Shown here in pieces: positions 1-64,000 of a stretch of DNA of 64,000 nt. The stretch spans positions 1 through 64,000 of the forward strand of contig JADMIJ010000006.1 in the NCBI GenBank assembly GCA_015478655.1. The letters are read 5' to 3'. Position 1 is the stretch's first letter, and each line of letters opens with the position of its first letter. Source of the DNA: Acidimicrobiales bacterium. Lineage in GTDB: Bacteria > Actinomycetota > Acidimicrobiia > Acidimicrobiales > RAAP-2. The position numbers and the translations under genes are program-made. A model generated the notes under the pieces. That model was not told where the DNA came from. It did no database searches and was given only the letters and a program-made list of their open reading frames with translations.

Positions 1-61
1 TGCTTCCACACGCAGAGTCTACATCGCGCGGATTAACCTATGGTGGACCCTTAGACCCCGG

Positions 62-442
62 CTACCCCGGGACCAGCTCGATCCGGTTGCCGAACGGGTC
101 GTCCACATGCCACTGGGGGCGCCCCGGGACGTCCTCGGTGCGCCGGGTCGGGTGGCCCGCACGATCGAGCAGGCGACAGAGACCGTCGACATCGGCCACC
201 ACCAGTGCCGGGTGGGCCTTGCGGGCCGCTCGGAAGTCCTCGTCCACGCCCAGGTGCACCTTGACGGCTCCCTGTTCGAACCAACAGCCGCCCCGCACGG
301 CCAGCTCGGCCGGCTTGGCGACCCGCGGCAGCCCGAGCAGTCCCTCGAAGAAGGCCTCGGCCCTGCGCTCCGCGTCCGGCCCCGGGGGCATGGCCAGTTG
401 GACGTGGTCGATCCCGACCACCCGATGTCGGGCATCCGTCAT
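62..442 (-). CDS. Glyoxalase/bleomycin-resistance fold protein
   Basis: Small protein of 126 residues from the VOC (vicinal oxygen chelate) superfamily, which are usually cytosolic metal-dependent lyases, isomerases or dioxygenases, or ligand-binding proteins. The family pattern is visible: an early GIDHVQLAMPPG segment, then WFEQGAVKVHLGV, and a closing WHVDDPFGNRIELVPG strand ending in the usual metal-ligand Glu. The start chosen at 442 gives an ATGA overlap with the stop of the upstream glyoxalase gene, so the two are probably co-translated. An in-frame extension to 565 reads into the neighbour and is not supported. The substrate cannot be inferred; the single-domain size suggests it works as a dimer or pairs with its neighbour. 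Confidence 0.85.
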   Translation of the reverse strand: MTDARHRVVGIDHVQLAMPPGPDAERRAEAFFEGLLGLPRVAKPAELAVRGGCWFEQGAVKVHLGVDEDFRAARKAHPALVVADVDGLCRLLDRAGHPTRRTEDVPGRPQWHVDDPFGNRIELVPG

Positions 443-903
443 CGGGTGGCACCTGCGGTCGGAGGCTTGCGCTGGTCGCGGCGTAAGGGATGGTCCGCCG
501 GCACCTCCACCAGATGGATGCGGAGCCCGTCGGGGTCGTCGATCCATGCCTCGATCAACCCCCACGGCTCGAGGGTGGGAGGTCGGACCACGGGCACGCC
601 CCGAGACATGAGCTCATCGACGGTGGCGCCGATGGCCCGGACCTGAAGCCACAGCGTGATCCCGGGGCCGGCCTGGACCGGAGCTGCGCCCATGGGTCCG
701 GCCTTGTCCGACGGGTGCAGACCCACCGGTGGGAGCGCTCCCACCACCTCGATCAGCCCCCCTCCGGCGAAGAAGACGACACCGCGGCCACGCCCCTCCC
801 CGAACTCCCGGGCCACCGGCAGGTCGAGGGCCTCGCCGTAGAAGGCCAGGGAGCGGTCGAGGTCGGAGGGGTGGATGATGGTCCGGCTTGTCAGTACCTG
901 CAC
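439..903 (-). CDS. Glyoxalase/bleomycin-resistance fold protein
   Basis: A second VOC-superfamily protein, 154 residues. The sequence begins with VQVLTSRTIIHPSDLDRS, typical of actinobacterial glyoxalase-like proteins, and ends with EAWIDDPDGLRIHLVEVP, where the last strand carries the expected Glu/His ligands. The GTG start at 903 is preferred over ATG at 960 because a GGAGG Shine-Dalgarno sequence lies six bases upstream and because homologues begin at this strand. Its TGA overlaps the ATG of the next glyoxalase gene. Two tandem single-domain VOC proteins are compatible with a heteromeric enzyme, but no substrate can be assigned. Confidence 0.85.
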   Translation of the reverse strand: MQVLTSRTIIHPSDLDRSLAFYGEALDLPVAREFGEGRGRGVVFFAGGGLIEVVGALPPVGLHPSDKAGPMGAAPVQAGPGITLWLQVRAIGATVDELMSRGVPVVRPPTLEPWGLIEAWIDDPDGLRIHLVEVPADHPLRRDQRKPPTAGATR

Positions 904-997
904 GCTCTGCCTCCATGGGCCCGGAGGGGCCCGGTTCCACGGTGCCATGCCAGCCACCACGACGCCACCGTCGCCCGGGTGGGCGCCTTCTCCTCGC

Positions 998-1450
998 TCA
1001 GTAGGTGGTGGCGGACCGCATCGTCAGCGTCGCCGATCTGGCCGCGTCCAGCATGGCTTGCCCCGCCACCAACACCGAAAGGTCGCCCCGCACCCGGATC
1101 CGGCCCGTGTTCAGCGCTTCGGCCGGAGCCAGCTCGCCCTTCGACATGGCCGCCGCATCCTCGTAGGACAGGACGATGGTGACGTCGGTCCGGACGGGGT
1201 CCGACCGGGGCGGCCCCGCGCTGACGCCGTCGTCGCCATGCCGCGGCTCCAGATGAAGGTGCAGCGAACCCTGGTCGACTCGCAGCATGAGTCGGACGTC
1301 CCCGTCGGGCGTGCCGTGGACCTCCTGCACCACGGTGAACGTGCCCCCGCTGGCCCCCAGCCCGGCATCGGGGTCGGGTCCGGGCACCTTGACCCCCTGC
1401 AGCGCGGCGTTGAACTCCTCAGCCCACGCAGGGCTCAGGAACCGGGCCAC
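998..1450 (-). CDS. SCP-2 sterol-transfer family protein
   Basis: Protein of 150 residues that looks like the actinobacterial SCP-2 lipid-binding fold. It opens with ARFLSPAWAEEFNAALQ and has the late pattern TIVLSYEDAAAMSKGELAP followed by GRIRVRGDLSVLVAG, the hydrophobic ligand tunnel region of the family. It is expected to bind lipids or acyl-CoAs in the cytosol; the ligand is unknown. The GTG at 1450 has a strong GGGAGGG ribosome-binding site just upstream and leaves a 22 bp gap after sdhB. A further upstream GTG at 1498 would overlap sdhB by 26 bp. It is downstream of sdhCAB on the same strand and may share its transcript. Confidence 0.8.
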   Translation of the reverse strand: MARFLSPAWAEEFNAALQGVKVPGPDPDAGLGASGGTFTVVQEVHGTPDGDVRLMLRVDQGSLHLHLEPRHGDDGVSAGPPRSDPVRTDVTIVLSYEDAAAMSKGELAPAEALNTGRIRVRGDLSVLVAGQAMLDAARSATLTMRSATTY

Positions 1451-1472
1451 GATTCCCTCCCGGCCGGCCGGG

Positions 1473-2408
1473 TCACCCTGGGGACGGATCGCCGGCACCA
1501 GGCGCGGCGGCGGCCGCCGTGGCTGGCTCCGGCGCAGGGATGCCGTTGGTCTCCGTCCGGGGCTGCACGGCGGCAGGACCGGTGGCGGGCGACGTGGCGG
1601 CCGCTTCGGCCGGTGAGCGCTTGTTGCGCTTGAGGATCTTCCGGCCGAGCCACGCCACCGGATCGTAGGAGGCGTCCACCACCCGCTCCTTCAGGGGGAT
1701 GATGGCGTTGTCGGTGATCTTGATGTGCTCGGGACAGACCTCGGTGCAGCATTTGGTGATGTTGCACTTCCCCAGGCCCTGCTCCTGTTGGAGGAGCTGC
1801 CGCCGGTCGTTGACGTCCAGGGGATGCATCTCCAGCTCGGCCGCCCGGGCGAAGAACCGAGGGCCGGCGAAGGCCGTCTTGTTCTCTTCGTGGTCACGGA
1901 TGACGTGGCAGACGTCCTGGCACAGGAAGCACTCGATGCACTTGCGGAACTCCTGGCTCCGCTCGACGTCGATCTGCTGCATGCGATAGCCGCCCACCTT
2001 CTCCTCGTCGGCCGTCTTCGCCCGCGGTGCGAACGGGGGGATCCGCTTGGCCACCTCGTAGTTGTACGAGACATCGGTGACCAGATCCCTCAGGATGGGG
2101 AACGCCCTCATGGGGGCCACGGTGACCGCCTCACCGACAGGAAGCGAGTCCATCCGGGTCATACACATGAGGGCGGGACGACCGTTGATCTCCGCCGAGC
2201 ACGAGCCGCACTTGCCGGCCTTGCAGTTCCACCGGCAGGCCAGGTCCGGGGCCTGGGTGGCCTGCACCCGGTGGATGACGTCCAGCACCACCTCGCCCTC
2301 CTGGGACGGCATCACGTAGTCGGTGAACGAACCGCCCGTCTCATCGCCGCGCCACAGACGCATGGTCACCTCGTCGGTGCCTCCAGTGCCGACCGGGTCC
2401 TCGGCCAT
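1473..2408 (-). CDS. sdhB: Succinate dehydrogenase iron-sulfur subunit
   Basis: Iron-sulfur subunit of succinate:quinone oxidoreductase, 311 residues, passing electrons from the SdhA flavin to the membrane quinone site. The N-terminal ferredoxin part carries CRWNCKAGKCGSC plus a later CMT, the [2Fe-2S] ligands. The C-terminal part has CIECFLCQDVCH and CNITKCCTEVCPEH, which supply the [4Fe-4S] and [3Fe-4S] ligands. About 45 Ala/Pro/Thr-rich residues extend the C terminus beyond the usual end; these look disordered. The start at 2408 overlaps the stop of sdhA by one base, so translation is coupled. In-frame sequence further upstream lies inside sdhA and is not part of the gene. Confidence 0.95.
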   Translation of the reverse strand: MAEDPVGTGGTDEVTMRLWRGDETGGSFTDYVMPSQEGEVVLDVIHRVQATQAPDLACRWNCKAGKCGSCSAEINGRPALMCMTRMDSLPVGEAVTVAPMRAFPILRDLVTDVSYNYEVAKRIPPFAPRAKTADEEKVGGYRMQQIDVERSQEFRKCIECFLCQDVCHVIRDHEENKTAFAGPRFFARAAELEMHPLDVNDRRQLLQQEQGLGKCNITKCCTEVCPEHIKITDNAIIPLKERVVDASYDPVAWLGRKILKRNKRSPAEAAATSPATGPAAVQPRTETNGIPAPEPATAAAAAPGAGDPSPG

Positions 2409-4249
2409 CAGTTTGCCTCCTCGAGCAGCTCGTTGAGGTCGTCGGGCAGGGCCGGGACCGGTTCCGGATCGACGGTGACGGATCGGATCGACGGGGTGCC
2501 GCCGACTCCTTCTGCCCCGGCACCTTGCGCCGAGATCCGTTCGACGAAATGCAGCCCACCCATTTCGCCGACCGCCTTCGGAAAGTCGTCGCGGGTGTGT
2601 CCGCCCCGGCTCTCCTTGCGGTTGATTGCACCGAGAGTCGTGCACCGGGAGACGGTCAGCATGGCGGCCAGGTCTGTGGCCAGGTTCCAGCCCGGGTTGT
2701 AGCGACGGCCACCGCTCAGCGCCACCCGGTTGGCCCGATCCTCGAGCGCATCGAGCTGACCCACCGCCTCATCGAGCTCGGAACCGGTGCGGATGATGCC
2801 GACCAATCGCTGCATGGTGTCCTGCAGATCGTGCTGGATGTCGTAGGGGTTCTCGCCCTTCTCGCGGGAGAACGGAGCCACGGCGGCGTCGATGGTGGCG
2901 CCGATCTGGCCCTCGTCGAGGCTGCCGGGGCCGGATCGGTCCGAGGCGAACTCGGCCGCCCCGACGCCCGCCCTCCGACCGAAGACCAGGAGATCCGACA
3001 GCGAGTTGCCTCCCAGGCGGTTGGCTCCGTGCAGCCCACCGGCCACCTCGCCGGCGGCGAACAGCCCGGCCGCGGTGGTGGCCGTCGAGTCGGCGTCCAC
3101 TCTGACGCCCCCCATGATGTAGTGGCAGGTGGGCCCCACTTCCATGGGCTTGGCCGTGATGTCCACCCCGGCCAGCTCCTTGAACTGGTGGTACATCGAG
3201 GGGAGCCGGCGGCGGATGTCCTCGGCCGTCCGCCGCGAGGCGATGTCGAGGAACACGCCGCCGTGGGGGCTGCCCCGGCCCGCCTTCACCTCGCTGTTGA
3301 TCGACCGGGCCACCTCGTCCCGGGGGAGCAGCTCCGGCGGCCTGCGCCCGGCCGAATGGTCGTCGTACCACTTGTCGGCCTCGTCCTCCGAGTCGGCGGT
3401 CTCCGCCGCGAACATCGAGGGGATGTAGTCGAACATGAACCGGTCGCCGTCCGAATTGCGGAGGATCCCGCCGTCGCCGCGCACACCTTCGGTCACCAGG
3501 AGCCCGCGTACTGACAGGGGCCAGACCATCCCGGTCGGGTGGAACTGCACGAATTCCATGTCGATGAGGTCGGCGCCGGCCCACAGGGACATGGCGTGCC
3601 CGTCGCCGGTCGACTCCCACGAGTTGGAGGTGTACATCCAACTCTTCCCCACACCGCCGGCCGCCATCACCACCGCCTTGGCCTTGAACACCACGAACTC
3701 TCCTGACGGGCGCCAGTACCCGATCACCCCGGAGACCACGCCGTCGGCGTCCTGGAGGAGACGGAGGACCTTGACTTCCATGAAGACCTCGATGCCGTCG
3801 GCCACCGCCTTCTGCTGCAGGGTCCGGATCAGTTCGAGGCCGGTGCGGTCGCCGATGTGGGCCAGCCGGGCGAAACGGTGCCCGCCGAAGTCGCGCTGGA
3901 GGATCAGCCCGTCCCCGGTCCGGTCGAAGAGGGCGCCCCACTCTTCGAGCTCGCGCACGCGGTCCGGCGCCTCTTGGGCGTGGAGTTGGGCCATGCGCCA
4001 GTTGTTCAGCATCTTGCCGCCCCGCATGGTGTCCCGGAAGTGGACCTTCCAGTTGTCCTCGGGGTGGACGTTTCCCAACGCCGCGGCCACGCCGCCTTCG
4101 GCCATCACGGTGTGGGCCTTGCCCAGCAACGACTTGCACACCAGCGCCGTGCGCAGGCCCCGCGAACGGGCCTCGATCGCCGCCCGCAGTCCCGCTCCTC
4201 CTGCTCCAACGACGATGACGTCGAAGTCGTAGGTCTCGTACTCAGGCAT
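2408..4249 (-). CDS. sdhA: Succinate dehydrogenase/fumarate reductase flavoprotein subunit
   Basis: Catalytic flavoprotein of 613 residues that oxidises succinate to fumarate in the TCA cycle. The dinucleotide-binding GAGGAG motif lies at residues 15-20, and the AHTVMAEGG segment has the His (about residue 46) that carries covalent FAD in this family. Further family blocks are FVQFHPTGM, HGANRLGGNSLSDLLVFGR and a C-terminal SRGGHTRDDFP. The ATG at 4249 matches the normal family N terminus; the frame stays open further upstream only because it runs antiphase through sdhC. It lies between sdhC (14 bp gap) and sdhB (one-base overlap) in one operon and would sit on the cytoplasmic face of the membrane. 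Confidence 0.96.
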   Translation of the reverse strand: MPEYETYDFDVIVVGAGGAGLRAAIEARSRGLRTALVCKSLLGKAHTVMAEGGVAAALGNVHPEDNWKVHFRDTMRGGKMLNNWRMAQLHAQEAPDRVRELEEWGALFDRTGDGLILQRDFGGHRFARLAHIGDRTGLELIRTLQQKAVADGIEVFMEVKVLRLLQDADGVVSGVIGYWRPSGEFVVFKAKAVVMAAGGVGKSWMYTSNSWESTGDGHAMSLWAGADLIDMEFVQFHPTGMVWPLSVRGLLVTEGVRGDGGILRNSDGDRFMFDYIPSMFAAETADSEDEADKWYDDHSAGRRPPELLPRDEVARSINSEVKAGRGSPHGGVFLDIASRRTAEDIRRRLPSMYHQFKELAGVDITAKPMEVGPTCHYIMGGVRVDADSTATTAAGLFAAGEVAGGLHGANRLGGNSLSDLLVFGRRAGVGAAEFASDRSGPGSLDEGQIGATIDAAVAPFSREKGENPYDIQHDLQDTMQRLVGIIRTGSELDEAVGQLDALEDRANRVALSGGRRYNPGWNLATDLAAMLTVSRCTTLGAINRKESRGGHTRDDFPKAVGEMGGLHFVERISAQGAGAEGVGGTPSIRSVTVDPEPVPALPDDLNELLEEAN

Positions 4250-4263
4250 GTGTCCGATACCCC

Positions 4264-5088
4264 TTAGAAATGGAATCCGTAGTCGCTGATGGTCCCGCTG
4301 GCCACCAGCCGGATGTAGAGATCGGTGAAGGCCACGAAAACGAGGCTCATCCAGGCGAAAAGCATATGCCGGGCATTGAGCGGGGTGAGGGCCGTCCACA
4401 CCCGGTGGCGAATGGGCGACTTGGAGAACTGCTTGACGCCGCCCCCGCACAGGTGGCGGCAGGCGTGGCAGCTGATCGAGTACAGCCACAACAGGGAGGC
4501 GTTGATGAGCAGCACCACGGTGCCCACGCTGATCCCGATGCCGACGCCAGGTTGCTGGAACGCCACCACCGCGTCGATGGTCAGGATGGTGTTGAAGATC
4601 AGGAGGATGTAGAAGAAGTACCGGTGGATGTTCTGCAGCAGCAGGGGGAAGCGCGTCTCCCCGGTGTAGGAGCCGTGGGCGTCGGACACCGCGCAGGCCG
4701 GCGGGGCCAGCCAGAAGGAGCGGTAGTAGGCCTTGCGGTAGTAGTAGCAGGTCAAGCGGAAGCCGAGGGGGAAGATGAGGATCAACAGGGCCGGGGAGAT
4801 GGTCCACCAGGTGATGACCGTGCCCGGGTGGCTGCCGGGCACGCAACTCTGGGTCAGGCACGGCGAATAGAAGGGCGAGATCAGATTGCGGTGCATGTCC
4901 GCGCCCACGTAGTAGTTCTTGTTGACGAAGGCCGCCCAGCTGGAATAGGCGACGAATGCGGTCAAGACGGTCACCGTCACCACCGGCTGGACCCAATAAC
5001 GGTCCTTGCGGAGGGTGGGGACGGAAGGGCCGCCCCGAGCCCCTCCCAGCACCACCGGGGTAACCTTGGCGTCCTCCAACGTGGTCAA
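4264..5088 (-). CDS. sdhC: Succinate dehydrogenase membrane subunit (mycobacterial Sdh1-like)
   Basis: Single membrane-anchor subunit of 274 residues, first gene of the sdhCAB operon. About five hydrophobic segments are visible (near residues 33-55, 93-112, 152-174, 183-208 and 243-265), longer than the classical three-helix SdhC or SdhD. There is no separate sdhD. A cysteine/histidine-rich segment SCHACRHLCGG lies at the end of the fourth segment. Mycobacterial Sdh1 enzymes of this architecture are reported to hold an extra membrane-embedded Rieske-type [2Fe-2S] cluster, and this Cys/His segment is the likely ligand site here (inference). The subunit forms the menaquinone site. Confidence 0.88.
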   Translation of the reverse strand: MTTLEDAKVTPVVLGGARGGPSVPTLRKDRYWVQPVVTVTVLTAFVAYSSWAAFVNKNYYVGADMHRNLISPFYSPCLTQSCVPGSHPGTVITWWTISPALLILIFPLGFRLTCYYYRKAYYRSFWLAPPACAVSDAHGSYTGETRFPLLLQNIHRYFFYILLIFNTILTIDAVVAFQQPGVGIGISVGTVVLLINASLLWLYSISCHACRHLCGGGVKQFSKSPIRHRVWTALTPLNARHMLFAWMSLVFVAFTDLYIRLVASGTISDYGFHF

Positions 5089-5357
5089 GTCGTCTCTCCC
5101 TCACTGGCCCCTTCAGGCCGCTTGTCGACACGGCCGAAGGGCCGGTTTGCGCGCAGGCCCAGGGGCCTGGATCGCTGATCGACCATCATCTTTCCATCCC
5201 GGCGCCCTGGTTGCGAAACTATCGGGCTTCAGCCCGCGCCGGTGGCGCCCTGGGCCGAGACGGCGAGCCGTGCGCCGCCCGGCCACCGGGTCGACACCAC
5301 ACCCGCCCGGCCGGGGCCGACGCAACGGTGGCGGATCGTCACGCGTAGGCTGACCCC
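5089..5357. promoter_or_regulatory. Divergent promoter region of sdhCAB and the MoxR/VWA operon
   Basis: This 269 bp gap separates two divergent operons, so it must hold both promoters. I see no confident -35/-10 pair. Two inverted repeats lie in the presumed sdhC leader: CTTCaGGCCG at 5111-5120 with CGGCCGAAG at 5131-5139, and CAGGCC at 5154-5159 with GGCCTG at 5164-5169. They could be leader hairpins or operator half-sites. GC-rich DNA produces such repeats by chance, so confidence in them is low. Confidence 0.35.
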
Positions 5358-6872
5358 ATGACCCCGCCGGAGCCCTCCGCCCACGCCGACGCCCCCCCAT
5401 CAGCCCTGGACCTGAGCACCAGGCTGACCCCTCCTCCCGACAGCACCACGGTCGGCCGGCTGCGTGACGCCGGGTGGAAGTCGATCCCGGTCGCCGAGGA
5501 GATCAGGCGCAACGCCTCGGCCCGCATCGCCGCCGGCCAGCCCCTGGTCAGCGGCGTGCTGGGCTTCGACCACAGCGTGTTGCCCCAGCTCGAGAACGCC
5601 GTGCTGGCTGGCCACGACGTGATCCTGCTGGGCGAGCGGGGCCAGGCGAAGACGCGGATCATCCGCTCCCTGGTCGGCCTGCTCGACGAGTGGTTGCCCA
5701 TCGTGGCCCACTCCGAGGTGAACGACGACCCCTACCATCCCATCTCCCGATTCGCCCGGGACCTCCTGGCCGAGGCCGGGGAGGACCTCCCGGTGTCATG
5801 GGTGCACCGGAGCGAGCGCTACGGGGAGAAGCTGGCCACCCCTGACACGTCCATCGCCGACCTCATCGGTGAAGTGGACCCGATCCGGGTGGCGGAGGGC
5901 CGCTACCTCTCCGACGAGCTGACCATTCACTACGGTCTGGTGCCCCGGCTGAATCGGGGCATCTTCGCCGTCAACGAGCTTCCCGACCTGGCCGAGCGAA
6001 TCCAGGTCGGCCTGCTCAACGTCCTCGAGGAGCGGGACGTGCAGATCCGGGGCCACCGGGTCCGGCTTCCGCTCGACATCGTGCTGGTGGCCACGGCCAA
6101 CCCCGAGGACTACACCAATCGGGGGCGGATCATCACGCCGCTGAAGGACCGCTTCGGCGCCCAGATCCGCACCCACTATCCGCCGGATGCAGCCACTGAG
6201 CTCAGCATCGCCGTGCTGGAGGCCGACCTCCCCGGTCGGGTGGATTCCGGTGAGGGCCATGGCGAGGACCGTCCCGGCACCGTAAGGGTGGAAGTGCCCG
6301 ACTTCATGGCGGAGGTGGTGGCCGAGCTCAGCCAGCTGGCCCGCCAGAGCCCGCACCTCAACCAACGCTCCGGGGTGTCGGTGCGCCTGACCATCGCCAA
6401 CTACGAGACCTTGGTGGCCAACGCCACCCGTCGAGCACTCCGCAACGGCGAGACCGAGGCCGTGCCCCGGATCTCCGACCTCCAGGCCCTGGTCTCCTCC
6501 ACCCAGGGGAAAGTCGAGATCGAGTCGCTGGAGGAGGGGCGCGAAGAGATCCTCCTGTCGCAATTGGTGTCGGCCGCGGTGCTGCTGGTCTTCCGCCGAC
6601 GGGTCCAACTCGATGAACCCCAGGCCGTTATCGGTGCCTTCGACGCCGACACCGTGGTGCACGCCGGGGACGATCTCCCGGCGACCGCCTATGCCGGCAC
6701 CCTGGCCCAGATGCCCCCGTTGTCCGCCCCCGTCTTGAAGCTGACCGGCGGGTCAGAGGACCCCGGCGTGGTGGCCAGCGCGGTGGAGTTCCTGTTGGAG
6801 GGCCTGCACCTGACCAAGCGCCTCAACAAGGAAGCGGCCGGATCCCGGGCCACCTACCGGGGTCGCGGATGA
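5358..6872 (+). CDS. MoxR-like/magnesium-chelatase-type AAA+ ATPase
   Basis: AAA+ ATPase of 504 residues. The Walker A motif is GERGQAKT (residues 92-99), the Walker B-like element is GIFAVNELPDL, and ATANPEDYTNRGRI followed by PLKDRFG gives the sensor-1 and arginine-finger region of the MoxR/BchI clade. The core is followed by about 200 residues with the helical lid domain. The next gene overlaps it by ATGA and encodes a VWA protein. In established MoxR/VWA and BchI/ChlD pairs the ATPase and VWA partner form a chaperone-like complex that activates or inserts metal into a client. The client cannot be deduced here. Confidence 0.88.
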   Translation: MTPPEPSAHADAPPSALDLSTRLTPPPDSTTVGRLRDAGWKSIPVAEEIRRNASARIAAGQPLVSGVLGFDHSVLPQLENAVLAGHDVILLGERGQAKTRIIRSLVGLLDEWLPIVAHSEVNDDPYHPISRFARDLLAEAGEDLPVSWVHRSERYGEKLATPDTSIADLIGEVDPIRVAEGRYLSDELTIHYGLVPRLNRGIFAVNELPDLAERIQVGLLNVLEERDVQIRGHRVRLPLDIVLVATANPEDYTNRGRIITPLKDRFGAQIRTHYPPDAATELSIAVLEADLPGRVDSGEGHGEDRPGTVRVEVPDFMAEVVAELSQLARQSPHLNQRSGVSVRLTIANYETLVANATRRALRNGETEAVPRISDLQALVSSTQGKVEIESLEEGREEILLSQLVSAAVLLVFRRRVQLDEPQAVIGAFDADTVVHAGDDLPATAYAGTLAQMPPLSAPVLKLTGGSEDPGVVASAVEFLLEGLHLTKRLNKEAAGSRATYRGRG

Positions 6873-8902
6873 CCTGGCGGTTCGACTACCGGCGCTGGGA
6901 CGGTACCCAGGACTCCCTCGTCGACGACACCGACTCGGTGCTGTCGCAGTTGACCGACGACGTGCTGGCCAACGGCGACCTCCACGAGGCGCTGCAGCGG
7001 ATGCTCAACCGGGGTTGGCGCACCCCCGACGGTCAGCAGGTCCAGGGGCTGCGCGACCTGTTGGACCAGCTCCGCCTCGAACGGGAGGAACAGCTGGACC
7101 GGGGTGACCTCGGCGGCGCCTACCGGGAGATCGCCGAAGAGCTGCAGCAGGTCCTGGACGAGGAGCGATCCGGCATCGACCAGCTCGAGGCCGACGCCCG
7201 GGAGTCCGGGGACCAGCGCCGTCAGGAGGTCACCGACGAGGTGGCCACCGAGCGGCGCATGCAGCTCGACCTGCTCCCGAGCGATCTGGCCGGCACGGTG
7301 CGCGGGCTCCAGAACTATGAGTTCGTGTCCTCCGAGGCACGCCAGCACTTCGAGGAGCTGATGGAACGGCTGCGCGAGGAGGTGGCGAAGACCTACTTCG
7401 ACCAGATGTCCGATGCACTGTCCAACCCCGACCCCGAACAGCTGGCTCACATGCGGGATGGGTTCGACGCGCTGAACCGGATGATCGAGCAACGCGAGGC
7501 CGGCGAGGCCATCGATCCGACGTTCGAGTCCTTCATGGAGCGGTACGGCGACCTGTTCCCCGGCAACCCGTCGACCCTCGACGAGCTCTTGGAGCAGTTG
7601 GCGGCGCGGATGGCGGCGGCGCAGGCCATGTGGAACTCGATGTCCCCCGAGCAGCGCGCCCAGCTAAAAGGCCTGGCCGAGTCCCTCCTCGAGGACCTCG
7701 ACCTGCGGTGGCAGGTGGACAGGTTGGCCGGCAACCTGCAACGGGCCTTCCCCGGCGCCGGCTGGGACCAGCGGTTCCGATTCAGCGGCGACGAGCCGAT
7801 GGGCATGGGGGAGGGCACCGATGCCGCCGGGAGGCTGCGGGACCTCGATGAGCTCGAGAGCTTCCTGCGCTCGGCCACCTCGCCGGCCTCCCTGGCCGAG
7901 GTCGACCTCGACAAGGTGAGGAAGCACCTGGGCGACGACGCCGCCAAGTCGCTCGACCGCCTGTCCAAGCTGGCCAAGCAGCTGGCCGACGCCGGGCTCA
8001 TCGACCAGCGTGAAGGGCGCTTCGAGCTGACGCCCAAGGGCATCCGCCGGATCGGCCAGCAGGCACTCTCCGACCTGTTCGGCCAGTTGACCAAGGACCG
8101 GGTGGGCAACCACCGGACCACCTGGTCTGGGACCGGCCACGATCGGGAGGAGACGACCAAGGCCTATGAGTTCGGTGACCCCTTCAACCTCGACCTCTCC
8201 CGGACCGTGCACAACGCGGTGAGGCGGTCGGGGAGCGGCGTGCCCGTCCGCCTGTCACCCGACGACTTCGAAGTCATCGAGACGGAGGCCCTGACCAGAT
8301 CGGCCACCGTGCTCCTCCTCGACCTCTCGTTGTCGATGCCCATGCGCGACAACTTCGTGCCGGCCAAAAAGATGGCCCTGGCCCTGCACACCCTGATCAC
8401 CTCGCGGTTCCCCAGGGACTACCTCGGTCTCGTCGGCTTCTCCGAAGTGGCCCGGGTGATCGAGCCCGAGGACCTGCCCACTGTGAGCTGGGACTACGTC
8501 TACGGCACCAACTTGCAGCACGGCCTCATGCTGGCCCGCAAGATGCTCGCCCACCAGCAGGGAACCAAGCAGATCATCCTGGTCACCGACGGCGAGCCCA
8601 CCGCTCATATCGTCCCCTACGCCGACGGGGTCGGCTACGACGTCCGGTTCGAATACCCGCCCATCCCCGAGACGCTCGAGCTGACCCTGGCCGAGGTGCT
8701 GCGCTGCACCCGGACCGGCATCACCATCAACACCTTCCTGCTCGACCCGGATCGGGGCCTCCAGGGCTTCATCGAGCAGCTGGCCCGGATCAACCGGGGA
8801 CGGACGTTTGCCACCTCGCCGGACGAATTGGGCGACTACGTGCTGGTCGACTTCCTGGCCCACAAGTCCGCCCTCCGAGCGCGGGGCCGCCGCGCCGGCT
8901 GA
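6869..8902 (+). CDS. VWA-domain protein, partner of the MoxR-like ATPase
   Basis: Large protein of 677 residues. The N-terminal two thirds is highly charged and helical, with no recognised domain. The C terminus is a von Willebrand A domain with an intact MIDAS: DLSLSM near residue 484 (DxSxS), the following Thr region, and TDGE near residue 573. The start overlaps the ATPase stop by four bases (ATGA), so the two are stoichiometric partners. It resembles the CoxE/ChlD-type adaptors that connect a MoxR ATPase to its substrate. There is no signal peptide or membrane segment, so a cytosolic location is expected. Confidence 0.85.
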   Translation: MTWRFDYRRWDGTQDSLVDDTDSVLSQLTDDVLANGDLHEALQRMLNRGWRTPDGQQVQGLRDLLDQLRLEREEQLDRGDLGGAYREIAEELQQVLDEERSGIDQLEADARESGDQRRQEVTDEVATERRMQLDLLPSDLAGTVRGLQNYEFVSSEARQHFEELMERLREEVAKTYFDQMSDALSNPDPEQLAHMRDGFDALNRMIEQREAGEAIDPTFESFMERYGDLFPGNPSTLDELLEQLAARMAAAQAMWNSMSPEQRAQLKGLAESLLEDLDLRWQVDRLAGNLQRAFPGAGWDQRFRFSGDEPMGMGEGTDAAGRLRDLDELESFLRSATSPASLAEVDLDKVRKHLGDDAAKSLDRLSKLAKQLADAGLIDQREGRFELTPKGIRRIGQQALSDLFGQLTKDRVGNHRTTWSGTGHDREETTKAYEFGDPFNLDLSRTVHNAVRRSGSGVPVRLSPDDFEVIETEALTRSATVLLLDLSLSMPMRDNFVPAKKMALALHTLITSRFPRDYLGLVGFSEVARVIEPEDLPTVSWDYVYGTNLQHGLMLARKMLAHQQGTKQIILVTDGEPTAHIVPYADGVGYDVRFEYPPIPETLELTLAEVLRCTRTGITINTFLLDPDRGLQGFIEQLARINRGRTFATSPDELGDYVLVDFLAHKSALRARGRRAG

Positions 8903-9164
8903 GGCGGGAAGCGGAGGCCACTACGGCTGACCCCTTCCAGCGGCATCCGACCTAGTGGGGCCCCTATTTGGGTTCACCGCCCCTGGTCCCCACCTGGTCG
9001 CCGGCCACGAGCCCGCGGGGCGGTGCCGGACCTCGGAATTGGGTTGCCGGGTGAGCGGGCACGAGAGGTCCAGAGCATTGAACTCCTGTTCACAAGCAGA
9101 ATTTTCTTGCGTTTCCCACGCCGATGGTGAAAGATGACATATCTGTAGTTACATCCGTGCTATG

Positions 9165-9182
9165 CGGTTTCACCTGAAACCG
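9165..9182. promoter_or_regulatory. 18 bp palindrome upstream of whiB (operator or leader hairpin)
   Basis: CGGTTTCA and TGAAACCG form a perfect 8 bp inverted repeat separated by two bases. It ends 12 bp before the GGGAGGGAG ribosome-binding site of the whiB gene at 9211. It is the only strong symmetrical element in the 308 bp between the VWA gene and whiB, and the surrounding 9090-9180 stretch is visibly more AT-rich than the genes around it, as expected for a promoter. It may be a repressor site or an RNA hairpin that masks the ribosome-binding site. The rest of 8903-9164 shows no gene that I can support. Confidence 0.5.
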
Positions 9183-9210
9183 TGTGGATGAGTGGGAGGG
9201 AGACCCGTCA

Positions 9211-9489
9211 ATGGACATGGTGTCATTGATGTACGGACCCCAAGAGCGCAGTTGGCAGACTCGGGCGAACTGCATGGGGGTCGACCCCGATCTGTTCTTT
9301 CCCGAGCGGGGTGCATCCACCCGCGAGGCCAAGGAGGTGTGCCGGGGGTGCGTCGTCCGCGACGACTGCCTGGAGTATGCGTTGGCCAACGGTGAGAAGT
9401 TCGGGATCTGGGGTGGTCTGTCCGAGCGCGAGCGCCGCCGCCTGCGTCGTCAGCGGGCCATGCAACGGCGGGCCAACGTCAGCGCCTGA
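9211..9489 (+). CDS. WhiB-family iron-sulfur transcriptional regulator
   Basis: WhiB-like protein of 92 residues. The four [4Fe-4S] ligands are at Cys21, Cys44, Cys47 and Cys53, in the order C...CxxCxxxxxC, followed by the GIWGG turn (65-69) and an Arg-rich C terminus for DNA contact. WhiB proteins bind the primary sigma factor and respond to redox state or NO. The ATG at 9211 is chosen because GGGAGGGAG lies eight bases upstream; an alternative start at 9184 would add nine residues and has no such site. It stands alone, with a long leader carrying a palindrome. The paralogue at 10446 is shorter. Confidence 0.93.
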   Translation: MDMVSLMYGPQERSWQTRANCMGVDPDLFFPERGASTREAKEVCRGCVVRDDCLEYALANGEKFGIWGGLSERERRRLRRQRAMQRRANVSA

Positions 9490-9528
9490 CCTCACGGGCT
9501 CACCACCGGTTCCCCGGCGGCCGCGGTC

Positions 9529-10422
9529 CTATCCGATCGGGTAGCCCCGGGCGGCCAAGCGGCTCTCGATGGTCCTGTCCTCACCGAGGTTGAGCTGTGC
9601 CCAGCGGTTTCGGGGCACCGCCCGGAGGGCGACCTCCGGGATGAGGCCCACCAGTTCGGCGCGAAGCACCGAGCAACCGTGCGATTCGGCACCGGCGGCC
9701 ACGGCGTCGTAGACGTCGACCACCGACACGGCGCCCAGGTCGATCAGATTGAAGCTCACCTGCGCTCCCGCCTCCACTTCGAGGCCCAGGGTGCGGACGG
9801 CCGGGCTTCGCAGCCTGCCTGCCAGCGAGCGTGCCACCGCCGGTGCCGATGGGTGCGCATCCGGATCGTCGGGGCTGGAGCCGTCGGCGATCCACACGTT
9901 GTAGGCGACGAGAATCGGCCGGGCTCCCACCGCGGTGGCGCCCGCCGTCGGGTGCGGTCGTCGGGGCCCGGTGTCCGGCGTGAGCGGCCGGAAGGCCGAA
10001 CGGCGCACCTCGGGAAGCGATCGCTCGGGCCCGTAGAGGAAGCAAGGTAGTTCGAGGTCGGATCCGGCCCATCGGGCACATGAATCTCTGGCCTCGATCA
10101 CTCGGGCCCAATCCTCCTCCGTCGTCCCGGATTCGACCAGCGGCACGAAAGGCACCACATCGGCGGCGCCGAGCCGCGGATGGATGCCGGCGTGGGAGCG
10201 GAGATCAATACGGGCAACGGCGGTGGCCACCACAAGGCGCGCCGCGTCCTCCACGATGGCCAGTGGCCCGCCGAGGGTCAGAACCGTTCGGTTGTGCTCC
10301 GCATCGGAGTGGACGTCGAGCAACGCCGTCCCCGCGGCGCCGCGGAGGGCCTCGATGGTCGATCGGCTCCGACCGTCGCTGATGTTGATGACACATTCGG
10401 CCAGCAGCCCGTGGTCGGGCAT
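9529..10422 (-). CDS. Glutamate formiminotransferase-like protein
   Basis: Protein of 297 residues resembling the formiminotransferase N and C subdomains of FTCD-type enzymes, which move a formimino group between formiminoglutamate and tetrahydrofolate. Matching blocks are AECVINISDGRS near the N terminus, DVHSDAEHNRTVLTLGG, SHAGIHPRLGAADVVPFVPL and the C-terminal VSFNLIDLG and VGLIPEVAL. The His in the HNRT and HAGIHPR blocks corresponds to the conserved folate/substrate region. There is no cyclodeaminase domain and no other histidine-degradation gene nearby, so the true substrate may differ. It is convergent with one whiB gene and lies 23 bp after the other. Confidence 0.82.
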   Translation of the reverse strand: MPDHGLLAECVINISDGRSRSTIEALRGAAGTALLDVHSDAEHNRTVLTLGGPLAIVEDAARLVVATAVARIDLRSHAGIHPRLGAADVVPFVPLVESGTTEEDWARVIEARDSCARWAGSDLELPCFLYGPERSLPEVRRSAFRPLTPDTGPRRPHPTAGATAVGARPILVAYNVWIADGSSPDDPDAHPSAPAVARSLAGRLRSPAVRTLGLEVEAGAQVSFNLIDLGAVSVVDVYDAVAAGAESHGCSVLRAELVGLIPEVALRAVPRNRWAQLNLGEDRTIESRLAARGYPIG

Positions 10423-10445
10423 GTCCGCCGCCGAGGGATCAGGCT

Positions 10446-10688
10446 TCAGACCGAGACGGTGCGACTCACCCGGCGTCGGCGGAGCATCCTCCGGCGTTCG
10501 CGCTCGGACTTACCGCCCCACACGCCGTGATCGACCCGCTCGTCGAGGGCATATTCGAGGCAGGCATCGGCCACCGGGCACTCGGCGCAGATCCGTTGGG
10601 CTGCCTGAACTCCGACGCCGTCGCTGGGGAAGAAGATGGAAGGCGAGAGGTCTTTGCACTTTCCGACGCTCATCCATTCCGTGTCCAT
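10446..10688 (-). CDS. WhiB-family iron-sulfur transcriptional regulator
   Basis: Short WhiB protein of 80 residues with the cluster ligands Cys11, Cys34, Cys37 and Cys43, a GVWGG turn at 55-59 and a basic tail RRMLRRRR. There is almost no N-terminal extension, as in the compact WhiB1/WhiB2-like members. A GGAGGGACC ribosome-binding site sits just before the ATG. It is transcribed divergently from the HtrA gene at 10801 and towards the formiminotransferase-like gene, with which it could share a transcript. Confidence 0.93.
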   Translation of the reverse strand: MDTEWMSVGKCKDLSPSIFFPSDGVGVQAAQRICAECPVADACLEYALDERVDHGVWGGKSERERRRMLRRRRVSRTVSV

Positions 10689-10800
10689 GGTCCCTCCATC
10701 GATCTCGAGGACGCTGCGGTGGGTTTCGGATGTGATGGATCCACCCTGGTGCCGCCGTCATCCGTTGCACTACTAGTGTCGCATTTCGAACTGTTCTGCA

Positions 10801-12429
10801 GTGGGAAATGAGCCGGTATTGATGGAATCCTCACGATTTTCTTATGAGGCACCAGGGACTTCTTATGATGGGCCGGACGACGGCGAAGCCACGCGGCCTC
10901 CCAGCGCTCCCCCTCCCGGCCCTCCGACGCCCCAGGGGGGCCCTTCCGCACCGGCACCGATCAATCCGCCGAACCCTCCGGAGGGTGGTTCCGGCCCCCC
11001 GCAGAGCGTGCCGTCGGTGCCGCCACCGCCCCGTCCTTCTCCCGACTCCGGCGCCCCACCATCCGCTCCTCCAGTTCTTCCGGCATGGGGACCTCCTGCT
11101 CCGGGCGCGGGCACCGGCGTGCTACCTGCCGGCATGCCGTACCCGGGCGCGTATCCGTACCCAGCCCCACCGGCCTATCCGGGCTACGTCGGTGGGTACG
11201 GGCCTCCCGGGACCACGCCGTATCCGTACGCGTATCAGCCGCTGCCGTCCCCGCGGGTGGTGCGACAAACCCTGCAACGACGGACATGGATGTGGGTCGT
11301 GCTGATCACGGCGGTGCTCGCCGCACTGGTGGGCGGGCTGGTGGGCGGGCTGGTGGGGTCCGGGACCCAGCATACCTTCGTCGAGAAGTTCTTCCCGAAC
11401 CAGAGCGCGCTGTCCAAACCGCAGGACATCCAATCGGTACTGGCCAAGGTGGAGCCGGCCGTCGTGTCGATCGACAGTCAGTCCGGCGCCACCGGCTCGG
11501 CCGGGGGTGACTTCGTCCAGGCGGCGGGCAGTGGCATGATCCTCACCCCCGACGGTGAGGTCCTGACCAACAACCACGTCGTCTCGGGTGCCTCATCGGT
11601 CACCGTGACGCTGTTCGGTCAGACCAGGGCACTGCCGGCCCACGTGCTCGGCAACGATCCGGGCAACGACCTGGCCCTCGTGCAGATCGACCGCGCCTCC
11701 AACCTGCCGACGGTTTCGCTGGGCGATTCGGCACAGACCAGGGTGGGCGACTCGGTGTTGGCCATCGGCAATGCCCTGGCCCTGGCGGGCGGCCCGACGG
11801 TGACCGACGGCATCGTGTCGGCGGAGAACCGCTCGCTCTCGGCGCAGAACGACAGCGGACAGACCGAGAACCTGACCGGACTGCTCCAGACCAATGCCGC
11901 CATCAATCCGGGCAACTCGGGCGGACCGCTGGTCAACGCCCAGGCCCAGGTGGTGGGGATGAACACGGCAGTGGCGTCCAGTAGCACGGGCAACGCTCCG
12001 ACCCAGAACATCGGGTTTGCCATCACCGTCGACTCGGTGAAGCCCCGTCTGGCCCAGCTGCGGCTGGGCGGTACGGGTGGGGGTGCGACGCCCGGCACCG
12101 CTCCCCAGCCCAGTCCGGTGACCAACTCGGCCTACATCGGGGTGACGGTGGGGCCGGTGACGCCGACGCTCCAACAACAGGACCACCTGACGCCGTCGTC
12201 CGGGGCGCTGGTCCTCTCGGTGCAACCCGGGAGTCCGGCTGAACAGGCGGCACTGCAGGTCAACGATGTCATCGTGGCGCTGAACGGGGTTGCCATCCAG
12301 AGTCCCGCCAACCTCACCGCGGCCCTCCATCCGCTCAAGGCCGGCGACCACGTCACTCTGGGTATCTATCGGGGGAGCAGCCGTCGGACCGTGGGCGTCA
12401 CGCTCGGGGCCCGCCCCAGCGGCGGGTAG
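10801..12429 (+). CDS. HtrA/DegP-like membrane-anchored serine protease with PDZ domain
   Basis: Protein of 542 residues. A Pro/Gly/Tyr-rich cytoplasmic N terminus (about 150 residues) is followed by one membrane helix (about 163-187). A trypsin-like domain then carries the full triad: His in TNNHVV (about 259), Asp in GNDLALVQI (about 290) and Ser in GNSGGPL (about 373). A PDZ domain closes the protein (from about 440). This is the architecture of actinobacterial PepD/HtrA surface quality-control proteases. The GTG at 10801 lacks a clear ribosome-binding site and could be leaderless; ATG at 10822 is an alternative start. It is divergent from whiB, so co-regulation by envelope or redox stress is possible. 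Confidence 0.92.
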   Translation: MGNEPVLMESSRFSYEAPGTSYDGPDDGEATRPPSAPPPGPPTPQGGPSAPAPINPPNPPEGGSGPPQSVPSVPPPPRPSPDSGAPPSAPPVLPAWGPPAPGAGTGVLPAGMPYPGAYPYPAPPAYPGYVGGYGPPGTTPYPYAYQPLPSPRVVRQTLQRRTWMWVVLITAVLAALVGGLVGGLVGSGTQHTFVEKFFPNQSALSKPQDIQSVLAKVEPAVVSIDSQSGATGSAGGDFVQAAGSGMILTPDGEVLTNNHVVSGASSVTVTLFGQTRALPAHVLGNDPGNDLALVQIDRASNLPTVSLGDSAQTRVGDSVLAIGNALALAGGPTVTDGIVSAENRSLSAQNDSGQTENLTGLLQTNAAINPGNSGGPLVNAQAQVVGMNTAVASSSTGNAPTQNIGFAITVDSVKPRLAQLRLGGTGGGATPGTAPQPSPVTNSAYIGVTVGPVTPTLQQQDHLTPSSGALVLSVQPGSPAEQAALQVNDVIVALNGVAIQSPANLTAALHPLKAGDHVTLGIYRGSSRRTVGVTLGARPSGG

Positions 12430-12467
12430 CATTCCGCGGTGCTGCCATCCCAGGAGGACCCACTGCA

Positions 12468-12830
12468 ATGACGCCGGTCGCCGATGAACCGACGCTCCCC
12501 GACGAGAACGAGGAGCCGCTGCCCCCGGTCGGTCACGTCCGGGTCGTGTATCTGGGGCCGGTGGCCCCCCACTGGGAGGTCCGGTCCGACTTCGGGGACC
12601 CTGCGCTCATCGAGGAGTTCCGCCGCCGGACCATGGCGCGACTGGTGCTGCTGCCGCCGCATGACCCGCAGTACCGGCGAAACCGCGAGCGGGTCATCCG
12701 CGATGCCGAGCGCGAGAACATACTGCTCGATTGGGACCTCGGGGTGCCGGAGGAACAGGCAGTCGAGGTGCCCACGGCCGAGGAGGCGGCAGGCCCCGAC
12801 ACCGGAACCGTCACCCCCGCCGGGCCCTGA
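12468..12830 (+). CDS. Small acidic protein of unknown function
   Basis: Protein of 120 residues that I do not recognise. Acidic, probably flexible ends (many Asp, Glu, Pro) frame a conserved-looking core, HVRVVYLGPVAPHWEV, then basic helices around RRRTMARLVLLPPHDPQYRRNRERV and a WDLG turn. No signal peptide or membrane helix. An AGGAGG ribosome-binding site lies ten bases before the ATG. It follows the HtrA gene by 38 bp and is likely on the same transcript; only three bases separate its end from that of the convergent DUF2342 gene. Confidence 0.72.
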   Translation: MTPVADEPTLPDENEEPLPPVGHVRVVYLGPVAPHWEVRSDFGDPALIEEFRRRTMARLVLLPPHDPQYRRNRERVIRDAERENILLDWDLGVPEEQAVEVPTAEEAAGPDTGTVTPAGP

Positions 12831-12833
12831 CCG

Positions 12834-14084
12834 TCAGCCCTCCTGCGCCTCCCCGAGCTCAGGGAGGTCGATCCGCTCGAGCCACAGCCCGGGCGCGTCG
12901 ACCTCCGACGGCGTCGGAAGACTGCGGGTCGACGACCACAGACGCGACAGACCGTCGTCCCCCGCCCGTTCCAACACCCCGCTGATGAACGCCCGGCCGC
13001 GATCGACCTCCGTCTGATCGAGGTCGAGCCCGAAGAGCGCCCCGGCTGCCTCCTCGCCCTTGCCGCGTTCGATGCGTCGCCGGTACCACGCCTCGGCCAA
13101 CTGGGTGTGCGATCCGACCAGCTTGGTCCCCACCACGTTGGCCACGTGATCGGCATAGCCGTCGACGACCACGGCCAAGGCGGTCAACTGGTCGGACGAC
13201 CGCCGCGACTCGGGAGTCAGGAGATCGCCGAGCAGGGCCTCGGGGTCCCCGAACATCCCCTGCAGCGACTCGAGGTCCATCCCCGGGCCGTCGACCCCTT
13301 CGGAGGCGCCCAGGGCACCGAGCCGCCCGGTCAGGGCCTGTTGGGCGGCGGCGGCCGACTCGGCCAGGTCCACCAGCAACTCCTCCATCCGCCCCAGCAC
13401 GCTCGGACGGGTGAGGACGGAGTTGGAGGCCAGTTCCCGGGCGCACACCCACAGCAGCGCCTCTTCCTCAGGGAGGCTCCAGTCCTCGGCGAACGAGGTG
13501 ATGTTGGTCGTGACCAGAAGGAGCTCGTCCGACGGCGCCCAAGGAATGGCCAGCGGGTACTGGCCCAGGGCCCGATGCGACAGGTGGCCGACCACGGAGC
13601 CGACCTGGAGACCGAAGAACATCGGCCCGATCGCCGTCGCCCATTGGCCGAGCAGGCCTCCGAGGCCCCCCGCCGGGTCCTCCCCCCGGGGGTGGTCTGC
13701 AGGGTCCTCGCCCGCGGGCGGCATCGCCGGATTGGGTCCGGCGGGCGGGGCCATCGAGGTCAGCACGTCGCGCCACGACTCGAGCGCCCGCACCGTCCAG
13801 TCGCCCCGACCGACCGGGACGCAGGTCAGCCGGCGTCCGTCCGGTGAGACGGGCATGCCGGTGGCCTCGATCACGTTGAGCTCGGCCACCCGGGCCAGCT
13901 GCTCGAGCCGGATCCGCTGGATGGGCTCGACGTTGGGCTCGGCGTTGCCACCGGTGGCCACGTTGAGGGCGAAGGACCGGGTCATCTCCCACTGGTTCGG
14001 GCCGTTGGTCCCGAGCATGTTCATGAGGTCGCCCAGGAGGGATTGGAACGGATCTCCCGAGTCCCCGGGTCCAGGCGGTGCCAT
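12834..14084 (-). CDS. DUF2342 protein (putative zinc-dependent metalloprotease family)
   Basis: Protein of 416 residues matching the actinobacterial DUF2342 family, sometimes labelled a zinc-dependent metalloprotease or a coenzyme F420-associated hydrolase. Family blocks include VEPIQRIRLEQLARVAELNV, then a helical region, SHRALGQYPLAIPW, and a C-terminal DGYADHVANVVGTKLV segment followed by RRRIERGKGEEAAGALFGLDL. At the place where family members usually show an EGH-type metal site the residues here are DGYADH, so activity is uncertain. Mycobacterial homologues sit next to the same Lon-like PDZ and UPF0182 genes found downstream here. The gene is nine bases after the HtrA-like pseudoprotease gene on the same strand. 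Confidence 0.82.
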   Translation of the reverse strand: MAPPGPGDSGDPFQSLLGDLMNMLGTNGPNQWEMTRSFALNVATGGNAEPNVEPIQRIRLEQLARVAELNVIEATGMPVSPDGRRLTCVPVGRGDWTVRALESWRDVLTSMAPPAGPNPAMPPAGEDPADHPRGEDPAGGLGGLLGQWATAIGPMFFGLQVGSVVGHLSHRALGQYPLAIPWAPSDELLLVTTNITSFAEDWSLPEEEALLWVCARELASNSVLTRPSVLGRMEELLVDLAESAAAAQQALTGRLGALGASEGVDGPGMDLESLQGMFGDPEALLGDLLTPESRRSSDQLTALAVVVDGYADHVANVVGTKLVGSHTQLAEAWYRRRIERGKGEEAAGALFGLDLDQTEVDRGRAFISGVLERAGDDGLSRLWSSTRSLPTPSEVDAPGLWLERIDLPELGEAQEG

Positions 14085-14093
14085 AGCTTCATG

Positions 14094-15407
14094 CTACGGC
14101 GATGCGTTGCTCCCCTGTGCATCGGGGTCGGCGGCGGCCAGCGTCACCGTCATGGTCATCGGGGCCCCTCCCCGGTTCAGGGTCACCTGCACCGGCGTCC
14201 CCGGCCGATCGGGATAGAGCCTGGTCGTCAGCTCGGCGCTCGAACGCACCGGGTAGTCGTCGATGGCGGTGATGATGTCGCCGGGCTGCATGGCGTTGAG
14301 GGCGGCCGGACCGCCCGGGTTGACGGAGTCGAGCCGGGCCCCCGTCGCCGGGGTCGAGGCGGCGCCGACGTAGGTGGATGTCGGGGTGGTGGGATCGGTA
14401 TCGCTCGTGTCCACCCCGAGCCAACCGTGGATCACCGATCCCGATGAGACAAGCTGCTGGGCGACGCCGAGGACGAGCCCGGCGGGCAGGAACACCGAGA
14501 TGGTCGACGCGCCGTCCTGGACGGTCTTCTCCAGCATCCCCGACACGTGGCCGGCGCCGTTGACGAGGGGACACCCGAGGTCGTCATGGGAGAGGGGGGC
14601 GCGGACGGCCGTGGCGGCGAAGGTGCTGGTGACGGCGTCGGCGGCAACCGCCTGCCCGGCCGAGACCACCGTGCCGGAATAGACCACCGGCGTCGGGCTC
14701 TCGTGGGTCGGGTGCCCGAGTTCGAGGGCCATGGCGATGGCTCCGGTGCCAGCCGTTGGATCCCCGTTGTCGAAGGTGGCGGCGGGTAGGTCGTCGCTGA
14801 TGCGCACGACGGCCAGCCCGGAAGGGTGGTCGACGCCGACCAGTGTCGCCACCTGGCGGGACCCACCCGGTTCGATGACGATGATGGACTTCGCCCCGGA
14901 CAGCGCTGCCCACGTCGTGACGATGATGCCTCCCGACTCGGCCACCAGGCCGGTGGTGACGGTGGTGCCGGACGACCGCCCGATGGTCATCACGACCGTG
15001 GAGGGTCGAATGGAGGACATCATGGCCGCCAGGGAGGCCATTGCGACCGGGTGGCCGCCACCCGGCTCGGTGGTCGGCGCCGCCGTGAGGGAAACCGTGG
15101 TCGTCGGACCGCCCGGGTCGTGCTCGGCCGTGCTCGTGGTCACCATGACCACGCCGGTGACCACCAACGCCAGGACGATGCAGGCGGTACCGCCCATGAT
15201 CCAGGGTCCTGAGCGGGTCCGGCTCGGACGTCTGGGCTGCCCCATGACGACGGTTGACGACCCCGTGGGCGGTCCGCCTGATTCGGAGGGGTGTCGCCAC
15301 AGACGGTCGTCGGGTGAGATCCACCCGAGCATCCGGTCCGGTTCCACGTCCTCCCCCGAGTCGTCGCCGGGATCTCCCCCCGGGGTCCACTGGTCCTCTC
15401 CGTCCAC
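14094..15407 (-). CDS. HtrA-like PDZ protein with degenerate catalytic triad (probable pseudoprotease)
   Basis: Protein of about 437 residues: an acidic cytoplasmic head with RLWRHPSES, one membrane helix (about 69-89), a Thr-rich linker, a trypsin-like domain and a PDZ domain near the C terminus (PGGPAALNAMQPGDIITAID). All three catalytic positions are changed. The His block reads VTTWAALSGA, the Asp block reads HPSGLAVVRI and the Ser block reads DDLGCPLVNG where GNSGGPL is normal. The fold should be kept but not the activity, so it may bind peptides or tether partners outside the membrane. The start is uncertain: GTG at 15407 or ATG at 15332. It is divergent from mreB. Confidence 0.8.
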   Translation of the reverse strand: MDGEDQWTPGGDPGDDSGEDVEPDRMLGWISPDDRLWRHPSESGGPPTGSSTVVMGQPRRPSRTRSGPWIMGGTACIVLALVVTGVVMVTTSTAEHDPGGPTTTVSLTAAPTTEPGGGHPVAMASLAAMMSSIRPSTVVMTIGRSSGTTVTTGLVAESGGIIVTTWAALSGAKSIIVIEPGGSRQVATLVGVDHPSGLAVVRISDDLPAATFDNGDPTAGTGAIAMALELGHPTHESPTPVVYSGTVVSAGQAVAADAVTSTFAATAVRAPLSHDDLGCPLVNGAGHVSGMLEKTVQDGASTISVFLPAGLVLGVAQQLVSSGSVIHGWLGVDTSDTDPTTPTSTYVGAASTPATGARLDSVNPGGPAALNAMQPGDIITAIDDYPVRSSAELTTRLYPDRPGTPVQVTLNRGGAPMTMTVTLAAADPDAQGSNASP

Positions 15408-15520
15408 GGTGCGAGGATAGTGATGACGGCACCATTTGGGACGTCGCCTCCCACCGCCGGATCCGCTCAGCGGGCAACGATCAGCGTCCTCCCGCCGCAC
15501 AGCGACACCGTGGCCCTACG

Positions 15521-16534
15521 ATGAGGCCCGTGGCTCGAGACCTCGCGATCGATCTCGGGACGGCCAATACCCTCGTCTATGCCAAGGGCCGGGGGATCGT
15601 GTTGAATCAACCGACCGTCATCGCCCTCAACACCAGGACCCACGACGTCCTGGCCGTGGGGAACGAAGCCTGGAAGATGATCGGGAGAACGCCGGGCTAC
15701 ATCGTGGCCGTCCGACCCCTGCGCGAGGGGGCCATCACCGACTTCGACATCACGGAACGAATGATCCGGCTCCTTCTGCGGCGGGCGGGCATCACCAAGC
15801 TGACTCGGCCCCGGGTGCTCATCTGCGTACCGTCAGCCATCACCTCGGTCGAGCGCAGGGCGGTGAAGGAGGCGGCGCGCCGGGCCGGCGCTTCCGCGGC
15901 CCATCTCATCGAGCAGCCGATGGCGGCGGCCATCGGAGCGGGGCTCGACATCCACGAGCCGGTGGGCAACATGGTGGTCGACGTGGGCGGAGGCACCACG
16001 GAGACGGCGGTCATCTCGTTAGGCGGGGTGGTGGCATCCCAGGCCATCCGGTGCGGCGGGTTCGACATGGACGCGGCCATCCAGCACTACGTGCGCCACG
16101 AACACGGAATCGCCATCGGGGAACGGACCGGTGAGGAGATCAAGCTGGCCATCGGCTCCGCGCTCCCCTATGCCGACGAGGTGAAGGCGGAGGTGCGGGG
16201 CCGGGAGATCACCACCGGTCTGCCCAAGACGGTGGTGCTGTCCCCCGAGGAGGTCCGGTATGCGCTCCGGGAGCAGGTCGAGCTCATCGTCACCACCGTG
16301 GTCGGGTGCCTGGCCGAATCACCTCCAGAGCTGGCCCAGGACATCATCTATGAGGGCATCCACCTGGTCGGGGGTGGGGCCCTGCTCCGCGGACTGGCCA
16401 ACCGGCTGGCCGACGAGACCGAGGTGCCGGTCCACCTGGTGGCGACCCCCCTCGAATGCGTGGTGCAGGGTGCGGGACTGTGCCTCGACTCGTTCGACAG
16501 CCTGCGGCCCATCTTTGCCGCGGCCGAGTCCTGA
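15521..16534 (+). CDS. mreB: Rod-shape-determining protein MreB
   Basis: Bacterial actin homologue of 337 residues that forms membrane-bound filaments guiding peptidoglycan synthesis. It opens with ARDLAIDLGTANTLVY (phosphate-1 loop), followed by the PLREGAITDFDITERM block, VGNMVVDVGGGTTETAVIS (phosphate-2 loop), CGGFDMDAAI, and GIHLVGGGALLRGL. The ATG at 15521 gives the normal MreB N terminus; the frame is open upstream but that part has no MreB similarity. There is no mreC or mreD next to it, so it resembles the stand-alone mreB or mbl genes found in several actinobacteria. Confidence 0.94.
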   Translation: MRPVARDLAIDLGTANTLVYAKGRGIVLNQPTVIALNTRTHDVLAVGNEAWKMIGRTPGYIVAVRPLREGAITDFDITERMIRLLLRRAGITKLTRPRVLICVPSAITSVERRAVKEAARRAGASAAHLIEQPMAAAIGAGLDIHEPVGNMVVDVGGGTTETAVISLGGVVASQAIRCGGFDMDAAIQHYVRHEHGIAIGERTGEEIKLAIGSALPYADEVKAEVRGREITTGLPKTVVLSPEEVRYALREQVELIVTTVVGCLAESPPELAQDIIYEGIHLVGGGALLRGLANRLADETEVPVHLVATPLECVVQGAGLCLDSFDSLRPIFAAAES

Positions 16535-16540
16535 GCCGAC

Positions 16541-16569
16541 CCGGAAGCGCCGACCGGCGCCGCCTCCGG
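16541..16569. terminator. Possible bidirectional terminator hairpin
   Basis: Between the convergent mreB and HEAT-repeat genes an imperfect hairpin can form: CCGGA (16541-16545) with TCCGG (16565-16569), and inside it GCGCC (16547-16551) with GGCGC (16556-16560) around a four-base loop. There is no T-run on either side. Confidence 0.35.
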
Positions 16570-16571
16570 TA

Positions 16572-17192
16572 TCAATCCACGGCCAACAGGTCCTCGGCCA
16601 CCTGGCGGACCTGCCAGTCCCGATCGTCCAGGCAGCGACGGAGGGCGGCCTCGACCGAGGGACCGGCGAAGGCGGCCAGGGCCACCGCGGCCCGACGGCG
16701 CACCGCGGGCTTGTCCTCCAGGGCGGCAAGGATGGCCGGCAAACCCGTCGGGTCGCCGATGGCCCCCAGGGCGGCCACCGCCGACTCCCGGCACAACGGT
16801 TCGGAGTGACCTGACCCGGCCGTGGCCAGCGCGGCCAGGGTCGGGACGGCCGAGCGTTCCCCCCGCTCACCCATCGACCATGCGGCCATCTCCACCACGG
16901 ACGAATCGCGGTCGCCCAATGCCGAGGAGATGTCGACCGAGGGACGGGTCCCGGCCAGTTCGCACGCCCGGCGGCGCACCGTCGGAGCAGGGTCTGTCAG
17001 GGCGGAGCGCAGGTCTGCGTCGGAGAGGACGCCGAGCCGCTCGAGCGCACCCAACGCGGTCACCCGGATCGAGGGAGCGTCGTCGGACAGCGCAACCCGC
17101 GCCGCGTGCTCGTCCCCCACGTGTCCGGCAAGAGCCGCTGCCCGGCGGCGCTCGGTGACGCTCGGACGGAGGTGTTCCATGGCAGGCTTCAT
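16572..17192 (-). CDS. HEAT-repeat protein
   Basis: Protein of 206 residues built from about six repeats of 30 residues. Each has the pattern of a helix, a D/P-rich turn with VR/RR, and a second helix (for example DDAPSIRVTALGALERLG, TDPAPTVRRRACELAG and EDKPAVRRRAAVALAAF). These are HEAT/PBS-lyase-like repeats that form a solenoid for protein binding; phycobilin lyase activity is not implied. The ATG at 17192 has a GAGG ribosome-binding site eight bases upstream. It is transcribed away from the Lon-like protease gene, 69 bp apart. Partners are unknown. Confidence 0.82.
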   Translation of the reverse strand: MKPAMEHLRPSVTERRRAAALAGHVGDEHAARVALSDDAPSIRVTALGALERLGVLSDADLRSALTDPAPTVRRRACELAGTRPSVDISSALGDRDSSVVEMAAWSMGERGERSAVPTLAALATAGSGHSEPLCRESAVAALGAIGDPTGLPAILAALEDKPAVRRRAAVALAAFAGPSVEAALRRCLDDRDWQVRQVAEDLLAVD

Positions 17193-17261
17193 GGCATCGT
17201 CCTCGCTTCGGCCACGCGACGCCGGCGGGTCCGACGAACGAGGAGCAATCACCCCACCACT

Positions 17262-18446
17262 ATGACCGAGGACGAAAACCATCCGCTGAACGGGCCTCGT
17301 GCCGCCGATGCCCGGGGCACACAGGCGTTCGGGCCCGGCTCCCTGCCTGCAGGTTCCATGACGGTGCCCGGGCTGGTGGCGCCGACCGGAACGGAGGGAG
17401 GCCCCCCGCTCCCGCCGGTCAAGAGGCGGCGCCGCTGGCCCTGGATCCTCATCATCCTGATCGCGGTGGCGGTGGCCGTCGCCTCTCGCTGGAACCTCGA
17501 CTACTACGGGATCCAGCCCGGCTCGGCGCAGTCGGTGCAGCAGTTCATCACGGTTCCGCCCGACAAGAGCCATCCCGTCAGTCACCCGGTGCTGCTCACC
17601 GATGTCCAGATCGGAAGGGTGACCGCCCTCTCCTACCTGTTCTACAAGCTCCAGGGCGACACCACGCTCGAGCCGGTGGAGGCGGTGACCGGCGGGACAC
17701 CCCCCTCGCAGCTGGATGCCCAGGGAAAGCTCGAGATGTCCCAGGCGGAGTCCGACGCCAAAACGTCTGCTCTGAAGCGCCTCGGGTACACGGTGACCGC
17801 CACCCCGGCCGGGGCCGTCATCTTCGGCACCTACCCCGGCACCCCGGCGTACTCGGTGCTCAACGTGGGGGACGTCGTAACCGCCGTTGACGGGGTGGCG
17901 ACTCCGACAGCTCGCGACCTGACCGCCTCCCTGGCCCACTACCACTCGGGGCAGACGATCTCTCTGACCGTGCGCAAGGGTGGCACTGCGCCTCCGGCAC
18001 CGGAGCCGGTCACCCTCAAGCGAACGGTCGTCGATGTCGGTGGCGGTCAAAAAGCTGCCCTCGACCTGGGAATTCAGCCCGAAGACCAGATCGACTACGC
18101 CTACCCGTTCCCCGTGAGCATCAACGTGACCAATATCGGCGGGCCCTCGGCCGGACTGGCCATGACCCTCGGCGTCATCGATGCGCTGACCAGCGGATCA
18201 GCGACCGGCGGGCACACGGTGGCGGCCACGGGGACCATCGACAGCCGCGGCAATGTCGGTGTCGTCGGCGGTGTGCCCCAGAAGACCGTGGCGGTGGAGA
18301 ATGCCGGCGCCTCCATCTTTCTGGTCCCGCCACAGGAGTACCACGAGGCCCTGTCCAAGGACCGGCCCGGCCTCAAGATCTATGCCGTGTCGACGCTCGA
18401 TCAAGCCCTGGCCGTGCTGGTCGCCCATGGTGGGAAGGTGTCGTGA
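17262..18446 (+). CDS. Lon-like PDZ-domain serine protease (YlbL family)
   Basis: Protein of 394 residues: a disordered N terminus, one membrane helix after KRRRR (about 60-75), a PDZ domain (about 175-245, with NVGDVVTAVDG) and a C-terminal S16 (Lon) protease domain. The Ser/Lys dyad is visible: Ser296 in GGPSAGLAM and Lys341 in VPQKTVAV, spaced about as in Lon. There is no ATPase domain. The active site should face the cell exterior. Mycobacterial homologues are next to UPF0182 and DUF2342 genes, as here. An upstream in-frame extension to 17106 overlaps the divergent HEAT gene and is rejected. Confidence 0.9.
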   Translation: MTEDENHPLNGPRAADARGTQAFGPGSLPAGSMTVPGLVAPTGTEGGPPLPPVKRRRRWPWILIILIAVAVAVASRWNLDYYGIQPGSAQSVQQFITVPPDKSHPVSHPVLLTDVQIGRVTALSYLFYKLQGDTTLEPVEAVTGGTPPSQLDAQGKLEMSQAESDAKTSALKRLGYTVTATPAGAVIFGTYPGTPAYSVLNVGDVVTAVDGVATPTARDLTASLAHYHSGQTISLTVRKGGTAPPAPEPVTLKRTVVDVGGGQKAALDLGIQPEDQIDYAYPFPVSINVTNIGGPSAGLAMTLGVIDALTSGSATGGHTVAATGTIDSRGNVGVVGGVPQKTVAVENAGASIFLVPPQEYHEALSKDRPGLKIYAVSTLDQALAVLVAHGGKVS

Positions 18447-18542
18447 CCGCCGGCCAATTCCTCCTCACACACCACCACTTCAGGATGAGCTCTTTCGGGG
18501 GCCGACGGTCGTAGGCTCTCGACCATGCCAGAGGAACGACTG

Positions 18543-20372
18543 ATGTCCATCTCCTCCTCGTCGCACCTGGCTCCCGACGACGTAGCCCGACACTCGTTCG
18601 GCTCGGTGCGGCGAGGCTTCGATCCCAACGAGGTCCGTGCCTACCTCGAGTCGATCGCCGCCGGCCTGAGGGGTCTCGCCGAGCGCGAGCGCCAGCTCCT
18701 CCAGGAACTGTCCGATGCTGAGCACCGGGCCGCCCACCCCGTGCTGGACGAGCCGACGCTCACGGCGGCGCTGGGCACGGAGACGGCCAGGGTTCTCCAC
18801 AGCGCGCACGAAGTGGCGGCGGAGATGGTGGCCAAATCGGAGGCGGAGGCCAACCGCCTCCTGACCGAGGCCCGCGAGGAGATCCAGCACAGCCGGGCCC
18901 AGACGGAGGCCCGACTGGCCGAACAGACCGCGGAATCGGAAGCGGCGGCCCAACAGCTCCGCGACCGGACCGACAACCAGGCCGTGACTCGGTTGGAGAC
19001 GGCGCGCCAGGAGGCAGAGGAACTGCTGGTGCAGGCGCGCGAGCAGTGTCGGTCGATGGTGGACGAGGCGCAGGGGCTGCGGGCCCGGGTGCTGGCCGAC
19101 CTGTCGAAGCGCCGGAAGGTGCTCCACGCCCAGATCGAGCAGCTCCGCGCCGGCCGCGAGCGACTGGCCGAGACCGTGCAGGACGTGCGCCGTTCGGTCG
19201 ATGTCATTGCCGACGACTTGTTCGCGGCCGAGGACAGGGCCCGCTTGGCGGCCGAGGCCGCGGGCCGGGAAGCCCTGGATCGCCCCGAGGTGGGCACCCC
19301 CGAAGAGATGGCGACCCTGTTGCTGGCCGAGGAGACGGAGGCACGGTCTCCTGACGGGGATGGAGGCGGCGCAGAGATGGAAGTCGGGGCCGAAGGGGTC
19401 CCGGAGGTTGTGGGAACCGCCGATACCTCCGAAGCCATCGAGGCGCCATCACGTGAGGCCGACGAATCCCCCGTCGACGCGCTGTTTGCCAAGATTCGCG
19501 CCGCCCGAGAGGATGCCGCAGTCGATGAGGGGCCTTCCGAGCCGCCGCCGCCCGGCGAGCACGCGGGAGAGGCCTCCGAGGAGGGGGCCGAGGCCGCCGA
19601 GGCCGCCGAGCCTGTCGTCGCCGCCGACGACATGGAGGCTGGCGATCAAGCGTCTGCCGACGCCAGTTCGAGCGACGAGGAAGGGGACCAACCTCCAGAG
19701 GACCGCAGCCCGTTCGCCATCCGCCGGGACGAAATGATCCGCCCCATCGTGACCACATTGAGTCGGCGCTTGAAGCGAACCCTTCAGGACAGCCAGAACG
19801 AGCTGCTCGACAGCCTTCGCTCCAAGGGGTTCCAGTGGTCCCCTGATCTCCTGCCGGCCGACACCGAGCAGGTCGATTCCTATTCCACCGCGGCCTTGCC
19901 GGCCTTGGAACAAGCGTCGGAGGCCGGTGTGTCCTTCGCGGGGACCGGATCATCCGGCGGCCCCCCCACCGAAATCGTCGTGGGGATCGCCCACGACCTG
20001 GCCCAGGAAATCGTGGGACCGCTCCGGCGCCGCCTCTGCGACGGCGAGGGCTTGGTCGATGCCGAGGAGTCTGTGGTGGCCGAGCACGTGGGCTCTGCGT
20101 TCAGGGAGTGGAAAGGTGAGCGGATCGAGCGGCTGGCCGGGGACCACATCGTGGCCGCCTTCTCAGCCGGGACCATCGCCGCCGCCGAACGTGGGGATGC
20201 CGCTCACGTGGAGTGGATTGCCGACTCGGGCTCCGGGAGCGACCCTTGTCCTGACTGCGAGGACAATGGACTGAACGGGGCCCAGCAGCCCGGTGCCGAC
20301 TTCCCTACCGGGCATCGGCATCCTCCTGCTCATCCCGGGTGTCGATGCCTGCTCGCTCTCTCTGCCACCTAG
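18543..20372 (+). CDS. DivIVA-domain coiled-coil protein with a Cys-rich C-terminal module
   Basis: Protein of 609 residues. The N terminus, LAPDDVARHSFGSVRRGFDPNEVRAYL, is a DivIVA/Wag31 membrane-curvature domain. It is followed by a long coiled coil (about 35-240) rich in Ala, Glu, Arg and Gln, an acidic low-complexity stretch (about 265-395) and a C-terminal region of about 210 residues that is not part of DivIVA. The last 40 residues contain CPDCEDNGLNG, then FPTGHRHPPAHPGCRC, a pattern also seen at the C terminus of phage SPP1 gp7-type head-morphogenesis proteins. The ATG at 18543 follows GAGGAA by seven bases; ATG at 18525 has no ribosome-binding site. A polar scaffold role is likely; the C-terminal role is unknown. 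Confidence 0.85.
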   Translation: MSISSSSHLAPDDVARHSFGSVRRGFDPNEVRAYLESIAAGLRGLAERERQLLQELSDAEHRAAHPVLDEPTLTAALGTETARVLHSAHEVAAEMVAKSEAEANRLLTEAREEIQHSRAQTEARLAEQTAESEAAAQQLRDRTDNQAVTRLETARQEAEELLVQAREQCRSMVDEAQGLRARVLADLSKRRKVLHAQIEQLRAGRERLAETVQDVRRSVDVIADDLFAAEDRARLAAEAAGREALDRPEVGTPEEMATLLLAEETEARSPDGDGGGAEMEVGAEGVPEVVGTADTSEAIEAPSREADESPVDALFAKIRAAREDAAVDEGPSEPPPPGEHAGEASEEGAEAAEAAEPVVAADDMEAGDQASADASSSDEEGDQPPEDRSPFAIRRDEMIRPIVTTLSRRLKRTLQDSQNELLDSLRSKGFQWSPDLLPADTEQVDSYSTAALPALEQASEAGVSFAGTGSSGGPPTEIVVGIAHDLAQEIVGPLRRRLCDGEGLVDAEESVVAEHVGSAFREWKGERIERLAGDHIVAAFSAGTIAAAERGDAAHVEWIADSGSGSDPCPDCEDNGLNGAQQPGADFPTGHRHPPAHPGCRCLLALSAT

Positions 20373-20381
20373 GCTGCAGCC

Positions 20382-23336
20382 GTGCGTCCCCCCACCGACA
20401 TGCCTCAAACCCCGCGCCCCGCCTCACTTCGGCGGCGCCGAGGCATCATCATCGGCGTGATCATCCTGATCATCGTGATCGCGTCACTGAGGACCTTCGC
20501 CATCTTCTACACCGATGCGCTCTGGTTCTCATCGGTCTCCCTCCATTCGGTCTGGGTCAAGCTGTTCGAGATCAAAGTCGGGCTGATGGTGACGTTCGCG
20601 GTCCTCTTCGCCGCCCTCCTGATGGCCAGCTTGTTGGTGGCCGAGCGGCTGGCCCCCAAGGGCCCGACGCTCGACGCGGAGGACGAGTTCGTCAAGCGGT
20701 ACCAAGAGGTGATCGGCCCATACGCCCGATGGCTGCGGATCGGCGTGGTGGTGGTGCTCTCGCTCATCGTTGGATCCCAGGCCATCGGGCAGTGGCAGAA
20801 TTGGATCCTCTTCAGCAACAGCAGCCAGTTCGGCGTGACCGATCCACAGTTCCACCGCAACGTCGGCTACTTCGTCTTCACCCTGCCCTTCCAGCAGTTC
20901 CTGGTCCACTGGTTCCTGGTGGCGCTGTTCGTGGTGCTGCTCATCACCCTCCTCAGCCACTATCTGAACGGCGGCATCCGCATGCAGGGCTCGCGCCCTC
21001 GGGTGCGGCCGGCGGTGAAGGCCCACATCTCGGTCATCCTGGGACTTCTGGCCCTGGTCAAGGCGGTCGGCTACTACCTGGCGCGCTTCAATCTCGACCT
21101 GTCGAGCAACGGCTACACCCAGGGGGCCGGCTACACCGACGTCCACGCCCGGCTGCCCGCCCTCCAGCTCCTCATCCTGGTGTCGCTGGCCGCGGCAGGC
21201 CTGCTGATCTACAACATCCGACGCCAGGGTTGGGCCCTTCCCATCCTAGGTGTCGGGCTCTGGTTTCTGGTGGCGCTGACCGCGGGCACCATCTACCCCG
21301 CCGCCGTCCAGGCGCTGAAGGTGAATCCGGCGCAGAACACGCTTGAGCGCCCCTACATCCAGCGCAATATCGACGCCACCCGGGCCGCCATGGACATCGG
21401 CGGCGTGAAGACAGCGTCGTATCCCGCCTCGGCCACCCTCACCGCCTCTCAGCTGTCAGCCAACGGTGACACGCTGGGCAACGTGCGGTTGTGGGATCCG
21501 ACCCAGACCCAGACCACCTACGACAAGCTGCAGGACATCCGCTCGTACTACCAGTTCAACACCCTGGCCGTGGACCGTTACAAGGTCAACGGGTCGGAGT
21601 CTCCGACCATCGTCGGCGTTCGCGAGATCAACGATGCGGGCCTCCCGGCGAGCTCGTGGGTGAACCGCACGCTGCAGTACACCCATGGTTACGGGATGAT
21701 CGTCTCACCCTCCAACGGTGTGACCGCCAACGGCGACCCGCAGTTCGCGGTGAGTGAAGTGCCCCCGGCCTCCACCAGTGGACTGCCCGATGTCACCCAG
21801 CCGTCGGTCTACTTCGGGCTCAACAACGCCGGCTACGTGGTGGCCAACACCAATCAGCCCGAGATCAACTACCAGCTGACCAACGGGGCCAACGTGGAGA
21901 CCCACTACTCCGGGACCGGTGGTGTGCAACTCTCGTCGTTCTTCGACCAGGCCATGTTCGCCCTCCGCTTCAGCGATTTCAACCTCATCATCTCCAATCA
22001 GATCACCAACAAGTCCCGTCTCATGTTCGACCGCGGGGTGCAGGCCCGGGTATCGAAGGCGGCCCCGTTCCTCAACCTCGATGCCGATCCCTATCCAGTG
22101 CTGGTCGGCGGGCGCATCGACTGGGTCCAGGACGCCTACACCACCACCGGCAACTATCCCTACGCACAGAACGCCGACACCGGTGCGGTGCCCCAGGGGA
22201 GCGGGCTCTCCGGCACCTTCAACTACGTCCGCAACTCGGTCAAGGTGGTGATCGACGCCTACACCGGACAGATGACGTTCTACGTCATGACGCCGAACGA
22301 CCCCATCATCCAGACCTATGAGAAGGCCTTCCACGGAATGTTCACACCGGCATCGAAGATGAGCGCCGAGTTGAGGGCGCACCTCCGGTATCCCGAGGAC
22401 ATCTTCACCGTGCAGGCCACCACCTTCGGGAAGTACCACATCACCAACGCCGCCAGCTTCTACAGTGCCGCCGACGCCTGGGCGCTGTCACCTTCACCGG
22501 GCTCGGGCTCCCCGTCGCAGGCCCTGGCCACCACGCTGACCACCAATGCCCAGGGCCAGCAGGTCTCCACCGGCCAGCTGGTGCGGATGGCGCCGATCTA
22601 CCAGGAGATGCGGGTCCCGAACCAGGCGCAACAGTCGTTCACGCTGCTCGACGCCTTCGTCCCCATCTCGAACCAGAGCCAGATCCAGACGTTGTCAGGC
22701 TTCATGATCGCCGGCTCTGACCCGGGCCACTACGGACAGCTCGACATGTTCGTCACACCGAGGAACAACCCTGTCAACGGTCCGGCCATCGTGGCCTCCA
22801 AGATCGATGCCACGCCAGAGGTCTCGTCAGCGATCACCCTGCTGAACTCCAACGGGTCCTCCGCTCTGCTCGGGAACGTGCTGATGATCCCGGTGGCCAA
22901 CTCGCTGCTCTACATCCAGCCCCTGTATGTGGCGTCATCCCGCAACGCCTTCCCCGAACTCCAGCGGGTGATCGCCGTGTACGGGAATCAGCCAGCGGCC
23001 ATCGGGTCGTCCCTGAGCGAAGCGCTGACGAAGCTGTTCGCCGCCCCGGTGTCAACCACGCCGGGGGCAGGCGGCTCGACCGGGACGCTCTCCCCGCAGG
23101 TGCGATCCCTGCTGGACCAGGCCCAGACCGCCTACCAGCAGTCGCAGAGCGACCTGAAGGCGGGCAATCTGGGCGCCTATCAGACCGATATCAACAATCT
23201 CGAGAGCTTCCTCCAGCAGGTCCAGCGCCTGACCGGCGGCACCGTCCCGACCACGTCGACCACCACCACGACGACCTCACCCCTCGGCGGCACGGCCAAC
23301 CCCACGTCCACCTCCACCACCACGCCCGGGAGTTGA
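20382..23336 (+). CDS. UPF0182 family membrane protein
   Basis: Large protein of 984 residues. The N-terminal third has about seven membrane helices (starting at RRRRGIIIGVIILIIVIAS), with the family signature FYTDALWFSSVSLHSVW between helices one and two. The remaining 650 residues form the conserved extracytoplasmic UPF0182 domain, with blocks such as NTLERPYIQRNIDATRAA and the late VASSRNAFPELQRVIAVYG. It ends in a Thr/Ser/Pro-rich tail. The function of the family is unknown. The GTG at 20382 starts nine bases after the DivIVA-family gene; ATG at 20400 is an alternative. Its neighbourhood with a PDZ-Lon protease is conserved in actinobacteria. Confidence 0.93.
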   Translation: MRPPTDMPQTPRPASLRRRRGIIIGVIILIIVIASLRTFAIFYTDALWFSSVSLHSVWVKLFEIKVGLMVTFAVLFAALLMASLLVAERLAPKGPTLDAEDEFVKRYQEVIGPYARWLRIGVVVVLSLIVGSQAIGQWQNWILFSNSSQFGVTDPQFHRNVGYFVFTLPFQQFLVHWFLVALFVVLLITLLSHYLNGGIRMQGSRPRVRPAVKAHISVILGLLALVKAVGYYLARFNLDLSSNGYTQGAGYTDVHARLPALQLLILVSLAAAGLLIYNIRRQGWALPILGVGLWFLVALTAGTIYPAAVQALKVNPAQNTLERPYIQRNIDATRAAMDIGGVKTASYPASATLTASQLSANGDTLGNVRLWDPTQTQTTYDKLQDIRSYYQFNTLAVDRYKVNGSESPTIVGVREINDAGLPASSWVNRTLQYTHGYGMIVSPSNGVTANGDPQFAVSEVPPASTSGLPDVTQPSVYFGLNNAGYVVANTNQPEINYQLTNGANVETHYSGTGGVQLSSFFDQAMFALRFSDFNLIISNQITNKSRLMFDRGVQARVSKAAPFLNLDADPYPVLVGGRIDWVQDAYTTTGNYPYAQNADTGAVPQGSGLSGTFNYVRNSVKVVIDAYTGQMTFYVMTPNDPIIQTYEKAFHGMFTPASKMSAELRAHLRYPEDIFTVQATTFGKYHITNAASFYSAADAWALSPSPGSGSPSQALATTLTTNAQGQQVSTGQLVRMAPIYQEMRVPNQAQQSFTLLDAFVPISNQSQIQTLSGFMIAGSDPGHYGQLDMFVTPRNNPVNGPAIVASKIDATPEVSSAITLLNSNGSSALLGNVLMIPVANSLLYIQPLYVASSRNAFPELQRVIAVYGNQPAAIGSSLSEALTKLFAAPVSTTPGAGGSTGTLSPQVRSLLDQAQTAYQQSQSDLKAGNLGAYQTDINNLESFLQQVQRLTGGTVPTTSTTTTTTSPLGGTANPTSTSTTTPGS

Positions 23337-23353
23337 CCGCACCCACGGTGCGG
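23337..23353 (+). terminator. Hairpin terminator after the UPF0182 gene
   Basis: CCGCACC (23337-23343) and GGTGCGG (23347-23353) form a perfect 7 bp stem with a three-base loop, starting at the base after the UPF0182 stop codon. There is no T-run. It would separate this gene from the tRNA about 100 bp downstream. Confidence 0.5.
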
Positions 23354-23447
23354 CGAAGTGGTCGGCGGGGCCGCAACCGCTGAGGGGCAGCCAGGACGGG
23401 GCGCCGAACGGGTTCGATCGGCAAGGTGATAAGTTGTGTGGCGACGA

Positions 23448-23524
<77 letters not shown>

Positions 23525-23548
23525 TCGAACCGCTGGTCGGCGCGTCTC

Positions 23549-23765
23549 GTGCATAGGGCACAGGCGCCTGACCAGCGTTTTCGCGTTCGGGCGAGTGTGT
23601 GGAATTGCCGTTTCTCGGGGCTTTTTATCGGGACCTACTCAGCCGTGCCCTATGCAGCCCTATGCAGGGTGGTGCCGCGCACGCGCCACGTACGCTGCGG
23701 TTTCGCGATCGAGCCTCCGGTCGACATGGCGGCGCATGGGGCTGCAGGGGGCATGCCCTATGCAG
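23549..23765. repeat. Four CCCTATGCA motifs next to the tRNA (possible recombinase or excisionase sites)
   Basis: One copy lies on the minus strand (GTGCATAGGGCA at 23549-23560) and three on the plus strand (GTGCCCTATGCAG at 23645-23657, GCCCTATGCAG at 23657-23667 and TGCCCTATGCAG at 23754-23765). The middle two abut each other. A nine-base word found four times in 217 bp is far above chance. The location, 25 bp after the tRNA CCA end, is where arm-type integrase and excisionase sites of tRNA-borne elements lie. The remaining 23525-24069 interval shows no gene that I can support. Confidence 0.6.
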
Positions 23766-24069
23766 GTGCACTACTCAAAGTCTCTCCGCCGTCGGCCTCT
23801 TGAATGGAGTTGCCTGACGCCCGTGGAGGCGGGTTTGTGTCCTGTCGCATGGTCCATGGTTCCAACAATACGAACCGCGGCCCGATCGTCGTAGGCCCAG
23901 ACATCGATCTTGGGTTACTTATGCGACGGTCCAGGTTCAGGACCTCGGTCGCTTGATCGCTCTGATTGAGGGTTTGACATGAGCGACCCAGTCCCATGTG
24001 TCCAGCCGGGAGGTAGCTTGGCCGTAGAGGAGCGCCAGAACGGCCCGCTCGGACATGGAAGGCCGCGGC

Positions 24070-25322
24070 GTGGGATCGACGATCAGCTGGTTGGATCACT
24101 CAGAGGAAGACCAGCGAAGGGTCCGGGAAATGCTCCGGCTCTTCGAGGACACGGACACCGTCGACGACCTGGGCATCGGCACCGTCCGGGACTCGATCAG
24201 CAACTCCCTGTTCCCGGGCACTTCGGTCATCCAGACCCGCGCTCGCTACTTCCTCTTCGTGCCATGGCTCTTCCGCCGGGCAGAGCAGAGGCACCCCCAA
24301 CAGCTCGTCGCCAAGGCCACGGACATGGAGCGCAGCCTCATCGAGGCCTTACGGGCCGGCGGGGACACCGAGGGGCTGATCGGCGTCCAGCGCGGGAAGG
24401 ACGTCCGGACCCTCCCATCGGCCATCTTCTGGGGCGGACTGATCCGCTACGGCATCTTCCTGTCGCCGTCGCTGACCATCCGCCAATACGGTCGCCACGT
24501 CGCACGGGGTCTCGCCGCCCTGGACAGGGAAGACGAGATCGGCGACCGCATCCCCTCGTTCTGGCAGCGTGACATCCCCGATCCTCCAACCGACCTCCTC
24601 CGGTTCAAGGTCGCCACCTTCGACCTGACCCGCGACGAGGCCGAATGGCTGTGCGAGCGGATCATCTCGTCCGACCGACCGGACCAGCCCGCCAGCCTGC
24701 TCACGGCCTACATCCGTGACCTCCGTCGTGGCGAACCCCTCGTTGTCGCCGACGCTATGTGGGATGCGGCACTGCCATCCGACACGCCGCCGCCCATCGC
24801 CGAGCTGGTCAGACACGCCCAGCAGTTCTCCTGCGCCACACAGGGCGCCGCTCTCCTCTACAACCTGATGCTCGCCGAGGAGCGGCTGAATACGGACCTC
24901 GAACCGACCGACGGCACCTCGGTCGACAACTACCGCCTCCGCCTCGACGAGTGGACAGCTACTGCCACCGACTTGCCGATTGGGCCGCCCGAATCAGTGA
25001 CTTCTGGGACTGCGTCCTCGACCACAGAGTGCGCATACCGCGTGACACGCGCATCTTCCTCGACGGGTGGGCGAACCTGATCGTGGAGGATCTCCGCCAG
25101 CTCGACACTTCTCCGGATGCTCGTGACCTCATCCGGAACAGAGAAATTGAGCACAAACGCGGCCAGGCTCGTCTTGCGAACAAGAAGCGCCTCCGCGAGT
25201 GGAGAGGCGACGCAGGAACCCGGCCGCTCGCGTTCCGCTGGCCGCAGGTCCAGCGGATGCTGACCGACATCGACGTCGGGCTCAATGAACCCCAATCCGA
25301 AGGCGAACATGCTGTCGCCTGA
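24070..25322 (+). pseudogene. DUF6361-family protein interrupted by a frameshift
   Basis: The reading frame from 24070 (GTG, with GGAAGG seven bases upstream) encodes the DUF6361 N terminus: ISWLDHSEED, LGIGTVRDSISNSLFPGTS and QTRARYFLFVPWLF. The similarity runs to about base 24950 (YRLRLDEW). It then continues in the -1 frame as SYCHRLADWAARISDFWD through to the stop at 25322, while the first frame would run on to 25080 with unrelated sequence. One missing base near 24946-24960 explains this. It may be a true mutation, a sequencing error or, less likely, programmed frameshifting; I see no slippery heptamer. The function of DUF6361 is unknown. It overlaps the following PLD-like gene by 14 bp. 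Confidence 0.72.
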
Positions 25323-27129
25323 CGACCGCACCCTTTTGGTCGACCTCCTGGCGCCGCCGGATGCTGGGTTCCGGCTCGAACGTGCCGTTGCCACCACATT
25401 CACTCTGCACCTCACGGCACTCCTACCCGTGCCGCTGGGACTTGCTGGCGCCGACCTCAGCTCGTCGACCGACCCCCTCAGCATCCTGCAGGCGATCCGC
25501 AACTACTCCGACCGCATCGACGTCTTCTGCCAGGCCGGGCACGTGTCGGTGCCCTCCCAGCGCAACGATCTCCTGGCCTTCCTCGAACCCATGGTCCACC
25601 AGGTGAAGGCACCGCGCCCTGGTCACCTCTTCCACCCCAAGCTCTGGGTGCTTCGGTTCGCTAATAACGACACCGAGGAGCGTTATCGCCTCGTCTGCGG
25701 CTCCCGCAACCTCACCCACGATCGGGCATGGGATGTGGTGGTCAGCCTGGAGGGCCGCCGAACCCTCCAGCGTCACGCTGTGAATCGACCCATCGCAGAC
25801 CTCTTGACGTCACTGGCTGGGCGTGTGCCCGCCGGTGTGCCAGCAGATCGCCGGGCTGCCATCGATGAACTGGCCCAAGGTGTGCGTTTCGTCGAATGGG
25901 AGCGCCCCGACAACGTCGTCAGCAAGGACTGGCTCGCCTTCCACGTCTTCGGGCCTGGTCGTGCAACCGCACCGAACATGGACGGGTACCGCCGCTTCGT
26001 CGTGTCGCCCTTCCTGAACAACGCAGGCCTCGATGCCACATGGCCGGACGGAGCCGGCGAGTGCGTCCTGCTCTCACGGGCCGAGGAACTCAACGCGCTC
26101 GGAGACGAGTGGCGGGACTGGCTCGAACAACACGCCGACCTCCGAGTGCTCGACGAGACCGCCGCCATCCCCGATCCGGACTCCGACGAGGCCGGACTCC
26201 GGTGGTCCCTTTCCGGTCTCCACGCCAAGCTCTATATCGTCGAACGCAACAAGGAAGCCCACGTTTTCCTCGGTTCAGCGAACACAACCGATGCGGCCTG
26301 GGGCGGGAACGATGAGCTGCTCGTCGAAATCGTCGGCAGGGTCGGCACCTATGGCGTCGAAGCCACCATCGGCGAGTCGACCGGATTCGGTCGTATCCTG
26401 TTACCTCACACGCTCGGCGACGTCCTCGAGGAAGCTTCCGACGACGAGCTTCGTCGCACATTCGAGAACGCGCTGCGAGAGCTTAGCGCCCTCACATACA
26501 CCGCCACCGTTGAAGGAGAACGCGAGCACCCGATGCTCTGGGTTCGCTCTGACGAGTCGCTGCGTGCCGCGGACGGCCTCCCCCCGGACACCGAACTGAC
26601 GGTCGAGCTTCTGACCATCACAGGCCAGCCTCACCGACCGTCGTTTGGGGTGCGCCTCGACCATCGCTGGCAGCTCTCTGAGGTCGAGGAGATCACACCC
26701 TTCCTCGTCATGCGCCTTGCCTCAGGCACGGGGTCGGGCCGAGTCGAGGTCAGTTCGGTCGTGCTCGCGCGCCTCGTCGGCGATCCAGCAGACCGACTCG
26801 ATCGAGTCCTCGCCCGCCGCATTGGCACTACCAGCGAGTTCCTTCGTTTCATCCTGCTCCTGCTCCAGCTCGCCGGCCGTGAGGGCTGGTTCCCTGAAGG
26901 CCAGGGCACCGGAACCTTCGATGCCTTCGGGATGGGTGACGGAGGTGCTGGCGTCCTGGAGGCCGTTCTCACTGCACTGGCCACATCGCCCGGCACGATC
27001 GACGACATCGATCGACTCGTCAAGCGCCTGACTGCCACCGAACAGGGCAGGAAGGTTCTGCCCGACGGCTGGGACGCATTCTGGCCATCGGTCGTCGATG
27101 CTCGATCAAGACTCCGGTTCCAGCAATGA
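25309..27129 (+). CDS. Phospholipase D-like (HKD) domain protein, putative nuclease
   Basis: Protein of 606 residues with two PLD-type half-sites. The first is HPKLWVLRF followed by CGSRNLT (HxK near residue 109, then GSxN). The second is HAKLYIVE followed by FLGSANTTDAAWGG (near residue 305). Together they make one phosphodiesterase active site as in PLD-family nucleases. The last 230 residues have no recognised domain. The ATG at 25309 follows GAAGG and fits homologues; ATG at 25285 is an alternative. It overlaps the DUF6361 gene by 14 bp and the helicase gene by ATGA, so the three are one translational unit. A DNA- or RNA-cleaving role in defence is inferred. Confidence 0.82.
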   Translation: MLSPDDRTLLVDLLAPPDAGFRLERAVATTFTLHLTALLPVPLGLAGADLSSSTDPLSILQAIRNYSDRIDVFCQAGHVSVPSQRNDLLAFLEPMVHQVKAPRPGHLFHPKLWVLRFANNDTEERYRLVCGSRNLTHDRAWDVVVSLEGRRTLQRHAVNRPIADLLTSLAGRVPAGVPADRRAAIDELAQGVRFVEWERPDNVVSKDWLAFHVFGPGRATAPNMDGYRRFVVSPFLNNAGLDATWPDGAGECVLLSRAEELNALGDEWRDWLEQHADLRVLDETAAIPDPDSDEAGLRWSLSGLHAKLYIVERNKEAHVFLGSANTTDAAWGGNDELLVEIVGRVGTYGVEATIGESTGFGRILLPHTLGDVLEEASDDELRRTFENALRELSALTYTATVEGEREHPMLWVRSDESLRAADGLPPDTELTVELLTITGQPHRPSFGVRLDHRWQLSEVEEITPFLVMRLASGTGSGRVEVSSVVLARLVGDPADRLDRVLARRIGTTSEFLRFILLLLQLAGREGWFPEGQGTGTFDAFGMGDGGAGVLEAVLTALATSPGTIDDIDRLVKRLTATEQGRKVLPDGWDAFWPSVVDARSRLRFQQ

Positions 27130-30100
27130 ACAACCACTCCGCCGACACCGCATTCGCGACGCTGAAAGACTTCCAGGTCGACACCGCCGAGTACGTTCTC
27201 CGCCGCCTGTACGACGACAACGAAGCCACCGACCGGTTCTTGGTCGCCGACGAGGTCGGCATGGGTAAGACCCTGGTGGCCCGTCACGTCATCGCTGGTG
27301 CCATCGCACGGCTGCAGCATGACGACAGTGTCGACCGCATCGACATTATCTACATCTGCTCGAACGCCTACATCGCTCGCCAGAACATCGCCAAGCTCGA
27401 TGTGCGCGGCGACGGCGCGAAACCGCTGTCAACGCGCATCACCATGCTCGCAACCCAACTACGCGACCTCAATCGGACAATGCCCGATGGCAGTAAGACG
27501 GTGAATCTCGTCGCGTTCACGCCCGGTACCTCGTTCGACAAGGGCCATCGCAGCGGACGCGTCGAAGAGCGCGCCCTCCTCAACTGGCTCCTTGAGCCAG
27601 TAATGGAGGGCACTCGTGCCCAGCGGAACGCCCTACAGCGCATCCTCCGAATGGAAGTCAACGAGCGGCGATGGGAGGCGATCTGCACCGGTCTCGACGA
27701 CCCTGAAGCTCTCCCCGACGCAATGGTGACGAGGAAGTTCCGGACCGCTATCCGCCGGTCGCGGGTCATCGCAGACCTCCGCGAACTGATCGATGAGCTG
27801 TACGGGCGCTCGCAGCTCAACGCCGAGCAGAATCGGCGGCGGCTCGCAATCGTCGGTGCCCTTCGTCGCGAACTCGCCAAGGTCAGCGTCGACTGCCTCG
27901 AACCTGACCTCGTCATCCTCGACGAGTTCCAACGGTTCAAGCATCTCCTCGAACGGCCGGAGGCCGATGCTGAGCGCGAGGTCAGCGAGCTGGCCCACGA
28001 CCTCTTCACTGCCGAGCAGGTCAAGGTCCTTCTGCTTTCGGCGACGCCGTACAAGATGTTCACCCTCGCAGAAGAGCGAGAGCTAACCGGTGACGATCAC
28101 TACTCCGACTTCATCGGCACCGTCGACTTCCTCGAACAACCACGCGACGAGGGAACTACGCGGCGTCTCAAGGCCGCGCTCGCCGACTTCCGGCGCCTGG
28201 TCGTGACCGGCGGAGACCCGCAGACAGCCAAGAACGAGGTCGAGAAGCTGCTGCGCAAGGTCATGTGCCGGACTGAGCGCCCGGTGTCGGGAACGGCCGA
28301 CATGCTCATCGAACGAACCGATCAGCCTGCACCACCGACCGCCGACGACCTGCTCGGCTTCGTCGCCTTGAAGAGCATCGCAGACGAGGTCGGCGGGGCA
28401 TTGTCCGTCGAATACTGGAAGTCGGCTCCGTACTTCTTGAACTTCATGGACGGCTATCAGCTGTCGGAGAAGTTCCGTCAGCACGACCTGGACCCCTGGA
28501 GCCGCCGGGCGCTCCTGACTAATGCCCAGGTCATTCGTCGCTCCGACCTTCGTGGCAGCGGCGAGATTGAACCCGGCAACGCCCGCCTTCGCCAGCTCAT
28601 GACCGAGACCGTCGACCGTGGACTGTGGCGACTGCTCTGGCTCCCGCCTTCGATGCCATACCACGAGCCCGCCGGTCCCTACGCCGAGATCGACCCCGCC
28701 ACAGCGACCAAGCGCCTCATCTTCTCCAGCTGGGCCGCTGCGCCAACCGCCATCGCCTCCCTCCTGAGTTGGACCGCCACCCACCGCATGCAAGCCGCCG
28801 TCGAAGGGGATGGCCCCACCCGACCCCGCCTCGCATACCGTATGGAGGACGGCCGGCCTGCGGGTATGACCGCACTCGCCCTGTTCCTGCCCACGCCAGG
28901 GCTCGCGGAACTCACCGACCCATTGGAGTTCGCACGCGAGACGCCCGGCGAGGTCCTCCCTGCCGAGAGCGCCCTCGCGTACGCCGAGGCGCGGGTCGCT
29001 TCGCACGTCGGGGTCGCCCGTCGCGCAAGTTCCTCACTGAGCCGCGATACCTGGTTCTGGGCCGCCCCATTCGCCATCGATGCCAACGGCCAGCACTCCG
29101 ACCTCTTCGACGACATACGCGAGAGCGAGACTTCTGAGGACCGTGGCCTCGCGACCCACCTCGACGCAGCAGACCAAGCGGCGCTAGATGAGGTCGACCT
29201 CGGCGCGCACCCGCCAGATCTCGATCGTTGGGTTGCCATGGTGGGCGTCGCCGGACCCGCCAACGTCGCATGGCGCGCATTGCGCCGCGTTACGGCCGGC
29301 ATCCCTGCCCTCACCGACGATGGCATTCGACGGTCCGCAGCGGTCATTGGGGCCGGCTTCCGGTCGCTCTTCAATCGACCGGAAGTCATGGCGTTGCTAG
29401 ACAGCCAGGGCTCGGAACTTGCGTACTGGCAGGTCGTGTTGGAGTACTGCCATGGGGGCAACCTGCAAGCTGTCCTCGATGAGTACCTCCACCATCTCGT
29501 TGGCAACCAGAATCCCCTCAACGACGATGCCCTTCTCGCTTTGGCCGCCGACGTGCGATCGGCGATTGCCCTACGTGGCGCTGTACTCCAGGGATTCGAC
29601 CCCTCCCGCCCCGAAACACCTCTGCGCTTCAACGCCCGCTTCGCGCTTCGCTACGGGTCCGCCAAGGGCACCCCAAAGACCGACGAGAAGTCGGTCGAGC
29701 GCATGTCCGTCGTTCAAGCCGCCTTCAACTCGCCGTTCTGGCCCCTGGTCCTTGCGTCAACGTCCATCGGGCAAGAAGGAATCGATTTGCACTGGTGGTG
29801 TCATTCCCTTGTCCACTGGAACCTGCCCGCCAACCCCGCTGACTTCGAACAGCGCGAAGGCCGGGTCCATCGCTTCAAGGGCCACGCCGTCCGCAAGAAC
29901 GTCGGTGCCGCGCACCGCGAGGAAGCGCTGCGCTCCCCAGCCGCTGATCCGTGGATTGCCGCTTTTGCTGCTGCCGAACTGCGTCGCCAACCCGAGATGA
30001 ATGACCTGTGGCCGTGGTGGACCTATCCGGGCGACTCCAAGATCGAACGGTGGATCCCGTCATTCCCGCTCAGCAAGGATCAGCAGCGGGAATTCCGCCT

Positions 30101-30260
30101 CAAGGTACAGCGAGCTCTTTATCGTCTCGCCTTCGGCCAGCCTCGCCAAGAGGACCTGGTCAGCATCCTCGACCTGCAGGGATACGCCGACGATGACGAG
30201 CGCCTCGCCCACCTGCGCATCGACCTGCGACCACCGAAGCATCACGCCACTCGTACCTAG
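27126..30260 (+). CDS. SF2 (SNF2/DEAD-like) helicase
   Basis: Large protein of 1044 residues. Motif I is ADEVGMGKT (42-49), motif II is LDEFQ (about 265-269, a DEFQ rather than DEAH box), motif III is LLSATPYKM (about 304-308). The C-terminal RecA lobe has ASTSIGQEGIDLHWWCHSLVHWNLP with motif VI FEQREGRVHRFKG (about 908-920). A long insert between the lobes (about 360-780) has no recognised fold. The start overlaps the PLD gene stop by four bases. The helicase probably translocates on nucleic acid and directs the PLD nuclease (inference). Confidence 0.88.
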   Translation: MNNHSADTAFATLKDFQVDTAEYVLRRLYDDNEATDRFLVADEVGMGKTLVARHVIAGAIARLQHDDSVDRIDIIYICSNAYIARQNIAKLDVRGDGAKPLSTRITMLATQLRDLNRTMPDGSKTVNLVAFTPGTSFDKGHRSGRVEERALLNWLLEPVMEGTRAQRNALQRILRMEVNERRWEAICTGLDDPEALPDAMVTRKFRTAIRRSRVIADLRELIDELYGRSQLNAEQNRRRLAIVGALRRELAKVSVDCLEPDLVILDEFQRFKHLLERPEADAEREVSELAHDLFTAEQVKVLLLSATPYKMFTLAEERELTGDDHYSDFIGTVDFLEQPRDEGTTRRLKAALADFRRLVVTGGDPQTAKNEVEKLLRKVMCRTERPVSGTADMLIERTDQPAPPTADDLLGFVALKSIADEVGGALSVEYWKSAPYFLNFMDGYQLSEKFRQHDLDPWSRRALLTNAQVIRRSDLRGSGEIEPGNARLRQLMTETVDRGLWRLLWLPPSMPYHEPAGPYAEIDPATATKRLIFSSWAAAPTAIASLLSWTATHRMQAAVEGDGPTRPRLAYRMEDGRPAGMTALALFLPTPGLAELTDPLEFARETPGEVLPAESALAYAEARVASHVGVARRASSSLSRDTWFWAAPFAIDANGQHSDLFDDIRESETSEDRGLATHLDAADQAALDEVDLGAHPPDLDRWVAMVGVAGPANVAWRALRRVTAGIPALTDDGIRRSAAVIGAGFRSLFNRPEVMALLDSQGSELAYWQVVLEYCHGGNLQAVLDEYLHHLVGNQNPLNDDALLALAADVRSAIALRGAVLQGFDPSRPETPLRFNARFALRYGSAKGTPKTDEKSVERMSVVQAAFNSPFWPLVLASTSIGQEGIDLHWWCHSLVHWNLPANPADFEQREGRVHRFKGHAVRKNVGAAHREEALRSPAADPWIAAFAAAELRRQPEMNDLWPWWTYPGDSKIERWIPSFPLSKDQQREFRLKVQRALYRLAFGQPRQEDLVSILDLQGYADDDERLAHLRIDLRPPKHHATRT

Positions 30261-30340
30261 ATCGAACAGACGCTGCCCGAACGGCGCTGATGCCGTCACC
30301 GATCAACCCGCCTCGCTCGGCCGGCTCTGCGTAGGCCCTG

Positions 30341-30787
30341 CTAAAAGACCATCCCCAGCTTTGACCCACAGCACGAATGGCAAACGACCTCGGTCCCGCC
30401 TCCCGGCACAGCGGTTCGCTCGAACCACTCGGGCGGATTGAGTTCGTTGCAGTAGTAGCAACGGCGAAACGTTCTCAGGCGATTTCGGCGGATGCGTTTG
30501 ACGGCGGGTAACGCATCTGCTCGGGTCTTCGCCTCCACGATTTTGGAGACGTGCAGCTTTGGCCACGCCGGACCGTTCCACTGGACGCCGGGCCTTCCGA
30601 CGAGCAGCCGGCTGTCTTCGGTGTAAGCGACAAGCACCTCGATGGGATCGCCGTAGGAACACCAGGTTTGGCCGGGCTCAGCGCCCGCCAAGTGTTCGAG
30701 GAGTTGACCTTCGCCGCTGAACCGTTCGAGCCAGGTGAGATAGTCCTCGGCCTGCTCGTCGTCTTCGTCTGTCACGGATGATGACAC
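30341..30787 (-). CDS. Small zinc-finger protein of unknown function
   Basis: Protein of 148 residues. An acidic N terminus (TDEDDEQAED) leads to a region of mixed strands. The C terminus carries a CxxC...CxxC pair, RRCYYCNELNPPEWF (Cys110, Cys113) and VVCHSCCGSK (Cys136, Cys139), the layout of a treble-clef zinc finger like those of HNH or TFIIS-type proteins. No HNH catalytic His-Asn is evident. The GTG start at 30787 overlaps the TAG of the metallophosphoesterase gene by one base, so it is the last gene of the Nudix-phosphoesterase-finger operon. Confidence 0.72.
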   Translation of the reverse strand: MSSSVTDEDDEQAEDYLTWLERFSGEGQLLEHLAGAEPGQTWCSYGDPIEVLVAYTEDSRLLVGRPGVQWNGPAWPKLHVSKIVEAKTRADALPAVKRIRRNRLRTFRRCYYCNELNPPEWFERTAVPGGGTEVVCHSCCGSKLGMVF

Positions 30788-31770
30788 TACGATGGGGGTG
30801 AGGTGCTTGTCTCGGGAAACTCGACGTAGTTCTCACCGGAGATTTTCGCCTCCCCGTCCCATCGGTATGCAACGAGGGGACCACCCTTCACGGCGCTGAA
30901 ATCGACGCAGACGGTGTTGGACGTCCAGTCTTGTCCCTCTTCGGGCTCCCACCTTCGCCAGTAGTGACCGTAGAAGGCGGGCTTCGGATCCTTGTAGTCG
31001 TAATCAGCCTCGCCTTGGCAATCGATGCTGGGAAGCGGCGGGTAGGGAGAACCTCCTGATGTCTTGGCACCCGGCGGGATCTCGGCCAGCTCCTGCAGAG
31101 TCGTCCCGTTGGCGTTCCACCATCGAATCCGTGCCTGGCTTCTGACGTGATCGTCCTTGTCCTTGAAGTTTGGTTGCTTGTACTTGGTGAGACTCAGCTC
31201 GGGACCCTTGAGCAGCACCTCAATCGCCTCATGCTCGGCAGTCCCCTTCTGGTTTGCCCTGATGACGAACTCAACCGGCATCGGCGTGCCAGAGGCAATC
31301 CACTGATCGACCTTCTCGATCTGTTTGTCGTTCCAGCAGGCGTGGACGACCCGGAACCCGCCTAGATCGAGATGGATCGGCATGGTCTTGAACCACTCGA
31401 TCCATTGTGCGTAGTCACCAGCGAAGAGCTGCACCTGGTCCATGAACTCTTTGTGCTGCTTCCGGTTCTTGTCGTTATGCGACCGCATGAACTCGCCGGG
31501 GATCTCGGGATTGGGCGTGGCAAACGAGATGGCGTTGAATTCGTGATTCCCCATCACGGTCTGAGCGCTGCCCGACTCGATCATCGCTCGGACGAGTACG
31601 AGAGTTTCGATCTGCTGGCCGCCTCGGTCGATGAGATCGCCGACGAAGATCGCCTGACGCCCCGGGTGCCGGTAGACACCATCTCGCTTCTCGTAGCCGA
31701 GCTTCTTGAGGAGGCCTTCGAGCTTGTCGGCGCAGCCGTGGACATCGCCGATTACGTCGTAGCCACCCAT
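30787..31770 (-). CDS. Calcineurin-like metallophosphoesterase (diadenosine-polyphosphatase-like)
   Basis: Protein of 327 residues with all metal-binding blocks of the phosphoprotein phosphatase/Ap4A-hydrolase group: GDVHGC (8-13), GDLIDRG (44-50), GNHEF (74-78), a VVHACW His, and a late FYGHYW His. It resembles the PrpE/ApaH-like group, which hydrolyse dinucleoside polyphosphates, protein phosphates or RNA 5' ends. It is 16 bp after the Nudix gene and one base before the zinc-finger gene. Pairing of a Nudix hydrolase with an ApaH-like phosphatase suggests that the substrate is a nucleotide or an RNA end. Confidence 0.87.
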   Translation of the reverse strand: MGGYDVIGDVHGCADKLEGLLKKLGYEKRDGVYRHPGRQAIFVGDLIDRGGQQIETLVLVRAMIESGSAQTVMGNHEFNAISFATPNPEIPGEFMRSHNDKNRKQHKEFMDQVQLFAGDYAQWIEWFKTMPIHLDLGGFRVVHACWNDKQIEKVDQWIASGTPMPVEFVIRANQKGTAEHEAIEVLLKGPELSLTKYKQPNFKDKDDHVRSQARIRWWNANGTTLQELAEIPPGAKTSGGSPYPPLPSIDCQGEADYDYKDPKPAFYGHYWRRWEPEEGQDWTSNTVCVDFSAVKGGPLVAYRWDGEAKISGENYVEFPETSTSPPS

Positions 31771-31786
31771 GTTCTCTCCTGGGCGC

Positions 31787-32695
31787 TCAGCCGTTGTCCG
31801 ACATGATCTTGGCGTACTCGTCGTAGGCGGCGTGGAGGGTCTTGAAGTCCCGCTCTCGGCCGGCGTCGGTTGTCTGCGAAATCAGTTCCACCGCTTCCTC
31901 GTGGGACGCCCAGGTAATGTTCCACGTTTCCTTGTTGCGCTCCACAGCAGTGGAGTCGACCTGACGCTCGGTGTCGTAGGCCAAATAGAACTTGTTGGCC
32001 GACCCCACGGAACCTCCCCGGAAGGTCTGTGGGATGTGCCCGATTATCTCGGGTTTGTAGCCGGTTTCCTCCAGCGTCTCTCGGAGCGCGGTGTCGACAG
32101 GGTGCTCACCTTTGTTGGGCCGGCCTTTGGAGAAGGTCCAGACATACCCTCCGAAGTGGTTGGCCGGCTCTCGGAGCAGCACCTGGCCCTCGTCGTTGAA
32201 TACCACAAGGCCGTACCGGGAGTTCTTGTCTTCCTCCCAGACCCCGTCGCGCTGGAGATCCCGGCCTCGGTACTCATCGGTCCTGCTGACCGGCCGTGTG
32301 CGGTAGTCGTCGACGACAAAGGGTTTCTCCGTTTCGAGGACTCTCTGCGGCGGCTTGCGTACCGAGTTCTGTTTGATCTTGCGGCAGTCGCTCCAGACGT
32401 TGCCGTAAACGTGGGCTCGCTCGCTACTGTGCCGGACCGCCACGGCGCTCTTGAAGTTGTCGTAATCGATGGCCATGGCGATCTTCGTCAGGCAATCGGC
32501 AAATTCCTTGTGCGTGGTAAACGCCCGCACCGGGTAATCACGTCCGGGAATGTGGACGTTCTCGTCGAGCGTCGGGAAATACGAAGACCGGAGCCGATCG
32601 AGATCGTCATCGCATCGGGCACGAACCTGGAGCGGATGACCGAACTCTTCGGCCGTCACGACGCTGTAGAAACCGTCCGGCGTAAATAGCCACAT
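31787..32695 (-). CDS. Nudix hydrolase with an N-terminal MWLFT domain
   Basis: Protein of 302 residues. The start at 32695 is chosen because the characteristic MWLFTPDGFYSVV N terminus begins there, with AAGGA about ten bases upstream. Residues 1-110 resemble a small stand-alone family of unknown function beginning MWL(F/M)T. The C-terminal half (about 148-290) is a Nudix domain with the box GRPNKGEHPVDTALRETLEETG, whose REtxEE core is intact. Nudix enzymes cleave nucleoside diphosphates linked to another moiety. The frame upstream to 32911 is open but has no similarity and no ribosome-binding site. First gene of a three-gene operon. Confidence 0.85.
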   Translation of the reverse strand: MWLFTPDGFYSVVTAEEFGHPLQVRARCDDDLDRLRSSYFPTLDENVHIPGRDYPVRAFTTHKEFADCLTKIAMAIDYDNFKSAVAVRHSSERAHVYGNVWSDCRKIKQNSVRKPPQRVLETEKPFVVDDYRTRPVSRTDEYRGRDLQRDGVWEEDKNSRYGLVVFNDEGQVLLREPANHFGGYVWTFSKGRPNKGEHPVDTALRETLEETGYKPEIIGHIPQTFRGGSVGSANKFYLAYDTERQVDSTAVERNKETWNITWASHEEAVELISQTTDAGRERDFKTLHAAYDEYAKIMSDNG

Positions 32696-32801
32696 TTGAG
32701 CTCGTCCTTTGCCTTGTCCTCGCCCCACGGTACACACGGGCTGTATCCATAGCTCTTGCCTGCCCTTCAGCCAGAAGGCACCGAACCGTTCGGTCAGGCA
32801 G

Positions 32802-33050
32802 TCACCGGAAGGTGAACCCGAGGTATGCCCCGTAGGCGGCGACCAGCTCGCTCCCAGCCACGCCTGCCAATCGATCCCCGTGGCGTGGATGAGACGCACC
32901 AAACGCGGCAACTCCCAACGTGGCCGTGGCGTTGTAGACGGCAGATCCGAGGACGCCGGCCAAGGCGAGCTCCCACCACGCCGCGGTTAGCGTGCACTGT
33001 GGAGCAGTGATAGCCAGGGGCGACGAGGAAGGCGGAGTAGGACAGAGCAC
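32802..33050 (-). pseudogene. Remnant of a cation exchanger-like membrane protein
   Basis: The frame reads ELALAGVLGSAVYNATATLG, then a His/Arg stretch and ELVAAYGAYLGFTFR. The first part resembles the repeat of sodium/calcium-exchanger-type proteins in actinobacteria (GxxGSxxYNxTATLG), and the last part resembles a closing membrane helix. The rest of such a protein (300 residues or more) is absent and helices seem deleted between the two parts, so this looks like a decayed fragment. The interval 32696-33105 holds no other gene that I can support. The similarity is short, so the call is tentative. Confidence 0.4.
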
Positions 33051-33105
33051 AGTCGCCGGTTCAAGACGGAGTCAATCACTACAACGACCGCTCTAGGCTG
33101 TGGTT

Positions 33106-33544
33106 ATGGACGACACCTGGATGAAGAGAGATCTTCCAGTCCTCACGGCTCTCGTCGAGCGGTTCGACGACCCAGCGGTCGACCAAGTGAGGCCGCCAGA
33201 GGTGGGAGTTCTTACGGGACTGGATGATGCTGCGGTACTACGTGCACTCACCGCACTCTGCGAGGCCCGCCCCGCTTACCTCGAGTGCATCACTGTGGGC
33301 GAAGAACGGGGTCCGGCGATCATCACTGGTGTCACCGCGCATGCTCGACAGGCCACCGGAGCATGGCCAACGGCAGAGTCTCTGGTGGATCAGCTCATAC
33401 ACGCGCTCGCTGGCGCTGCCGAGCGAGAGCAGGATCCCGAGCGCCGCTCGAAGCTCCAACAGACGGCGCTCTGGCTCGGGGGGGGCGTTACGCGACGTTG
33501 CGATTCAGGTTGCCGGCACCGTCGTGGCACAACACGTTGGGTAA
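33106..33544 (+). pseudogene. Conserved hypothetical protein, frameshifted at an eight-G run
   Basis: From ATG 33106 the frame encodes an acidic helical protein (MDDTWMKRDLPVLTALVERF, then HALAGAAEREQDPERRSKL and TALWLGG). At 33478-33485 there is a run of eight G. The current frame then becomes Arg/Cys/Gly-rich and runs on to 33627. The +1 frame gives ALRDVAIQVAGTVVAQHVG and stops at 33544, the natural-looking end, with an Ala/Val helix as in similar actinobacterial proteins. A one-base change in the G run restores it. Function unknown. It may be a slipped-strand phase switch, a decayed gene or a base-calling error. Confidence 0.6.
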
Positions 33545-33580
33545 CCGATCCGACGCTCACATGGGGAGTGGGAGGTCGCT

Positions 33581-33787
33581 TCAGCGGCGCCGGGGACCGA
33601 GCCCGATGGCGCGGACGAACGTGTTGATCTGGCGGTTTCCGGCGCGGTAGATGACCCGACGAGCTTGGCGTTCCACCTCGCCTTCGGCGCCACCTGAAAG
33701 CCCGGCGCGTCTATAACCGTGCTCGAAGGACTCGACGTTCCCGAGGTCCCGGGCGAAGCGATAGAGCTGTGACCTGGTCGTACTCAT
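33581..33787 (-). CDS. Small basic protein of unknown function
   Basis: Protein of 68 residues beginning STTRSQLYRFARDLGNVESFEHG and ending in a basic stretch (ERQARRVIYRAGNRQINTFVRAIGLGPRRR). Similar short proteins recur in actinobacteria, often beside small regulators; no function is known to me. Its start overlaps the stop of the 136-residue protein upstream (33784-33787), so the two are co-translated. High Arg content suggests contact with nucleic acid or membrane. Confidence 0.6.
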   Translation of the reverse strand: MSTTRSQLYRFARDLGNVESFEHGYRRAGLSGGAEGEVERQARRVIYRAGNRQINTFVRAIGLGPRRR

Positions 33788-34194
33788 GAGGGCAACTCTT
33801 CCTTGGCCCGGCGGTCGGCCAGGATCACGGTCTCCACGATCGCCCGGAGCTCGTCCGGATCCTCTGTGGCCTCCATGCGCGTCAACACCTCAGGCGGCAC
33901 CGGGGCACAGCCCATGCCGGCATCCTCGTGGCCCCGGCGCCAAGCCAGCCACGCCTCGCCACCCGGATCCGCCCCGTCTTCCTCCACGGCATTGATGAGG
34001 GCCACCAGCTCGACCATCCCCTCTGTTGTGACGTCGTACTCAATGACCAGCACTTTCAGCCGCCATAGCCGACGGAACTGAGTCGACGCCAGCCAACCGT
34101 AGCTGCCGTCATGTTGGTTCGGCAGTGACGGCGCCTCCGGCGGAGTCTGACGCACACGCGAGTCCGCTACAGCTCCGTGCGAGGATGCAAACAC
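33784..34194 (-). CDS. Hypothetical protein
   Basis: Protein of up to 136 residues that I do not recognise. The C-terminal 90 residues look globular and acidic (LKVLVIEYDVTTEGMVELVALINAVEEDG, then PPEVLTRMEATEDPDELRAIVETVILADRRAKEELPS). The N-terminal 40 residues are of lower quality, so the true start may be one of the internal GTG or ATG codons. It is divergent from the large nuclease-helicase gene, with only 26 bp between the two starts as drawn, which also favours a shorter protein. It overlaps the small basic protein downstream. Confidence 0.55.
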   Translation of the reverse strand: MFASSHGAVADSRVRQTPPEAPSLPNQHDGSYGWLASTQFRRLWRLKVLVIEYDVTTEGMVELVALINAVEEDGADPGGEAWLAWRRGHEDAGMGCAPVPPEVLTRMEATEDPDELRAIVETVILADRRAKEELPS

Positions 34195-34220
34195 CCAATG
34201 TGAGCTCGAAGGGGAGCTGA

Positions 34221-37200
34221 ATGTACTTCCAAGATGGTCAGCTCGTCGTTAGCCCGAGCGATCTTGTCGGCTACCTCTCGTGCCCCCACTTGACCGAACT
34301 TTCTATGGTGGTGGCACAAGGCGATCTCGCGAGGCCGCACGCAGAAGACCCCGATTTGGCCATCGTCCAGCGCCGTGGCCTCGAACACGAGGCCGCGTAC
34401 CTTACTGAGCTTGAGACAAGGGGACTCTTCATCGAGTCCATCAATGTTGACGCGGATCTCCGGATCCGCGTCAATCAAACGATCGACGCCCTCGCTGCCG
34501 GTGTCGAGGTGGTCTATCAGGCGGCATTCTTCGACAACGACGGGTCGGGTCAAGCGTGGGTTGGCTACGCCGACTTTCTCACCAAGGTGGCTCTGCCAAG
34601 CCGCCTCGGTGGCTACTCGTACGAACCCGAGGATACGAAGCTCGCCCGCCGTGTTCGACCCTCAGCCGTGCTGCAACTGTGCGCGTATGCCGAGCAGCTT
34701 GCCCGAGTCCAGGGCTGCGTGCCTGAGTTGATCCACGTCGTTCTTGGCGGACAGCGGCGTGTGTCGCTCCGACTGGCGGAGTTCGGTGCCTATTTTCGGA
34801 CGGTCAAGGCGCGATTCGAGCAAGTGCTGTCGAATGGCGCGGCCACCTACCCGACTCCCGTTGAGCACTGCTCTGTCTGCGTCTGGCGGCCGAGGTGCGA
34901 CGAACAGCGCAGTGGAGACGATCATCTGTCACTGGTGCCCGGGCTATCGAGCGAACAGGCGCGCAAGCTCTCCGAACACAGTGGAATCACGACCGTTGCA
35001 GAGCTGGCAGCCTTCTCGGGTGGCGCGGTGCCAGGTATGGCGGGAACCACGATGGAGAAGCTCTCCCGCCAGGCACGACTGCTGGTTACTGCACGTACGT
35101 CCTCGGCCGCGATCCCTCCCTATGAGTTGCTTCAGACAGCGGAACCCGGCATCGGCCTCGGCGCACTACCCGACCCCGATCCAGGCGACCTGTTCTTCGA
35201 TATCGAGGGCGATCCCTATGTGGGTGAGGGCGGCATCGAGTACCTCCTCGGGGTGGGATGGATCGCTTCGGATGGCCAGTTCGCGTACCAAGCGTTCTGG
35301 GGCCACGATGAAGCCGGAGAGAAGGCGGCCTTCGAGGCCTTTATCGACTTTGTGACCGAGCGGCTTGCCGTAGCTCCGCACCTCCACGTCTATCACTATG
35401 CCTCCTACGAACCGACCGCTCTCGGGCGCCTCATGGGGCGCCACGCGACGCGCGAGCAGGAGGTTGACGATCTGCTGCGTGGCGGCGTTCTGGTTGATCT
35501 CTACCGAGTGGCCAGGCAGGGTTTGTGCGTCGGCACGCCGTCGTATTCGTTGAAGAAGCTCGAGGCGCTCTACATGTCTGCGCGCACTGATGCCATCACC
35601 GACGCCGGTTCCTCCATTGTGGAGTACGAGCGATGGCTCGATACGAGCGACGATGCCATCCTCGCTGACCTCGAAGCGTACAACCGGGTGGACTGCGATT
35701 CGACCCGACTCCTTCGGGATTGGCTCGAAGAACGGAGGCCGGAGTACGAAGCGACCTTTGGCCTGGCGCCTTCCCGCCCACTGGCCGCTGACAGCCATGC
35801 CTCCGAAGGTGTGACTGCGGAGATCTCCGAGAACGCGGAGCTCAAGGTCCGCCTCGGAGAGTTGGCCGACGCATCTGATGTGACGTCCGCGCGTGCGGTT
35901 CGGCTCTTGGGTGAGTTGCTCGACTGGTACCGCAGGGAGGACAAGCCCAAATGGTGGCGCTTCTTCGATCGCGTACTGCGCTGTGACGCCGACGACCTGC
36001 TCCTCGACCCTGAGGCGATCTCGGGCCTTGAGTATGTGGGCGAGGCGGGGCGAGTGGCGCGTTCGATCCTCCACCGTTACCGCTTCGATCCCGACCAGCC
36101 CTACAAACTCAGCGTGGGCCAGGAGGTCCTCGACCCGTCGACGGAGCGACAGAGAATTGATGAGGGTTCGGGTCCACCAAGACCAGGCGAACTCGTATTC
36201 CTCGACCCGATCGAGGGTGTACTCGACCTTCGCCGGGGCGAGCGCTCGGCGGCGCCCCACCCTGAGCACCTCGTCCCCGGAGGTCCGCTCCGTACCGTGC
36301 AGCAGCGCGAGGCCCTCAGGCGCCTTGCGCGCGCTGTGCTCGAAGGTGGTATCGACGGCCCGGGTGCCTATCGGGCGGTTCGCGACCTACTGCTGCGCCG
36401 CCCACCGCGGCGCTCAGACCTGGCCGGAGGCGCCCTCCAGGAGTCCGGTGAAGACACCGTCAGTGCAAGCTTGAGGATCGCTGGTCACCTCGATGGAGGA
36501 TGTCTCGCCATCCAAGGTCCCCCGGGCTCCGGAAAGACGAGCACCGCTGCTCAGCTTGTGGTTGAGCTCGTCCGTGCTGGACGCACGGTCGGACTCACTG
36601 CAAACAGCCACGCGGTCATCACCCACCTGCTCGAAACAGTGATGCGCTGCGCCAAGGAGCAGGGCGTACCTCTTCGGGCCTCGCAGAAAGCAGAAGACGG
36701 TCAAGCGCTCAATCACCCTGGCGTCACCCGACGGACTGACAACGCCGACATGGCGTCGGACCTCGACCAAGGCACCAACGTCATCGCCGGCACGGCGTGG
36801 TTGTTCTCGCGTCCCGAGTTCGACCAGCGACTCGACTATCTGGTCGTCGATGAGGCGGGTCAGCTGTCTCTGGCAAACGTCTGCGCGGTCGGGACGGCCG
36901 CCAAGAACCTCGTGCTCGTCGGCGACCCACGCCAGCTTTCCCAGCCCTCCGAAGGCACGCACCCTCCAGGGGCCGGAACCTCGGGACTCGACCACCTCCT
37001 CGGCGATGCCGCCACGATCCCCCCGGACATCGGAATCTTCCTCGACCACACCCACCGGCTCCACCCAGCGATCTGCACCTTCATCTCCGAGATCGTCTAC
37101 GAGGACCGGCTCCAGTCTCTGCCGGGCTGCGAGCACCAGGCAATCGGGGGAGCTGGACCACTCGGTGGCTCCGGACTTCGTTGGGTTCCGGTCGACCATC

Positions 37201-37679
37201 AGGCCAACCGGACCTCGGCCCCAGAAGAGGCCGAGGTTATCCGTGGGCTCGTTGAGGATCTCCTAGTCCGATCCTGGACCGACAAGATGGAAAACATCCG
37301 ACCGCTTCGACTATCGGATGTCCTCGTGGTGGCGCCGTACAACGCGCAGGTGGCTCTCCTCGGCAGAACTCTTCCGAACGGAGTTCGCGTCGGCACCGTG
37401 GACCGGTTCCAAGGCCAGGAAGCTCCTGTGGTGATCGTGTCGCTGACGACCTCCAGCAGTGATCAGATCCCCCGCGGGTTCGACTTCCTATACAGCCAAG
37501 AACGCCTCAACGTGGCCGTGTCTCGCGCTCAGGCCCTCACTATTCTTGTTGGATCACCCGCGCTGCTCAGTGTCGCGTGCCGAACCGTGCAACAGCTTCG
37601 ACTCGCCAACGGCCTTTGTCGATTCATCGAGCTCGCGGAGGTGATCCAACCTGAGTGCTGGCAAGAGGCCAGTCCGTGA
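34221..37679 (+). CDS. TM0106-type RecB-like nuclease fused to a Upf1-like SF1 helicase
   Basis: Protein of 1152 residues. The N terminus has a RecB/Cas4-like nuclease (SPSDLVGYLSCPHL, Cys21), with the other iron-sulfur cysteines near residues 216-225 (HCSVCVWRPRC). A helix-hairpin-helix follows (LVPGLSSEQARKLSEHSGI), then an RNase H-like part (LFFDIEGDPYVGEGG, with HLHVYHYASYEPTAL). The C-terminal half is an SF1B helicase: GPPGSGKT (about 766-773), VVDEAGQLS (about 875-883), VGDPRQLSQPSEG, VDRFQGQEAPVVI and FLYSQERLNVAVSRA. The ATG follows GGGGAG. Such fusions process DNA or RNA ends and occur in defence islands. The next gene overlaps it by GTGA. Confidence 0.88.
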   Translation: MYFQDGQLVVSPSDLVGYLSCPHLTELSMVVAQGDLARPHAEDPDLAIVQRRGLEHEAAYLTELETRGLFIESINVDADLRIRVNQTIDALAAGVEVVYQAAFFDNDGSGQAWVGYADFLTKVALPSRLGGYSYEPEDTKLARRVRPSAVLQLCAYAEQLARVQGCVPELIHVVLGGQRRVSLRLAEFGAYFRTVKARFEQVLSNGAATYPTPVEHCSVCVWRPRCDEQRSGDDHLSLVPGLSSEQARKLSEHSGITTVAELAAFSGGAVPGMAGTTMEKLSRQARLLVTARTSSAAIPPYELLQTAEPGIGLGALPDPDPGDLFFDIEGDPYVGEGGIEYLLGVGWIASDGQFAYQAFWGHDEAGEKAAFEAFIDFVTERLAVAPHLHVYHYASYEPTALGRLMGRHATREQEVDDLLRGGVLVDLYRVARQGLCVGTPSYSLKKLEALYMSARTDAITDAGSSIVEYERWLDTSDDAILADLEAYNRVDCDSTRLLRDWLEERRPEYEATFGLAPSRPLAADSHASEGVTAEISENAELKVRLGELADASDVTSARAVRLLGELLDWYRREDKPKWWRFFDRVLRCDADDLLLDPEAISGLEYVGEAGRVARSILHRYRFDPDQPYKLSVGQEVLDPSTERQRIDEGSGPPRPGELVFLDPIEGVLDLRRGERSAAPHPEHLVPGGPLRTVQQREALRRLARAVLEGGIDGPGAYRAVRDLLLRRPPRRSDLAGGALQESGEDTVSASLRIAGHLDGGCLAIQGPPGSGKTSTAAQLVVELVRAGRTVGLTANSHAVITHLLETVMRCAKEQGVPLRASQKAEDGQALNHPGVTRRTDNADMASDLDQGTNVIAGTAWLFSRPEFDQRLDYLVVDEAGQLSLANVCAVGTAAKNLVLVGDPRQLSQPSEGTHPPGAGTSGLDHLLGDAATIPPDIGIFLDHTHRLHPAICTFISEIVYEDRLQSLPGCEHQAIGGAGPLGGSGLRWVPVDHQANRTSAPEEAEVIRGLVEDLLVRSWTDKMENIRPLRLSDVLVVAPYNAQVALLGRTLPNGVRVGTVDRFQGQEAPVVIVSLTTSSSDQIPRGFDFLYSQERLNVAVSRAQALTILVGSPALLSVACRTVQQLRLANGLCRFIELAEVIQPECWQEASP

Positions 37680-38317
37680 GTAAGTGGGCCAAGCTGACGA
37701 CGGATCAAGTGCTAGGCAGCTCCTGCGCTGCGCTGTCGCAATCCGAACAGGGTTGGAACGACCTATGTGGCGGTGAGGATTCACTTCGCCAATGGAATGG
37801 CCTCAAGTCGATGATCACAGCTGCCCGCACGACGACTTGGATCTTGCAGAAGCTCTCCTCTCGGGAATCTACTTTTGACGCTTGGTACGCACCAATTCAG
37901 GATGAGATGGCCGCCGACGAGTTGTTGCGTTACTTCCACCGATTGCGCACCGTAATTGAAAAGGAGGGCATGCCCCAGCCAATTATTGCCACGGTGGAGT
38001 TTCTCGAACCCGCCAACGGTGTCGTCGCGACGGCAGAGGTGGGTGTGGGGGAAGACCAGTTTGGGCTGTGGATTCATGGCGTCCTAGACAAGGGCCCGCA
38101 GCGAAGGTCGGCCGAAGTTGCGGCAGCGAGGGCTGCCACCCACCATCGGCTTCGCGACGTGCGATTGCCAGACCCACCTGCCCATCATCAGGGCCAGCTT
38201 CTCGAGGACCGCAGCATCGAATACCTCGGGCGCCGTTACCTGGACTACCTCGATGTGCGAATAGTCAGGCCGGCATGCGAGACCTTTGGCAAGCGCTCCC
38301 AACGCAACGAGGGCTGA
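37676..38317 (+). CDS. Protein of unknown function co-translated with the nuclease-helicase
   Basis: Protein of 213 residues starting at a GTG that overlaps the nuclease-helicase stop (GTGA). I recognise no domain. The N-terminal half is helical (SKWAKLTTDQVLG, MITAARTTTWILQKL, DELLRYFHRLRTVIEKEG). Then come strands (QPIIATVEFLEPANGVVATAEVGVG, FGLWIHGVLD) and a C-terminal helix ending with charged residues. No signal peptide or membrane segment. The overlap indicates that it works with the nuclease-helicase as a two-gene system. Its 3' end converges on the PLD-SNF2 helicase gene, 59 bp away. Confidence 0.65.
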   Translation: MSKWAKLTTDQVLGSSCAALSQSEQGWNDLCGGEDSLRQWNGLKSMITAARTTTWILQKLSSRESTFDAWYAPIQDEMAADELLRYFHRLRTVIEKEGMPQPIIATVEFLEPANGVVATAEVGVGEDQFGLWIHGVLDKGPQRRSAEVAAARAATHHRLRDVRLPDPPAHHQGQLLEDRSIEYLGRRYLDYLDVRIVRPACETFGKRSQRNEG

Positions 38318-38376
38318 GCACTGGGGATAGGAATTCCAATTCTCTTCGACCGGTTTGCGACTTCGCCCCTGGCTTT

Positions 38377-41300
38377 CTACAGCTTGTCTCCAAGTGAAAA
38401 CTCGCCGATTTGTTCAGCAATCGTCACGACCGTCCCGTTGCCTGCGAGGTTGCTGCCAACCCCGGCACGCATGAGCACAAGGTCGAATAGCGGATCGCCG
38501 TAACTAAGGAGTCGCACCTCGGGGGAGTTTTCGTCCAGAACAATCCGGTCGAACGTGACGGCTATCTTGTTCCCGCTCTCGTCCTCCACGAGCCACGCTC
38601 CATCGATCATGGGGTGCTCGGAAAGCTGCTCCCTGGTCGCAGGGGAGTCCAGAAGGATTCGCTGAACGTCTTCGAGCGTCACGACGGGCGAAAGGATTCC
38701 CGCCGCTGGGTCCACGTCGTCGTTATTGAAGATGGTCACCGTGACAGCCTGCGCCTCCGCTTTATGGATCTCGTTCAGCAACTGCTGGACGATTTGTTCC
38801 ACGGATTGATCGGGTAGGAGTTGCGGTGCGTCCCCGCTGCTCTCCTCTGGTCCCATTTCGTATTGAACGATGGCGTCCTCAACGCTGGCGAGGACCGGCT
38901 GGGCCGGCCCCACTACCCAGGAGAAGCCGTCGTGCCCGGCGGCGATGCCCTTATAGATCTGCTCCTCGATGGTGTTCTGGTAAAACAGGTTGGTGACCTC
39001 GACAATCGGCTTGCCGTTGATGCGGTCGAGCCGACCGATGCGCTGTTCGACCCGCATGAAGTTCCACGGCATGTCGTAGTTGATGAGCCGCCCACAGGTC
39101 TGGAGGTTGAGCCCCTCGGAGAGGGCATCCGTGCCGACCAGGATCTTGATCTCGTTTCCCTCCTGGAACAGCCGCTTGGTCTCCTTCTTCGTGACATCGA
39201 TCCATTCGCCGGTCTCAGGGTGACGCCTCCGCCCACCGGAGCCGGAGTACGACATCACCCGGGATCCGTAGGCGGTAGACAGCTGATCGACGACGTAGTT
39301 CATCGTGTCCGCGTATTGGGTGAAGATGAGCACGGTGTCGTGGCCGGACTTGAAAGATGCGTCGATGTACTTGTGGAGACGGTCCATCTTCGACTCGTCC
39401 GCGGGCAGATCGGTCAGGTCTTTGATGAATTGGTTCAGTTCCCAAATCTCGTTCTCAAGCTCCTGGATAGGGGTTTGCTCCAGATCCTCCAGGTCGAGAG
39501 GGAGGGTCGGGTTGGCCATTACGTCGTCGTCATCCAGCAGGTTTGAGGCGGTGAGCTTTCCTTCGAGGACGTCCCGCCGGCGCTCAAGCGACAGGCGGAT
39601 CGACTGGAAGGACGAAGTGAGGCGGCGGCGGTAGACGGTCATAATGAACCCGAGCGCCTTTTGGGCCTGGCTCCCATGCATGTACCGGTTGTACGAGCGC
39701 TTGATGTAGGACCGAATCCGCTCGTACAGCTCCCATTCCTCGTCGGTCATGCGGATGAATTTGTCCTCGACCCTCCGCTCGGGGATGACGGTACCTGGCG
39801 GCAGCAGCCCGGCGTCCTCGTACGCGCGGAGCGTCACACGGGTGTTTCGGAAGACCCGCTCCCGCATTGGGTTGTTCGTCAGCAACCAAGTCGTGACCCA
39901 CGGTTGAAGCTCAGGGCCGAGGCCCTTCGCTTTCGACTGTGTGAGGCCGGTCTCTGCGACTTGCCGTACCCAAAGGGCTTCGGCAATGCCAAGCTCAGAA
40001 TCGATCTTCTCGTCAAGAACCCGGTCGGTCCGAGCAGCGGAGTCCGACAGGCTGTCGTGCGCCATGACTGTCAGGAAGCCCCAGTGGCGTCGCTCGAAGT
40101 CCTCCCGCAGTTCATCGAAGTAGCGAATGAACTCCTTCGAGGACTCTCCCCAGTGACCAGGGAGGCCGAGCAGCTCAACCAAATCCCATGCCTCATGAGG
40201 GTGCATCTGCATCGGCGTGGCCGAGGCGAGGAACAGAGCCCTGTACGCGTTGTTGTCCCTCAGTGCTTGGAGCAGTCTCAGAAGCTGGTTGGGTGTGCCG
40301 TTCGTCTTGCCTCCACTGCGTCGTGCGTGATGGGCCTCGTCGACCAATACGACGTCCCACGGACCCGCAGCAAGGACTTCTCGGATCCTGTCGCGCCGCC
40401 GTGCCAGATGTGACGAGGCGAGCACGATCGGAAACGCCGCCCATGGGGTGCCAGACGATGACACGACCTTGTTGTCGGGGTCGATGAACTCTCCACCCTC
40501 GTACCGATTGACCCGCAGGTTTAGCTTCTCGCTCAACTCCTCCTGCCACTGGCGGAGCACGGCGGCAGGAACGAGGAGAAGGAACCGCTCAGCTTTCCCG
40601 GACAAGAGAAGCTCCCGGATGATGAAACCGGCCTCGATGGTCTTCCCCAAGCCCACCTCGTCAGCGAGGAAGTATCCACGCGGCCATGTCTCCACTGCCC
40701 TGCGGACGAGAGAGGTCTGGTGAGGGAGCGGCTCGACCCCGGCGGTCGCCATCCCCACGTACGAGCCGCCACCGACTCGGGGAGCCTCGGCAAGCTCGAC
40801 CAGCCGAGGATCTAGCTCAACCGGAAAAGCCGGCAGCGAGGCAACAATTCGATGTTCCTCCGGGTCAGGTCCAATTGGTGGAAAGTCGCCCTTGGCCCAC
40901 TTGATGAGTTCGTCTCGAACGGCATCGTGCAGACTTAGGACTTTCCAACCCTCGTCGGGCCGGTCACGCCAGTGCGCATCAAACAGGGCCACAAGACCGG
41001 CGCCGATGTCATCCCAGGTCTCGGTCCGCCAGGTCGGCGCTGCGGCGAACGTCTCATGGTTGCCGACCCAACCCTGCCAGGTTTCATTGTCCGACCCGAT
41101 GAATGCGACCCGGTCGGCCGGGTCCGTGCAGTCTGTGAAGATCCCGTATTTTGAATGAAAGTACTTCGTCGCCTCAGCTAACCGATACGGCCTGCCCGTG
41201 GCCGGATCAACTGGGACGCCGACTCGAATTTCAAGACGGCCCTCCTTGACAAGCCAACCCAGCACGTTCCGCCGATGTTCGGCGATCACGTGCTTGGCCT

Positions 41301-41625
41301 CGCCCATTGCGTCAGACCGAAGCAACACCCGCGCCACGGCGTCCGAAAGGGGCTCTCCCCGGTCAATCGCTTCGACGTCATCTGGATCGAGTTGTGCGCC
41401 GACGATGAGCCGCATCACCCCACCGTTCGCGACAAAACTCGACAGGCCCGCCGCAGCAAGGCTGAGCGCGGACGAGGTGAAGTAGCCCGCCATTCGGTCG
41501 TAGGCGCTGGACCGCTCCAAAAGTGGCACATAGAAACCGGTGACACGATCGTCCTCAGCCGACCAGGTTCCCTTCCAACCGACCCGGTGCCAGTAGTCGT
41601 AGAAGCCCTCGGGTATGGGCGTCAT
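38377..41625 (-). CDS. PLD-like nuclease fused to a SNF2-family helicase (DISARM/BREX-like)
   Basis: Protein of 1082 residues. Residues 30-220 form a phospholipase D-like domain with HSKYGIF (157-163) and FIGSDNETWQGW (176-187), a single HKD site. The rest is a SNF2/SF2 helicase: motif I ADEVGLGKT (321-329), motif II VDEAHH (428-433), motif III ASATPMQMHP (467-476), and in the second lobe ILVGTDALSEGLNLQTCGRLINYD with motif VI RVEQRIGRLDRI. It is the last gene of the DUF499-small protein-methylase-helicase operon, three bases after the methylase stop. Similar proteins are labelled BrxHII or DrmD-like. It probably translocates on non-self DNA; cleavage by the PLD part is inferred. Confidence 0.9.
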   Translation of the reverse strand: MTPIPEGFYDYWHRVGWKGTWSAEDDRVTGFYVPLLERSSAYDRMAGYFTSSALSLAAAGLSSFVANGGVMRLIVGAQLDPDDVEAIDRGEPLSDAVARVLLRSDAMGEAKHVIAEHRRNVLGWLVKEGRLEIRVGVPVDPATGRPYRLAEATKYFHSKYGIFTDCTDPADRVAFIGSDNETWQGWVGNHETFAAAPTWRTETWDDIGAGLVALFDAHWRDRPDEGWKVLSLHDAVRDELIKWAKGDFPPIGPDPEEHRIVASLPAFPVELDPRLVELAEAPRVGGGSYVGMATAGVEPLPHQTSLVRRAVETWPRGYFLADEVGLGKTIEAGFIIRELLLSGKAERFLLLVPAAVLRQWQEELSEKLNLRVNRYEGGEFIDPDNKVVSSSGTPWAAFPIVLASSHLARRRDRIREVLAAGPWDVVLVDEAHHARRSGGKTNGTPNQLLRLLQALRDNNAYRALFLASATPMQMHPHEAWDLVELLGLPGHWGESSKEFIRYFDELREDFERRHWGFLTVMAHDSLSDSAARTDRVLDEKIDSELGIAEALWVRQVAETGLTQSKAKGLGPELQPWVTTWLLTNNPMRERVFRNTRVTLRAYEDAGLLPPGTVIPERRVEDKFIRMTDEEWELYERIRSYIKRSYNRYMHGSQAQKALGFIMTVYRRRLTSSFQSIRLSLERRRDVLEGKLTASNLLDDDDVMANPTLPLDLEDLEQTPIQELENEIWELNQFIKDLTDLPADESKMDRLHKYIDASFKSGHDTVLIFTQYADTMNYVVDQLSTAYGSRVMSYSGSGGRRRHPETGEWIDVTKKETKRLFQEGNEIKILVGTDALSEGLNLQTCGRLINYDMPWNFMRVEQRIGRLDRINGKPIVEVTNLFYQNTIEEQIYKGIAAGHDGFSWVVGPAQPVLASVEDAIVQYEMGPEESSGDAPQLLPDQSVEQIVQQLLNEIHKAEAQAVTVTIFNNDDVDPAAGILSPVVTLEDVQRILLDSPATREQLSEHPMIDGAWLVEDESGNKIAVTFDRIVLDENSPEVRLLSYGDPLFDLVLMRAGVGSNLAGNGTVVTIAEQIGEFSLGDKL

Positions 41626-41628
41626 GAC

Positions 41629-44538
41629 CTAGACCTCAAGATCGAGGCGGCCGGACCACTCTTCTGGTACCTCGATGTCCGGGAAGTATGCAGTGACGAG
41701 CCCGTCAAGCAATCCAGCCTCTGGACGTACCCAATTTCCCTTTGTCTTGGTCCGTGGGATGGCGTGCACAAGACCCTGGACACACGCAGTGAAGCGGTTA
41801 TCACCAGCCAGACCGGCCCGGTCAATCAACACTTTTGCGTCCGCAAGACCATCCTGTTCTGCGACATAGAGAACGGTGTGGACAGCATCTATGACGGGTC
41901 CGCCAAACGACTCGGCGGCAGGCCGGACCCCCGGCTTATCGTCCCCTCGGCGGCGGAGGCGCTCGTCCGGCCCACATAGCGTGACGGTGCCCGATCTCGT
42001 GGTGAGGATCTTGTCAGCTTCCAGCTCGCTCACGTCGAGACCACCGACGGCCAAGGCCAGCCTGCGGGCCTCATCGAAGGGGAAGCTCACTGCCCGGAAA
42101 GTCGACCACGCCAGAAGAACGAAGTCCGTCAGCGGGTCTAGCTCCACCGGCCTTCCGATTAGGGCCAGCCGCTGCATGCGAACAACCTCTTCGCGAGCTG
42201 CGTCAAGAGCCTCTTCGGGGCGAAGGAGCCGGGATTTGCCGAATTCATCAGCCTCCGAGGAGTAAACCGGCCAGTGGGCCGAAATAACCGAGAGGGCTGG
42301 CCCGTAGGTCGAGAGCAGAAGATCTACCCCTGATATTCCAGCGGCAGAAAAGCGACTTACGGCGTCCTTGGCAGCTTGACGGACTTCGCCCTCAAGGTCC
42401 TCGAAATATGGAGTTCCTCCCGAATGGTCTTCTCGTTTGCGGCAGACGAGCATGATGGTCGAGGCCGCGGCGTTCATCTTGGCTTGGTGGAGCGATTGCT
42501 CCGACTCTGTATTGACGGGCCACGATGATTCGATGGTGAACCCAGCCTCCATCAGTGCCATGCCAAGGGTGTCCCAAGCCTCGGCACGTTTGTGTGTGAA
42601 CATGACCGTCATCACGCCATCGTCGCGCAGCACCCGGTTGCACTCGGCGAAGATGGACTGCATTTTGGCTTGATAGTCGGCGACAGCAAGGGACTTCTTC
42701 TTGCGCCCTGAGTCAGCGAAGCGGGCGACGTTTGCGACTGCCTCGTTCTTGGCGTCGGCCAGACCACCCGGCATGAGGTCTGGCCAGATCGCTCCCACAG
42801 TGTGCTGCTCCCACACTCCAAAGAAGTCCGACAGTTCCGCGTACATTACGTTGTCGTAGTACGGGGGGTCGATACATACCAACGTTTGCGAGCTCGACTC
42901 CACTCCAGCCAGATTCCCGGCATTGCCGCGTGTGACTGTCACACTGCCGGGTACCGGAAAGTCCAACTCGACCCTGTCGGCAAAATGGGCATCCGAAGGG
43001 ACGAGGAGGTCCGCAATCCCCTCATATGCACCGACCAGCTGTTCAAGACACCAGGGATACAACTCCCGAGCGCCTTCGAACTCCGCATAGGTCCACTTGA
43101 AGGCCAAGTCGTGACGCTCGAACACCGAGCGCATGGTCGTTCGGCTTGCGTGCCAGGAAGCCAGAATCGCGTCGAAATTGAGAGCTTTGCCTTGCATCAG
43201 AGCGAGTAAACCGAGAACGGCATCGGCGCGCTCAGGCGGGAGGACTTCCCGAACCTCCGGTATCAGCCGCCTGAACTCTTCAACGAAGGTTCCGTGGACA
43301 AGAAGTTGCCTCGGCGAGAACATGTCATGCCAGTGGATCATCCCGTAGTTGAGTGGTTCCCTGGTCTTGTTACCCTCTGGAATCGCCTCTGAAGGAATGA
43401 TCCCATCGGCCAGCCATTCCGCCTTACAAGCGGAGAACGCTGTCTCGGCCGCCTCTATTGCATGCAAGTCGGTTTCATTCGGAGGTCTGAACGTCCGAAT
43501 CCACTTGGCGCGGCCGTTTCCGGGGTATCGAACAGAAACCGCATAGAGGATGCTACCCATCCGACCGGCTTGCGCCTCTGCCTTTATGTACTCTCCATTG
43601 ATGGTAAGCCCATCCCATGGAGAGATTGCGGCGCCGCCGGCAACTGTTCCCTTGTCGGGATTCGAGTTGACCGCATCCTCGCCAAACAGAATCTCAAACA
43701 CCGGATGATCTAGCTCGGCGTCGATATGGTGGGTGAGCAGCCGGACAGCCGCTTTCTTCCCTGCTTCCTTTGACAGCCACCAGTTGGGTGCCAGCGGAAC
43801 GATCTTCTCACTGCGTGGACATTTGATCGTTCGAGCAAAAAGGTACGAATTGTTGTTGCTGTTGTCCGGTAGAGCGAAATAAGGAACTAGACGCGTACGC
43901 ACCCGGCCGACAAGTGCCTCTCCCCATTGTCGAAGGTCGTCTTGGAGTGACAGCCCAAGTCTCGTGGTTACTTCGAGTCCAGCGCGAAGAACGCAGGCGG
44001 CTACGGAATTTAAGTCATTCGCGGTGGTGGACAGTCCATACCGGGCAGCTTCGTACGGGATGGAACCACCACCGGCGGTGGGGTCAATGACATCGGGAAG
44101 TTCGCCCCAGGTCCAAATCAAAATGGCCTGCCAAAGGGCAAGATCGCTCGTTGACGGCGAATTCTTGAACGCCTGCTTATACCCGTACGCCTTCGCTCCA
44201 AGAGTGATTCCGCTGGCAGTGGCTTCAGCGATCCGCGCCTTCGCTGCGACAGGATCGCCCCAAATGCCCATTAGCTTCATAGCCCAACGTCGATACTTGT
44301 CTGCGTCAGACAACTCAGGTCGATCGCTGAACGTGGTGGCCAGCTCTGGCGTCCAAGTGGGCAAGAGGCTTGCTAGCACCGTTCCGGCGGACGCAGCGAG
44401 CGGTCTTCTAGCCCACCACACATGGAGCGTCTTGAGCTTCGGGAACTGTCCTGGAATCGGAGCGGACTCCCGCCGAGACTCGATCCCCAGCTCCTCAATC
44501 GGGAACCAGTCTTCGATGAGGACGCGAGGCCGCGTCAC
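41629..44538 (-). CDS. DUF1156-type DNA methylase (PglX1-like adenine methyltransferase)
   Basis: Protein of 969 residues. The N terminus, LIEDWFPIEELGIESRRE, then KTLHVWWARRPLAASAGTVLA, is the DUF1156 signature. The SAM-binding block is VIDPTAGGGSIPYEA (150-164) and the catalytic block is CIDPPYYDNVMYAELSDFF (about 556-574), a DPPY motif of amino-methyltransferases acting on N6-adenine or N4-cytosine. A later DDGVMTVMFTHKRAEAWDTL continues the methylase core. The C-terminal 250 residues are helical. Type 3 BREX methylases (PglXI) share this DUF1156 layout. It would mark self DNA. Parts of the gene (around 43.3-44.4 kb) are visibly less GC-rich than the chromosome on the left. Confidence 0.9.
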   Translation of the reverse strand: MTRPRVLIEDWFPIEELGIESRRESAPIPGQFPKLKTLHVWWARRPLAASAGTVLASLLPTWTPELATTFSDRPELSDADKYRRWAMKLMGIWGDPVAAKARIAEATASGITLGAKAYGYKQAFKNSPSTSDLALWQAILIWTWGELPDVIDPTAGGGSIPYEAARYGLSTTANDLNSVAACVLRAGLEVTTRLGLSLQDDLRQWGEALVGRVRTRLVPYFALPDNSNNNSYLFARTIKCPRSEKIVPLAPNWWLSKEAGKKAAVRLLTHHIDAELDHPVFEILFGEDAVNSNPDKGTVAGGAAISPWDGLTINGEYIKAEAQAGRMGSILYAVSVRYPGNGRAKWIRTFRPPNETDLHAIEAAETAFSACKAEWLADGIIPSEAIPEGNKTREPLNYGMIHWHDMFSPRQLLVHGTFVEEFRRLIPEVREVLPPERADAVLGLLALMQGKALNFDAILASWHASRTTMRSVFERHDLAFKWTYAEFEGARELYPWCLEQLVGAYEGIADLLVPSDAHFADRVELDFPVPGSVTVTRGNAGNLAGVESSSQTLVCIDPPYYDNVMYAELSDFFGVWEQHTVGAIWPDLMPGGLADAKNEAVANVARFADSGRKKKSLAVADYQAKMQSIFAECNRVLRDDGVMTVMFTHKRAEAWDTLGMALMEAGFTIESSWPVNTESEQSLHQAKMNAAASTIMLVCRKREDHSGGTPYFEDLEGEVRQAAKDAVSRFSAAGISGVDLLLSTYGPALSVISAHWPVYSSEADEFGKSRLLRPEEALDAAREEVVRMQRLALIGRPVELDPLTDFVLLAWSTFRAVSFPFDEARRLALAVGGLDVSELEADKILTTRSGTVTLCGPDERLRRRGDDKPGVRPAAESFGGPVIDAVHTVLYVAEQDGLADAKVLIDRAGLAGDNRFTACVQGLVHAIPRTKTKGNWVRPEAGLLDGLVTAYFPDIEVPEEWSGRLDLEV

Positions 44539-44548
44539 GACGACTCCT

Positions 44549-45010
44549 TCACGAAGTGATACCTGTGCGGCCGTCGTCCGCCAATAGGATTCTGAGAGCG
44601 CGCCTTGCCCGCTGCGCGATTGGGCCGGTGATCCGAGCGAACCAGTAGTACGCCTCCTCAGCGCTCATGGCGGAGATGCCAGCGAGGATGGCGTGTCGCC
44701 GACTGGACTTCGTGATCGGCTCGATGGCTATCAAGGCGAGCGCAAGCCGCACCCCGGCCGGCTCTTCAAGAGGAATGGGCTTGCGACGACCCGGTGAGAG
44801 TTTCGTGCGCGGCTGGTGGGATTCTCTCAGAGCTTGTTGGAGTATGTCTGAAACGCCAGGAACCTCATCGGACCGGAGGTGGGCGAGGCGTTTGGGAGGT
44901 ATTGCGGCGCTGCCATTGGTCTCTTCGAGCCGGAGACCGTACTCGTCACTTGAAACGGGCTCCACGATGATCCGAAAGCCCCGGATCTTGGACTGCTGGA
45001 TGGCGCTCAT
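44549..45010 (-). CDS. Small protein of the DUF499/DUF1156 defence operon
   Basis: Protein of 153 residues between the ATPase and methylase genes, overlapping the ATPase stop by ATGA and ending ten bases before the methylase start. The N-terminal half is strand-rich (SKIRGFRIIVEPVSSDEYGLRLEE). The C-terminal half is helical (GVRLALALIAIEPITKSSRRHAILAGISAMSAEEAYYWFARIT and RARRALRILLADDG). Small uncharacterised proteins occupy the same slot in related operons. No catalytic motif is visible. A subunit of the ATPase-methylase complex is the simplest guess. Confidence 0.72.
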   Translation of the reverse strand: MSAIQQSKIRGFRIIVEPVSSDEYGLRLEETNGSAAIPPKRLAHLRSDEVPGVSDILQQALRESHQPRTKLSPGRRKPIPLEEPAGVRLALALIAIEPITKSSRRHAILAGISAMSAEEAYYWFARITGPIAQRARRALRILLADDGRTGITS

Positions 45011-48000
45011 GCCAGTTCCGCCTTGATGGTGAGTTCGCCCGGGTCAAGATCAACCAGCGCCTTCTTGATCTGTGTGAACTCCGCTCCATCCGGGTCCATT
45101 GGGCTCTGAGGTCTAGTGGTTAGGGTCATACTTCCGGCCACCTGAGCAGCGGCCTTGCCGAGAGCAAGGATCTGGTCCTCCACGGCGAGGTAGGCGACCG
45201 CCTTGCCGGAGAGCCTGGCGGTCGCGCCGGGAGCGAGTCCATCGAACTGAATGACGAGGTCCAGCTGTACCTCGACATCGAACTTGGGAAGCCGTGGGAT
45301 GACCTGTCCGAGAGACCGGATGTCCTTGACGCCTTCACCCGGGTCTGCGGTGGCTGTCACGTACAGCGCCACTATCCCGTTGCTCTGAGCCACGTCGAGT
45401 GCCTTTTCGGCGACCTGACCCATTGCAACTCCCGCGAGTCCACGCCCCTCAACCGGACGCGGTCCCTTCGAGGTCATTCCGAGTTCAACGCCTTGGGTCT
45501 GTGCCTCAATCGGGGTCAGGATCGTGAGGGCGTCGAAACCAGCCTTCTCGATCTGGGCTTGGGTGGCTGCCTTTGCTCCCTCGAACACCTCGCCGATGAC
45601 CACGACGACCTTGGCAGCGGCGCCGCCACCCGCCCCACGGGCGAGCGCAGCAGCGATCTCACCCTTAGGCGGCTCGTAGCCCATTTGGGTTTCCAGAGCT
45701 TCTCGCAACTCGGGCCCTGTGAGAGGGCCGGTCAATACGGCGGTCACATCGTCGATCCGCAACGGCCGACGAAGGAGTCCGAGTTCTTCAGCCCTCGCAA
45801 GGGTGTAGAGGATTGTTGAACTCTCCAGCGCCACCGGAGGTGGCGGGTCGTTGGCGGTCCATGCCCTCCCCTGGTCCGCGTCGAAGTAGACCCAGGTACC
45901 GTTCTTCACCCCGTCCCGAATGGTCTCCTTCAAGAGATTCGAGTCGAGGATGATGGCCACCGAATGGTCCTGCCAGAAGTAGTCGGCAATTGCCGACGCC
46001 GTGATCTCCGCGGCGTCCTTCGGCCACGCCTTCTGCTTCAGGTAGTCGGTCGGGAACTTGGTGTCCCGGATCTTCTGCTCGTCACGTAGCGCCTCGGGAA
46101 TCGACTTGGTGAGCTTCGGCGGGATAGATCCCTTGTCCTTCGGAGGCATCTCGTAGTGGCGGAGATGCGCGTTGTGAGCGTCCGCGACCGGGTAGTAGAG
46201 GTGCGAGTAGCACCGGGCGATTGCGACCTTCATCTCCAGGGCAGCCGTGTCGGCGATCGCCTCGATCTTCTTGCGAACTTGCGGGGGGAACTGGTTGAGG
46301 CGGTCGGGCGAGTTGCAGATGCGGTCTGTCGCCATGGTCGTTCGCACCCGGCTTTTCACGTTCTGTACCTGGTCGGTGTCGGCTACGAGAAATACCACCC
46401 CGTTGCGGTTCGTTCGGAATCCGCCAGCGGCGCCAGCGTGCTCTCGGATGTCGATGACCCGTTCCGGTGGCGGCGTGGCTGAGCGAGAAGTTACCGATAC
46501 ATCGTCGTGGTGGATTACGACGAGTTGGAGGCGGGTCTCGTTCGGCACGTCCACCGGCCCGGAGGGGTTGATCCGGGTCTTGACTGGTCCGTCGTCGCCG
46601 AAGGCGCTGGCGATGCGCTCTTCCAACTCCTGGGAGACCTGGCTGTTCGGGATGTTCCGAGCCTCTTCGGCCACGATGGCGTTGGCGTTGGGCTCAGTGA
46701 GGAACCTGTACCGCGACCCGTCGTAATCAAGATGCCAGGCCCTATCCTGGAGAAGCGCCAACGCCTCCTCGACGACCGCCGGGTCGTCCCCGGTCTCCAA
46801 TGTGCCGAGCAGGTACGCGCCCCGCGGTGCGCCGGAAGTAGCCGTCTGTTCGAGTGAGTGAAGAAAGACGGTGGTGGCAGCACGGGTAGCGAAGGGGCGG
46901 CGAGTCGAGAATCTCTCGTTGTCGATTGCCGCTGCGTGTGACGACTCCCCACAGATGTCCACCCTGGCCACCTGCTCGTACTCGTCCCTGCCAAGGCCCA
47001 CGGTGAGGTGAGTGAGCACCGGGTCAATATTCAAGTCGATGTCGGCCACGTTGATGACCCCGGTCGTCTTCCCTGATGCCCACATGCCCGCAATCACTTC
47101 GGCGAGAAGCTTCAACGCACCCCGGGCTCGCTGGAAGTTGGGGATCGCACCGAGGCGCTTGTCGAGGACCCGAACCAGCTCTGGATGGAACGGGTAAGAA
47201 GCCTCGATCAGCTCGGCGTAACTGGTCGGCTGGTCCGCTCCCCCTTCGAGGGCCTGGCCCTTCTCTGCGAGGTTCTCGTAAAAGGGACGGAATGCAGCGG
47301 CGGCGGCTGCGGCGGCTCCCTGGTCGATGTGCTTGAACAGCCGGGTCTTGAGGATCTGGGCGATCTCGTTATCTTCAGCCGGGCGGATGATCGATTCCGA
47401 ACGGGCGAGAGCTGATTTGGTGTCGGCCAGGGTGCTCTGGAAGACCTCCTCGGCCTCCGTCAGAAGGTCCTCGATCTCCGAAGTCTCTTTGCCAAAGGCG
47501 TCCGATCGCGTGGCGAGCGTGAGGATGACCACCACGTTGGGGTGGGAACCCGAATACTCGAACAGGTTTTTGAGGAAGACAGGGACGGCCGTGGCTTGAC
47601 GGCGGGCGTCCTCGCTCCCGGAGGACAGCAACTGGCGGAGATGCCCGGCTATCTCGTCGATGATGATGACTGTCGGCATTGTGCCGATGACGTTGTCCCA
47701 GGTGCCCGTCCCCGGAGCCGACCGCTGCTCGTCGTTCAAGCGCATGTCGCCGTAACTGCCTAATTGGGCGGCGATCTCCCCCCACATAGTGAAGGTTTGG
47801 AAGCCATCGTGTGCCACACCCGCCACCGGGTCGAGGGCGTCGCCGACGACCGCCGCCACTTGGCAAGAATCTGGCAGCAGCTCGGGGTCGATGAACTGGT
47901 CCAGATTCGAGGGCCGGGCGCCCTCGGCGAGGTAGAAGGTGACGATCAGCCCATGGGTTTTCCCGCCGCCGAATGTCGTCTGCAACCGGATGACCCCGTG

Positions 48001-48240
48001 TTCCGCACCAGGCACCTTGGCCCCTGAAAGTCGGCCGAAAGTCCGTTCCAGCAGGCGCCGCACTCCTCGGGTGGGGTGGGTCAGGGCGAAAAACTGCTCG
48101 GGGTCGCCGTAGATCGGGTAGCTGGCACGGTCCCGCACGATGGTGTCGAGGTTCGCGGCGAACATCTGGTCGGAGAGCTGCCCACTCAGGACGTCTTCGC
48201 GTGGCTGACAGGTCTCAGTGATGCTCGCCAAGCCGCTCAT
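45007..48240 (-). CDS. DUF499 P-loop ATPase (BrxC/PglY-like)
   Basis: Protein of 1077 residues, first gene of the four-gene operon. The ATG at 48240 follows GGGAG; the open frame further upstream is rejected. The DUF499 part has QTTFGGGKTHGL as Walker A (88-99), TVIIIDEIAGHLRQ as Walker B (190-203), and VVVILTLATRSDAFGKE as the sensor region. The C-terminal 400 residues carry a predicted winged-helix and end domain without known catalytic residues. BrxC and PglY in BREX/Pgl systems are ATPases of this family, needed for both methylation and restriction. No PglZ phosphatase-domain gene is in the window. Confidence 0.9.
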   Translation of the reverse strand: MSGLASITETCQPREDVLSGQLSDQMFAANLDTIVRDRASYPIYGDPEQFFALTHPTRGVRRLLERTFGRLSGAKVPGAEHGVIRLQTTFGGGKTHGLIVTFYLAEGARPSNLDQFIDPELLPDSCQVAAVVGDALDPVAGVAHDGFQTFTMWGEIAAQLGSYGDMRLNDEQRSAPGTGTWDNVIGTMPTVIIIDEIAGHLRQLLSSGSEDARRQATAVPVFLKNLFEYSGSHPNVVVILTLATRSDAFGKETSEIEDLLTEAEEVFQSTLADTKSALARSESIIRPAEDNEIAQILKTRLFKHIDQGAAAAAAAAFRPFYENLAEKGQALEGGADQPTSYAELIEASYPFHPELVRVLDKRLGAIPNFQRARGALKLLAEVIAGMWASGKTTGVINVADIDLNIDPVLTHLTVGLGRDEYEQVARVDICGESSHAAAIDNERFSTRRPFATRAATTVFLHSLEQTATSGAPRGAYLLGTLETGDDPAVVEEALALLQDRAWHLDYDGSRYRFLTEPNANAIVAEEARNIPNSQVSQELEERIASAFGDDGPVKTRINPSGPVDVPNETRLQLVVIHHDDVSVTSRSATPPPERVIDIREHAGAAGGFRTNRNGVVFLVADTDQVQNVKSRVRTTMATDRICNSPDRLNQFPPQVRKKIEAIADTAALEMKVAIARCYSHLYYPVADAHNAHLRHYEMPPKDKGSIPPKLTKSIPEALRDEQKIRDTKFPTDYLKQKAWPKDAAEITASAIADYFWQDHSVAIILDSNLLKETIRDGVKNGTWVYFDADQGRAWTANDPPPPVALESSTILYTLARAEELGLLRRPLRIDDVTAVLTGPLTGPELREALETQMGYEPPKGEIAAALARGAGGGAAAKVVVVIGEVFEGAKAATQAQIEKAGFDALTILTPIEAQTQGVELGMTSKGPRPVEGRGLAGVAMGQVAEKALDVAQSNGIVALYVTATADPGEGVKDIRSLGQVIPRLPKFDVEVQLDLVIQFDGLAPGATARLSGKAVAYLAVEDQILALGKAAAQVAGSMTLTTRPQSPMDPDGAEFTQIKKALVDLDPGELTIKAELA

Positions 48241-48409
48241 GTGCTCTCCCTTGCTACTGGATCTTCTTCCTGGTTGCCTCCCGTCCGAATGCACATAAGG
48301 ACCTGGCCAGTCGGCCCGGCCTGCGCGTGCATGTTCGCGAGTATCCCCAGCGTACGGCAGGGGTGTTTCATTCGCTTTGAAGTCGGGTGGCAGAGCAGCG
48401 GAACGACTC

Positions 48410-48649
48410 TCATGGCTCGTTGGGCTCAAGGGCCAGCAGCGTGTCTGTGCGTCTTTCGTACTTTCGCCGGGGATGCTCCTCGAACCATTTGAGCGCTACC
48501 TCGTCACGCCACAGTCGAGTCCCGTTGGGCAGGATGACCTCCGGCTCGGGAAAATCCTCGGCGTTCCGGATGATGTCGGCGACCCTGGTGTGAGTAACGC
48601 CCAAGCTCTCCCCGAGCTGGCCAGTCGTCACCAGGTTGTTGGCCATCAT
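48410..48649 (-). CDS. Small helix-turn-helix DNA-binding protein (AlpA/excisionase-like)
   Basis: Protein of 79 residues. LVTTGQLGESLGVTHTRVADIIRNAEDFPEPEV is a MerR/AlpA-type helix-turn-helix of the kind found in excisionases and small phage regulators; a wing follows with RLWRDEVALKWFEEHP. It lies 169 bp upstream of the DUF499 gene on the same strand and 45 bp after the sigma-like gene. It could be the operon regulator or an excisionase of the element. The two in-frame ATG codons at the start (48649 and 48646) are equivalent. The interval 48241-48409 probably holds the operon promoter; I see no clear motif. Confidence 0.75.
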   Translation of the reverse strand: MMANNLVTTGQLGESLGVTHTRVADIIRNAEDFPEPEVILPNGTRLWRDEVALKWFEEHPRRKYERRTDTLLALEPNEP

Positions 48650-48694
48650 GCGTGTCTACTCGATTCTTTGCTGGACAGCAAGGAATGACACGGG

Positions 48695-49096
48695 CTAGCG
48701 GTCGTCAACCAGCAGCGACAGGCGCTGACGGGCTCGATACCGACGCATCTTGAGGCGGGCATCCTGTGGAACGCCACAGTCGTCATCGAACGCGGACGCA
48801 ATGGCCTCTCGCTCGCCGTCATCCATTGATGCCAGGCCATCGACTACTGCGTCCAACACCAGGCGGCCCTCGACAACGGAAGCAGGATCGGGTCCGCCCG
48901 GAACGTCTGGAACCTCACCGAACTCCGCCCGGGCCTGGTGGCGCCACTCAGCCTGCACTTCGTGCCACGCCACGACCACCATCCATTTCGCTAGTCCGTC
49001 AATGGTGTCGAAGCCCTCGGGTCGAGACAGTGCTCGTAGGGCCGCTGTCTGCAACGCGTCCTCGACCGTGGAGGCAGGGGCACCCCGATTCCTCAA
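48695..49096 (-). CDS. Sigma-70-like (ECF-type) protein, start uncertain
   Basis: Protein of at least 133 residues with sigma-factor-like regions: GAPASTVEDALQTAALRALSRPEGF and LAKWMVVVAWHEVQAEWRHQAR resemble region 2, and a C-terminal REAIASAFDDDCGVPQDARLKMRRYRARQRL resembles a degenerate region 4. The drawn start is a TTG without a ribosome-binding site. The frame stays open upstream, reading DWDDAWPRVAERVTRVLRN, which is a plausible first helix of region 2, so the true start is probably beyond 49140 at a codon I cannot identify. It precedes the HTH gene and the DUF499 operon on the same strand. Confidence 0.6.
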   Translation of the reverse strand: MRNRGAPASTVEDALQTAALRALSRPEGFDTIDGLAKWMVVVAWHEVQAEWRHQARAEFGEVPDVPGGPDPASVVEGRLVLDAVVDGLASMDDGEREAIASAFDDDCGVPQDARLKMRRYRARQRLSLLVDDR

Positions 49097-49408
49097 GACT
49101 CGAGTGACCCGCTCGGCGACCCTTGGCCACGCGTCGTCCCAGTCCAGAGGCGAATCTTGGTCGGAACCAAGAAATCCTGTTACCGAAGGGCCGCTGGATC
49201 TTTCAAGTAGTGATGGAAGTGATACGGCACGCTGTTCCCGGGGCCGAGTCGACGACGTCGCCCGTGCTCCCCGGCGCGCCCTGCTACGTCGCTCCGGGCA
49301 GCCGGCCAGGTGCTCGGGTCAACGCTTCGCCGCAGGGTAGATGGTATCCGTGCCTAATTCTCTACCCGGGCGGAGCCGGTGCCAACCGAAGCGAGGAGGT
49401 CGCCGTTG

Positions 49409-49999
49409 ATGACCAGGTCAGGAGGAGCCGTAACCTGGGGTATGGCCCGCTTTCGGACTCGGTCTCGATCACTGCCGATAGTCGTGTTGGTGGTTCTCGC
49501 CGCTTTCAGCGCCTCTTGCGGAGGTTCAAACTCGGCCACGGGCGGGGGATCGACGACCACCTCCGACCGGCCTACGACGTCCGCGACGAGCCCCCAGACG
49601 AGTGCCGTACTGGCCGCCTACCGAGCCGAGCAGGCCGCGTTCCAAGGAGCGCTCCAGCAGGCCGACCCCACCTTTCCGGCGCTTGTCCAGACGATGACCG
49701 GCAACCAGCTCACATCGGTACGTCGAGCACTCGTGTCCGATCAGACGAACGGAATCGTCGGACGCGGGACCTCTCAGTTGAATCCCAAGGTCGCGTCAAT
49801 TCACGGCAATCAGGCGGTGGTGCACGACTGTCTATTCAGCTCGATCGAACTCGTGTACTCCGCCACTGGCAAACCTGTACCCCCAGTAACTCCCCCAGAG
49901 CACGACGGCGTAAAGGCCACCCTCGTCCAGGTCTCACCAGATACGTGGAAGGTGTCCGACCAGAACGTCACAGAGGGGAGCTGTCCCTCCGGCTACTGA
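49409..49999 (+). CDS. Putative secreted lipoprotein
   Basis: Protein of 196 residues. The ATG at 49409 follows GGAGG by nine bases. A basic n-region (ARFRTRSRS) and hydrophobic core (LPIVVLVVLAAF) end at SASCGGSNSATGGG, a near-lipobox with Cys and a Ser/Thr/Gly-rich linker, so surface anchoring is likely. The mature part (about 140 residues) contains LAAYRAEQAAFQGALQQADPTFPALVQTM and a C-terminal SPDTWKVSDQNVTEGSCPSGY; no known domain. It opens the plus-strand block that continues into the Tad locus. The 312 bp before it (49097-49408) must hold the divergent promoters with the sigma-like gene; nothing else is supported there. Confidence 0.75.
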   Translation: MTRSGGAVTWGMARFRTRSRSLPIVVLVVLAAFSASCGGSNSATGGGSTTTSDRPTTSATSPQTSAVLAAYRAEQAAFQGALQQADPTFPALVQTMTGNQLTSVRRALVSDQTNGIVGRGTSQLNPKVASIHGNQAVVHDCLFSSIELVYSATGKPVPPVTPPEHDGVKATLVQVSPDTWKVSDQNVTEGSCPSGY

Positions 50000-50883
50000 G
50001 CACGTTGACGGCGATCATCGGCGTCGTCTTCGTCGTCTGGCAAACTCCGGCTTCAGCCGCGGACGGTGAAGGTCAGAGCGGAACCGTCACGTCCGCAAGC
50101 GCGACGGCGTCCGGCGGCACGATCTCAGTGGGCGCCTCCAATAACACATGGACACCGCCCACGGACTCGCCGTGGGCGCAGCGAAGCCAGGGTGACCCCC
50201 CGGGCCAGCCAAACCCGAACCAGCCCTACGGCTGTACCTACCACCTTGCCCCTCCCTCCACTGAGCAGTTGCTCGGTACCGGTGGGCAGGCGCCTGGTCA
50301 GTGGGTGTTCCCGGTCTGTGCGGGTCCTGGTGTGATCGATCCGATGCCACCGATCTGGGTGACAAACGCCCAGGCCGCTGCCGCGCAAGTCAACCCAGCG
50401 GCTCTCGCCCAGCAGGCTGTCTCACAGCTGCCGCTCGGTTCGCCATCGATCGAGATGGCCCCGCCGACCACGAGTGAGCAACTCGTCAACGTGAGCACGT
50501 GGCTTTGGCTCAATCCCGCCGCGTGGCACCAACAGACGGCAACGGCTGCGGCCGGTCCGGTGTCGGCGACCGCCACGGCCACCCCAGTCGCGGTGCTGTG
50601 GAGCCTGGGTGACGGCCACCAGGTCACCTGCGCTGGGCCGGGCACCCCGTACGACTCGTCGAACCCCAACGCGACCACCGACTGCTCGTACACCTGGACC
50701 CAAAGTTCAGCCGGCCAGCCCGGCGGCGCCTATCAGGTGACGGCCACCGTCTATTGGCAGGTGGCCTGGACGGCAACAGGCGCGCCGGGCGGCGGGAACC
50801 TCGGCCAGGTCCCCGGCCCGGCGGCGCGCGTGCAGGTTCGAGTGGCCGAGTCCCAGGCGGTGAATACCGCCTCCGGAGCGTAG
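49945..50883 (+). CDS. Secreted PKD-like protein of the Tad/ICE locus
   Basis: Protein of about 312 residues. The start is uncertain. GTG at 49945 gives a convincing signal peptide (basic VRPERHRGELSLRLL, then a hydrophobic TAIIGVVFVVW and an ASA cleavage site) but overlaps the lipoprotein gene by 55 bp; TTG at 50005 is an alternative. The mature protein has a Thr/Ser linker, a Pro-rich segment, a YGCTYHLAPPSTEQL region, and a C-terminal beta domain with VAVLWSLGDGHQVTCAGPG and DCSYTWTQSSAGQPGGAYQV, like the PKD-type secreted proteins next to Tad genes on actinobacterial elements. A surface pilus-assembly role is possible. Confidence 0.7.
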   Translation: MEGVRPERHRGELSLRLLSTLTAIIGVVFVVWQTPASAADGEGQSGTVTSASATASGGTISVGASNNTWTPPTDSPWAQRSQGDPPGQPNPNQPYGCTYHLAPPSTEQLLGTGGQAPGQWVFPVCAGPGVIDPMPPIWVTNAQAAAAQVNPAALAQQAVSQLPLGSPSIEMAPPTTSEQLVNVSTWLWLNPAAWHQQTATAAAGPVSATATATPVAVLWSLGDGHQVTCAGPGTPYDSSNPNATTDCSYTWTQSSAGQPGGAYQVTATVYWQVAWTATGAPGGGNLGQVPGPAARVQVRVAESQAVNTASGA

Positions 50884-50901
50884 AGAGAAGGAGAAGAGCC
50901 A

Positions 50902-51594
50902 ATGCCGGTCATGACCGAGACGACCTCGACGAACGGGAAGGGGGCGCTGAGTGCTCGCCGCCAGGGTCCGGCCGCGCCTTCAGCGGTGCAGCGCCACCGG
51001 CAGGTGCCCTGGATCGTGGCCGGAGTGCTGTTGGTGGTCGGGTGCGCCTTGGCGTTCGGGGTGGCGTCGGTTCGCGCGTCGCACGGCGAGGATGTGCTCG
51101 CTCTCGCCCGCTCCGTTCCTGCAGGGCGCGTGGTGCAAGCGGGCGACCTTCGGGTCGTGAAGGTCACGCCGACCGCCGGCCTTGATCCCGTGCTGGCCGT
51201 GAGTGAGTCGAGCACTGTCGGCCGGCCGGCCGCTGTCGCCCTGGTGGCGGGGACGTTGCTCACCCCGGCGGACCTGGGCACCCCATCGGGTGGGAGCGGC
51301 GACGTGGTGGCGGTCGCGCTCAAGGCGGGTGCGTATCCGCCGTCGCTTGGACCTGGCGGTCGGGTGGACGTGGTTCCTGTGGTGGGCGGCTCGTCGTCGG
51401 GTTCGGCTCCTATCTCGGGGCAAAGCGGCTCGATCGGCGCGGTGGTGCTTTCCGTCAATGCGACGCTGGCCGGGTCGAGCGCGGATGCCGTCGTGTCCTT
51501 GCAAGTCAATCCGGCCGACGCGGACGAGGTGGCTGCGCTCGCGGCGGCGGGACAGATCGCGCTCGTGGAACTTCCGTCCGGATCGGGCAGTTGA
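50902..51594 (+). CDS. SAF-domain protein (CpaB/RcpC-like)
   Basis: Protein of 230 residues with one membrane helix (about 36-58, PWIVAGVLLVVGCALAFGV), then a SAF domain (VLALARSVPAGRVVQAGDLRVVKV, and VALVAGTLLTPADLG). CpaB/RcpC proteins of this layout are periplasmic or cell-wall components of Tad pilus systems. The ATG follows AAGGAG by nine bases. The interval to the next gene is ten bases, so it is part of the Tad operon. Confidence 0.82.
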   Translation: MPVMTETTSTNGKGALSARRQGPAAPSAVQRHRQVPWIVAGVLLVVGCALAFGVASVRASHGEDVLALARSVPAGRVVQAGDLRVVKVTPTAGLDPVLAVSESSTVGRPAAVALVAGTLLTPADLGTPSGGSGDVVAVALKAGAYPPSLGPGGRVDVVPVVGGSSSGSAPISGQSGSIGAVVLSVNATLAGSSADAVVSLQVNPADADEVAALAAAGQIALVELPSGSGS

Positions 51595-51604
51595 GGAGAG
51601 ATTA

Positions 51605-52390
51605 ATGAGCGTTGTCGCCATAGCCTCGGTGCGTTCGTGCGGCGTGACCACTCTCACCGCCGGCCTGGCCATGGTGTGGCCCGGCCAGTGCCAACGCCTG
51701 GTCATCGAGGCAGACCCGGCGGGAGGGATGCTTGCCGCCGCGTCCGGTCTCCCACCTGAGCCGGGGTTGGTGAGCCTGGCGGCGGCCGCACGACGCCACG
51801 ACGAGCCGACGGTCGCCTTCGAGCATTGCCAGTCCCTTCCGGGCGGGACTCCGATCCTGTGCGGCCCCCCGACTTCGGAGCGGGCTCGCTCAGCCCTCAC
51901 CATGTTGTCGGGTCTCCTCGGACGGCTGGGCGAGCTCGATGCTGACGTATTCGTGGACTGCGGACGGTTCGAGCCCGCGGCATCGAACGCCGTCTTGTTC
52001 GAGCGGGCGGACCTCAACGTGCTTGTTGTCCGCCCTCGGCTGGCCGACCTGCACGCCCTTGGCGCGTTCGTCCAAGGCCGGAACGACGCGCTCGCGCGCG
52101 CGACCCTCGTGCTCGTTGGCCCCGGCCCTTACCCGCCCGCCGAAGTAGGCGATGCGCTCGGCCTCGATGTGGTCGGACACATTCCTTGGGATCCCGATGC
52201 AGCGCAGATGCTGGCGACCACTCCGGTGGGCTCTCGCCAACTCACCCGGTCGCCGCTGGTGCGCGCTCTGCGCACGCTGGCCGACGACCTCGCCCGCCGG
52301 GTCGGTCGTCGGGCCGGGGGGCAGTCGCAACTACCGGGCGATCCCGTGGCGGCGAATGGTCACGGGCCGGCGTTGGAGGTTGGGCGATGA
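51605..52390 (+). CDS. CpaE/TadZ-like MinD-family protein with degenerate P-loop
   Basis: Protein of 261 residues with the MinD/ParA fold pattern: a first strand SVVAIASVRSCGVTTLTAGLA, then LVIEADPAGGMLAAASGL, DADVFVDCGRF and ADLNVLVVRPRLADLHAL. At the P-loop the usual KGGxGKT reads RSCGVTT, so both lysines are missing and ATP hydrolysis is unlikely. TadZ/CpaE proteins place Tad pili at the cell pole and some lack full ATPase motifs. Its TGA overlaps the ATG of tadA. The frame upstream of 51605 runs through the SAF gene and is not part of this gene. Confidence 0.8.
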   Translation: MSVVAIASVRSCGVTTLTAGLAMVWPGQCQRLVIEADPAGGMLAAASGLPPEPGLVSLAAAARRHDEPTVAFEHCQSLPGGTPILCGPPTSERARSALTMLSGLLGRLGELDADVFVDCGRFEPAASNAVLFERADLNVLVVRPRLADLHALGAFVQGRNDALARATLVLVGPGPYPPAEVGDALGLDVVGHIPWDPDAAQMLATTPVGSRQLTRSPLVRALRTLADDLARRVGRRAGGQSQLPGDPVAANGHGPALEVGR

Positions 52391-53715
52391 CGGAGAACAG
52401 GGTGGTTGGAGACACGGTGGTCGATCGGTTGCGTGCCCAGGTTTTGGGCGCGTTGTCCGAACGCCAACGCGCCGACCAGATCTCGGGCCGGCCGCCATTG
52501 CGGGGCGCCGATGAGCAGGCCCTCGGGCGCCAGCTCATCGCCGACGTTCTCGACGCCGATGCCCGCGAGGCCCTCGCGGCGGGGCGCCCGGTTCGCCCGC
52601 CCGAAGAGGATGACGCCCTGACCCAGGCGGTGTTCGACGCTCTGTTCCGCTTGGGTCGCCTTCAGCGCCTGCTCGACGACCCCTCGGTCGAGAACATCAA
52701 CGCCAACGGAGCTGACCAGGTCTGGGTTCGCTATGCCGATGGCCGACGGGAGCGGACCGATCCCATCGCCGCATCGGACGAAGAGCTGACCGAGCTGGTG
52801 CGTAACGCCGCAGCCCGCCTCGGGATCGGCGAGCGGCGCTTCGACCTGGGCTCGCCACGGCTCTCCCTCCAGCTCCCCGACGGGTCCCGCCTGTTCGCGG
52901 TGATGGCAGTGGCCGCCCGGCCCTGTCTCTCGATCCGCCGCCACCGTTACCTCAAGATCACCCCCGACGATCTCGTGGGCATGGGTACCTTGGACTTGGC
53001 GTTGCGGGAGTTGCTTCGCTCGCTGATGTTGGCCCGCAAGTCGGTCATCATCTGCGGCGGTACCGGGGCGGGCAAGACGACCTTGCTCCGCGCCGTGGCG
53101 GCCGACATCCCGCCCTGGGAGCGGCTCGTCACCATCGAGGACTCCCTGGAGCTGGGTCTCGACCGCTACCCCGAGCTGCACCCCGACGCGGTCGCCCTCG
53201 AAGCCCGCGAGCCGAATCTCGAAGGCGAGGGCGGGATCAGCCTGGCCGAGTTGGTGCGGTGGGCACTGCGGCTCAACCCCGACCGGGTCATCGTGGGCGA
53301 GGCCCGCGGTGAAGAGGTCTTGGCGCTGCTCAACGCGATGTCCCAGGGTACCGACGGGTCGATGGCCACTCTCCATGCGTCGAGCTCGAAGGGGGTGTTC
53401 TCCAAACTGGCGACCTACGCGGTGCAAGCCCCCGAGCGCCTGCCGCTCGAAGCCACGAACCTGCTAGTGGCCAACGCCGTGCACTTCGTGGTTTTTTTGG
53501 CCCAGGACCCGGCCGGGCGGCGGTTCGTGTCCTCGGTACGCGAAGTCGTCGACGCCGACGGGCCGATGGTGGTCTCCAACGAAGTCTTCCGCCCCGGCCC
53601 CGACGGCCGGGCCGTTCCCGGTGTCAGCCTGCGCACCGACACGCTCGACGAGCTGGTCGAGGTCGGCTTCGACCCAGGGCTCCTGGAACGCCCTGGCGGA
53701 TGGTGGGAACGATGA
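52387..53715 (+). CDS. tadA: Tad pilus secretion ATPase TadA/CpaF
   Basis: Hexameric secretion ATPase of 442 residues that powers pilin extrusion. The Walker A is ICGGTGAGKTTLLR (about 222-235), the Asp box region is TIEDSLELGL, the Walker B is NPDRVIVGEARGEEVLALLNAMSQG, and the His box lies in GSMATLHASSSKG. An N-terminal domain carries PSVENINANGADQVWVRY, typical of CpaF. Overlaps are ATGA with the CpaE-like gene before it and ATGA with tadB after it. TadA-type ATPases also occur in archaeal-like and conjugative settings, but the full set of partners here is that of a Tad pilus. Confidence 0.94.
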   Translation: MTENRVVGDTVVDRLRAQVLGALSERQRADQISGRPPLRGADEQALGRQLIADVLDADAREALAAGRPVRPPEEDDALTQAVFDALFRLGRLQRLLDDPSVENINANGADQVWVRYADGRRERTDPIAASDEELTELVRNAAARLGIGERRFDLGSPRLSLQLPDGSRLFAVMAVAARPCLSIRRHRYLKITPDDLVGMGTLDLALRELLRSLMLARKSVIICGGTGAGKTTLLRAVAADIPPWERLVTIEDSLELGLDRYPELHPDAVALEAREPNLEGEGGISLAELVRWALRLNPDRVIVGEARGEEVLALLNAMSQGTDGSMATLHASSSKGVFSKLATYAVQAPERLPLEATNLLVANAVHFVVFLAQDPAGRRFVSSVREVVDADGPMVVSNEVFRPGPDGRAVPGVSLRTDTLDELVEVGFDPGLLERPGGWWER

Positions 53716-54563
53716 CTGCTCTTGGAGTCTTGCTTGGCGCGGGTGCCGGCCTCGGCGTCGCCCTCATCGCGCTCGGCCTCCGCGGCGTCGAGGCGCGGCG
53801 CCAAACAGACAGGGTCACCCGTGCCCGCGTCGAACGTCACACTCTGCGCCTCGCCATCGCGGTCGGCGCGGCGGTGCTCGTCGGGGCGGTCACCGGTTGG
53901 CCGGTTGCCGCTCTCCTCGCCGCCGCAGCCTGCTGGGGCGTCCCGGCGCTGTTCACTGAGTCGAAAGCCCAAGCGACCACGATCGCCCGGGTCGAGGCGG
54001 TGGCGGGATGGGCCGAGATGCTGCGCGACACCATGGCCGGCGCGGCCGGCCTGGAACAGGCCATCGCCGCCACCGCCACCGTCGCACCGCCACCGATCCG
54101 CCGGGACGTGGCGACACTGGCCGCTCGGCTCGAACGCCAGCGTCTGGGGCCGGCTCTGCGGGCCTTCGCCGACGACGTGGCCGACCCGACCTGCGACTTG
54201 GTGGTCGCCGCGTTGCTGCTCGCCGCCGAACACCAAGCCAGCCGACTCGGGGAGCTGCTCGGCACCCTGGCCACCACAGCGCGCGACCAAGCCACGATGC
54301 GCCTTCGGGTCGAGGCGGGGCGGGCGCGAACCCGCACCTCGGTCAAACTCATCGTCGGAATCACCCTCGGTCTCGCCCTGTTCCTCGCCGTGTTGAACCA
54401 CGGCTACCTGGCCCCCTACGGCAGCGGCGTCGGCCAGCTCGTCCTGCTCTTGGTGGGCGGGCTGTTCGCGGCGGCCTTCGCCTGGCTGGCCAAGATGACC
54501 AGGCCCGCCGAGCCGGCCCGGTTCCTCGCCGTCCAGTTGACTGCGTCGGAGGCGAGACGGTGA
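53712..54563 (+). CDS. tadB: Tad pilus inner-membrane protein TadB
   Basis: Protein of 283 residues of the type II secretion F (GspF) family, a platform protein that couples the ATPase to pilin assembly. Hydrophobic segments are at about 2-22, 49-80, 225-245 and 250-272, around a cytoplasmic helical domain with EMLRDTMAGAAGLEQAIAATA, the typical GspF pattern. The start at 53712 overlaps the tadA stop (ATGA); ATG at 53700 is possible but would lie deeper in tadA. It overlaps tadC by GTGA. Confidence 0.87.
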   Translation: MTALGVLLGAGAGLGVALIALGLRGVEARRQTDRVTRARVERHTLRLAIAVGAAVLVGAVTGWPVAALLAAAACWGVPALFTESKAQATTIARVEAVAGWAEMLRDTMAGAAGLEQAIAATATVAPPPIRRDVATLAARLERQRLGPALRAFADDVADPTCDLVVAALLLAAEHQASRLGELLGTLATTARDQATMRLRVEAGRARTRTSVKLIVGITLGLALFLAVLNHGYLAPYGSGVGQLVLLLVGGLFAAAFAWLAKMTRPAEPARFLAVQLTASEARR

Positions 54564-55465
54564 TCGCCGCCCTGCTCTGCGGCGCCGGAGTCGGTAGCGG
54601 CCTGTTCCTGGTGGCCCGCGGCGTCGCCCCGCCTCGGCCATCCTTAGCGCAGGCGCTCGTCCAGCTGCGTCGCTCACCAGAGCCGCCGGCCATGCTCACC
54701 GCCGAGGATCCCGGCGGCTTCGCCGCCCGGCTGGGCCGTCCCCTCGCCGAGGTTCTTACTCGGGCCGGAGCCGGGGTCCTCATCTGGCCGCGGGTGCGAC
54801 GCGACCTGGCCGTGCTCGGCCGCAGCAGCGAGCGCCATATGGCTGAGAAGGTCACCCTTGCCATCGTCGGACTTCTGCTCCTACCCGCTTGCGCCGGGAT
54901 GCTCGCCTTGGCCGGCACGACCCTCCCTTTGGCGTTGCCCCTGTGGGGATCGCTGGTGTGCGGTCTTGCAGGTTTCGTGCTCCCCGATCTCGGTATCCAC
55001 TCCGAAGCCGAAGCCCGTCGCCGTGACTTTCGCCACGCGCTGGGGAGCTTCTTGGACCTGGTGGTCATCGCGCTGGCCGGTGGTGGTGGGGTCGAGACCG
55101 CCCTTGCCGACGCGGCGAGCGTGGGCGAGGGGTGGGCGTTCGACGAGTTACGTCACAGCCTCGACGCCGCCCGACTCGCCCGCGACACCCCCTGGTCAGC
55201 GTTGGAGCGCCTCGGGAACGAGCTCGGAGTAGCCGAACTCGGTGAGCTTGCCGCCAGCGTTGGCCTGGCCGGTGCCGAGGGGGCCAAGGTTCGCGCCTCG
55301 CTGGGCGCCAAGGCAGCATCCTTGCGCTCCCACCAGCTGGCCGAGGCCGAGACGACCGCCCAGACGGCCACCGAGAAGATGAGCCTTCCCGTCGTATTGC
55401 TGTTCGCCGGATTCCTCTGCTTCATCGGCTACCCGGCCATTGAGCGCGTCTTGGCCGGACTGTGA
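54560..55465 (+). CDS. tadC: Tad pilus inner-membrane protein TadC
   Basis: Second GspF-family platform protein, 301 residues. An N-terminal membrane helix (IAALLCGAGVGSGLFLVARG), a central pair (VTLAIVGLLLLPACAGMLALAG and LPLWGSLVCGLAGFVLPD), a cytoplasmic domain with FLDLVVIALAGGGGVETALAD, and a C-terminal helix (LPVVLLFAGFLCFIGYPAIERV) match TadC. The GTG start at 54560 overlaps the tadB stop. Upstream in-frame sequence is antiphase to tadB and rejected. Confidence 0.87.
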   Translation: MIAALLCGAGVGSGLFLVARGVAPPRPSLAQALVQLRRSPEPPAMLTAEDPGGFAARLGRPLAEVLTRAGAGVLIWPRVRRDLAVLGRSSERHMAEKVTLAIVGLLLLPACAGMLALAGTTLPLALPLWGSLVCGLAGFVLPDLGIHSEAEARRRDFRHALGSFLDLVVIALAGGGGVETALADAASVGEGWAFDELRHSLDAARLARDTPWSALERLGNELGVAELGELAASVGLAGAEGAKVRASLGAKAASLRSHQLAEAETTAQTATEKMSLPVVLLFAGFLCFIGYPAIERVLAGL

Positions 55466-55546
55466 AAGCCATGAGCTTACGAATCCCGAAGCCCGGATCC
55501 AACAAGACAAGAGAGAGTCATCAACAACGAGAGGAGAAGCAGTGTC

Positions 55547-55759
55547 GTGTTCTTTGAACTCAGCATCATCCGTCACCTGATCGCCCTGCTCCGCAGCCGG
55601 CTCCAGGTGCTGCGGGCAGAACCGGAGGCCGGTTACTCGACCGAGGCGGTCGTCGTCATCGCCCTCCTCGTGGCTATGGCGATCACCGCTGTCGGCATCA
55701 TCGCCGCCAAGGTGATCTCGACCGCCCACAACATCTCGACCGGTGGCTCCGGCGGCTGA
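55547..55759 (+). CDS. Small pilin-like protein (Flp/TadE-type)
   Basis: Protein of 70 residues. A basic cytoplasmic head (LIALLRSRLQVLRAEPEAG) is followed by YSTEAVVVIALLVAMAITAVGIIAAKVI, one hydrophobic helix with Glu at its start, as in type IV pilins and Flp major pilins. The Gly before the YSTE segment is the likely prepilin peptidase site. A short Gly/Ser tail ends it. The GTG start follows GGAG. It is the best candidate for the major pilin of this locus. It lies 81 bp after tadC and 11 bp before the first TadE-like gene. Confidence 0.75.
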   Translation: MFFELSIIRHLIALLRSRLQVLRAEPEAGYSTEAVVVIALLVAMAITAVGIIAAKVISTAHNISTGGSGG

Positions 55760-55770
55760 ACGGGCGCGCC

Positions 55771-56172
55771 ATGGGTTCCATCTGCCGTTGGCGAGACGAG
55801 CGCGGCTCGGCCACCGCCGAGCTCGTGATCGCCACGCCCCTGTTGTTGCTCTTGATCCTGGGGATCGTGCAGTTCGCCCTGTGGGAGCACGCCACCCATG
55901 TCGCCCAAGCCGTCGCCGAGCAAGGACTCGCCGTCGGCCGGGTCCAAGGCGGCACCGACCAGGCCGCTACCGCCGAGGCACAAAGCGTGCTCGGCCAGCT
56001 CGGCTCCGGCGTCCTGGTGCACCCGAATGTGAGCGCCACCCGAGGTGCCGCCACTACGACCGTCGTCGTAACCGGACAGGCCGAAGGGATCCTGCCGTTC
56101 TTGAGCCTGCCGGTTCGCTCGGTAGCGACCGGGCCGTCGGAACGTTTCACGACAAGCGGCCAGGGACCATGA
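55771..56172 (+). CDS. TadE-like pseudopilin
   Basis: Protein of 133 residues. After a short basic head comes DERGSATAELVIATPLLLLLILGIVQFALW, the TadE signature (ERGSAxxE before a long helix), which prepilin peptidase cleaves after the Gly. The C-terminal 90 residues face outside and include VAEQGLAVGRVQGG and VVVTGQAEGILPF. It is a minor pilin that assists pilus initiation in Tad systems. Its stop overlaps the next TadE-like gene by ATGA. Confidence 0.85.
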   Translation: MGSICRWRDERGSATAELVIATPLLLLLILGIVQFALWEHATHVAQAVAEQGLAVGRVQGGTDQAATAEAQSVLGQLGSGVLVHPNVSATRGAATTTVVVTGQAEGILPFLSLPVRSVATGPSERFTTSGQGP

Positions 56173-56603
56173 AACCGGGGCCTCGACGCCGGGACAACGA
56201 GCGGGGCTCGGCCACGGTCGAGCTCGTCATCTTGACCCCGCTGCTCATCCTCCTGTTGCTGTTCGTCGTCGCCCTCGGCCGACTGGCGGGGGCGCGCATC
56301 GACGTCGACGGCGTCGCGGCGCAGGCCGCCCGGGCTGCGTCGATCGCCCGCAGCCCGCAAGCCGCCACGTCGAGCGCGCAACAGACCGCGGCGTCGGCAC
56401 TCAGTTCCCAGCACATCACCTGCGCCCACCTGGCCGTCTCGGTCGACACCACCAACTTCGCGCCCGGTGGTTCGGTGGCCGTGACCGTCTCGTGCGCGGT
56501 CGACCTCGCCGATCTCACGGGTCTGGACCTGCCAGTCACCGAGACGGTCGCCAACCGCGCCGTGTCGCCCATTGACACCTACCGGACCGCAGTCAACGGA
56601 TGA
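56169..56603 (+). CDS. TadE-like pseudopilin
   Basis: Protein of 144 residues with the same signature (NERGSATVELVILTPLLILLLLFVVALGRL), followed by an outside domain with two Cys (ITCAHLAVSVD and VTVSCAVDL) that may form a disulfide. Close in layout to the upstream TadE-like protein, so probably a duplicate that has diverged. Joined by ATGA overlaps to both neighbours. Confidence 0.85.
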   Translation: MKPGPRRRDNERGSATVELVILTPLLILLLLFVVALGRLAGARIDVDGVAAQAARAASIARSPQAATSSAQQTAASALSSQHITCAHLAVSVDTTNFAPGGSVAVTVSCAVDLADLTGLDLPVTETVANRAVSPIDTYRTAVNG

Positions 56604-57040
56604 CCAGCGCGCACCGGCTCCGGAGCCGCCTCCGAGACGAAGAGGGAATGGTCACCGCCTTCGTCGTCATCTTCACCTTCGCCCTGCTCCTCCTCGCCGG
56701 CCTCGTGATCGATGGCGGGCTCACCCTCGCCGCCCGGGTCCAGGCCATCGACGAAGCCCAAGCCGCGGCCCGCGCCGGCGCCCAGGCCATCAACCTCCCG
56801 CTGTACCGCTCCACCGGCCAAGTCGTCCTCGACCCGTCCCAAGCCCGCCAGGCCGCCGAGTCCTACCTGGCCGCCACCGGGCACACCGGCACCGTCGCGG
56901 TCAACGGTGACGACGTCGAGGTCACCGTGTCGATCACACAGCCCATGCAGATCCTGGGCATCGGCGGAATCGGCAGCCTGAGCGTCACCGGCCACGGCAA
57001 CGCCATCCCCGAGCACGGCGTCACAGGAGCAGGCACATGA
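56600..57040 (+). CDS. TadG-like pilus protein
   Basis: Protein of 146 residues: LRDEEGMVTAFVVIFTFALLLLAGLVIDGG is the N-terminal helix of TadG-like proteins (GxxxxFVxIFxxxLLxLxGLxxDGG). The rest is short, with QAIDEAQAAARAGAQAINL, then a small beta region DDVEVTVSITQPMQIL. It lacks the large VWA-type extension of full TadG, so it is a short form. Overlaps both neighbours by four bases. Confidence 0.82.
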   Translation: MTSAHRLRSRLRDEEGMVTAFVVIFTFALLLLAGLVIDGGLTLAARVQAIDEAQAAARAGAQAINLPLYRSTGQVVLDPSQARQAAESYLAATGHTGTVAVNGDDVEVTVSITQPMQILGIGGIGSLSVTGHGNAIPEHGVTGAGT

Positions 57041-59793
57041 CCCGGACCATCAAGATTGCCAAGGGACTCTCCGCCTTCATCCTCCTTGCCGTCCTCCTCA
57101 TCGCCGTGCCCTGGGCGCTGTGGAATTACGTCGGCTGGCCTCTGCCCCACGGCCTGCCCAGCTGGTCGCAGTTCACCACCGCCCTCAACCAACACGGCAT
57201 CCCCGATCAGGTGCTGCTCAAGGCCCTGGCCTGTGTCGTATGGATCAGTTGGGCGCTCCTCGCCACCTCGGTACTCGTCGAGGTCCCCGCTGCAGCGCGC
57301 GGCCGCGCCGCAGGACGCCTCGCCGTCATCGGCCCGCTCCAACCGCTCGTCGGACACCTCGTCGCCGCCATCCTCGTCGCCACTCTCGCTGTCCTGCCCC
57401 GACCGACTGGCAACAGCCCGTCACGCCTCTCGGCCAACCTTTCCTACGGTCGACCACGGGAACCGGCTGTCGCGATGGTGTTGGTTAGCGAGGTCACGCC
57501 AGGTCCTGCGCCATCTACCGCTGCCGGCGCCACGCCCGCGGCGAGCACCGCCACGAACACCTACGTCGTCCAACGAGGCGACACCCTCTGGGGCATTGCC
57601 GAACGCCAACTCGGCGACCCACTGCGGTGGCGGGACATCTTCGCGCTCAACGAAGGCCGTACCGAGCCAGCCAGCCAGACGTTCACCGACCCCCACTGGA
57701 TCTACCCCGGCTGGACCCTTGAGCTGCCCTCACCAGCGGACCTCGGGCCTGCCCCGGTGTCACCAAGCCCGGGCCCGACGCCACCGGCCCCGACGACGCC
57801 CGCGACCCCGCCTACGCCCGCGACCCCGCCTACGCCCGCGACCCCGCCTACGCCCATGCCGACGACTACCGCACCCACCACAGCTCCACCTACAACCACT
57901 GTCCCGACGACTGGCACCCGACCTAGCACCCCGGTCGATGCAAACGGGCATGTTCCACATCCCACCGAGCACACCCAGCCCGTCCGCCTGCCGTCGGGTT
58001 CGATAGTGGCGGGATCATTTGCTGCCGGAGTTCTCTCCGCAGTAGCGATCGGCCGACTGCGACGGCGCCACGGCTACCACTACCGGCCACCTCGTCCCGG
58101 ACGGGACCTCAGCCCCGAGCCGCCTCGCCCGACGCTGCGCCACCTGCTCGACGCGGCAACTGTCCAGCACGACCCTGCCGAAACCCCCGAGAAAGAGCTG
58201 TTCCCTGCCGGACCCTTCGATGACGGCGAACGACGCCACCAGCCAGGCAGTCTGGAGATCGGCACCCGATACGGGGACCCGATCACCGTGGAGATAACCG
58301 AGCTCTCCGGTCTTGCCATCTGCGGCCCGAGTAGCGGCGACGTCGCCCGGGCCGTCGTGGCCGGTCTACTCGTGCGCGCCGGCCCCGGCGCCGCCGAGAT
58401 CCTTCTTTCAACCGACCTCGCTGAGCAGCTCCTCCCCGGCCTCGCACCCGACCCCGCCGTCCGGCGGGCAGGAACCGAGAGCGAGCTGGCTCGGGCCGTC
58501 GAAGCGGAGCGCATCGCCCGCACCCGCCGCCTGACCGCCGCCGACGCGGCAAACGCAGTCCAGTTCCGCCGCGATAACCCCGAGAATCCGCTGCCCCTGC
58601 TCCTCGTCCTCTTGGATACTCTCCCGGCGGATTCGCTCGGGCGGTGGTCGGCGCTGCTCACGGACGCGGCACGGCTCGGCATCGCCATCGTCTCCCTCGC
58701 CGACAGCGCCGCCGCCATATCCCGCTTTACCGTCAACGACGGTCGTACCGTCGTCGACGCCGAACCAGTACATCTGGCCGAGCGCCTGACCGGCGCCGAG
58801 CTTTATGGATTGTGTGCCGACGAAGTGGTGGAGCTGCTCGGCTCAGTCACCGCCGCCAACCACCAAGTTGACGACAACGATGCCATGTCGGCCACGACCG
58901 AACCGATCGCCCCATTGCATCCCGAGGGCGTCGTCATCGAGCCATCACGCCAGTCGATCCCAAGCGACGAACCCTGGCCCGAGATCGCATTGTCCGAAGA
59001 CACTGCCCACGCGGACCGGCCTCTGCATATCAACCTCCTAGGCCCCTACCGGATCACCGCATTCAGCGAACCTGTGACGACCGGATTGCGCAACCGCGCC
59101 AAGACTCTCCTCGCGTGGTGTCTCCTGCGACCCGAGGGAGCTACCGCCGATCAGGCTGTCGATGTCCTATGGCCAGACACCTCTCCGGACCGCGTCCTCA
59201 AGCAGTTCTGGTACGCGCTTGGGGACCTCCGCTCGTTCTTTCACGGCCCTGCCGACGAGTCCCTCGACGTTCTGGAGAAGGTTGGCGAACACTACCGACC
59301 GAATCCGGCCGAGATCACCTGTGACCTGTGGGTCTTCCAGTCAGCCCTCGCCGCTGCCGCCCGAGCCGACCACGACGACCAGGCCCGAGCTGCTCTGCGC
59401 GTCGCCGTCGATACTTACACCGGCGACCTGATGACCGGCACCGACTATGCGTGGATTGAGCCCGCTCGCCAAGACCTCCACCGCCGGATGCTCGACGCCC
59501 ACCTCCGCCTTGCCGAATTCGAAGAGCAAGCCGGCCGCACCGACGCTGCGGCAGATGTACTCGAGCGGGTCATCGGCCTCGACCTCTACGCCGAGGAGCC
59601 CTACCGACGGCTTATGACCATCCAGGCCCGTCACGACCGCCCCGATGCCGTCACCGCCACCTGGCAGACACTGCAACGCCGCCTCACCGATCTCGACGTC
59701 GAGGTCGATGAAGCGACCGCCCGCCTCTACCGCTCCCTCACCAAATCGGATGCGAGCGCGGCAGCACAACGCCCGATCCGCCTCTCGTCGTGA
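57037..59793 (+). CDS. Membrane-anchored LysM-BTAD regulator
   Basis: Protein of 918 residues. Two N-terminal membrane helices (about 12-30, 65-83), a third near 92-112, then a LysM peptidoglycan-binding domain (TYVVQRGDTLWGIAERQLG, about 175-230), a TP-rich linker encoded by an 18 bp tandem repeat, another helix (IVAGSFAAGVLSAVAIG), a basic segment, a P-loop-free regulatory region (about 400-650) and a C-terminal winged helix plus BTAD domain (LLGPYRITAF from about 663, to the end). BTAD proteins of the SARP type activate transcription. A DNA-binding end on a cell-wall-tethered protein suggests a sensor of wall or pilus state. Overlaps are ATGA before and GTGA after. Confidence 0.88.
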   Translation: MTRTIKIAKGLSAFILLAVLLIAVPWALWNYVGWPLPHGLPSWSQFTTALNQHGIPDQVLLKALACVVWISWALLATSVLVEVPAAARGRAAGRLAVIGPLQPLVGHLVAAILVATLAVLPRPTGNSPSRLSANLSYGRPREPAVAMVLVSEVTPGPAPSTAAGATPAASTATNTYVVQRGDTLWGIAERQLGDPLRWRDIFALNEGRTEPASQTFTDPHWIYPGWTLELPSPADLGPAPVSPSPGPTPPAPTTPATPPTPATPPTPATPPTPMPTTTAPTTAPPTTTVPTTGTRPSTPVDANGHVPHPTEHTQPVRLPSGSIVAGSFAAGVLSAVAIGRLRRRHGYHYRPPRPGRDLSPEPPRPTLRHLLDAATVQHDPAETPEKELFPAGPFDDGERRHQPGSLEIGTRYGDPITVEITELSGLAICGPSSGDVARAVVAGLLVRAGPGAAEILLSTDLAEQLLPGLAPDPAVRRAGTESELARAVEAERIARTRRLTAADAANAVQFRRDNPENPLPLLLVLLDTLPADSLGRWSALLTDAARLGIAIVSLADSAAAISRFTVNDGRTVVDAEPVHLAERLTGAELYGLCADEVVELLGSVTAANHQVDDNDAMSATTEPIAPLHPEGVVIEPSRQSIPSDEPWPEIALSEDTAHADRPLHINLLGPYRITAFSEPVTTGLRNRAKTLLAWCLLRPEGATADQAVDVLWPDTSPDRVLKQFWYALGDLRSFFHGPADESLDVLEKVGEHYRPNPAEITCDLWVFQSALAAAARADHDDQARAALRVAVDTYTGDLMTGTDYAWIEPARQDLHRRMLDAHLRLAEFEEQAGRTDAAADVLERVIGLDLYAEEPYRRLMTIQARHDRPDAVTATWQTLQRRLTDLDVEVDEATARLYRSLTKSDASAAAQRPIRLSS
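57801..57854 (+). repeat. 18 bp tandem repeat, three copies, coding for ATPPTP
   Basis: CGCGACCCCGCCTACGCC is repeated without change at 57801-57818, 57819-57836 and 57837-57854. It encodes Ala-Thr-Pro-Pro-Thr-Pro in the linker between the LysM domain and the following helix of the LysM-BTAD protein. Because the unit is a multiple of three, copy-number change would lengthen or shorten the linker without a frameshift. Confidence 0.9.
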
Positions 59794-60353
59794 TCCGAAC
59801 CAAAGCCCTCCCGGGAGTCGACACGCCGATCTGGATTGTTGCGACGTGTGCGCTCGCTGCACCGATCGAAGCGCTGCTCGTTTGGCACTTCGGCTGGTCG
59901 GCCCCTCTGCCAGCGTTCCTGTGCTTTGGTGCCGTTGCTGCGGTCGTGACGATGACCGATCTTGTCGCCCGGCGCATTCCCAACGCAGTCGTCGGACCCG
60001 GCTACCTCGTCGGCGCTGCGCTCCTTGCCGTCGCCTCCGCTGCGCGCGGCGAGTGGTGGCCACTGGAGCGCGGCGGCATCACACTCATCGTGCTCGGCGC
60101 CTTCTACTTTGCCCTCGGTCTGGCCTTCCCCGCCGGGATGGGGCTCGGCGACATCAAATGGGCCGGCCTCCTCGGGCTCTATCTCGGCTGGGTGAGATGG
60201 GAAGCGGCATCTACGGCCACGCTCGTCGCCTTCGCTGCTGCCGCAGTGTTCGTGCTCGGCGCACGCGGCGCGAGGCGAGGTCGCCAGTTCGTCCTTCCCA
60301 TGGCGCCGTTCATGACCGCGGGAGCGCTCGTCGCGGTGCTTACCCTGAAGTAG
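59790..60353 (+). CDS. A24-family prepilin peptidase
   Basis: Membrane protein of 187 residues with about six helices. The two catalytic Asp of A24 aspartyl peptidases are visible: MTDLVARRIPN and GMGLGDIKW (GxGD). It lacks the N-terminal methyltransferase domain of PilD, as usual for Tad/TadV and archaeal-type enzymes. It would cleave the pilin-like and TadE-like proteins encoded upstream. The GTG start overlaps the LysM-BTAD gene stop, and the gene closes the plus-strand operon. The next genes are on the other strand. Confidence 0.92.
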   Translation: MIRTKALPGVDTPIWIVATCALAAPIEALLVWHFGWSAPLPAFLCFGAVAAVVTMTDLVARRIPNAVVGPGYLVGAALLAVASAARGEWWPLERGGITLIVLGAFYFALGLAFPAGMGLGDIKWAGLLGLYLGWVRWEAASTATLVAFAAAAVFVLGARGARRGRQFVLPMAPFMTAGALVAVLTLK

Positions 60354-60382
60354 CCGAGATCCGTCGAAACGATCGGATCGGG

Positions 60383-61267
60383 TCAGTTGGAGTCGGGAAG
60401 CGCGGCGATGAATTCGGCAATGGCGCCGACAGCTCGGCGTTCGAGTTGCGGCTCGTCGCGAATGTCGGTTGCCACGAAGCGGGCGTAGCTGCGGGCACCG
60501 ATCCGGTCGGTGGCGGCAAAGGCGTCTCTAATCGAATCAAGCGCGACGGTGACCTCTGGTCGGTGATAGGCCGGGCGTTGAGCGAATGACGCCGCGGCGG
60601 CAGCTGGACCGCCAGGCCAGCTTTCGACCAGCCAGACAATGTCGTAGGCGTCTTTTGGTTTGTCCCGTCCGCGCAGAGCGTCGATCTTCGCCATCAAAAA
60701 CGCCAGCGGCCCCGTGACCCGAAGCTCCATATCGATGGTCCCCTTGTTCTGGGGGAGGACGAAGGTTCGACTGACGACCTCGATGTCGGTGGTCAGCAGC
60801 TCGCCGGCTTGGAGGGCCAGAGCGGAGAGGCGACCGCCGAAATTGTGCTTGCCGGTTGGGTTGTCCGAATGGGAGGGACGAAAGACTCGGCCAGCTGGGC
60901 GTTGCTCACCAGCCGGGCAGAAGAACTCGACGGTCAACCCGATACCGTCGTGTCGCAACCAGCGGAATGAGACGTCGCCTTCTTGAAAGCCGAGACCCTT
61001 GAGGATCGTCTCGATACGTTCGTAGGCCTCGGTGTCGCCCTCGACGAGGGCCACGCTCAGACAAAGATCGATGTCAGCCGTCCCGACGTGCGGCTCGACT
61101 CCTGGGTCGAGTACCGGAACGAGCAGACCGGGGACGAGGCCGCCGATGAGCACAATGTGGGCAGCCATGAACCCGAGGGAGCGGACGATGTCAGCTGCTT
61201 CGGCGGCCAACTGATCGGCGAGGTCCGGGTCGTAGCCGGCGACGTGTTGTCCGTCAGGTTCGTTCAA
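60383..61267 (-). CDS. Nucleotidyltransferase-like toxin (AbiEii family)
   Basis: Protein of 294 residues. VLIGGLVPGLLV followed by HVGTADIDLCLSVAL is the nucleotidyltransferase core (GGxxP and TxDIDL). Further blocks are LRVTGPLAFLMAKIDALRGRDKPKDAYDIVWL, a DNA/RNA-modifying family pattern in which KPKDAYDI is characteristic of AbiEii-type toxins. AbiEii enzymes transfer nucleotides to targets such as tRNA. It is 14 bp overlapped by the upstream gene (61254-61267), which fits an antitoxin-toxin pair. The toxin function is inferred from family and pairing. Confidence 0.82.
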   Translation of the reverse strand: MNEPDGQHVAGYDPDLADQLAAEAADIVRSLGFMAAHIVLIGGLVPGLLVPVLDPGVEPHVGTADIDLCLSVALVEGDTEAYERIETILKGLGFQEGDVSFRWLRHDGIGLTVEFFCPAGEQRPAGRVFRPSHSDNPTGKHNFGGRLSALALQAGELLTTDIEVVSRTFVLPQNKGTIDMELRVTGPLAFLMAKIDALRGRDKPKDAYDIVWLVESWPGGPAAAAASFAQRPAYHRPEVTVALDSIRDAFAATDRIGARSYARFVATDIRDEPQLERRAVGAIAEFIAALPDSN

Positions 61268-62315
61268 GTGTCTGCTCCCTAAATATCTGGGCGGCGTCCC
61301 GGTTTCGTCCGCCTTGGCGGAGCAGGTCTAGCCAGACTCGGACGGCGGGCGCGACTCGGATGTCGTCGATCGGTGCCGCCGCGAACGTCCCGACCTCTCC
61401 GACGTCATTCCACAGCTCCACGTTCATGCCTCGTCCGGCATCGTCGGCCTCCAAGTGTTCGAGGCCCAACCGTGCGAGCGCCTCGGTGGGTTTAAGGCCA
61501 CTGACACGGATGTGGGTGACGATGATCCGGTTGAGTACGGGCACGCCGAGCAGGTTGCTTCCCGCCGCGCCAGTAACTGCGTAGGTCACCCCCACCTCGG
61601 ATGCTTTCTCCGCGAAGCGTCGGGCGATTTCCTGGTCAGTTCGCGCGTAGAGGTAGGTAGCGGCACCCTGTGGTCGTCGACGGGCGCCGTCCACTGTGGC
61701 GAGCCAATCCAAAGCGGCGCCGCGGTCGTCGATCACTCGTCGCTGCTTGGGGCCCTTGCCGACCGCGTGGACCAGACGGTTCTGCTCCATGGTCCGGAAC
61801 ACGTTGTGCGCCTGGCCGACCGAGATCCGGGCCTGCTCGGCGAGCCGGTTGACGGTCCACTCGTCGTCCGTGCCATCGAGCAAGACCTGTACGGCCCGGA
61901 TGCCGGTTGGACCGAGTCGGGAATCGTCCTCGCCGGCCGTTTCGTTGGTGACCCGTCGGCGGCCGCCACGGTCAATATGGATGAGCGTTCCGGGCCAGGA
62001 CAGATGCAAGGCCCCCCGTCCGTCGCACCACGACAGGCCGGCGACCTCGAGTGCGTCTCGCTCCTTGTAGGGGATGGAACGGGCAGCAACGAGGCCTACC
62101 GCACCGCCGGGGATGGTGCTCGCGAGATGGTGCGCGGCGAGGGTCGGGTCCGAGCCCACCGGTAGACGCGGCAGTATCGTGAGGGGACGGTGCTGGTCCC
62201 CAACCTCCACCCGGTCTTCGGTCCCTTCGGTGACAATGAGCTCAGGGACGCTGGCGAACACACCTCGGTAACGGTCCAGCTCGGACGGCTCCAACCGCAA
62301 TGTAGCTTTCACCAT
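61254..62315 (-). CDS. AbiEi-like antitoxin/transcription regulator
   Basis: Protein of 353 residues. The ATG at 62315 is chosen as the first plausible start; the open frame further upstream runs antiphase through the NlpC gene. A winged helix-turn-helix is visible in the middle (WTVNRLAEQARISVGQAHNVFRTMEQNRLV). The C-terminal part is an AbiEi_C-like region. Unlike the short AbiEi antitoxins, this one has an N-terminal extension of about 130 residues and a type IV TA-like order with the toxin after it. Its stop overlaps the toxin start by 14 bp, so both are translated together. It probably represses its own operon, as AbiEi does. Confidence 0.75.
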   Translation of the reverse strand: MVKATLRLEPSELDRYRGVFASVPELIVTEGTEDRVEVGDQHRPLTILPRLPVGSDPTLAAHHLASTIPGGAVGLVAARSIPYKERDALEVAGLSWCDGRGALHLSWPGTLIHIDRGGRRRVTNETAGEDDSRLGPTGIRAVQVLLDGTDDEWTVNRLAEQARISVGQAHNVFRTMEQNRLVHAVGKGPKQRRVIDDRGAALDWLATVDGARRRPQGAATYLYARTDQEIARRFAEKASEVGVTYAVTGAAGSNLLGVPVLNRIIVTHIRVSGLKPTEALARLGLEHLEADDAGRGMNVELWNDVGEVGTFAAAPIDDIRVAPAVRVWLDLLRQGGRNRDAAQIFREQTLERT

Positions 62316-62398
62316 ATGGCATCCTTCACTACGCACTGAAACATGCTGCTCAGTGAAAGATAGCAGGGGGAGCGTCCGCCGTCGACAGCTGTCAGTCC

Positions 62399-63379
62399 TC
62401 ATGAGGTCGCGGGATCCGTGACTCCTACGAGCAGGTCGGTGCCCCACGTGGACCCCGGCGTGGTGGGCGTGCTTTCGACCCGAACGTTGGCACCCGTGTG
62501 GGGGGCGTCGACCATCTGGCCGGTGCCGACGTAGATGCCGACGTGGGTCACATCGCTCGGGCCGCCCCCGAAGAACAGCAGGTCGCCGGGCTCGACAGGG
62601 TCGCCAGGCCCGAGCTTGGTGGTGGCGTCGTACTGGTCTTGGGCGACTCGGGGGAGGGTGATGCCGGCCACCTTGTAGGCGGCCTGGACCAAACCGCTGC
62701 AGTCGAATCCGACACCGGGCGTCTCGCCGCCCCATATATAAGGAGTACCGACTTGGGCGAGAGCCCAGTCGGCGGCGATCCCTGGGGCCGTGCCGGCGGC
62801 CACCGTCTGGGCTTGGGTCTGTCCGTAGGACTGGGCGAGGCCGAGGACCTCGGAGACGTAGCTCTGACTGTGGTTGTAGGCGTAGACGGCGGCGGTGAGG
62901 TTGGCGCCGTTGGCGGCCCCGTTGGCGCAGAGATCCCGCGCCGCGGCGTACACGGCGTCGGTCGGGTCGTACGGGCTGGGCGGGTTCGCCCCGCCCGGTG
63001 GCACCGGGGTGTCGTAGGCGGAGAAGGTGGCGGGCTCGAACTGCATCGGTCCTTCGGCGCCGGCCGAGTTGGCACCGGAGTGGACGCCGGGGAGATTCGA
63101 GGTGCCGTTGCCCGATTCGACGGTACCGATGGCGGCGAGCACCGTCCATGGCAGTCCAGGGCAGGTGGTGGCGGCCTCCTGGTAGAGGATGAGCATGGCC
63201 GGCGGGACCTGGGCGGTCGCGGTAGCTGACGGCGTGCTGTCGCCGCCCCCGAGGAGCGAGGCGATCCCCGCGCCGGCCCCGGCGGCGAGCACGGCGACCA
63301 GGAGGACGAGTCCGCCAGCCCCTGCGGCGACCTTGGCGCCGAGACTGGGCGACGCGGTGGCGTCGAGCCCGATCGTCAC
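62399..63379 (-). CDS. Bifunctional lysozyme-like/NlpC-P60 cell-wall hydrolase
   Basis: Protein of 326 residues. An N-terminal membrane anchor (about 18-41) is followed by a transglycosylase-like domain (TVLAAIGTVESGNG, with the catalytic Glu in VESG; then AEGPMQFEPATFSAY) and a C-terminal NlpC/P60 peptidase (GVGFDCSGLVQAAYK with the Cys, and SDVTHVGIYVG with the His). This two-enzyme layout is the peptidoglycan hydrolase of Gram-positive conjugative elements (Tn916 Orf14 type), which opens the wall for the transfer channel. The GTG start overlaps the stop of the replication-relaxation gene (GTGA). Confidence 0.92.
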   Translation of the reverse strand: MTIGLDATASPSLGAKVAAGAGGLVLLVAVLAAGAGAGIASLLGGGDSTPSATATAQVPPAMLILYQEAATTCPGLPWTVLAAIGTVESGNGTSNLPGVHSGANSAGAEGPMQFEPATFSAYDTPVPPGGANPPSPYDPTDAVYAAARDLCANGAANGANLTAAVYAYNHSQSYVSEVLGLAQSYGQTQAQTVAAGTAPGIAADWALAQVGTPYIWGGETPGVGFDCSGLVQAAYKVAGITLPRVAQDQYDATTKLGPGDPVEPGDLLFFGGGPSDVTHVGIYVGTGQMVDAPHTGANVRVESTPTTPGSTWGTDLLVGVTDPATS

Positions 63380-64000
63380 CGGCCGTTGATCGGGAGGCTT
63401 GCGAGTTGGGCGAGGCGGAGTCGCGGCCCGGTGCTGGTGACCGGGAGCCAGACTGTGCCGTCGGGCGCCGCGCTGGGTACTCGGGCGGTGGTGGCGACGG
63501 GGACCGTCGGGTGGGCAAGGACGCGGCGGGCTTCGGCTTCACGGCGTGGACCGGCGAAAGTGAAGAGCACCCAGTTGGGGTGGCCGGCGGCGGCGGCCAA
63601 CTTGGCGTAGCCGTCGAGCTTGCTGGCGAGGCGATCGAGGCGTTCGGTGCCGTTGTCGTACTCGACGAGGAACGCGAGGCTGGTGCGGTTGTCGGACCAG
63701 ACGCCGTAGCCGTCGGGGCGGACGACCTCGCCCCACTCGCGAGCGCAGCGCCGCTCGGACCACCACTCCTCGAGGGCGCAGCATGGCCGGGTGCGAGCGG
63801 AGCGGAGCAGGGAGGTGAAGAAGCCGTTGAGGCCGACCAGGTGGGCGAGTCGTTGGCTGGCGGCGAGGTCGTGGGCCAGGCTGCGCCGCCAGGACAGGTC
63901 GGCCAGGTCGGTGCCGTGCTCGGCGGCGACGACAGCCGCGCCGAGCGGCCCGAGGACCCAGTGGTATGGAGACGGCTTGCCCCAGGCTTGGGGTCGGAAG
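63376..64000 (-). CDS. Replication-relaxation family protein (partial, N terminus outside window)
   Basis: The last 207 residues of a protein of the replication-relaxation family, reading in from the window edge. PYHWVLGPLGAAVVAAEHG, HLVGLNGFFTSLL, LEEWWSERRCAREWG and FLVEYDNGTERLDRLASKLDGYAKL are the family blocks; the acidic EYDNGTE resembles the metal-binding core of PD-(D/E)XK nucleases. These proteins are found on actinobacterial plasmids and conjugative elements and are thought to nick or relax the transfer DNA. The last residues continue as WVLFTFAGPRREAEARRVL. It overlaps the NlpC gene and is transcribed with it. Confidence 0.87.
   Translation of the reverse strand, partial: FRPQAWGKPSPYHWVLGPLGAAVVAAEHGTDLADLSWRRSLAHDLAASQRLAHLVGLNGFFTSLLRSARTRPCCALEEWWSERRCAREWGEVVRPDGYGVWSDNRTSLAFLVEYDNGTERLDRLASKLDGYAKLAAAAGHPNWVLFTFAGPRREAEARRVLAHPTVPVATTARVPSAAPDGTVWLPVTSTGPRLRLAQLASLPINGR

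What the first reader, a model, noticed from the sequence alone, without database searches (positions are those of the whole stretch)
24070..30260. Three-gene DUF6361 / PLD nuclease / SF2 helicase cassette as a candidate undescribed defence system
A DUF6361 protein of unknown function, a two-site PLD-like protein and a 1044-residue SF2 helicase overlap each other (14 bp and ATGA), right after a tRNA integration site. I know of no named defence system with this set: it lacks the DUF1998 helicase of DISARM, and no methylase accompanies it. A helicase plus a phosphodiesterase plus a sensor-like first gene fits an anti-phage restriction machine.
Basis: partly seen in the sequence, partly recalled or inferred. 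Interest (0 to 1): 0.82.

Follow-up and report, generated by a model that had tools for sequence, protein, structure and literature searches.

The report
Known Azaca anti-phage operon, zacA frameshifted
The three genes are a copy of Azaca, an already named bacterial anti-phage system, and in this genome the first gene carries a 7-base deletion that probably disables it, so the finding is largely ordinary.

Summary
The cassette exists but is not undescribed: it is Azaca (zacA-zacB-zacC), a named anti-phage system. PADLOC profiles match all three genes: ZacA 288 + 92 bits, ZacB 519, ZacC 1076. The three-gene order holds in all 34 loci I examined, from several phyla, and in all 40 listed plasmid records.

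Two 85-88% identical relatives carry seven extra bases after 24969. In the window the frame breaks after 300 codons and stops at 25080, and the conserved C-terminal 119 residues lie in another frame. The break is recent, or an assembly error. As sequenced, the system probably lacks a functional ZacA.

The operon sits in a defence island of at least 26 kb with an Hma-like system. The same island at 92-96% identity in a genome of another genus has lost exactly Azaca.

Likely mechanism (inferred): an ATP-driven SF2 helicase (ZacC) works with a PLD-fold phosphodiesterase (ZacB) to attack invading DNA, and the all-helical ZacA gates or couples them. ZacA has no recognisable relative of known structure.

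The parts
24070..25080 (+). zacA (DUF6361), 5' part: in frame to 24969 (300 codons), then 36 off-frame residues to a stop at 25080
   Evidence: PF19888 2.8e-43; PADLOC ZacA 288 bits, profile 3-288 of 396; conserved start
24970..25322 (+). zacA 3' part, in another frame: encodes the conserved C-terminal residues but is cut off from the start codon by a 7-nt deletion after 24969
   Evidence: PADLOC ZacA 91.5 bits, profile 294-395; 7-nt gap against both L002 and L003; tblastn
25309..27129 (+). zacB, PLD-superfamily protein with two half-sites (HPK...SRN and HAK...GSAN), intact
   Evidence: PADLOC ZacB 519 bits; invariant HxK and N in 13 homologs; predicted fold matches Tdp1/PLD
27126..30260 (+). 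zacC, SF2 helicase of 1044 aa with motifs ADEVGMGKT, DEFQRF, LLLSATPY, STSIGQEGID, EQREGRVHR, intact
   Evidence: PADLOC ZacC 1076 bits; motif positions; single copy in the genome
24028..30263 (+). unit of homology with two other Actinomycetes MAGs whose flanks do not match this window (the operon plus about 41 bp upstream)
   Evidence: blastn of the whole window against L002 (87.6%) and L003 (85.2%)
23980..49850 (.). defence island shared at 92-96% with G409:C51 (another genus, same family); there 24142-30270, i.e. the operon, is deleted; right end not reached

Best explanation
The cassette is an Azaca anti-phage operon, zacA-zacB-zacC, in a horizontally shared defence island. In this genome zacA has lost 7 bases, so the encoded ZacA lacks its conserved C-terminal bundle and the system is probably off, unless the deletion is an assembly error. 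How an intact Azaca works (inferred, not shown): ZacC, an SF2 helicase/translocase, engages invading DNA with ATP. ZacB, a two-half-site PLD-fold phosphodiesterase, cuts it through the usual phosphohistidine chemistry, as in helicase-linked PLD restriction enzymes such as SauUSI. ZacA, an all-helical protein of no recognised fold, acts as the gate or adaptor joining recognition to cutting. Confidence: about 0.97 for the identity, 0.65 that this copy is disabled, 0.45 for the mechanism.
For: Identity: PADLOC hits at 288 + 91.5, 519 and 1076 bits over nearly full profiles. A-B-C order in 34 of 34 loci with enough flank, including 14 found by searching for ZacB rather than ZacA, from Actinomycetota, Myxococcota, Planctomycetota and Pseudomonadota. 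All 40 listed plasmid records with ZacA also have ZacC on the same strand. Gene overlaps are conserved. Break: a 7-nt gap against both close relatives at the same place; every other locus but one, Caballeronia p2 with two in-frame stops, has zacA in one frame. Recent: zacA C-part dN/dS to L002/L003 is 0.20, the same as between the two intact copies (0.21). Mechanism: both PLD half-sites and the helicase motifs are invariant or nearly so. The ZacB model's best PDB matches are Tdp1, phospholipase D, SauUSI and NgoAVII (E 1e-6 to 7e-4), with BfiI next at 5e-3; a sequence match to SauUSI at 5.9e-5.
Against: No activity was tested. The genome is a draft with 347 contigs, so an assembly error cannot be excluded. 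The ZacB fold matches are partial (TM-score 0.13-0.5). Half-site 1 lacks the HKD aspartate (R or E in its place), so its catalytic state is uncertain. Nothing assigns a role to ZacA beyond co-occurrence and conservation. The mechanism of Azaca is listed as unknown in the papers read (PMC10482375, PMC12926258).
Confidence: 0.9

Rival explanations
1. It is an undescribed three-gene restriction-like defence system.
For: The Pfam names alone (DUF6361, PLD, DEAD) carry no system name, and no methylase belongs to the operon.
Against: Full-length PADLOC hits to ZacA, ZacB and ZacC; the same A-B-C unit in 34 of 34 loci; Azaca is named in several papers (PMC12278908, PMC10952713, PMC10121019).
Confidence: 0.01
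2. The 7-nt deletion is an assembly or sequencing error and this genome carries an intact, working Azaca.
For: The assembly is a fragmented draft; there is no sign of relaxed selection in the C-terminal part, zacB or zacC.
Against: A clean 7-nt loss away from any long homopolymer is not the usual short-read error (own knowledge); the same gene is broken by stops in Caballeronia p2, zacC is frame-split in G580 and interrupted in G604, and the sister island has lost the whole operon, so decay of Azaca is not rare.
Confidence: 0.33
3. The frameshift is programmed: ribosomes shift frame to make full-length ZacA, or a shorter ZacA is a deliberate product.
For: The downstream frame is still conserved.
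Against: 32 of the other 33 loci encode ZacA in one frame and the remaining one has in-frame stops; the difference is a 7-nt deletion and I saw no slippery run at the site.
Confidence: 0.02
4. It is a remnant or variant of DISARM or another PLD plus helicase system.
For: Weak DrmC hits to ZacB (0.0055) and DrmD/DrmA/DpdE hits to the helicase C-terminal lobe of ZacC.
Against: Those hits cover only about 40-70 residues and score 11-46 bits, against 519 and 1076 for ZacB and ZacC; no DUF1998 protein or methylase in the operon.
Confidence: 0.01

Closest known systems
Azaca (ZacA, ZacB, ZacC; Millman et al. 2022, as cited in PMC10121019 and PMC10952713)
   Same: All three families over nearly their full length, same order, same strand, overlapping genes.
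   Different: In this copy zacA is split by a 7-nt deletion; close relatives L002 and L003 are intact.
SauUSI, NgoAVII and BfiI (PLD-family restriction endonucleases, SauUSI with its own helicase)
   Same: PLD phosphodiesterase fold; in SauUSI it is fused to an ATP-driven helicase. ZacB has a sequence match (5.9e-5) to 7clg and structural matches to 7clg and 4rct, and a weaker one to 2c1l.
   Different: Azaca splits nuclease and helicase into two proteins and adds ZacA; ZacB carries two half-sites in one chain.
Tyrosyl-DNA phosphodiesterase Tdp1
   Same: Best Foldseek matches of the ZacB model (E 1.3e-6 to 9e-6): a two-lobed PLD fold with HxK...N half-sites.
   Different: About 12% identity, TM-score 0.41-0.48 to the target; half-site 2 of ZacB usually has the D (8 of 13) or E (4 of 13) of classical HKD.
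DISARM (DrmA/B/C/D/E plus methylase)
   Same: Contains a PLD protein and SF2 helicases.
   Different: No DUF1998 helicase and no methylase in the operon; profile scores far below those of Zac.

Membership tests
Azaca | ZacA (DUF6361) present | tested here: met
   PADLOC ZacA 288 + 91.5 bits, PF19888 2.8e-43
Azaca | ZacB (PLD) present, both half-sites kept | tested here: met
   519 bits, profile 1-582 of 586; HPK..SRN and HAK..GSAN
Azaca | ZacC (SF2 helicase) present with motifs | tested here: met
   1076 bits, profile 2-1017 of 1019; motifs
Azaca | three genes adjacent in the order A-B-C on one strand | tested here: met
   24070-30260; same in 34 of 34 loci
Azaca | all three genes intact (needed for a working system, not for membership) | tested here: not met
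   zacA split after 24969 by a 7-nt deletion
Azaca | protects against phages | not testable with these tools
   needs a plaque assay
DISARM | DrmB (DUF1998) and a DNA methylase beside DrmA helicase | tested here: not met
   no DUF1998 or methylase in the operon; helicase and PLD score 11-46 bits to Drm profiles against 519-1076 to Zac

The most novel reading that the evidence does not exclude
Azaca is an ATP-driven, split version of the helicase plus PLD restriction enzymes, with ZacB a two-half-site, Tdp1-like phosphodiesterase and ZacA a new all-helical gate whose C-terminal bundle is needed to switch the complex on; this natural deletion would then be a ready-made loss-of-function allele.
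Probability: 0.3. Interest if true: 0.4.

Novelty: already known. Interest (0 to 1): 0.15.

Why it matters
It removes a false lead: the cassette is a named system. What remains of some use: the mechanism of Azaca is still listed as unknown (PMC10482375, PMC12926258), ZacB resembles PLD restriction enzymes and Tdp1 in predicted structure, ZacA has no recognised fold relative, and this locus together with its sister island (operon deleted) shows Azaca being lost from an otherwise conserved island.

Tried and rejected
Preferential loss of zacA as a clue to its role: rejected, since breaks occur in zacA (window, Caballeronia p2) and in zacC (G580 frame split, G604 C-terminal interruption).

Programmed frameshift: rejected (see rivals).

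tRNA-Met as the integration site: no second copy of the tRNA end in the window; relatives keep UPF0182 then tRNA-Met, but their contigs end soon after the tRNA, so no empty site could be read.

Fold of ZacA: Foldseek best E 0.62 and VIA-align best Z 4.0, all short helical stretches, so no relative can be named; this does not show that the fold is new, because only the whole 419-residue model was searched.

Phage-borne copies: scanning viral contigs with ZacC gave only short generic helicase matches, the longest about 110 residues.

Promoter and terminator scan: nothing above chance.

Literature: the original Azaca paper is not in the held library, so its experimental claims were not read here. 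A search by gene name found nothing relevant.

Full report
The observation. The first gives PF19888 (DUF6361) at 2.8e-43, the second PF13091 (PLD-like) at the family threshold, the third DEAD and Helicase_C. zacB and zacC overlap by ATGA at 27126-27129.

The first gene is broken. From 24070 the frame runs to a stop at 25080. The DUF6361 match in that frame ends at profile position 281 of 388, and the rest (292-384) is found in a different frame, ORF 24759-25322. Two relatives at 85-88% DNA identity (L002, JAJZMD010000150; L003, JAJZKA010000098) both have seven more bases at this spot and one open frame of 419 residues. The window's ZacA therefore keeps 300 residues, adds 36 off-frame residues and loses 119, including six of the 25 residues invariant in 13 homologs (W307, E361, K365, R392, W393, D402 in L002 numbering). 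In the AlphaFold2 model of the intact L002 protein (mean pLDDT 82.9, pTM 0.82) the lost part is the C-terminal helical bundle. dN/dS of the severed part is 0.20 against each relative, as between the two intact genes (0.21), so the break is recent or is an assembly error. zacB (0.08-0.09) and zacC (0.07-0.08) are under strong purifying selection.

What it is. PADLOC profiles name all three genes: ZacA 288 + 91.5 bits, ZacB 519, ZacC 1076. This is Azaca. Papers in the held library list Azaca with ZacC as an SF1/SF2 helicase (PMC12278908) and with a PLD-like domain (PMC10952713), and use it as a known system in E. coli (PMC10121019) and Pseudomonas islands (PMC12629846). Its mechanism is given as unknown (PMC10482375; PMC12926258). 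The original description (Millman et al. 2022) is not held; that it tested Azaca experimentally is my own knowledge.

Co-occurrence. Starting from ZacA, nine of nine loci with a full ZacA match from the genome collection and three of three from a phylum sample with enough flank have ZacB and ZacC directly downstream. Starting from ZacB in the host order, 14 of 14 have all three. Seven of seven annotated plasmid loci do too, down to 23% identity. In all, 34 of 34 loci including the window. All 40 listed plasmid records with ZacA also appear in the ZacC list, on the same strand. Lone ZacA matches are short N-terminal remnants (29, 118 and 77 aa), or lie on contigs that end (L023, L024). In a sample of 396 Actinomycetota genomes, 8 match the ZacA profile, including this one and two of the remnants.

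Context. The operon, with about 41 bp upstream, is the exact unit of homology with L002 and L003, whose flanks do not match this window. The window's island, 23980 to at least 49850, is present at 92-96% identity in a genome of another genus in the family (G409:C51, by its length and match the PMOE01000061 contig), but there everything from 24142 to 30270 is missing and about 98 unrelated bases stand in its place; 29 residues of ZacA survive, so this is a loss. The island also holds an Hma-like cassette (38377-48429) and a nuclease/helicase gene (34221-37679). GC drops from about 0.70 to 0.57-0.67 over the island. Azaca and Hma also share a hotspot in Pseudomonas islands (PMC12629846).

How it may work. 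Shown: ZacB has two invariant HxK...N half-sites (H109/K111/N134 and H305/K307/N325; the HKD acidic residue is D or E in 12 of 13 at site 2 and not conserved at site 1), and its model (pLDDT 82.0) matches Tdp1, phospholipase D, SauUSI and NgoAVII, and more weakly BfiI, with a sequence match to SauUSI. ZacC keeps all SF2 motifs. ZacA has no sequence match in the PDB and no convincing fold match. Inferred: ZacC translocates on invading DNA, ZacB cuts, and ZacA gates or couples. In this genome the gate is truncated, so the system is probably inactive.

Verdict. The locus is an instance of a known system, apparently disabled.

Noticed in passing
window 38377-48429 (-): Second defence cassette in the same island: SNF2-type helicase with a PLD-like N-terminus, DUF1156 methylase (PADLOC HmaB 236 bits), a DUF7680 protein and a DUF499 ATPase (HmaC 295 bits), i.e. 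Hma-like.
   Followed up: partly
window 34221-37679 (+): 1152-aa protein with an RNase H-like domain and an SF1-type helicase (AAA_11/AAA_12), weak Cas4-like nuclease match; scores 166 bits to MkoA, best stretch over the helicase part.
   Followed up: no
window 30787-32911 (-): Metallophosphoesterase and NUDIX genes side by side; a metallophosphoesterase-NUDIX pair also lies near Azaca on Bradyrhizobium elkanii plasmid pBel61.
   Followed up: no
L066 7998-9236 (Caballeronia sp. Lep1P3 plasmid p2): Another broken zacA: two in-frame stop codons, annotated as three small genes, with zacB and zacC open.
   Followed up: yes
L149 (G580) and L141 (G604): Azaca copies with zacC split between two frames (G580) or its last ~45 residues separated by over 1 kb (G604).
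   Followed up: no
L005, L006, L021 and others (ZacA/ZacB junction): The zacA-zacB overlap takes a few fixed values (mostly 14 or 8 bp), suggesting translational coupling.
   Followed up: no
window 43807-44341: Only other stretch of the shared island without a DNA match in G409, inside the DUF1156 methylase gene; possibly a variable region of the methylase.
   Followed up: no

Follow-up and report, generated by a model that had tools for sequence, protein, structure and literature searches.

A 64,000-nucleotide stretch of an Acidimicrobiales draft genome (contig JADMIJ010000006.1; hereafter the window) carries a compact four-gene operon that, judged from its sequence, probably encodes an RM-like, DUF499-centred BREX-Related (BR) defence system, of a lineage with a DUF7680 gene where the Type-2 BR systems have DUF3780. 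Operons of DUF499, DUF1156 and Snf2 proteins (Hma, BR) are already known, as is the PLD-Snf2 fusion (Type-2 BR); what is new is that the fourth gene is DUF7680 and marks a distinct lineage. The literature searched contained no mention of DUF7680 and no link of it to defence, and DUF3780 was mentioned only in the survey PMC12839542 (Rakesh and Krishnan 2026), the main text of which does not name DUF7680.

The operon comprises four collinear minus-strand open reading frames, from 48240 down to 38377, in the transcription order DUF499 ATPase, DUF7680 protein, DUF1156 amino-methyltransferase and PLD-Snf2 helicase (Table 1). The DUF499 gene overlaps the small gene by 4 bp and the remaining intergenic gaps are 10 bp and 3 bp; the initial annotation had the joined genes and the operon end right. 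This overlap probably couples translation of the DUF7680 gene, whose 153-residue product had no family name in the initial annotation, to that of the ATPase gene. The open frame of the DUF499 gene (45007-48429) reaches a TTG at 48429, though translation likely starts at the ATG at 48240, which a putative ribosome-binding site (GGGAG) closely precedes; the GTG start of the methylase gene is preceded by GGAG.

Table 1. Features of the DUF7680 operon in the window
Feature	Coordinates	Strand	Evidence
DUF499 ATPase, BrxC-like, PADLOC HmaC, operon gene 1	45007..48240	-	PF04465 1.7e-40; HmaC 295 bits
DUF7680 protein, 153 aa, lineage-marking small subunit	44549..45010	-	PF24728 1.6e-28
DUF1156 amino-methyltransferase, HmaB-like, GTG start	41629..44538	-	PF06634 2.4e-13; HmaB 236 bits
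PLD(HKD)-Snf2 helicase fusion, 1082 aa, presumed nuclease effector	38377..41625	-	SNF2 1.1e-18, Helicase_C 7.3e-16
HKD-type nuclease motif HSKYGIFTD...GSDN, helicase residues 157-180	41086..41157	-	motif search

Intact motifs were found in the DUF499 protein (Walker A and Walker B), the methylase (DPPY and motif I, DPxAGxG) and the helicase (GLGKT, DEAH and HSK...GSDN). DPPY-type motifs are typical of amino-methyltransferases. The PLDc_2 match of the helicase (4.3e-4) is under the Pfam cut-off; its PLD part is nevertheless taken as real, since the HKD motif (HxK...GSxN, N-terminal to Walker A) is kept in 39 of the 40 helicases encoded at DUF7680 loci, the one miss being a contig-edge fragment, and the fusion of a PLD domain to the helicase was thus correctly recognized in the initial annotation.

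The survey (PMC12839542), in its main text, sorts the DUF499-centred BR systems into three types. In Type 2, read there as RM-like, the Snf2 helicase has an N-terminal HKD nuclease, and a standalone DUF3780 gene is present in 98% of taxa. The operon of the window is like Type-2 BR in its DUF499 ATPase, DUF1156 methylase, HKD-Snf2 helicase, gene order and slot for the small gene, and in having no PglZ, but has DUF7680 where Type 2 has DUF3780; the 153-aa protein matches only DUF7680 (Pfam) and nothing in NCBIfam. NCBIfam has 'anti-phage' equivalog models for all three core proteins (DUF499, DUF1156, PLD) of operons of this kind, and those of the window score far below the cut-offs (DUF499 protein, NF042962, 190 bits vs 1200; methylase, NF042963, 227 bits vs 1000; helicase, NF042964, 326 bits vs 1100); in the trees described below they are not part of the DUF3780 clades. 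According to the initial annotation, a match to a DUF499-DUF1156-PLD system that already has a name would have spoken against its reading; such a system is largely on record, because Type-2 BR has the PLD-Snf2 fusion and NCBIfam models cover such operons; the fourth gene and its lineage stay new.

The reading in question was that of a BREX/DISARM hybrid, with the PLD-helicase looking as though DrmC-like and helicase functions had merged. The helicase does score with the PADLOC models DrmD and BrxH, and its Snf2 core cross-matches DrmA, but the DrmD and BrxH scores are probably generic Snf2 matches, and the PLD-Snf2 fusion is the established architecture, and a stated hallmark, of the Type-2 BR systems described in PMC12839542. 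PglZ, DrmB and BrxB are missing from the operon itself, and searches of the draft genome (4.47 Mb, 92.9% complete, 347 contigs) found no PglZ (positive in 2/14 control genomes), no DrmB (MZB domain; 8/14) and no BrxB (3/14), in agreement with the initial annotation on PglZ and DrmB and supplying the search that it had proposed for BrxB. The BrxA model had no match in the draft genome, nor in any control genome, and DUF3780 was also not found in the draft genome. Since the draft is 92.9% complete, PglZ, DrmB or BrxB might still lie elsewhere in the genome. With these genes not found in the draft and BREX-Related systems already in the literature, the hybrid was rejected and is given next to no credence; what stands of the initial annotation is a BREX-related, methylation-based system with a PLD-helicase fusion and no PglZ. 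Type-3 BREX (BrxC, BrxXI, BrxHII) has a parallel set of ATPase, methylase and Snf2 helicase (PMC12839542), but the window has no PglZ and an HKD nuclease in its stead. Type-3 BR likewise differs, as PglZ is present in 569 of the 569 taxa reported in the main text of the survey and was not found in the draft genome.

The PADLOC check proposed in the initial annotation gave strong matches to the Hma models (HmaA 200, HmaB 236 and HmaC 295 bits), and the models PLD_Helicase, DUF1156_MTase and DUF499 also match the operon proteins. Hma (PADLOC; Payne 2021, PMC8565338), or Type-1 BR, is alike in its helicase, methylase and ATPase families, and experiments of Liu 2024 confirmed a phage-defence role for the HmaA-type helicase, according to a remark in PMC12839542. 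With these matches to the Hma models, the operon might be a divergent Type-1 BR system in which a PLD nuclease replaces the C-terminal PD-(D/E)XK, the more so as a minority of Type-1 systems are without the PD-(D/E)XK fusion (PMC12839542, main text). Hma and Type-1 BR systems, however, have three genes, often with a HEPN-DUF499 protein and a C-terminal PD-(D/E)XK on the helicase, whereas the operon in the window has four genes in another order, an HKD nuclease and no HEPN-length N-terminus; no Pfam match to a HEPN or PD-(D/E)XK domain was found in the operon. Walker A lies at residues 34-213 of the DUF499 open frames of DUF7680 loci, compared with residues 210-297 in 20 of 33 DUF499 proteins of other systems. 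An HKD motif ahead of Walker A was found in 28/28 helicases of DUF3780 systems vs 0/14 other helicases. The gene order is also reversed relative to sampled DUF499 operons of the actinobacterial phylum with neither small gene, in which the methylase (and the helicase, where seen) precedes DUF499. A Type-1 origin is therefore regarded as very unlikely. HmaB is called an m5C methylase in PMC8565338, yet the family has DPPY-type motifs and the PADLOC label is DNA-adenine. An archaeal operon of COG1743, DUF499 and a SWI2/SNF2-nuclease (PD-(D/E)XK or PLDc), described in Bell 2020 (PMC7641849), shares the three core genes; its PLDc version is on record there, and DUF7680 is not mentioned in the description.

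When GTDB contigs were scanned once, using nothing but a DUF7680 alignment, 43 loci were obtained, in all of which DUF499 is upstream and the DUF1156 methylase downstream of DUF7680, a few being contig-edge fragments; in a stricter recount, DUF499 and the methylase flank 41/43 and 42/43 loci, respectively, the misses being contig-edge fragments. The helicase is next in 37 of the 43 loci; of the six loci without it, five are on contigs that end at most 25 bases past the last gene found, and in L046 the contig ends within the methylase. The four-gene order is thus fixed across distant phyla: the titles of the bacterial loci name Actinobacteria, Chloroflexi, Acidobacteria, Deltaproteobacteria, Firmicutes, Cyanobacteria and Alphaproteobacteria (phylum names that are in part our presumption), and the scan also found many haloarchaea. 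At least 38 plasmid records carry DUF7680, the gene being unannotated or labelled 'hypothetical protein', and three plasmid loci chosen via DUF499 (L114, from Rhodococcus pyridinivorans SB3094, L116 and L117) carry it as well. In phylum-level samples around the window's genome, DUF7680 was found in 3/396 genomes, DUF499 in 32/296 and DUF3780 in 1/296. There was no DUF7680 match in the phage collection, and the two DUF7680 loci on viral contigs did not have a full operon in the stretch examined.

For comparison, 12 DUF3780 loci were taken from the 20 plasmid records found. Eleven have the order DUF499-DUF3780-DUF1156-PLD-Snf2, some with inserted toxin-antitoxin or other genes, and the twelfth (L125) has transposases after DUF3780; DUF7680 therefore occupies the slot of DUF3780. 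The two small genes were together in none of the loci examined. Insertions were also observed at this position: VapBC-type toxin-antitoxin genes lie directly after DUF3780 on two Deinococcus plasmids (L125, L128), an AAA_21 (OLD-like) ATPase gene lies between DUF7680 and the methylase in L012 (4826-6115), and on a Nostoc plasmid (L117, 13261-22364) DUF7680 and the DUF1156 methylase are separated by genes for a ThiF-family adenylyltransferase, a multiubiquitin-domain protein, a PIN protein and a regulator/peptidase pair. A single plasmid of Halosimplex aquaticum carries two DUF7680 cassettes (L030 and L031); in L031, DUF499 and the methylase are each split into two frames, and DUF7680 and the helicase are whole.

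Trees of the core proteins (quick IQ-TREE with SH-aLRT, unrooted; 78 rows for DUF499, 73 for the methylase and 53 for the helicase; rows of at least 600 residues, or 500 for helicases) were computed with redundancy filters of 85% and 80%, and repeated at 70% with the long or broken rows L098, L101, L112, L113 and L156 left out; a RapA-like helicase in L017 was excluded as well. Type-3 BR is missing from these trees, because none of the 296 genomes of the phylum had a strong PglZ match and DUF499 on one contig. Each tree separates three sets, namely proteins from systems with DUF7680, with DUF3780 and with neither. Support for the DUF3780 sets is 100 in each tree, and the DUF499 set includes one stray row (22 Type-2 rows in the first DUF499 tree and 13 in the repeat), and the DUF499 protein of the window is outside this clade. 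The DUF7680 sets were supported with 91 (DUF499), 94 (methylase) and 76 (helicase) in the first trees and with 88 (DUF499) and 92 (methylase) in the repeat, where the helicases were not one side of a branch; support is hence moderate (88-94) for DUF499 and methylase, and the helicases of DUF7680 systems possibly form a grade between the two other sets. Two strays with neither gene were seen in the first DUF499 tree, L112, whose branch is very long, and L156, which falls within the DUF3780 clade though its DUF499 gene comes without DUF3780. A DPxAGxG-type motif I was found in 40/43 methylases of DUF7680 loci vs 0/29 of DUF3780 loci.

These data bear on whether the operon is a plain Type-2 BR system, with DUF7680 a fast-evolving DUF3780 and a lineage that needs no rank of its own. 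The identical gene order and HKD-Snf2 fusion, taking Type 2 as the main text of PMC12839542 describes it, would fit, as would two small proteins with a like order of secondary-structure elements and helix registers in step (see below). On the other hand, the DUF3780 models (Pfam, NCBIfam) do not match the 153-aa protein, long branches of support 100, measuring 1.3-2.1 changes per column, set all three core proteins of DUF3780 systems apart from those of DUF7680 systems, and midpoint-drawn trees of methylase and helicase, in which the root is arbitrary, group the DUF7680 systems with the systems that have neither gene. We regard a plain Type-2 system as a real but less probable alternative. The best reading is a fourth DUF499 lineage, or else one that branches deep within Type 2, in which DUF7680 would serve as a DUF3780-like subunit, and we lean towards the DUF7680 systems being a fourth, unnamed BR subtype that spans bacteria and archaea, in which DUF7680 and DUF3780 would be diverged branches of one family, not recognised before, that forms a dedicated core subunit of HKD-armed BR systems.

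For the kinship of the two small proteins, AlphaFold2 models were compared (DUF7680, pLDDT 90.6, pTM 0.84; DUF3780, pLDDT 79.7). DUF3780 is described as four strands and five helices, with no definitive homologue reported, in the main text of PMC12839542; both models have the element order b-b-b-a-b-a-a-a-a, and DUF7680 has a strongly conserved EE..YW core. When the helices are placed by their DSSP starts, unfitted, conserved residues of helix B (G and L) and of helix D (the EE pair) come to lie in register between the two families. In the register test, each of the helices A to D (4/4) peaks at shift 0 among nine shifts, and the real total is reached by 0/20000 within-element permutations. 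Permuting also removes helix periodicity and so inflates this test, but periodicity does not account for helices B and D scoring better at shift 0 than at shifts of 3 or 4. The two strands give no register signal (4873/20000 permutations), and the last helix has to be given a chosen offset to fit. Profile comparison by hhalign was not significant in local runs (probability at most 1.2%), with a maximum of 2.7% for a 13-sequence DUF3780 alignment in global mode; of 1000 column shuffles, 193 score as high and none aligns as many columns, and of 1000 block shuffles with secondary structure, 977 score as high and four align as many columns. Taken together, a common ancestry of DUF7680 and DUF3780 is likely, as judged from these models.

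With DUF7680 as query, Foldseek had no match in PDB or among viral models at E <= 0.001. VIA-align gave a best Z of 3.8 for DUF7680 (RuvA; 47 residues, rmsd 2.8), followed by PARP WGR (3.5) and others, and a best Z of 3.2 for the DUF3780 model, mostly with other chains; Z values of 3-4 were also obtained with unrelated folds, and none of these was taken as a convincing fold match for DUF7680. The role of DUF7680 is therefore proposed by analogy with DUF3780, for which a role as reader of modified bases is itself the survey's proposal (PMC12839542).

For the mode of action, we infer enzyme activities, a role for DUF7680 and defence itself as follows. The DUF1156 methylase would mark self DNA, probably as N6-methyladenine, and the DUF499 AAA+ ATPase would build a scanning complex on DNA. 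DUF7680, in the position where the main text of PMC12839542 puts a reader of modified bases, may be an obligatory small subunit, either helping to distinguish modified from unmodified DNA or linking the ATPase with its partners. Invading DNA would then be cut by the Snf2 motor and the HKD nuclease at its N-terminus, which would make PglZ dispensable. Instead of reading DNA marks, DUF7680 might act as inhibitor or immunity partner of a toxic helicase-nuclease, being small and probably translationally coupled; we consider this unlikely, given that the gene follows the ATPase gene in 43/43 loci and is not beside the nuclease gene, and that its fixed presence and conserved EE..YW core suit a structural subunit too.

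The operon lies about 8 kb from a complete candidate ZacA-ZacB-ZacC defence system (24055-30260, +; PADLOC 288, 519 and 1076 bits) and faces an RNase H/SF1 helicase gene, and the region is probably a defence island. ZacABC starts about 0.5 kb after a tRNA-Met gene (23448-23524), a possible integration hot spot. The convergent gene (34221-38317, +) encodes a protein with RNase_H_2 and SF1 helicase parts that partially matches MkoA, and is overlapped by a 220-aa gene without matches. Type II/IV secretion ATPase and T2SSF genes (52186-55465, +), apparently a pilus-type cluster, border the island.

The DUF499 systems have been sorted into three subtypes (PMC12839542, main text), and the locus in the window points to a further lineage, present at no fewer than 43 GTDB loci and in 38 plasmid records. 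DUF7680 would represent a second branch of the DUF3780-like fold, with the better structure prediction, which makes its conserved residues open to mutation tests, and, if the lineage is confirmed, a DUF7680 model could let defence finders tag such systems.
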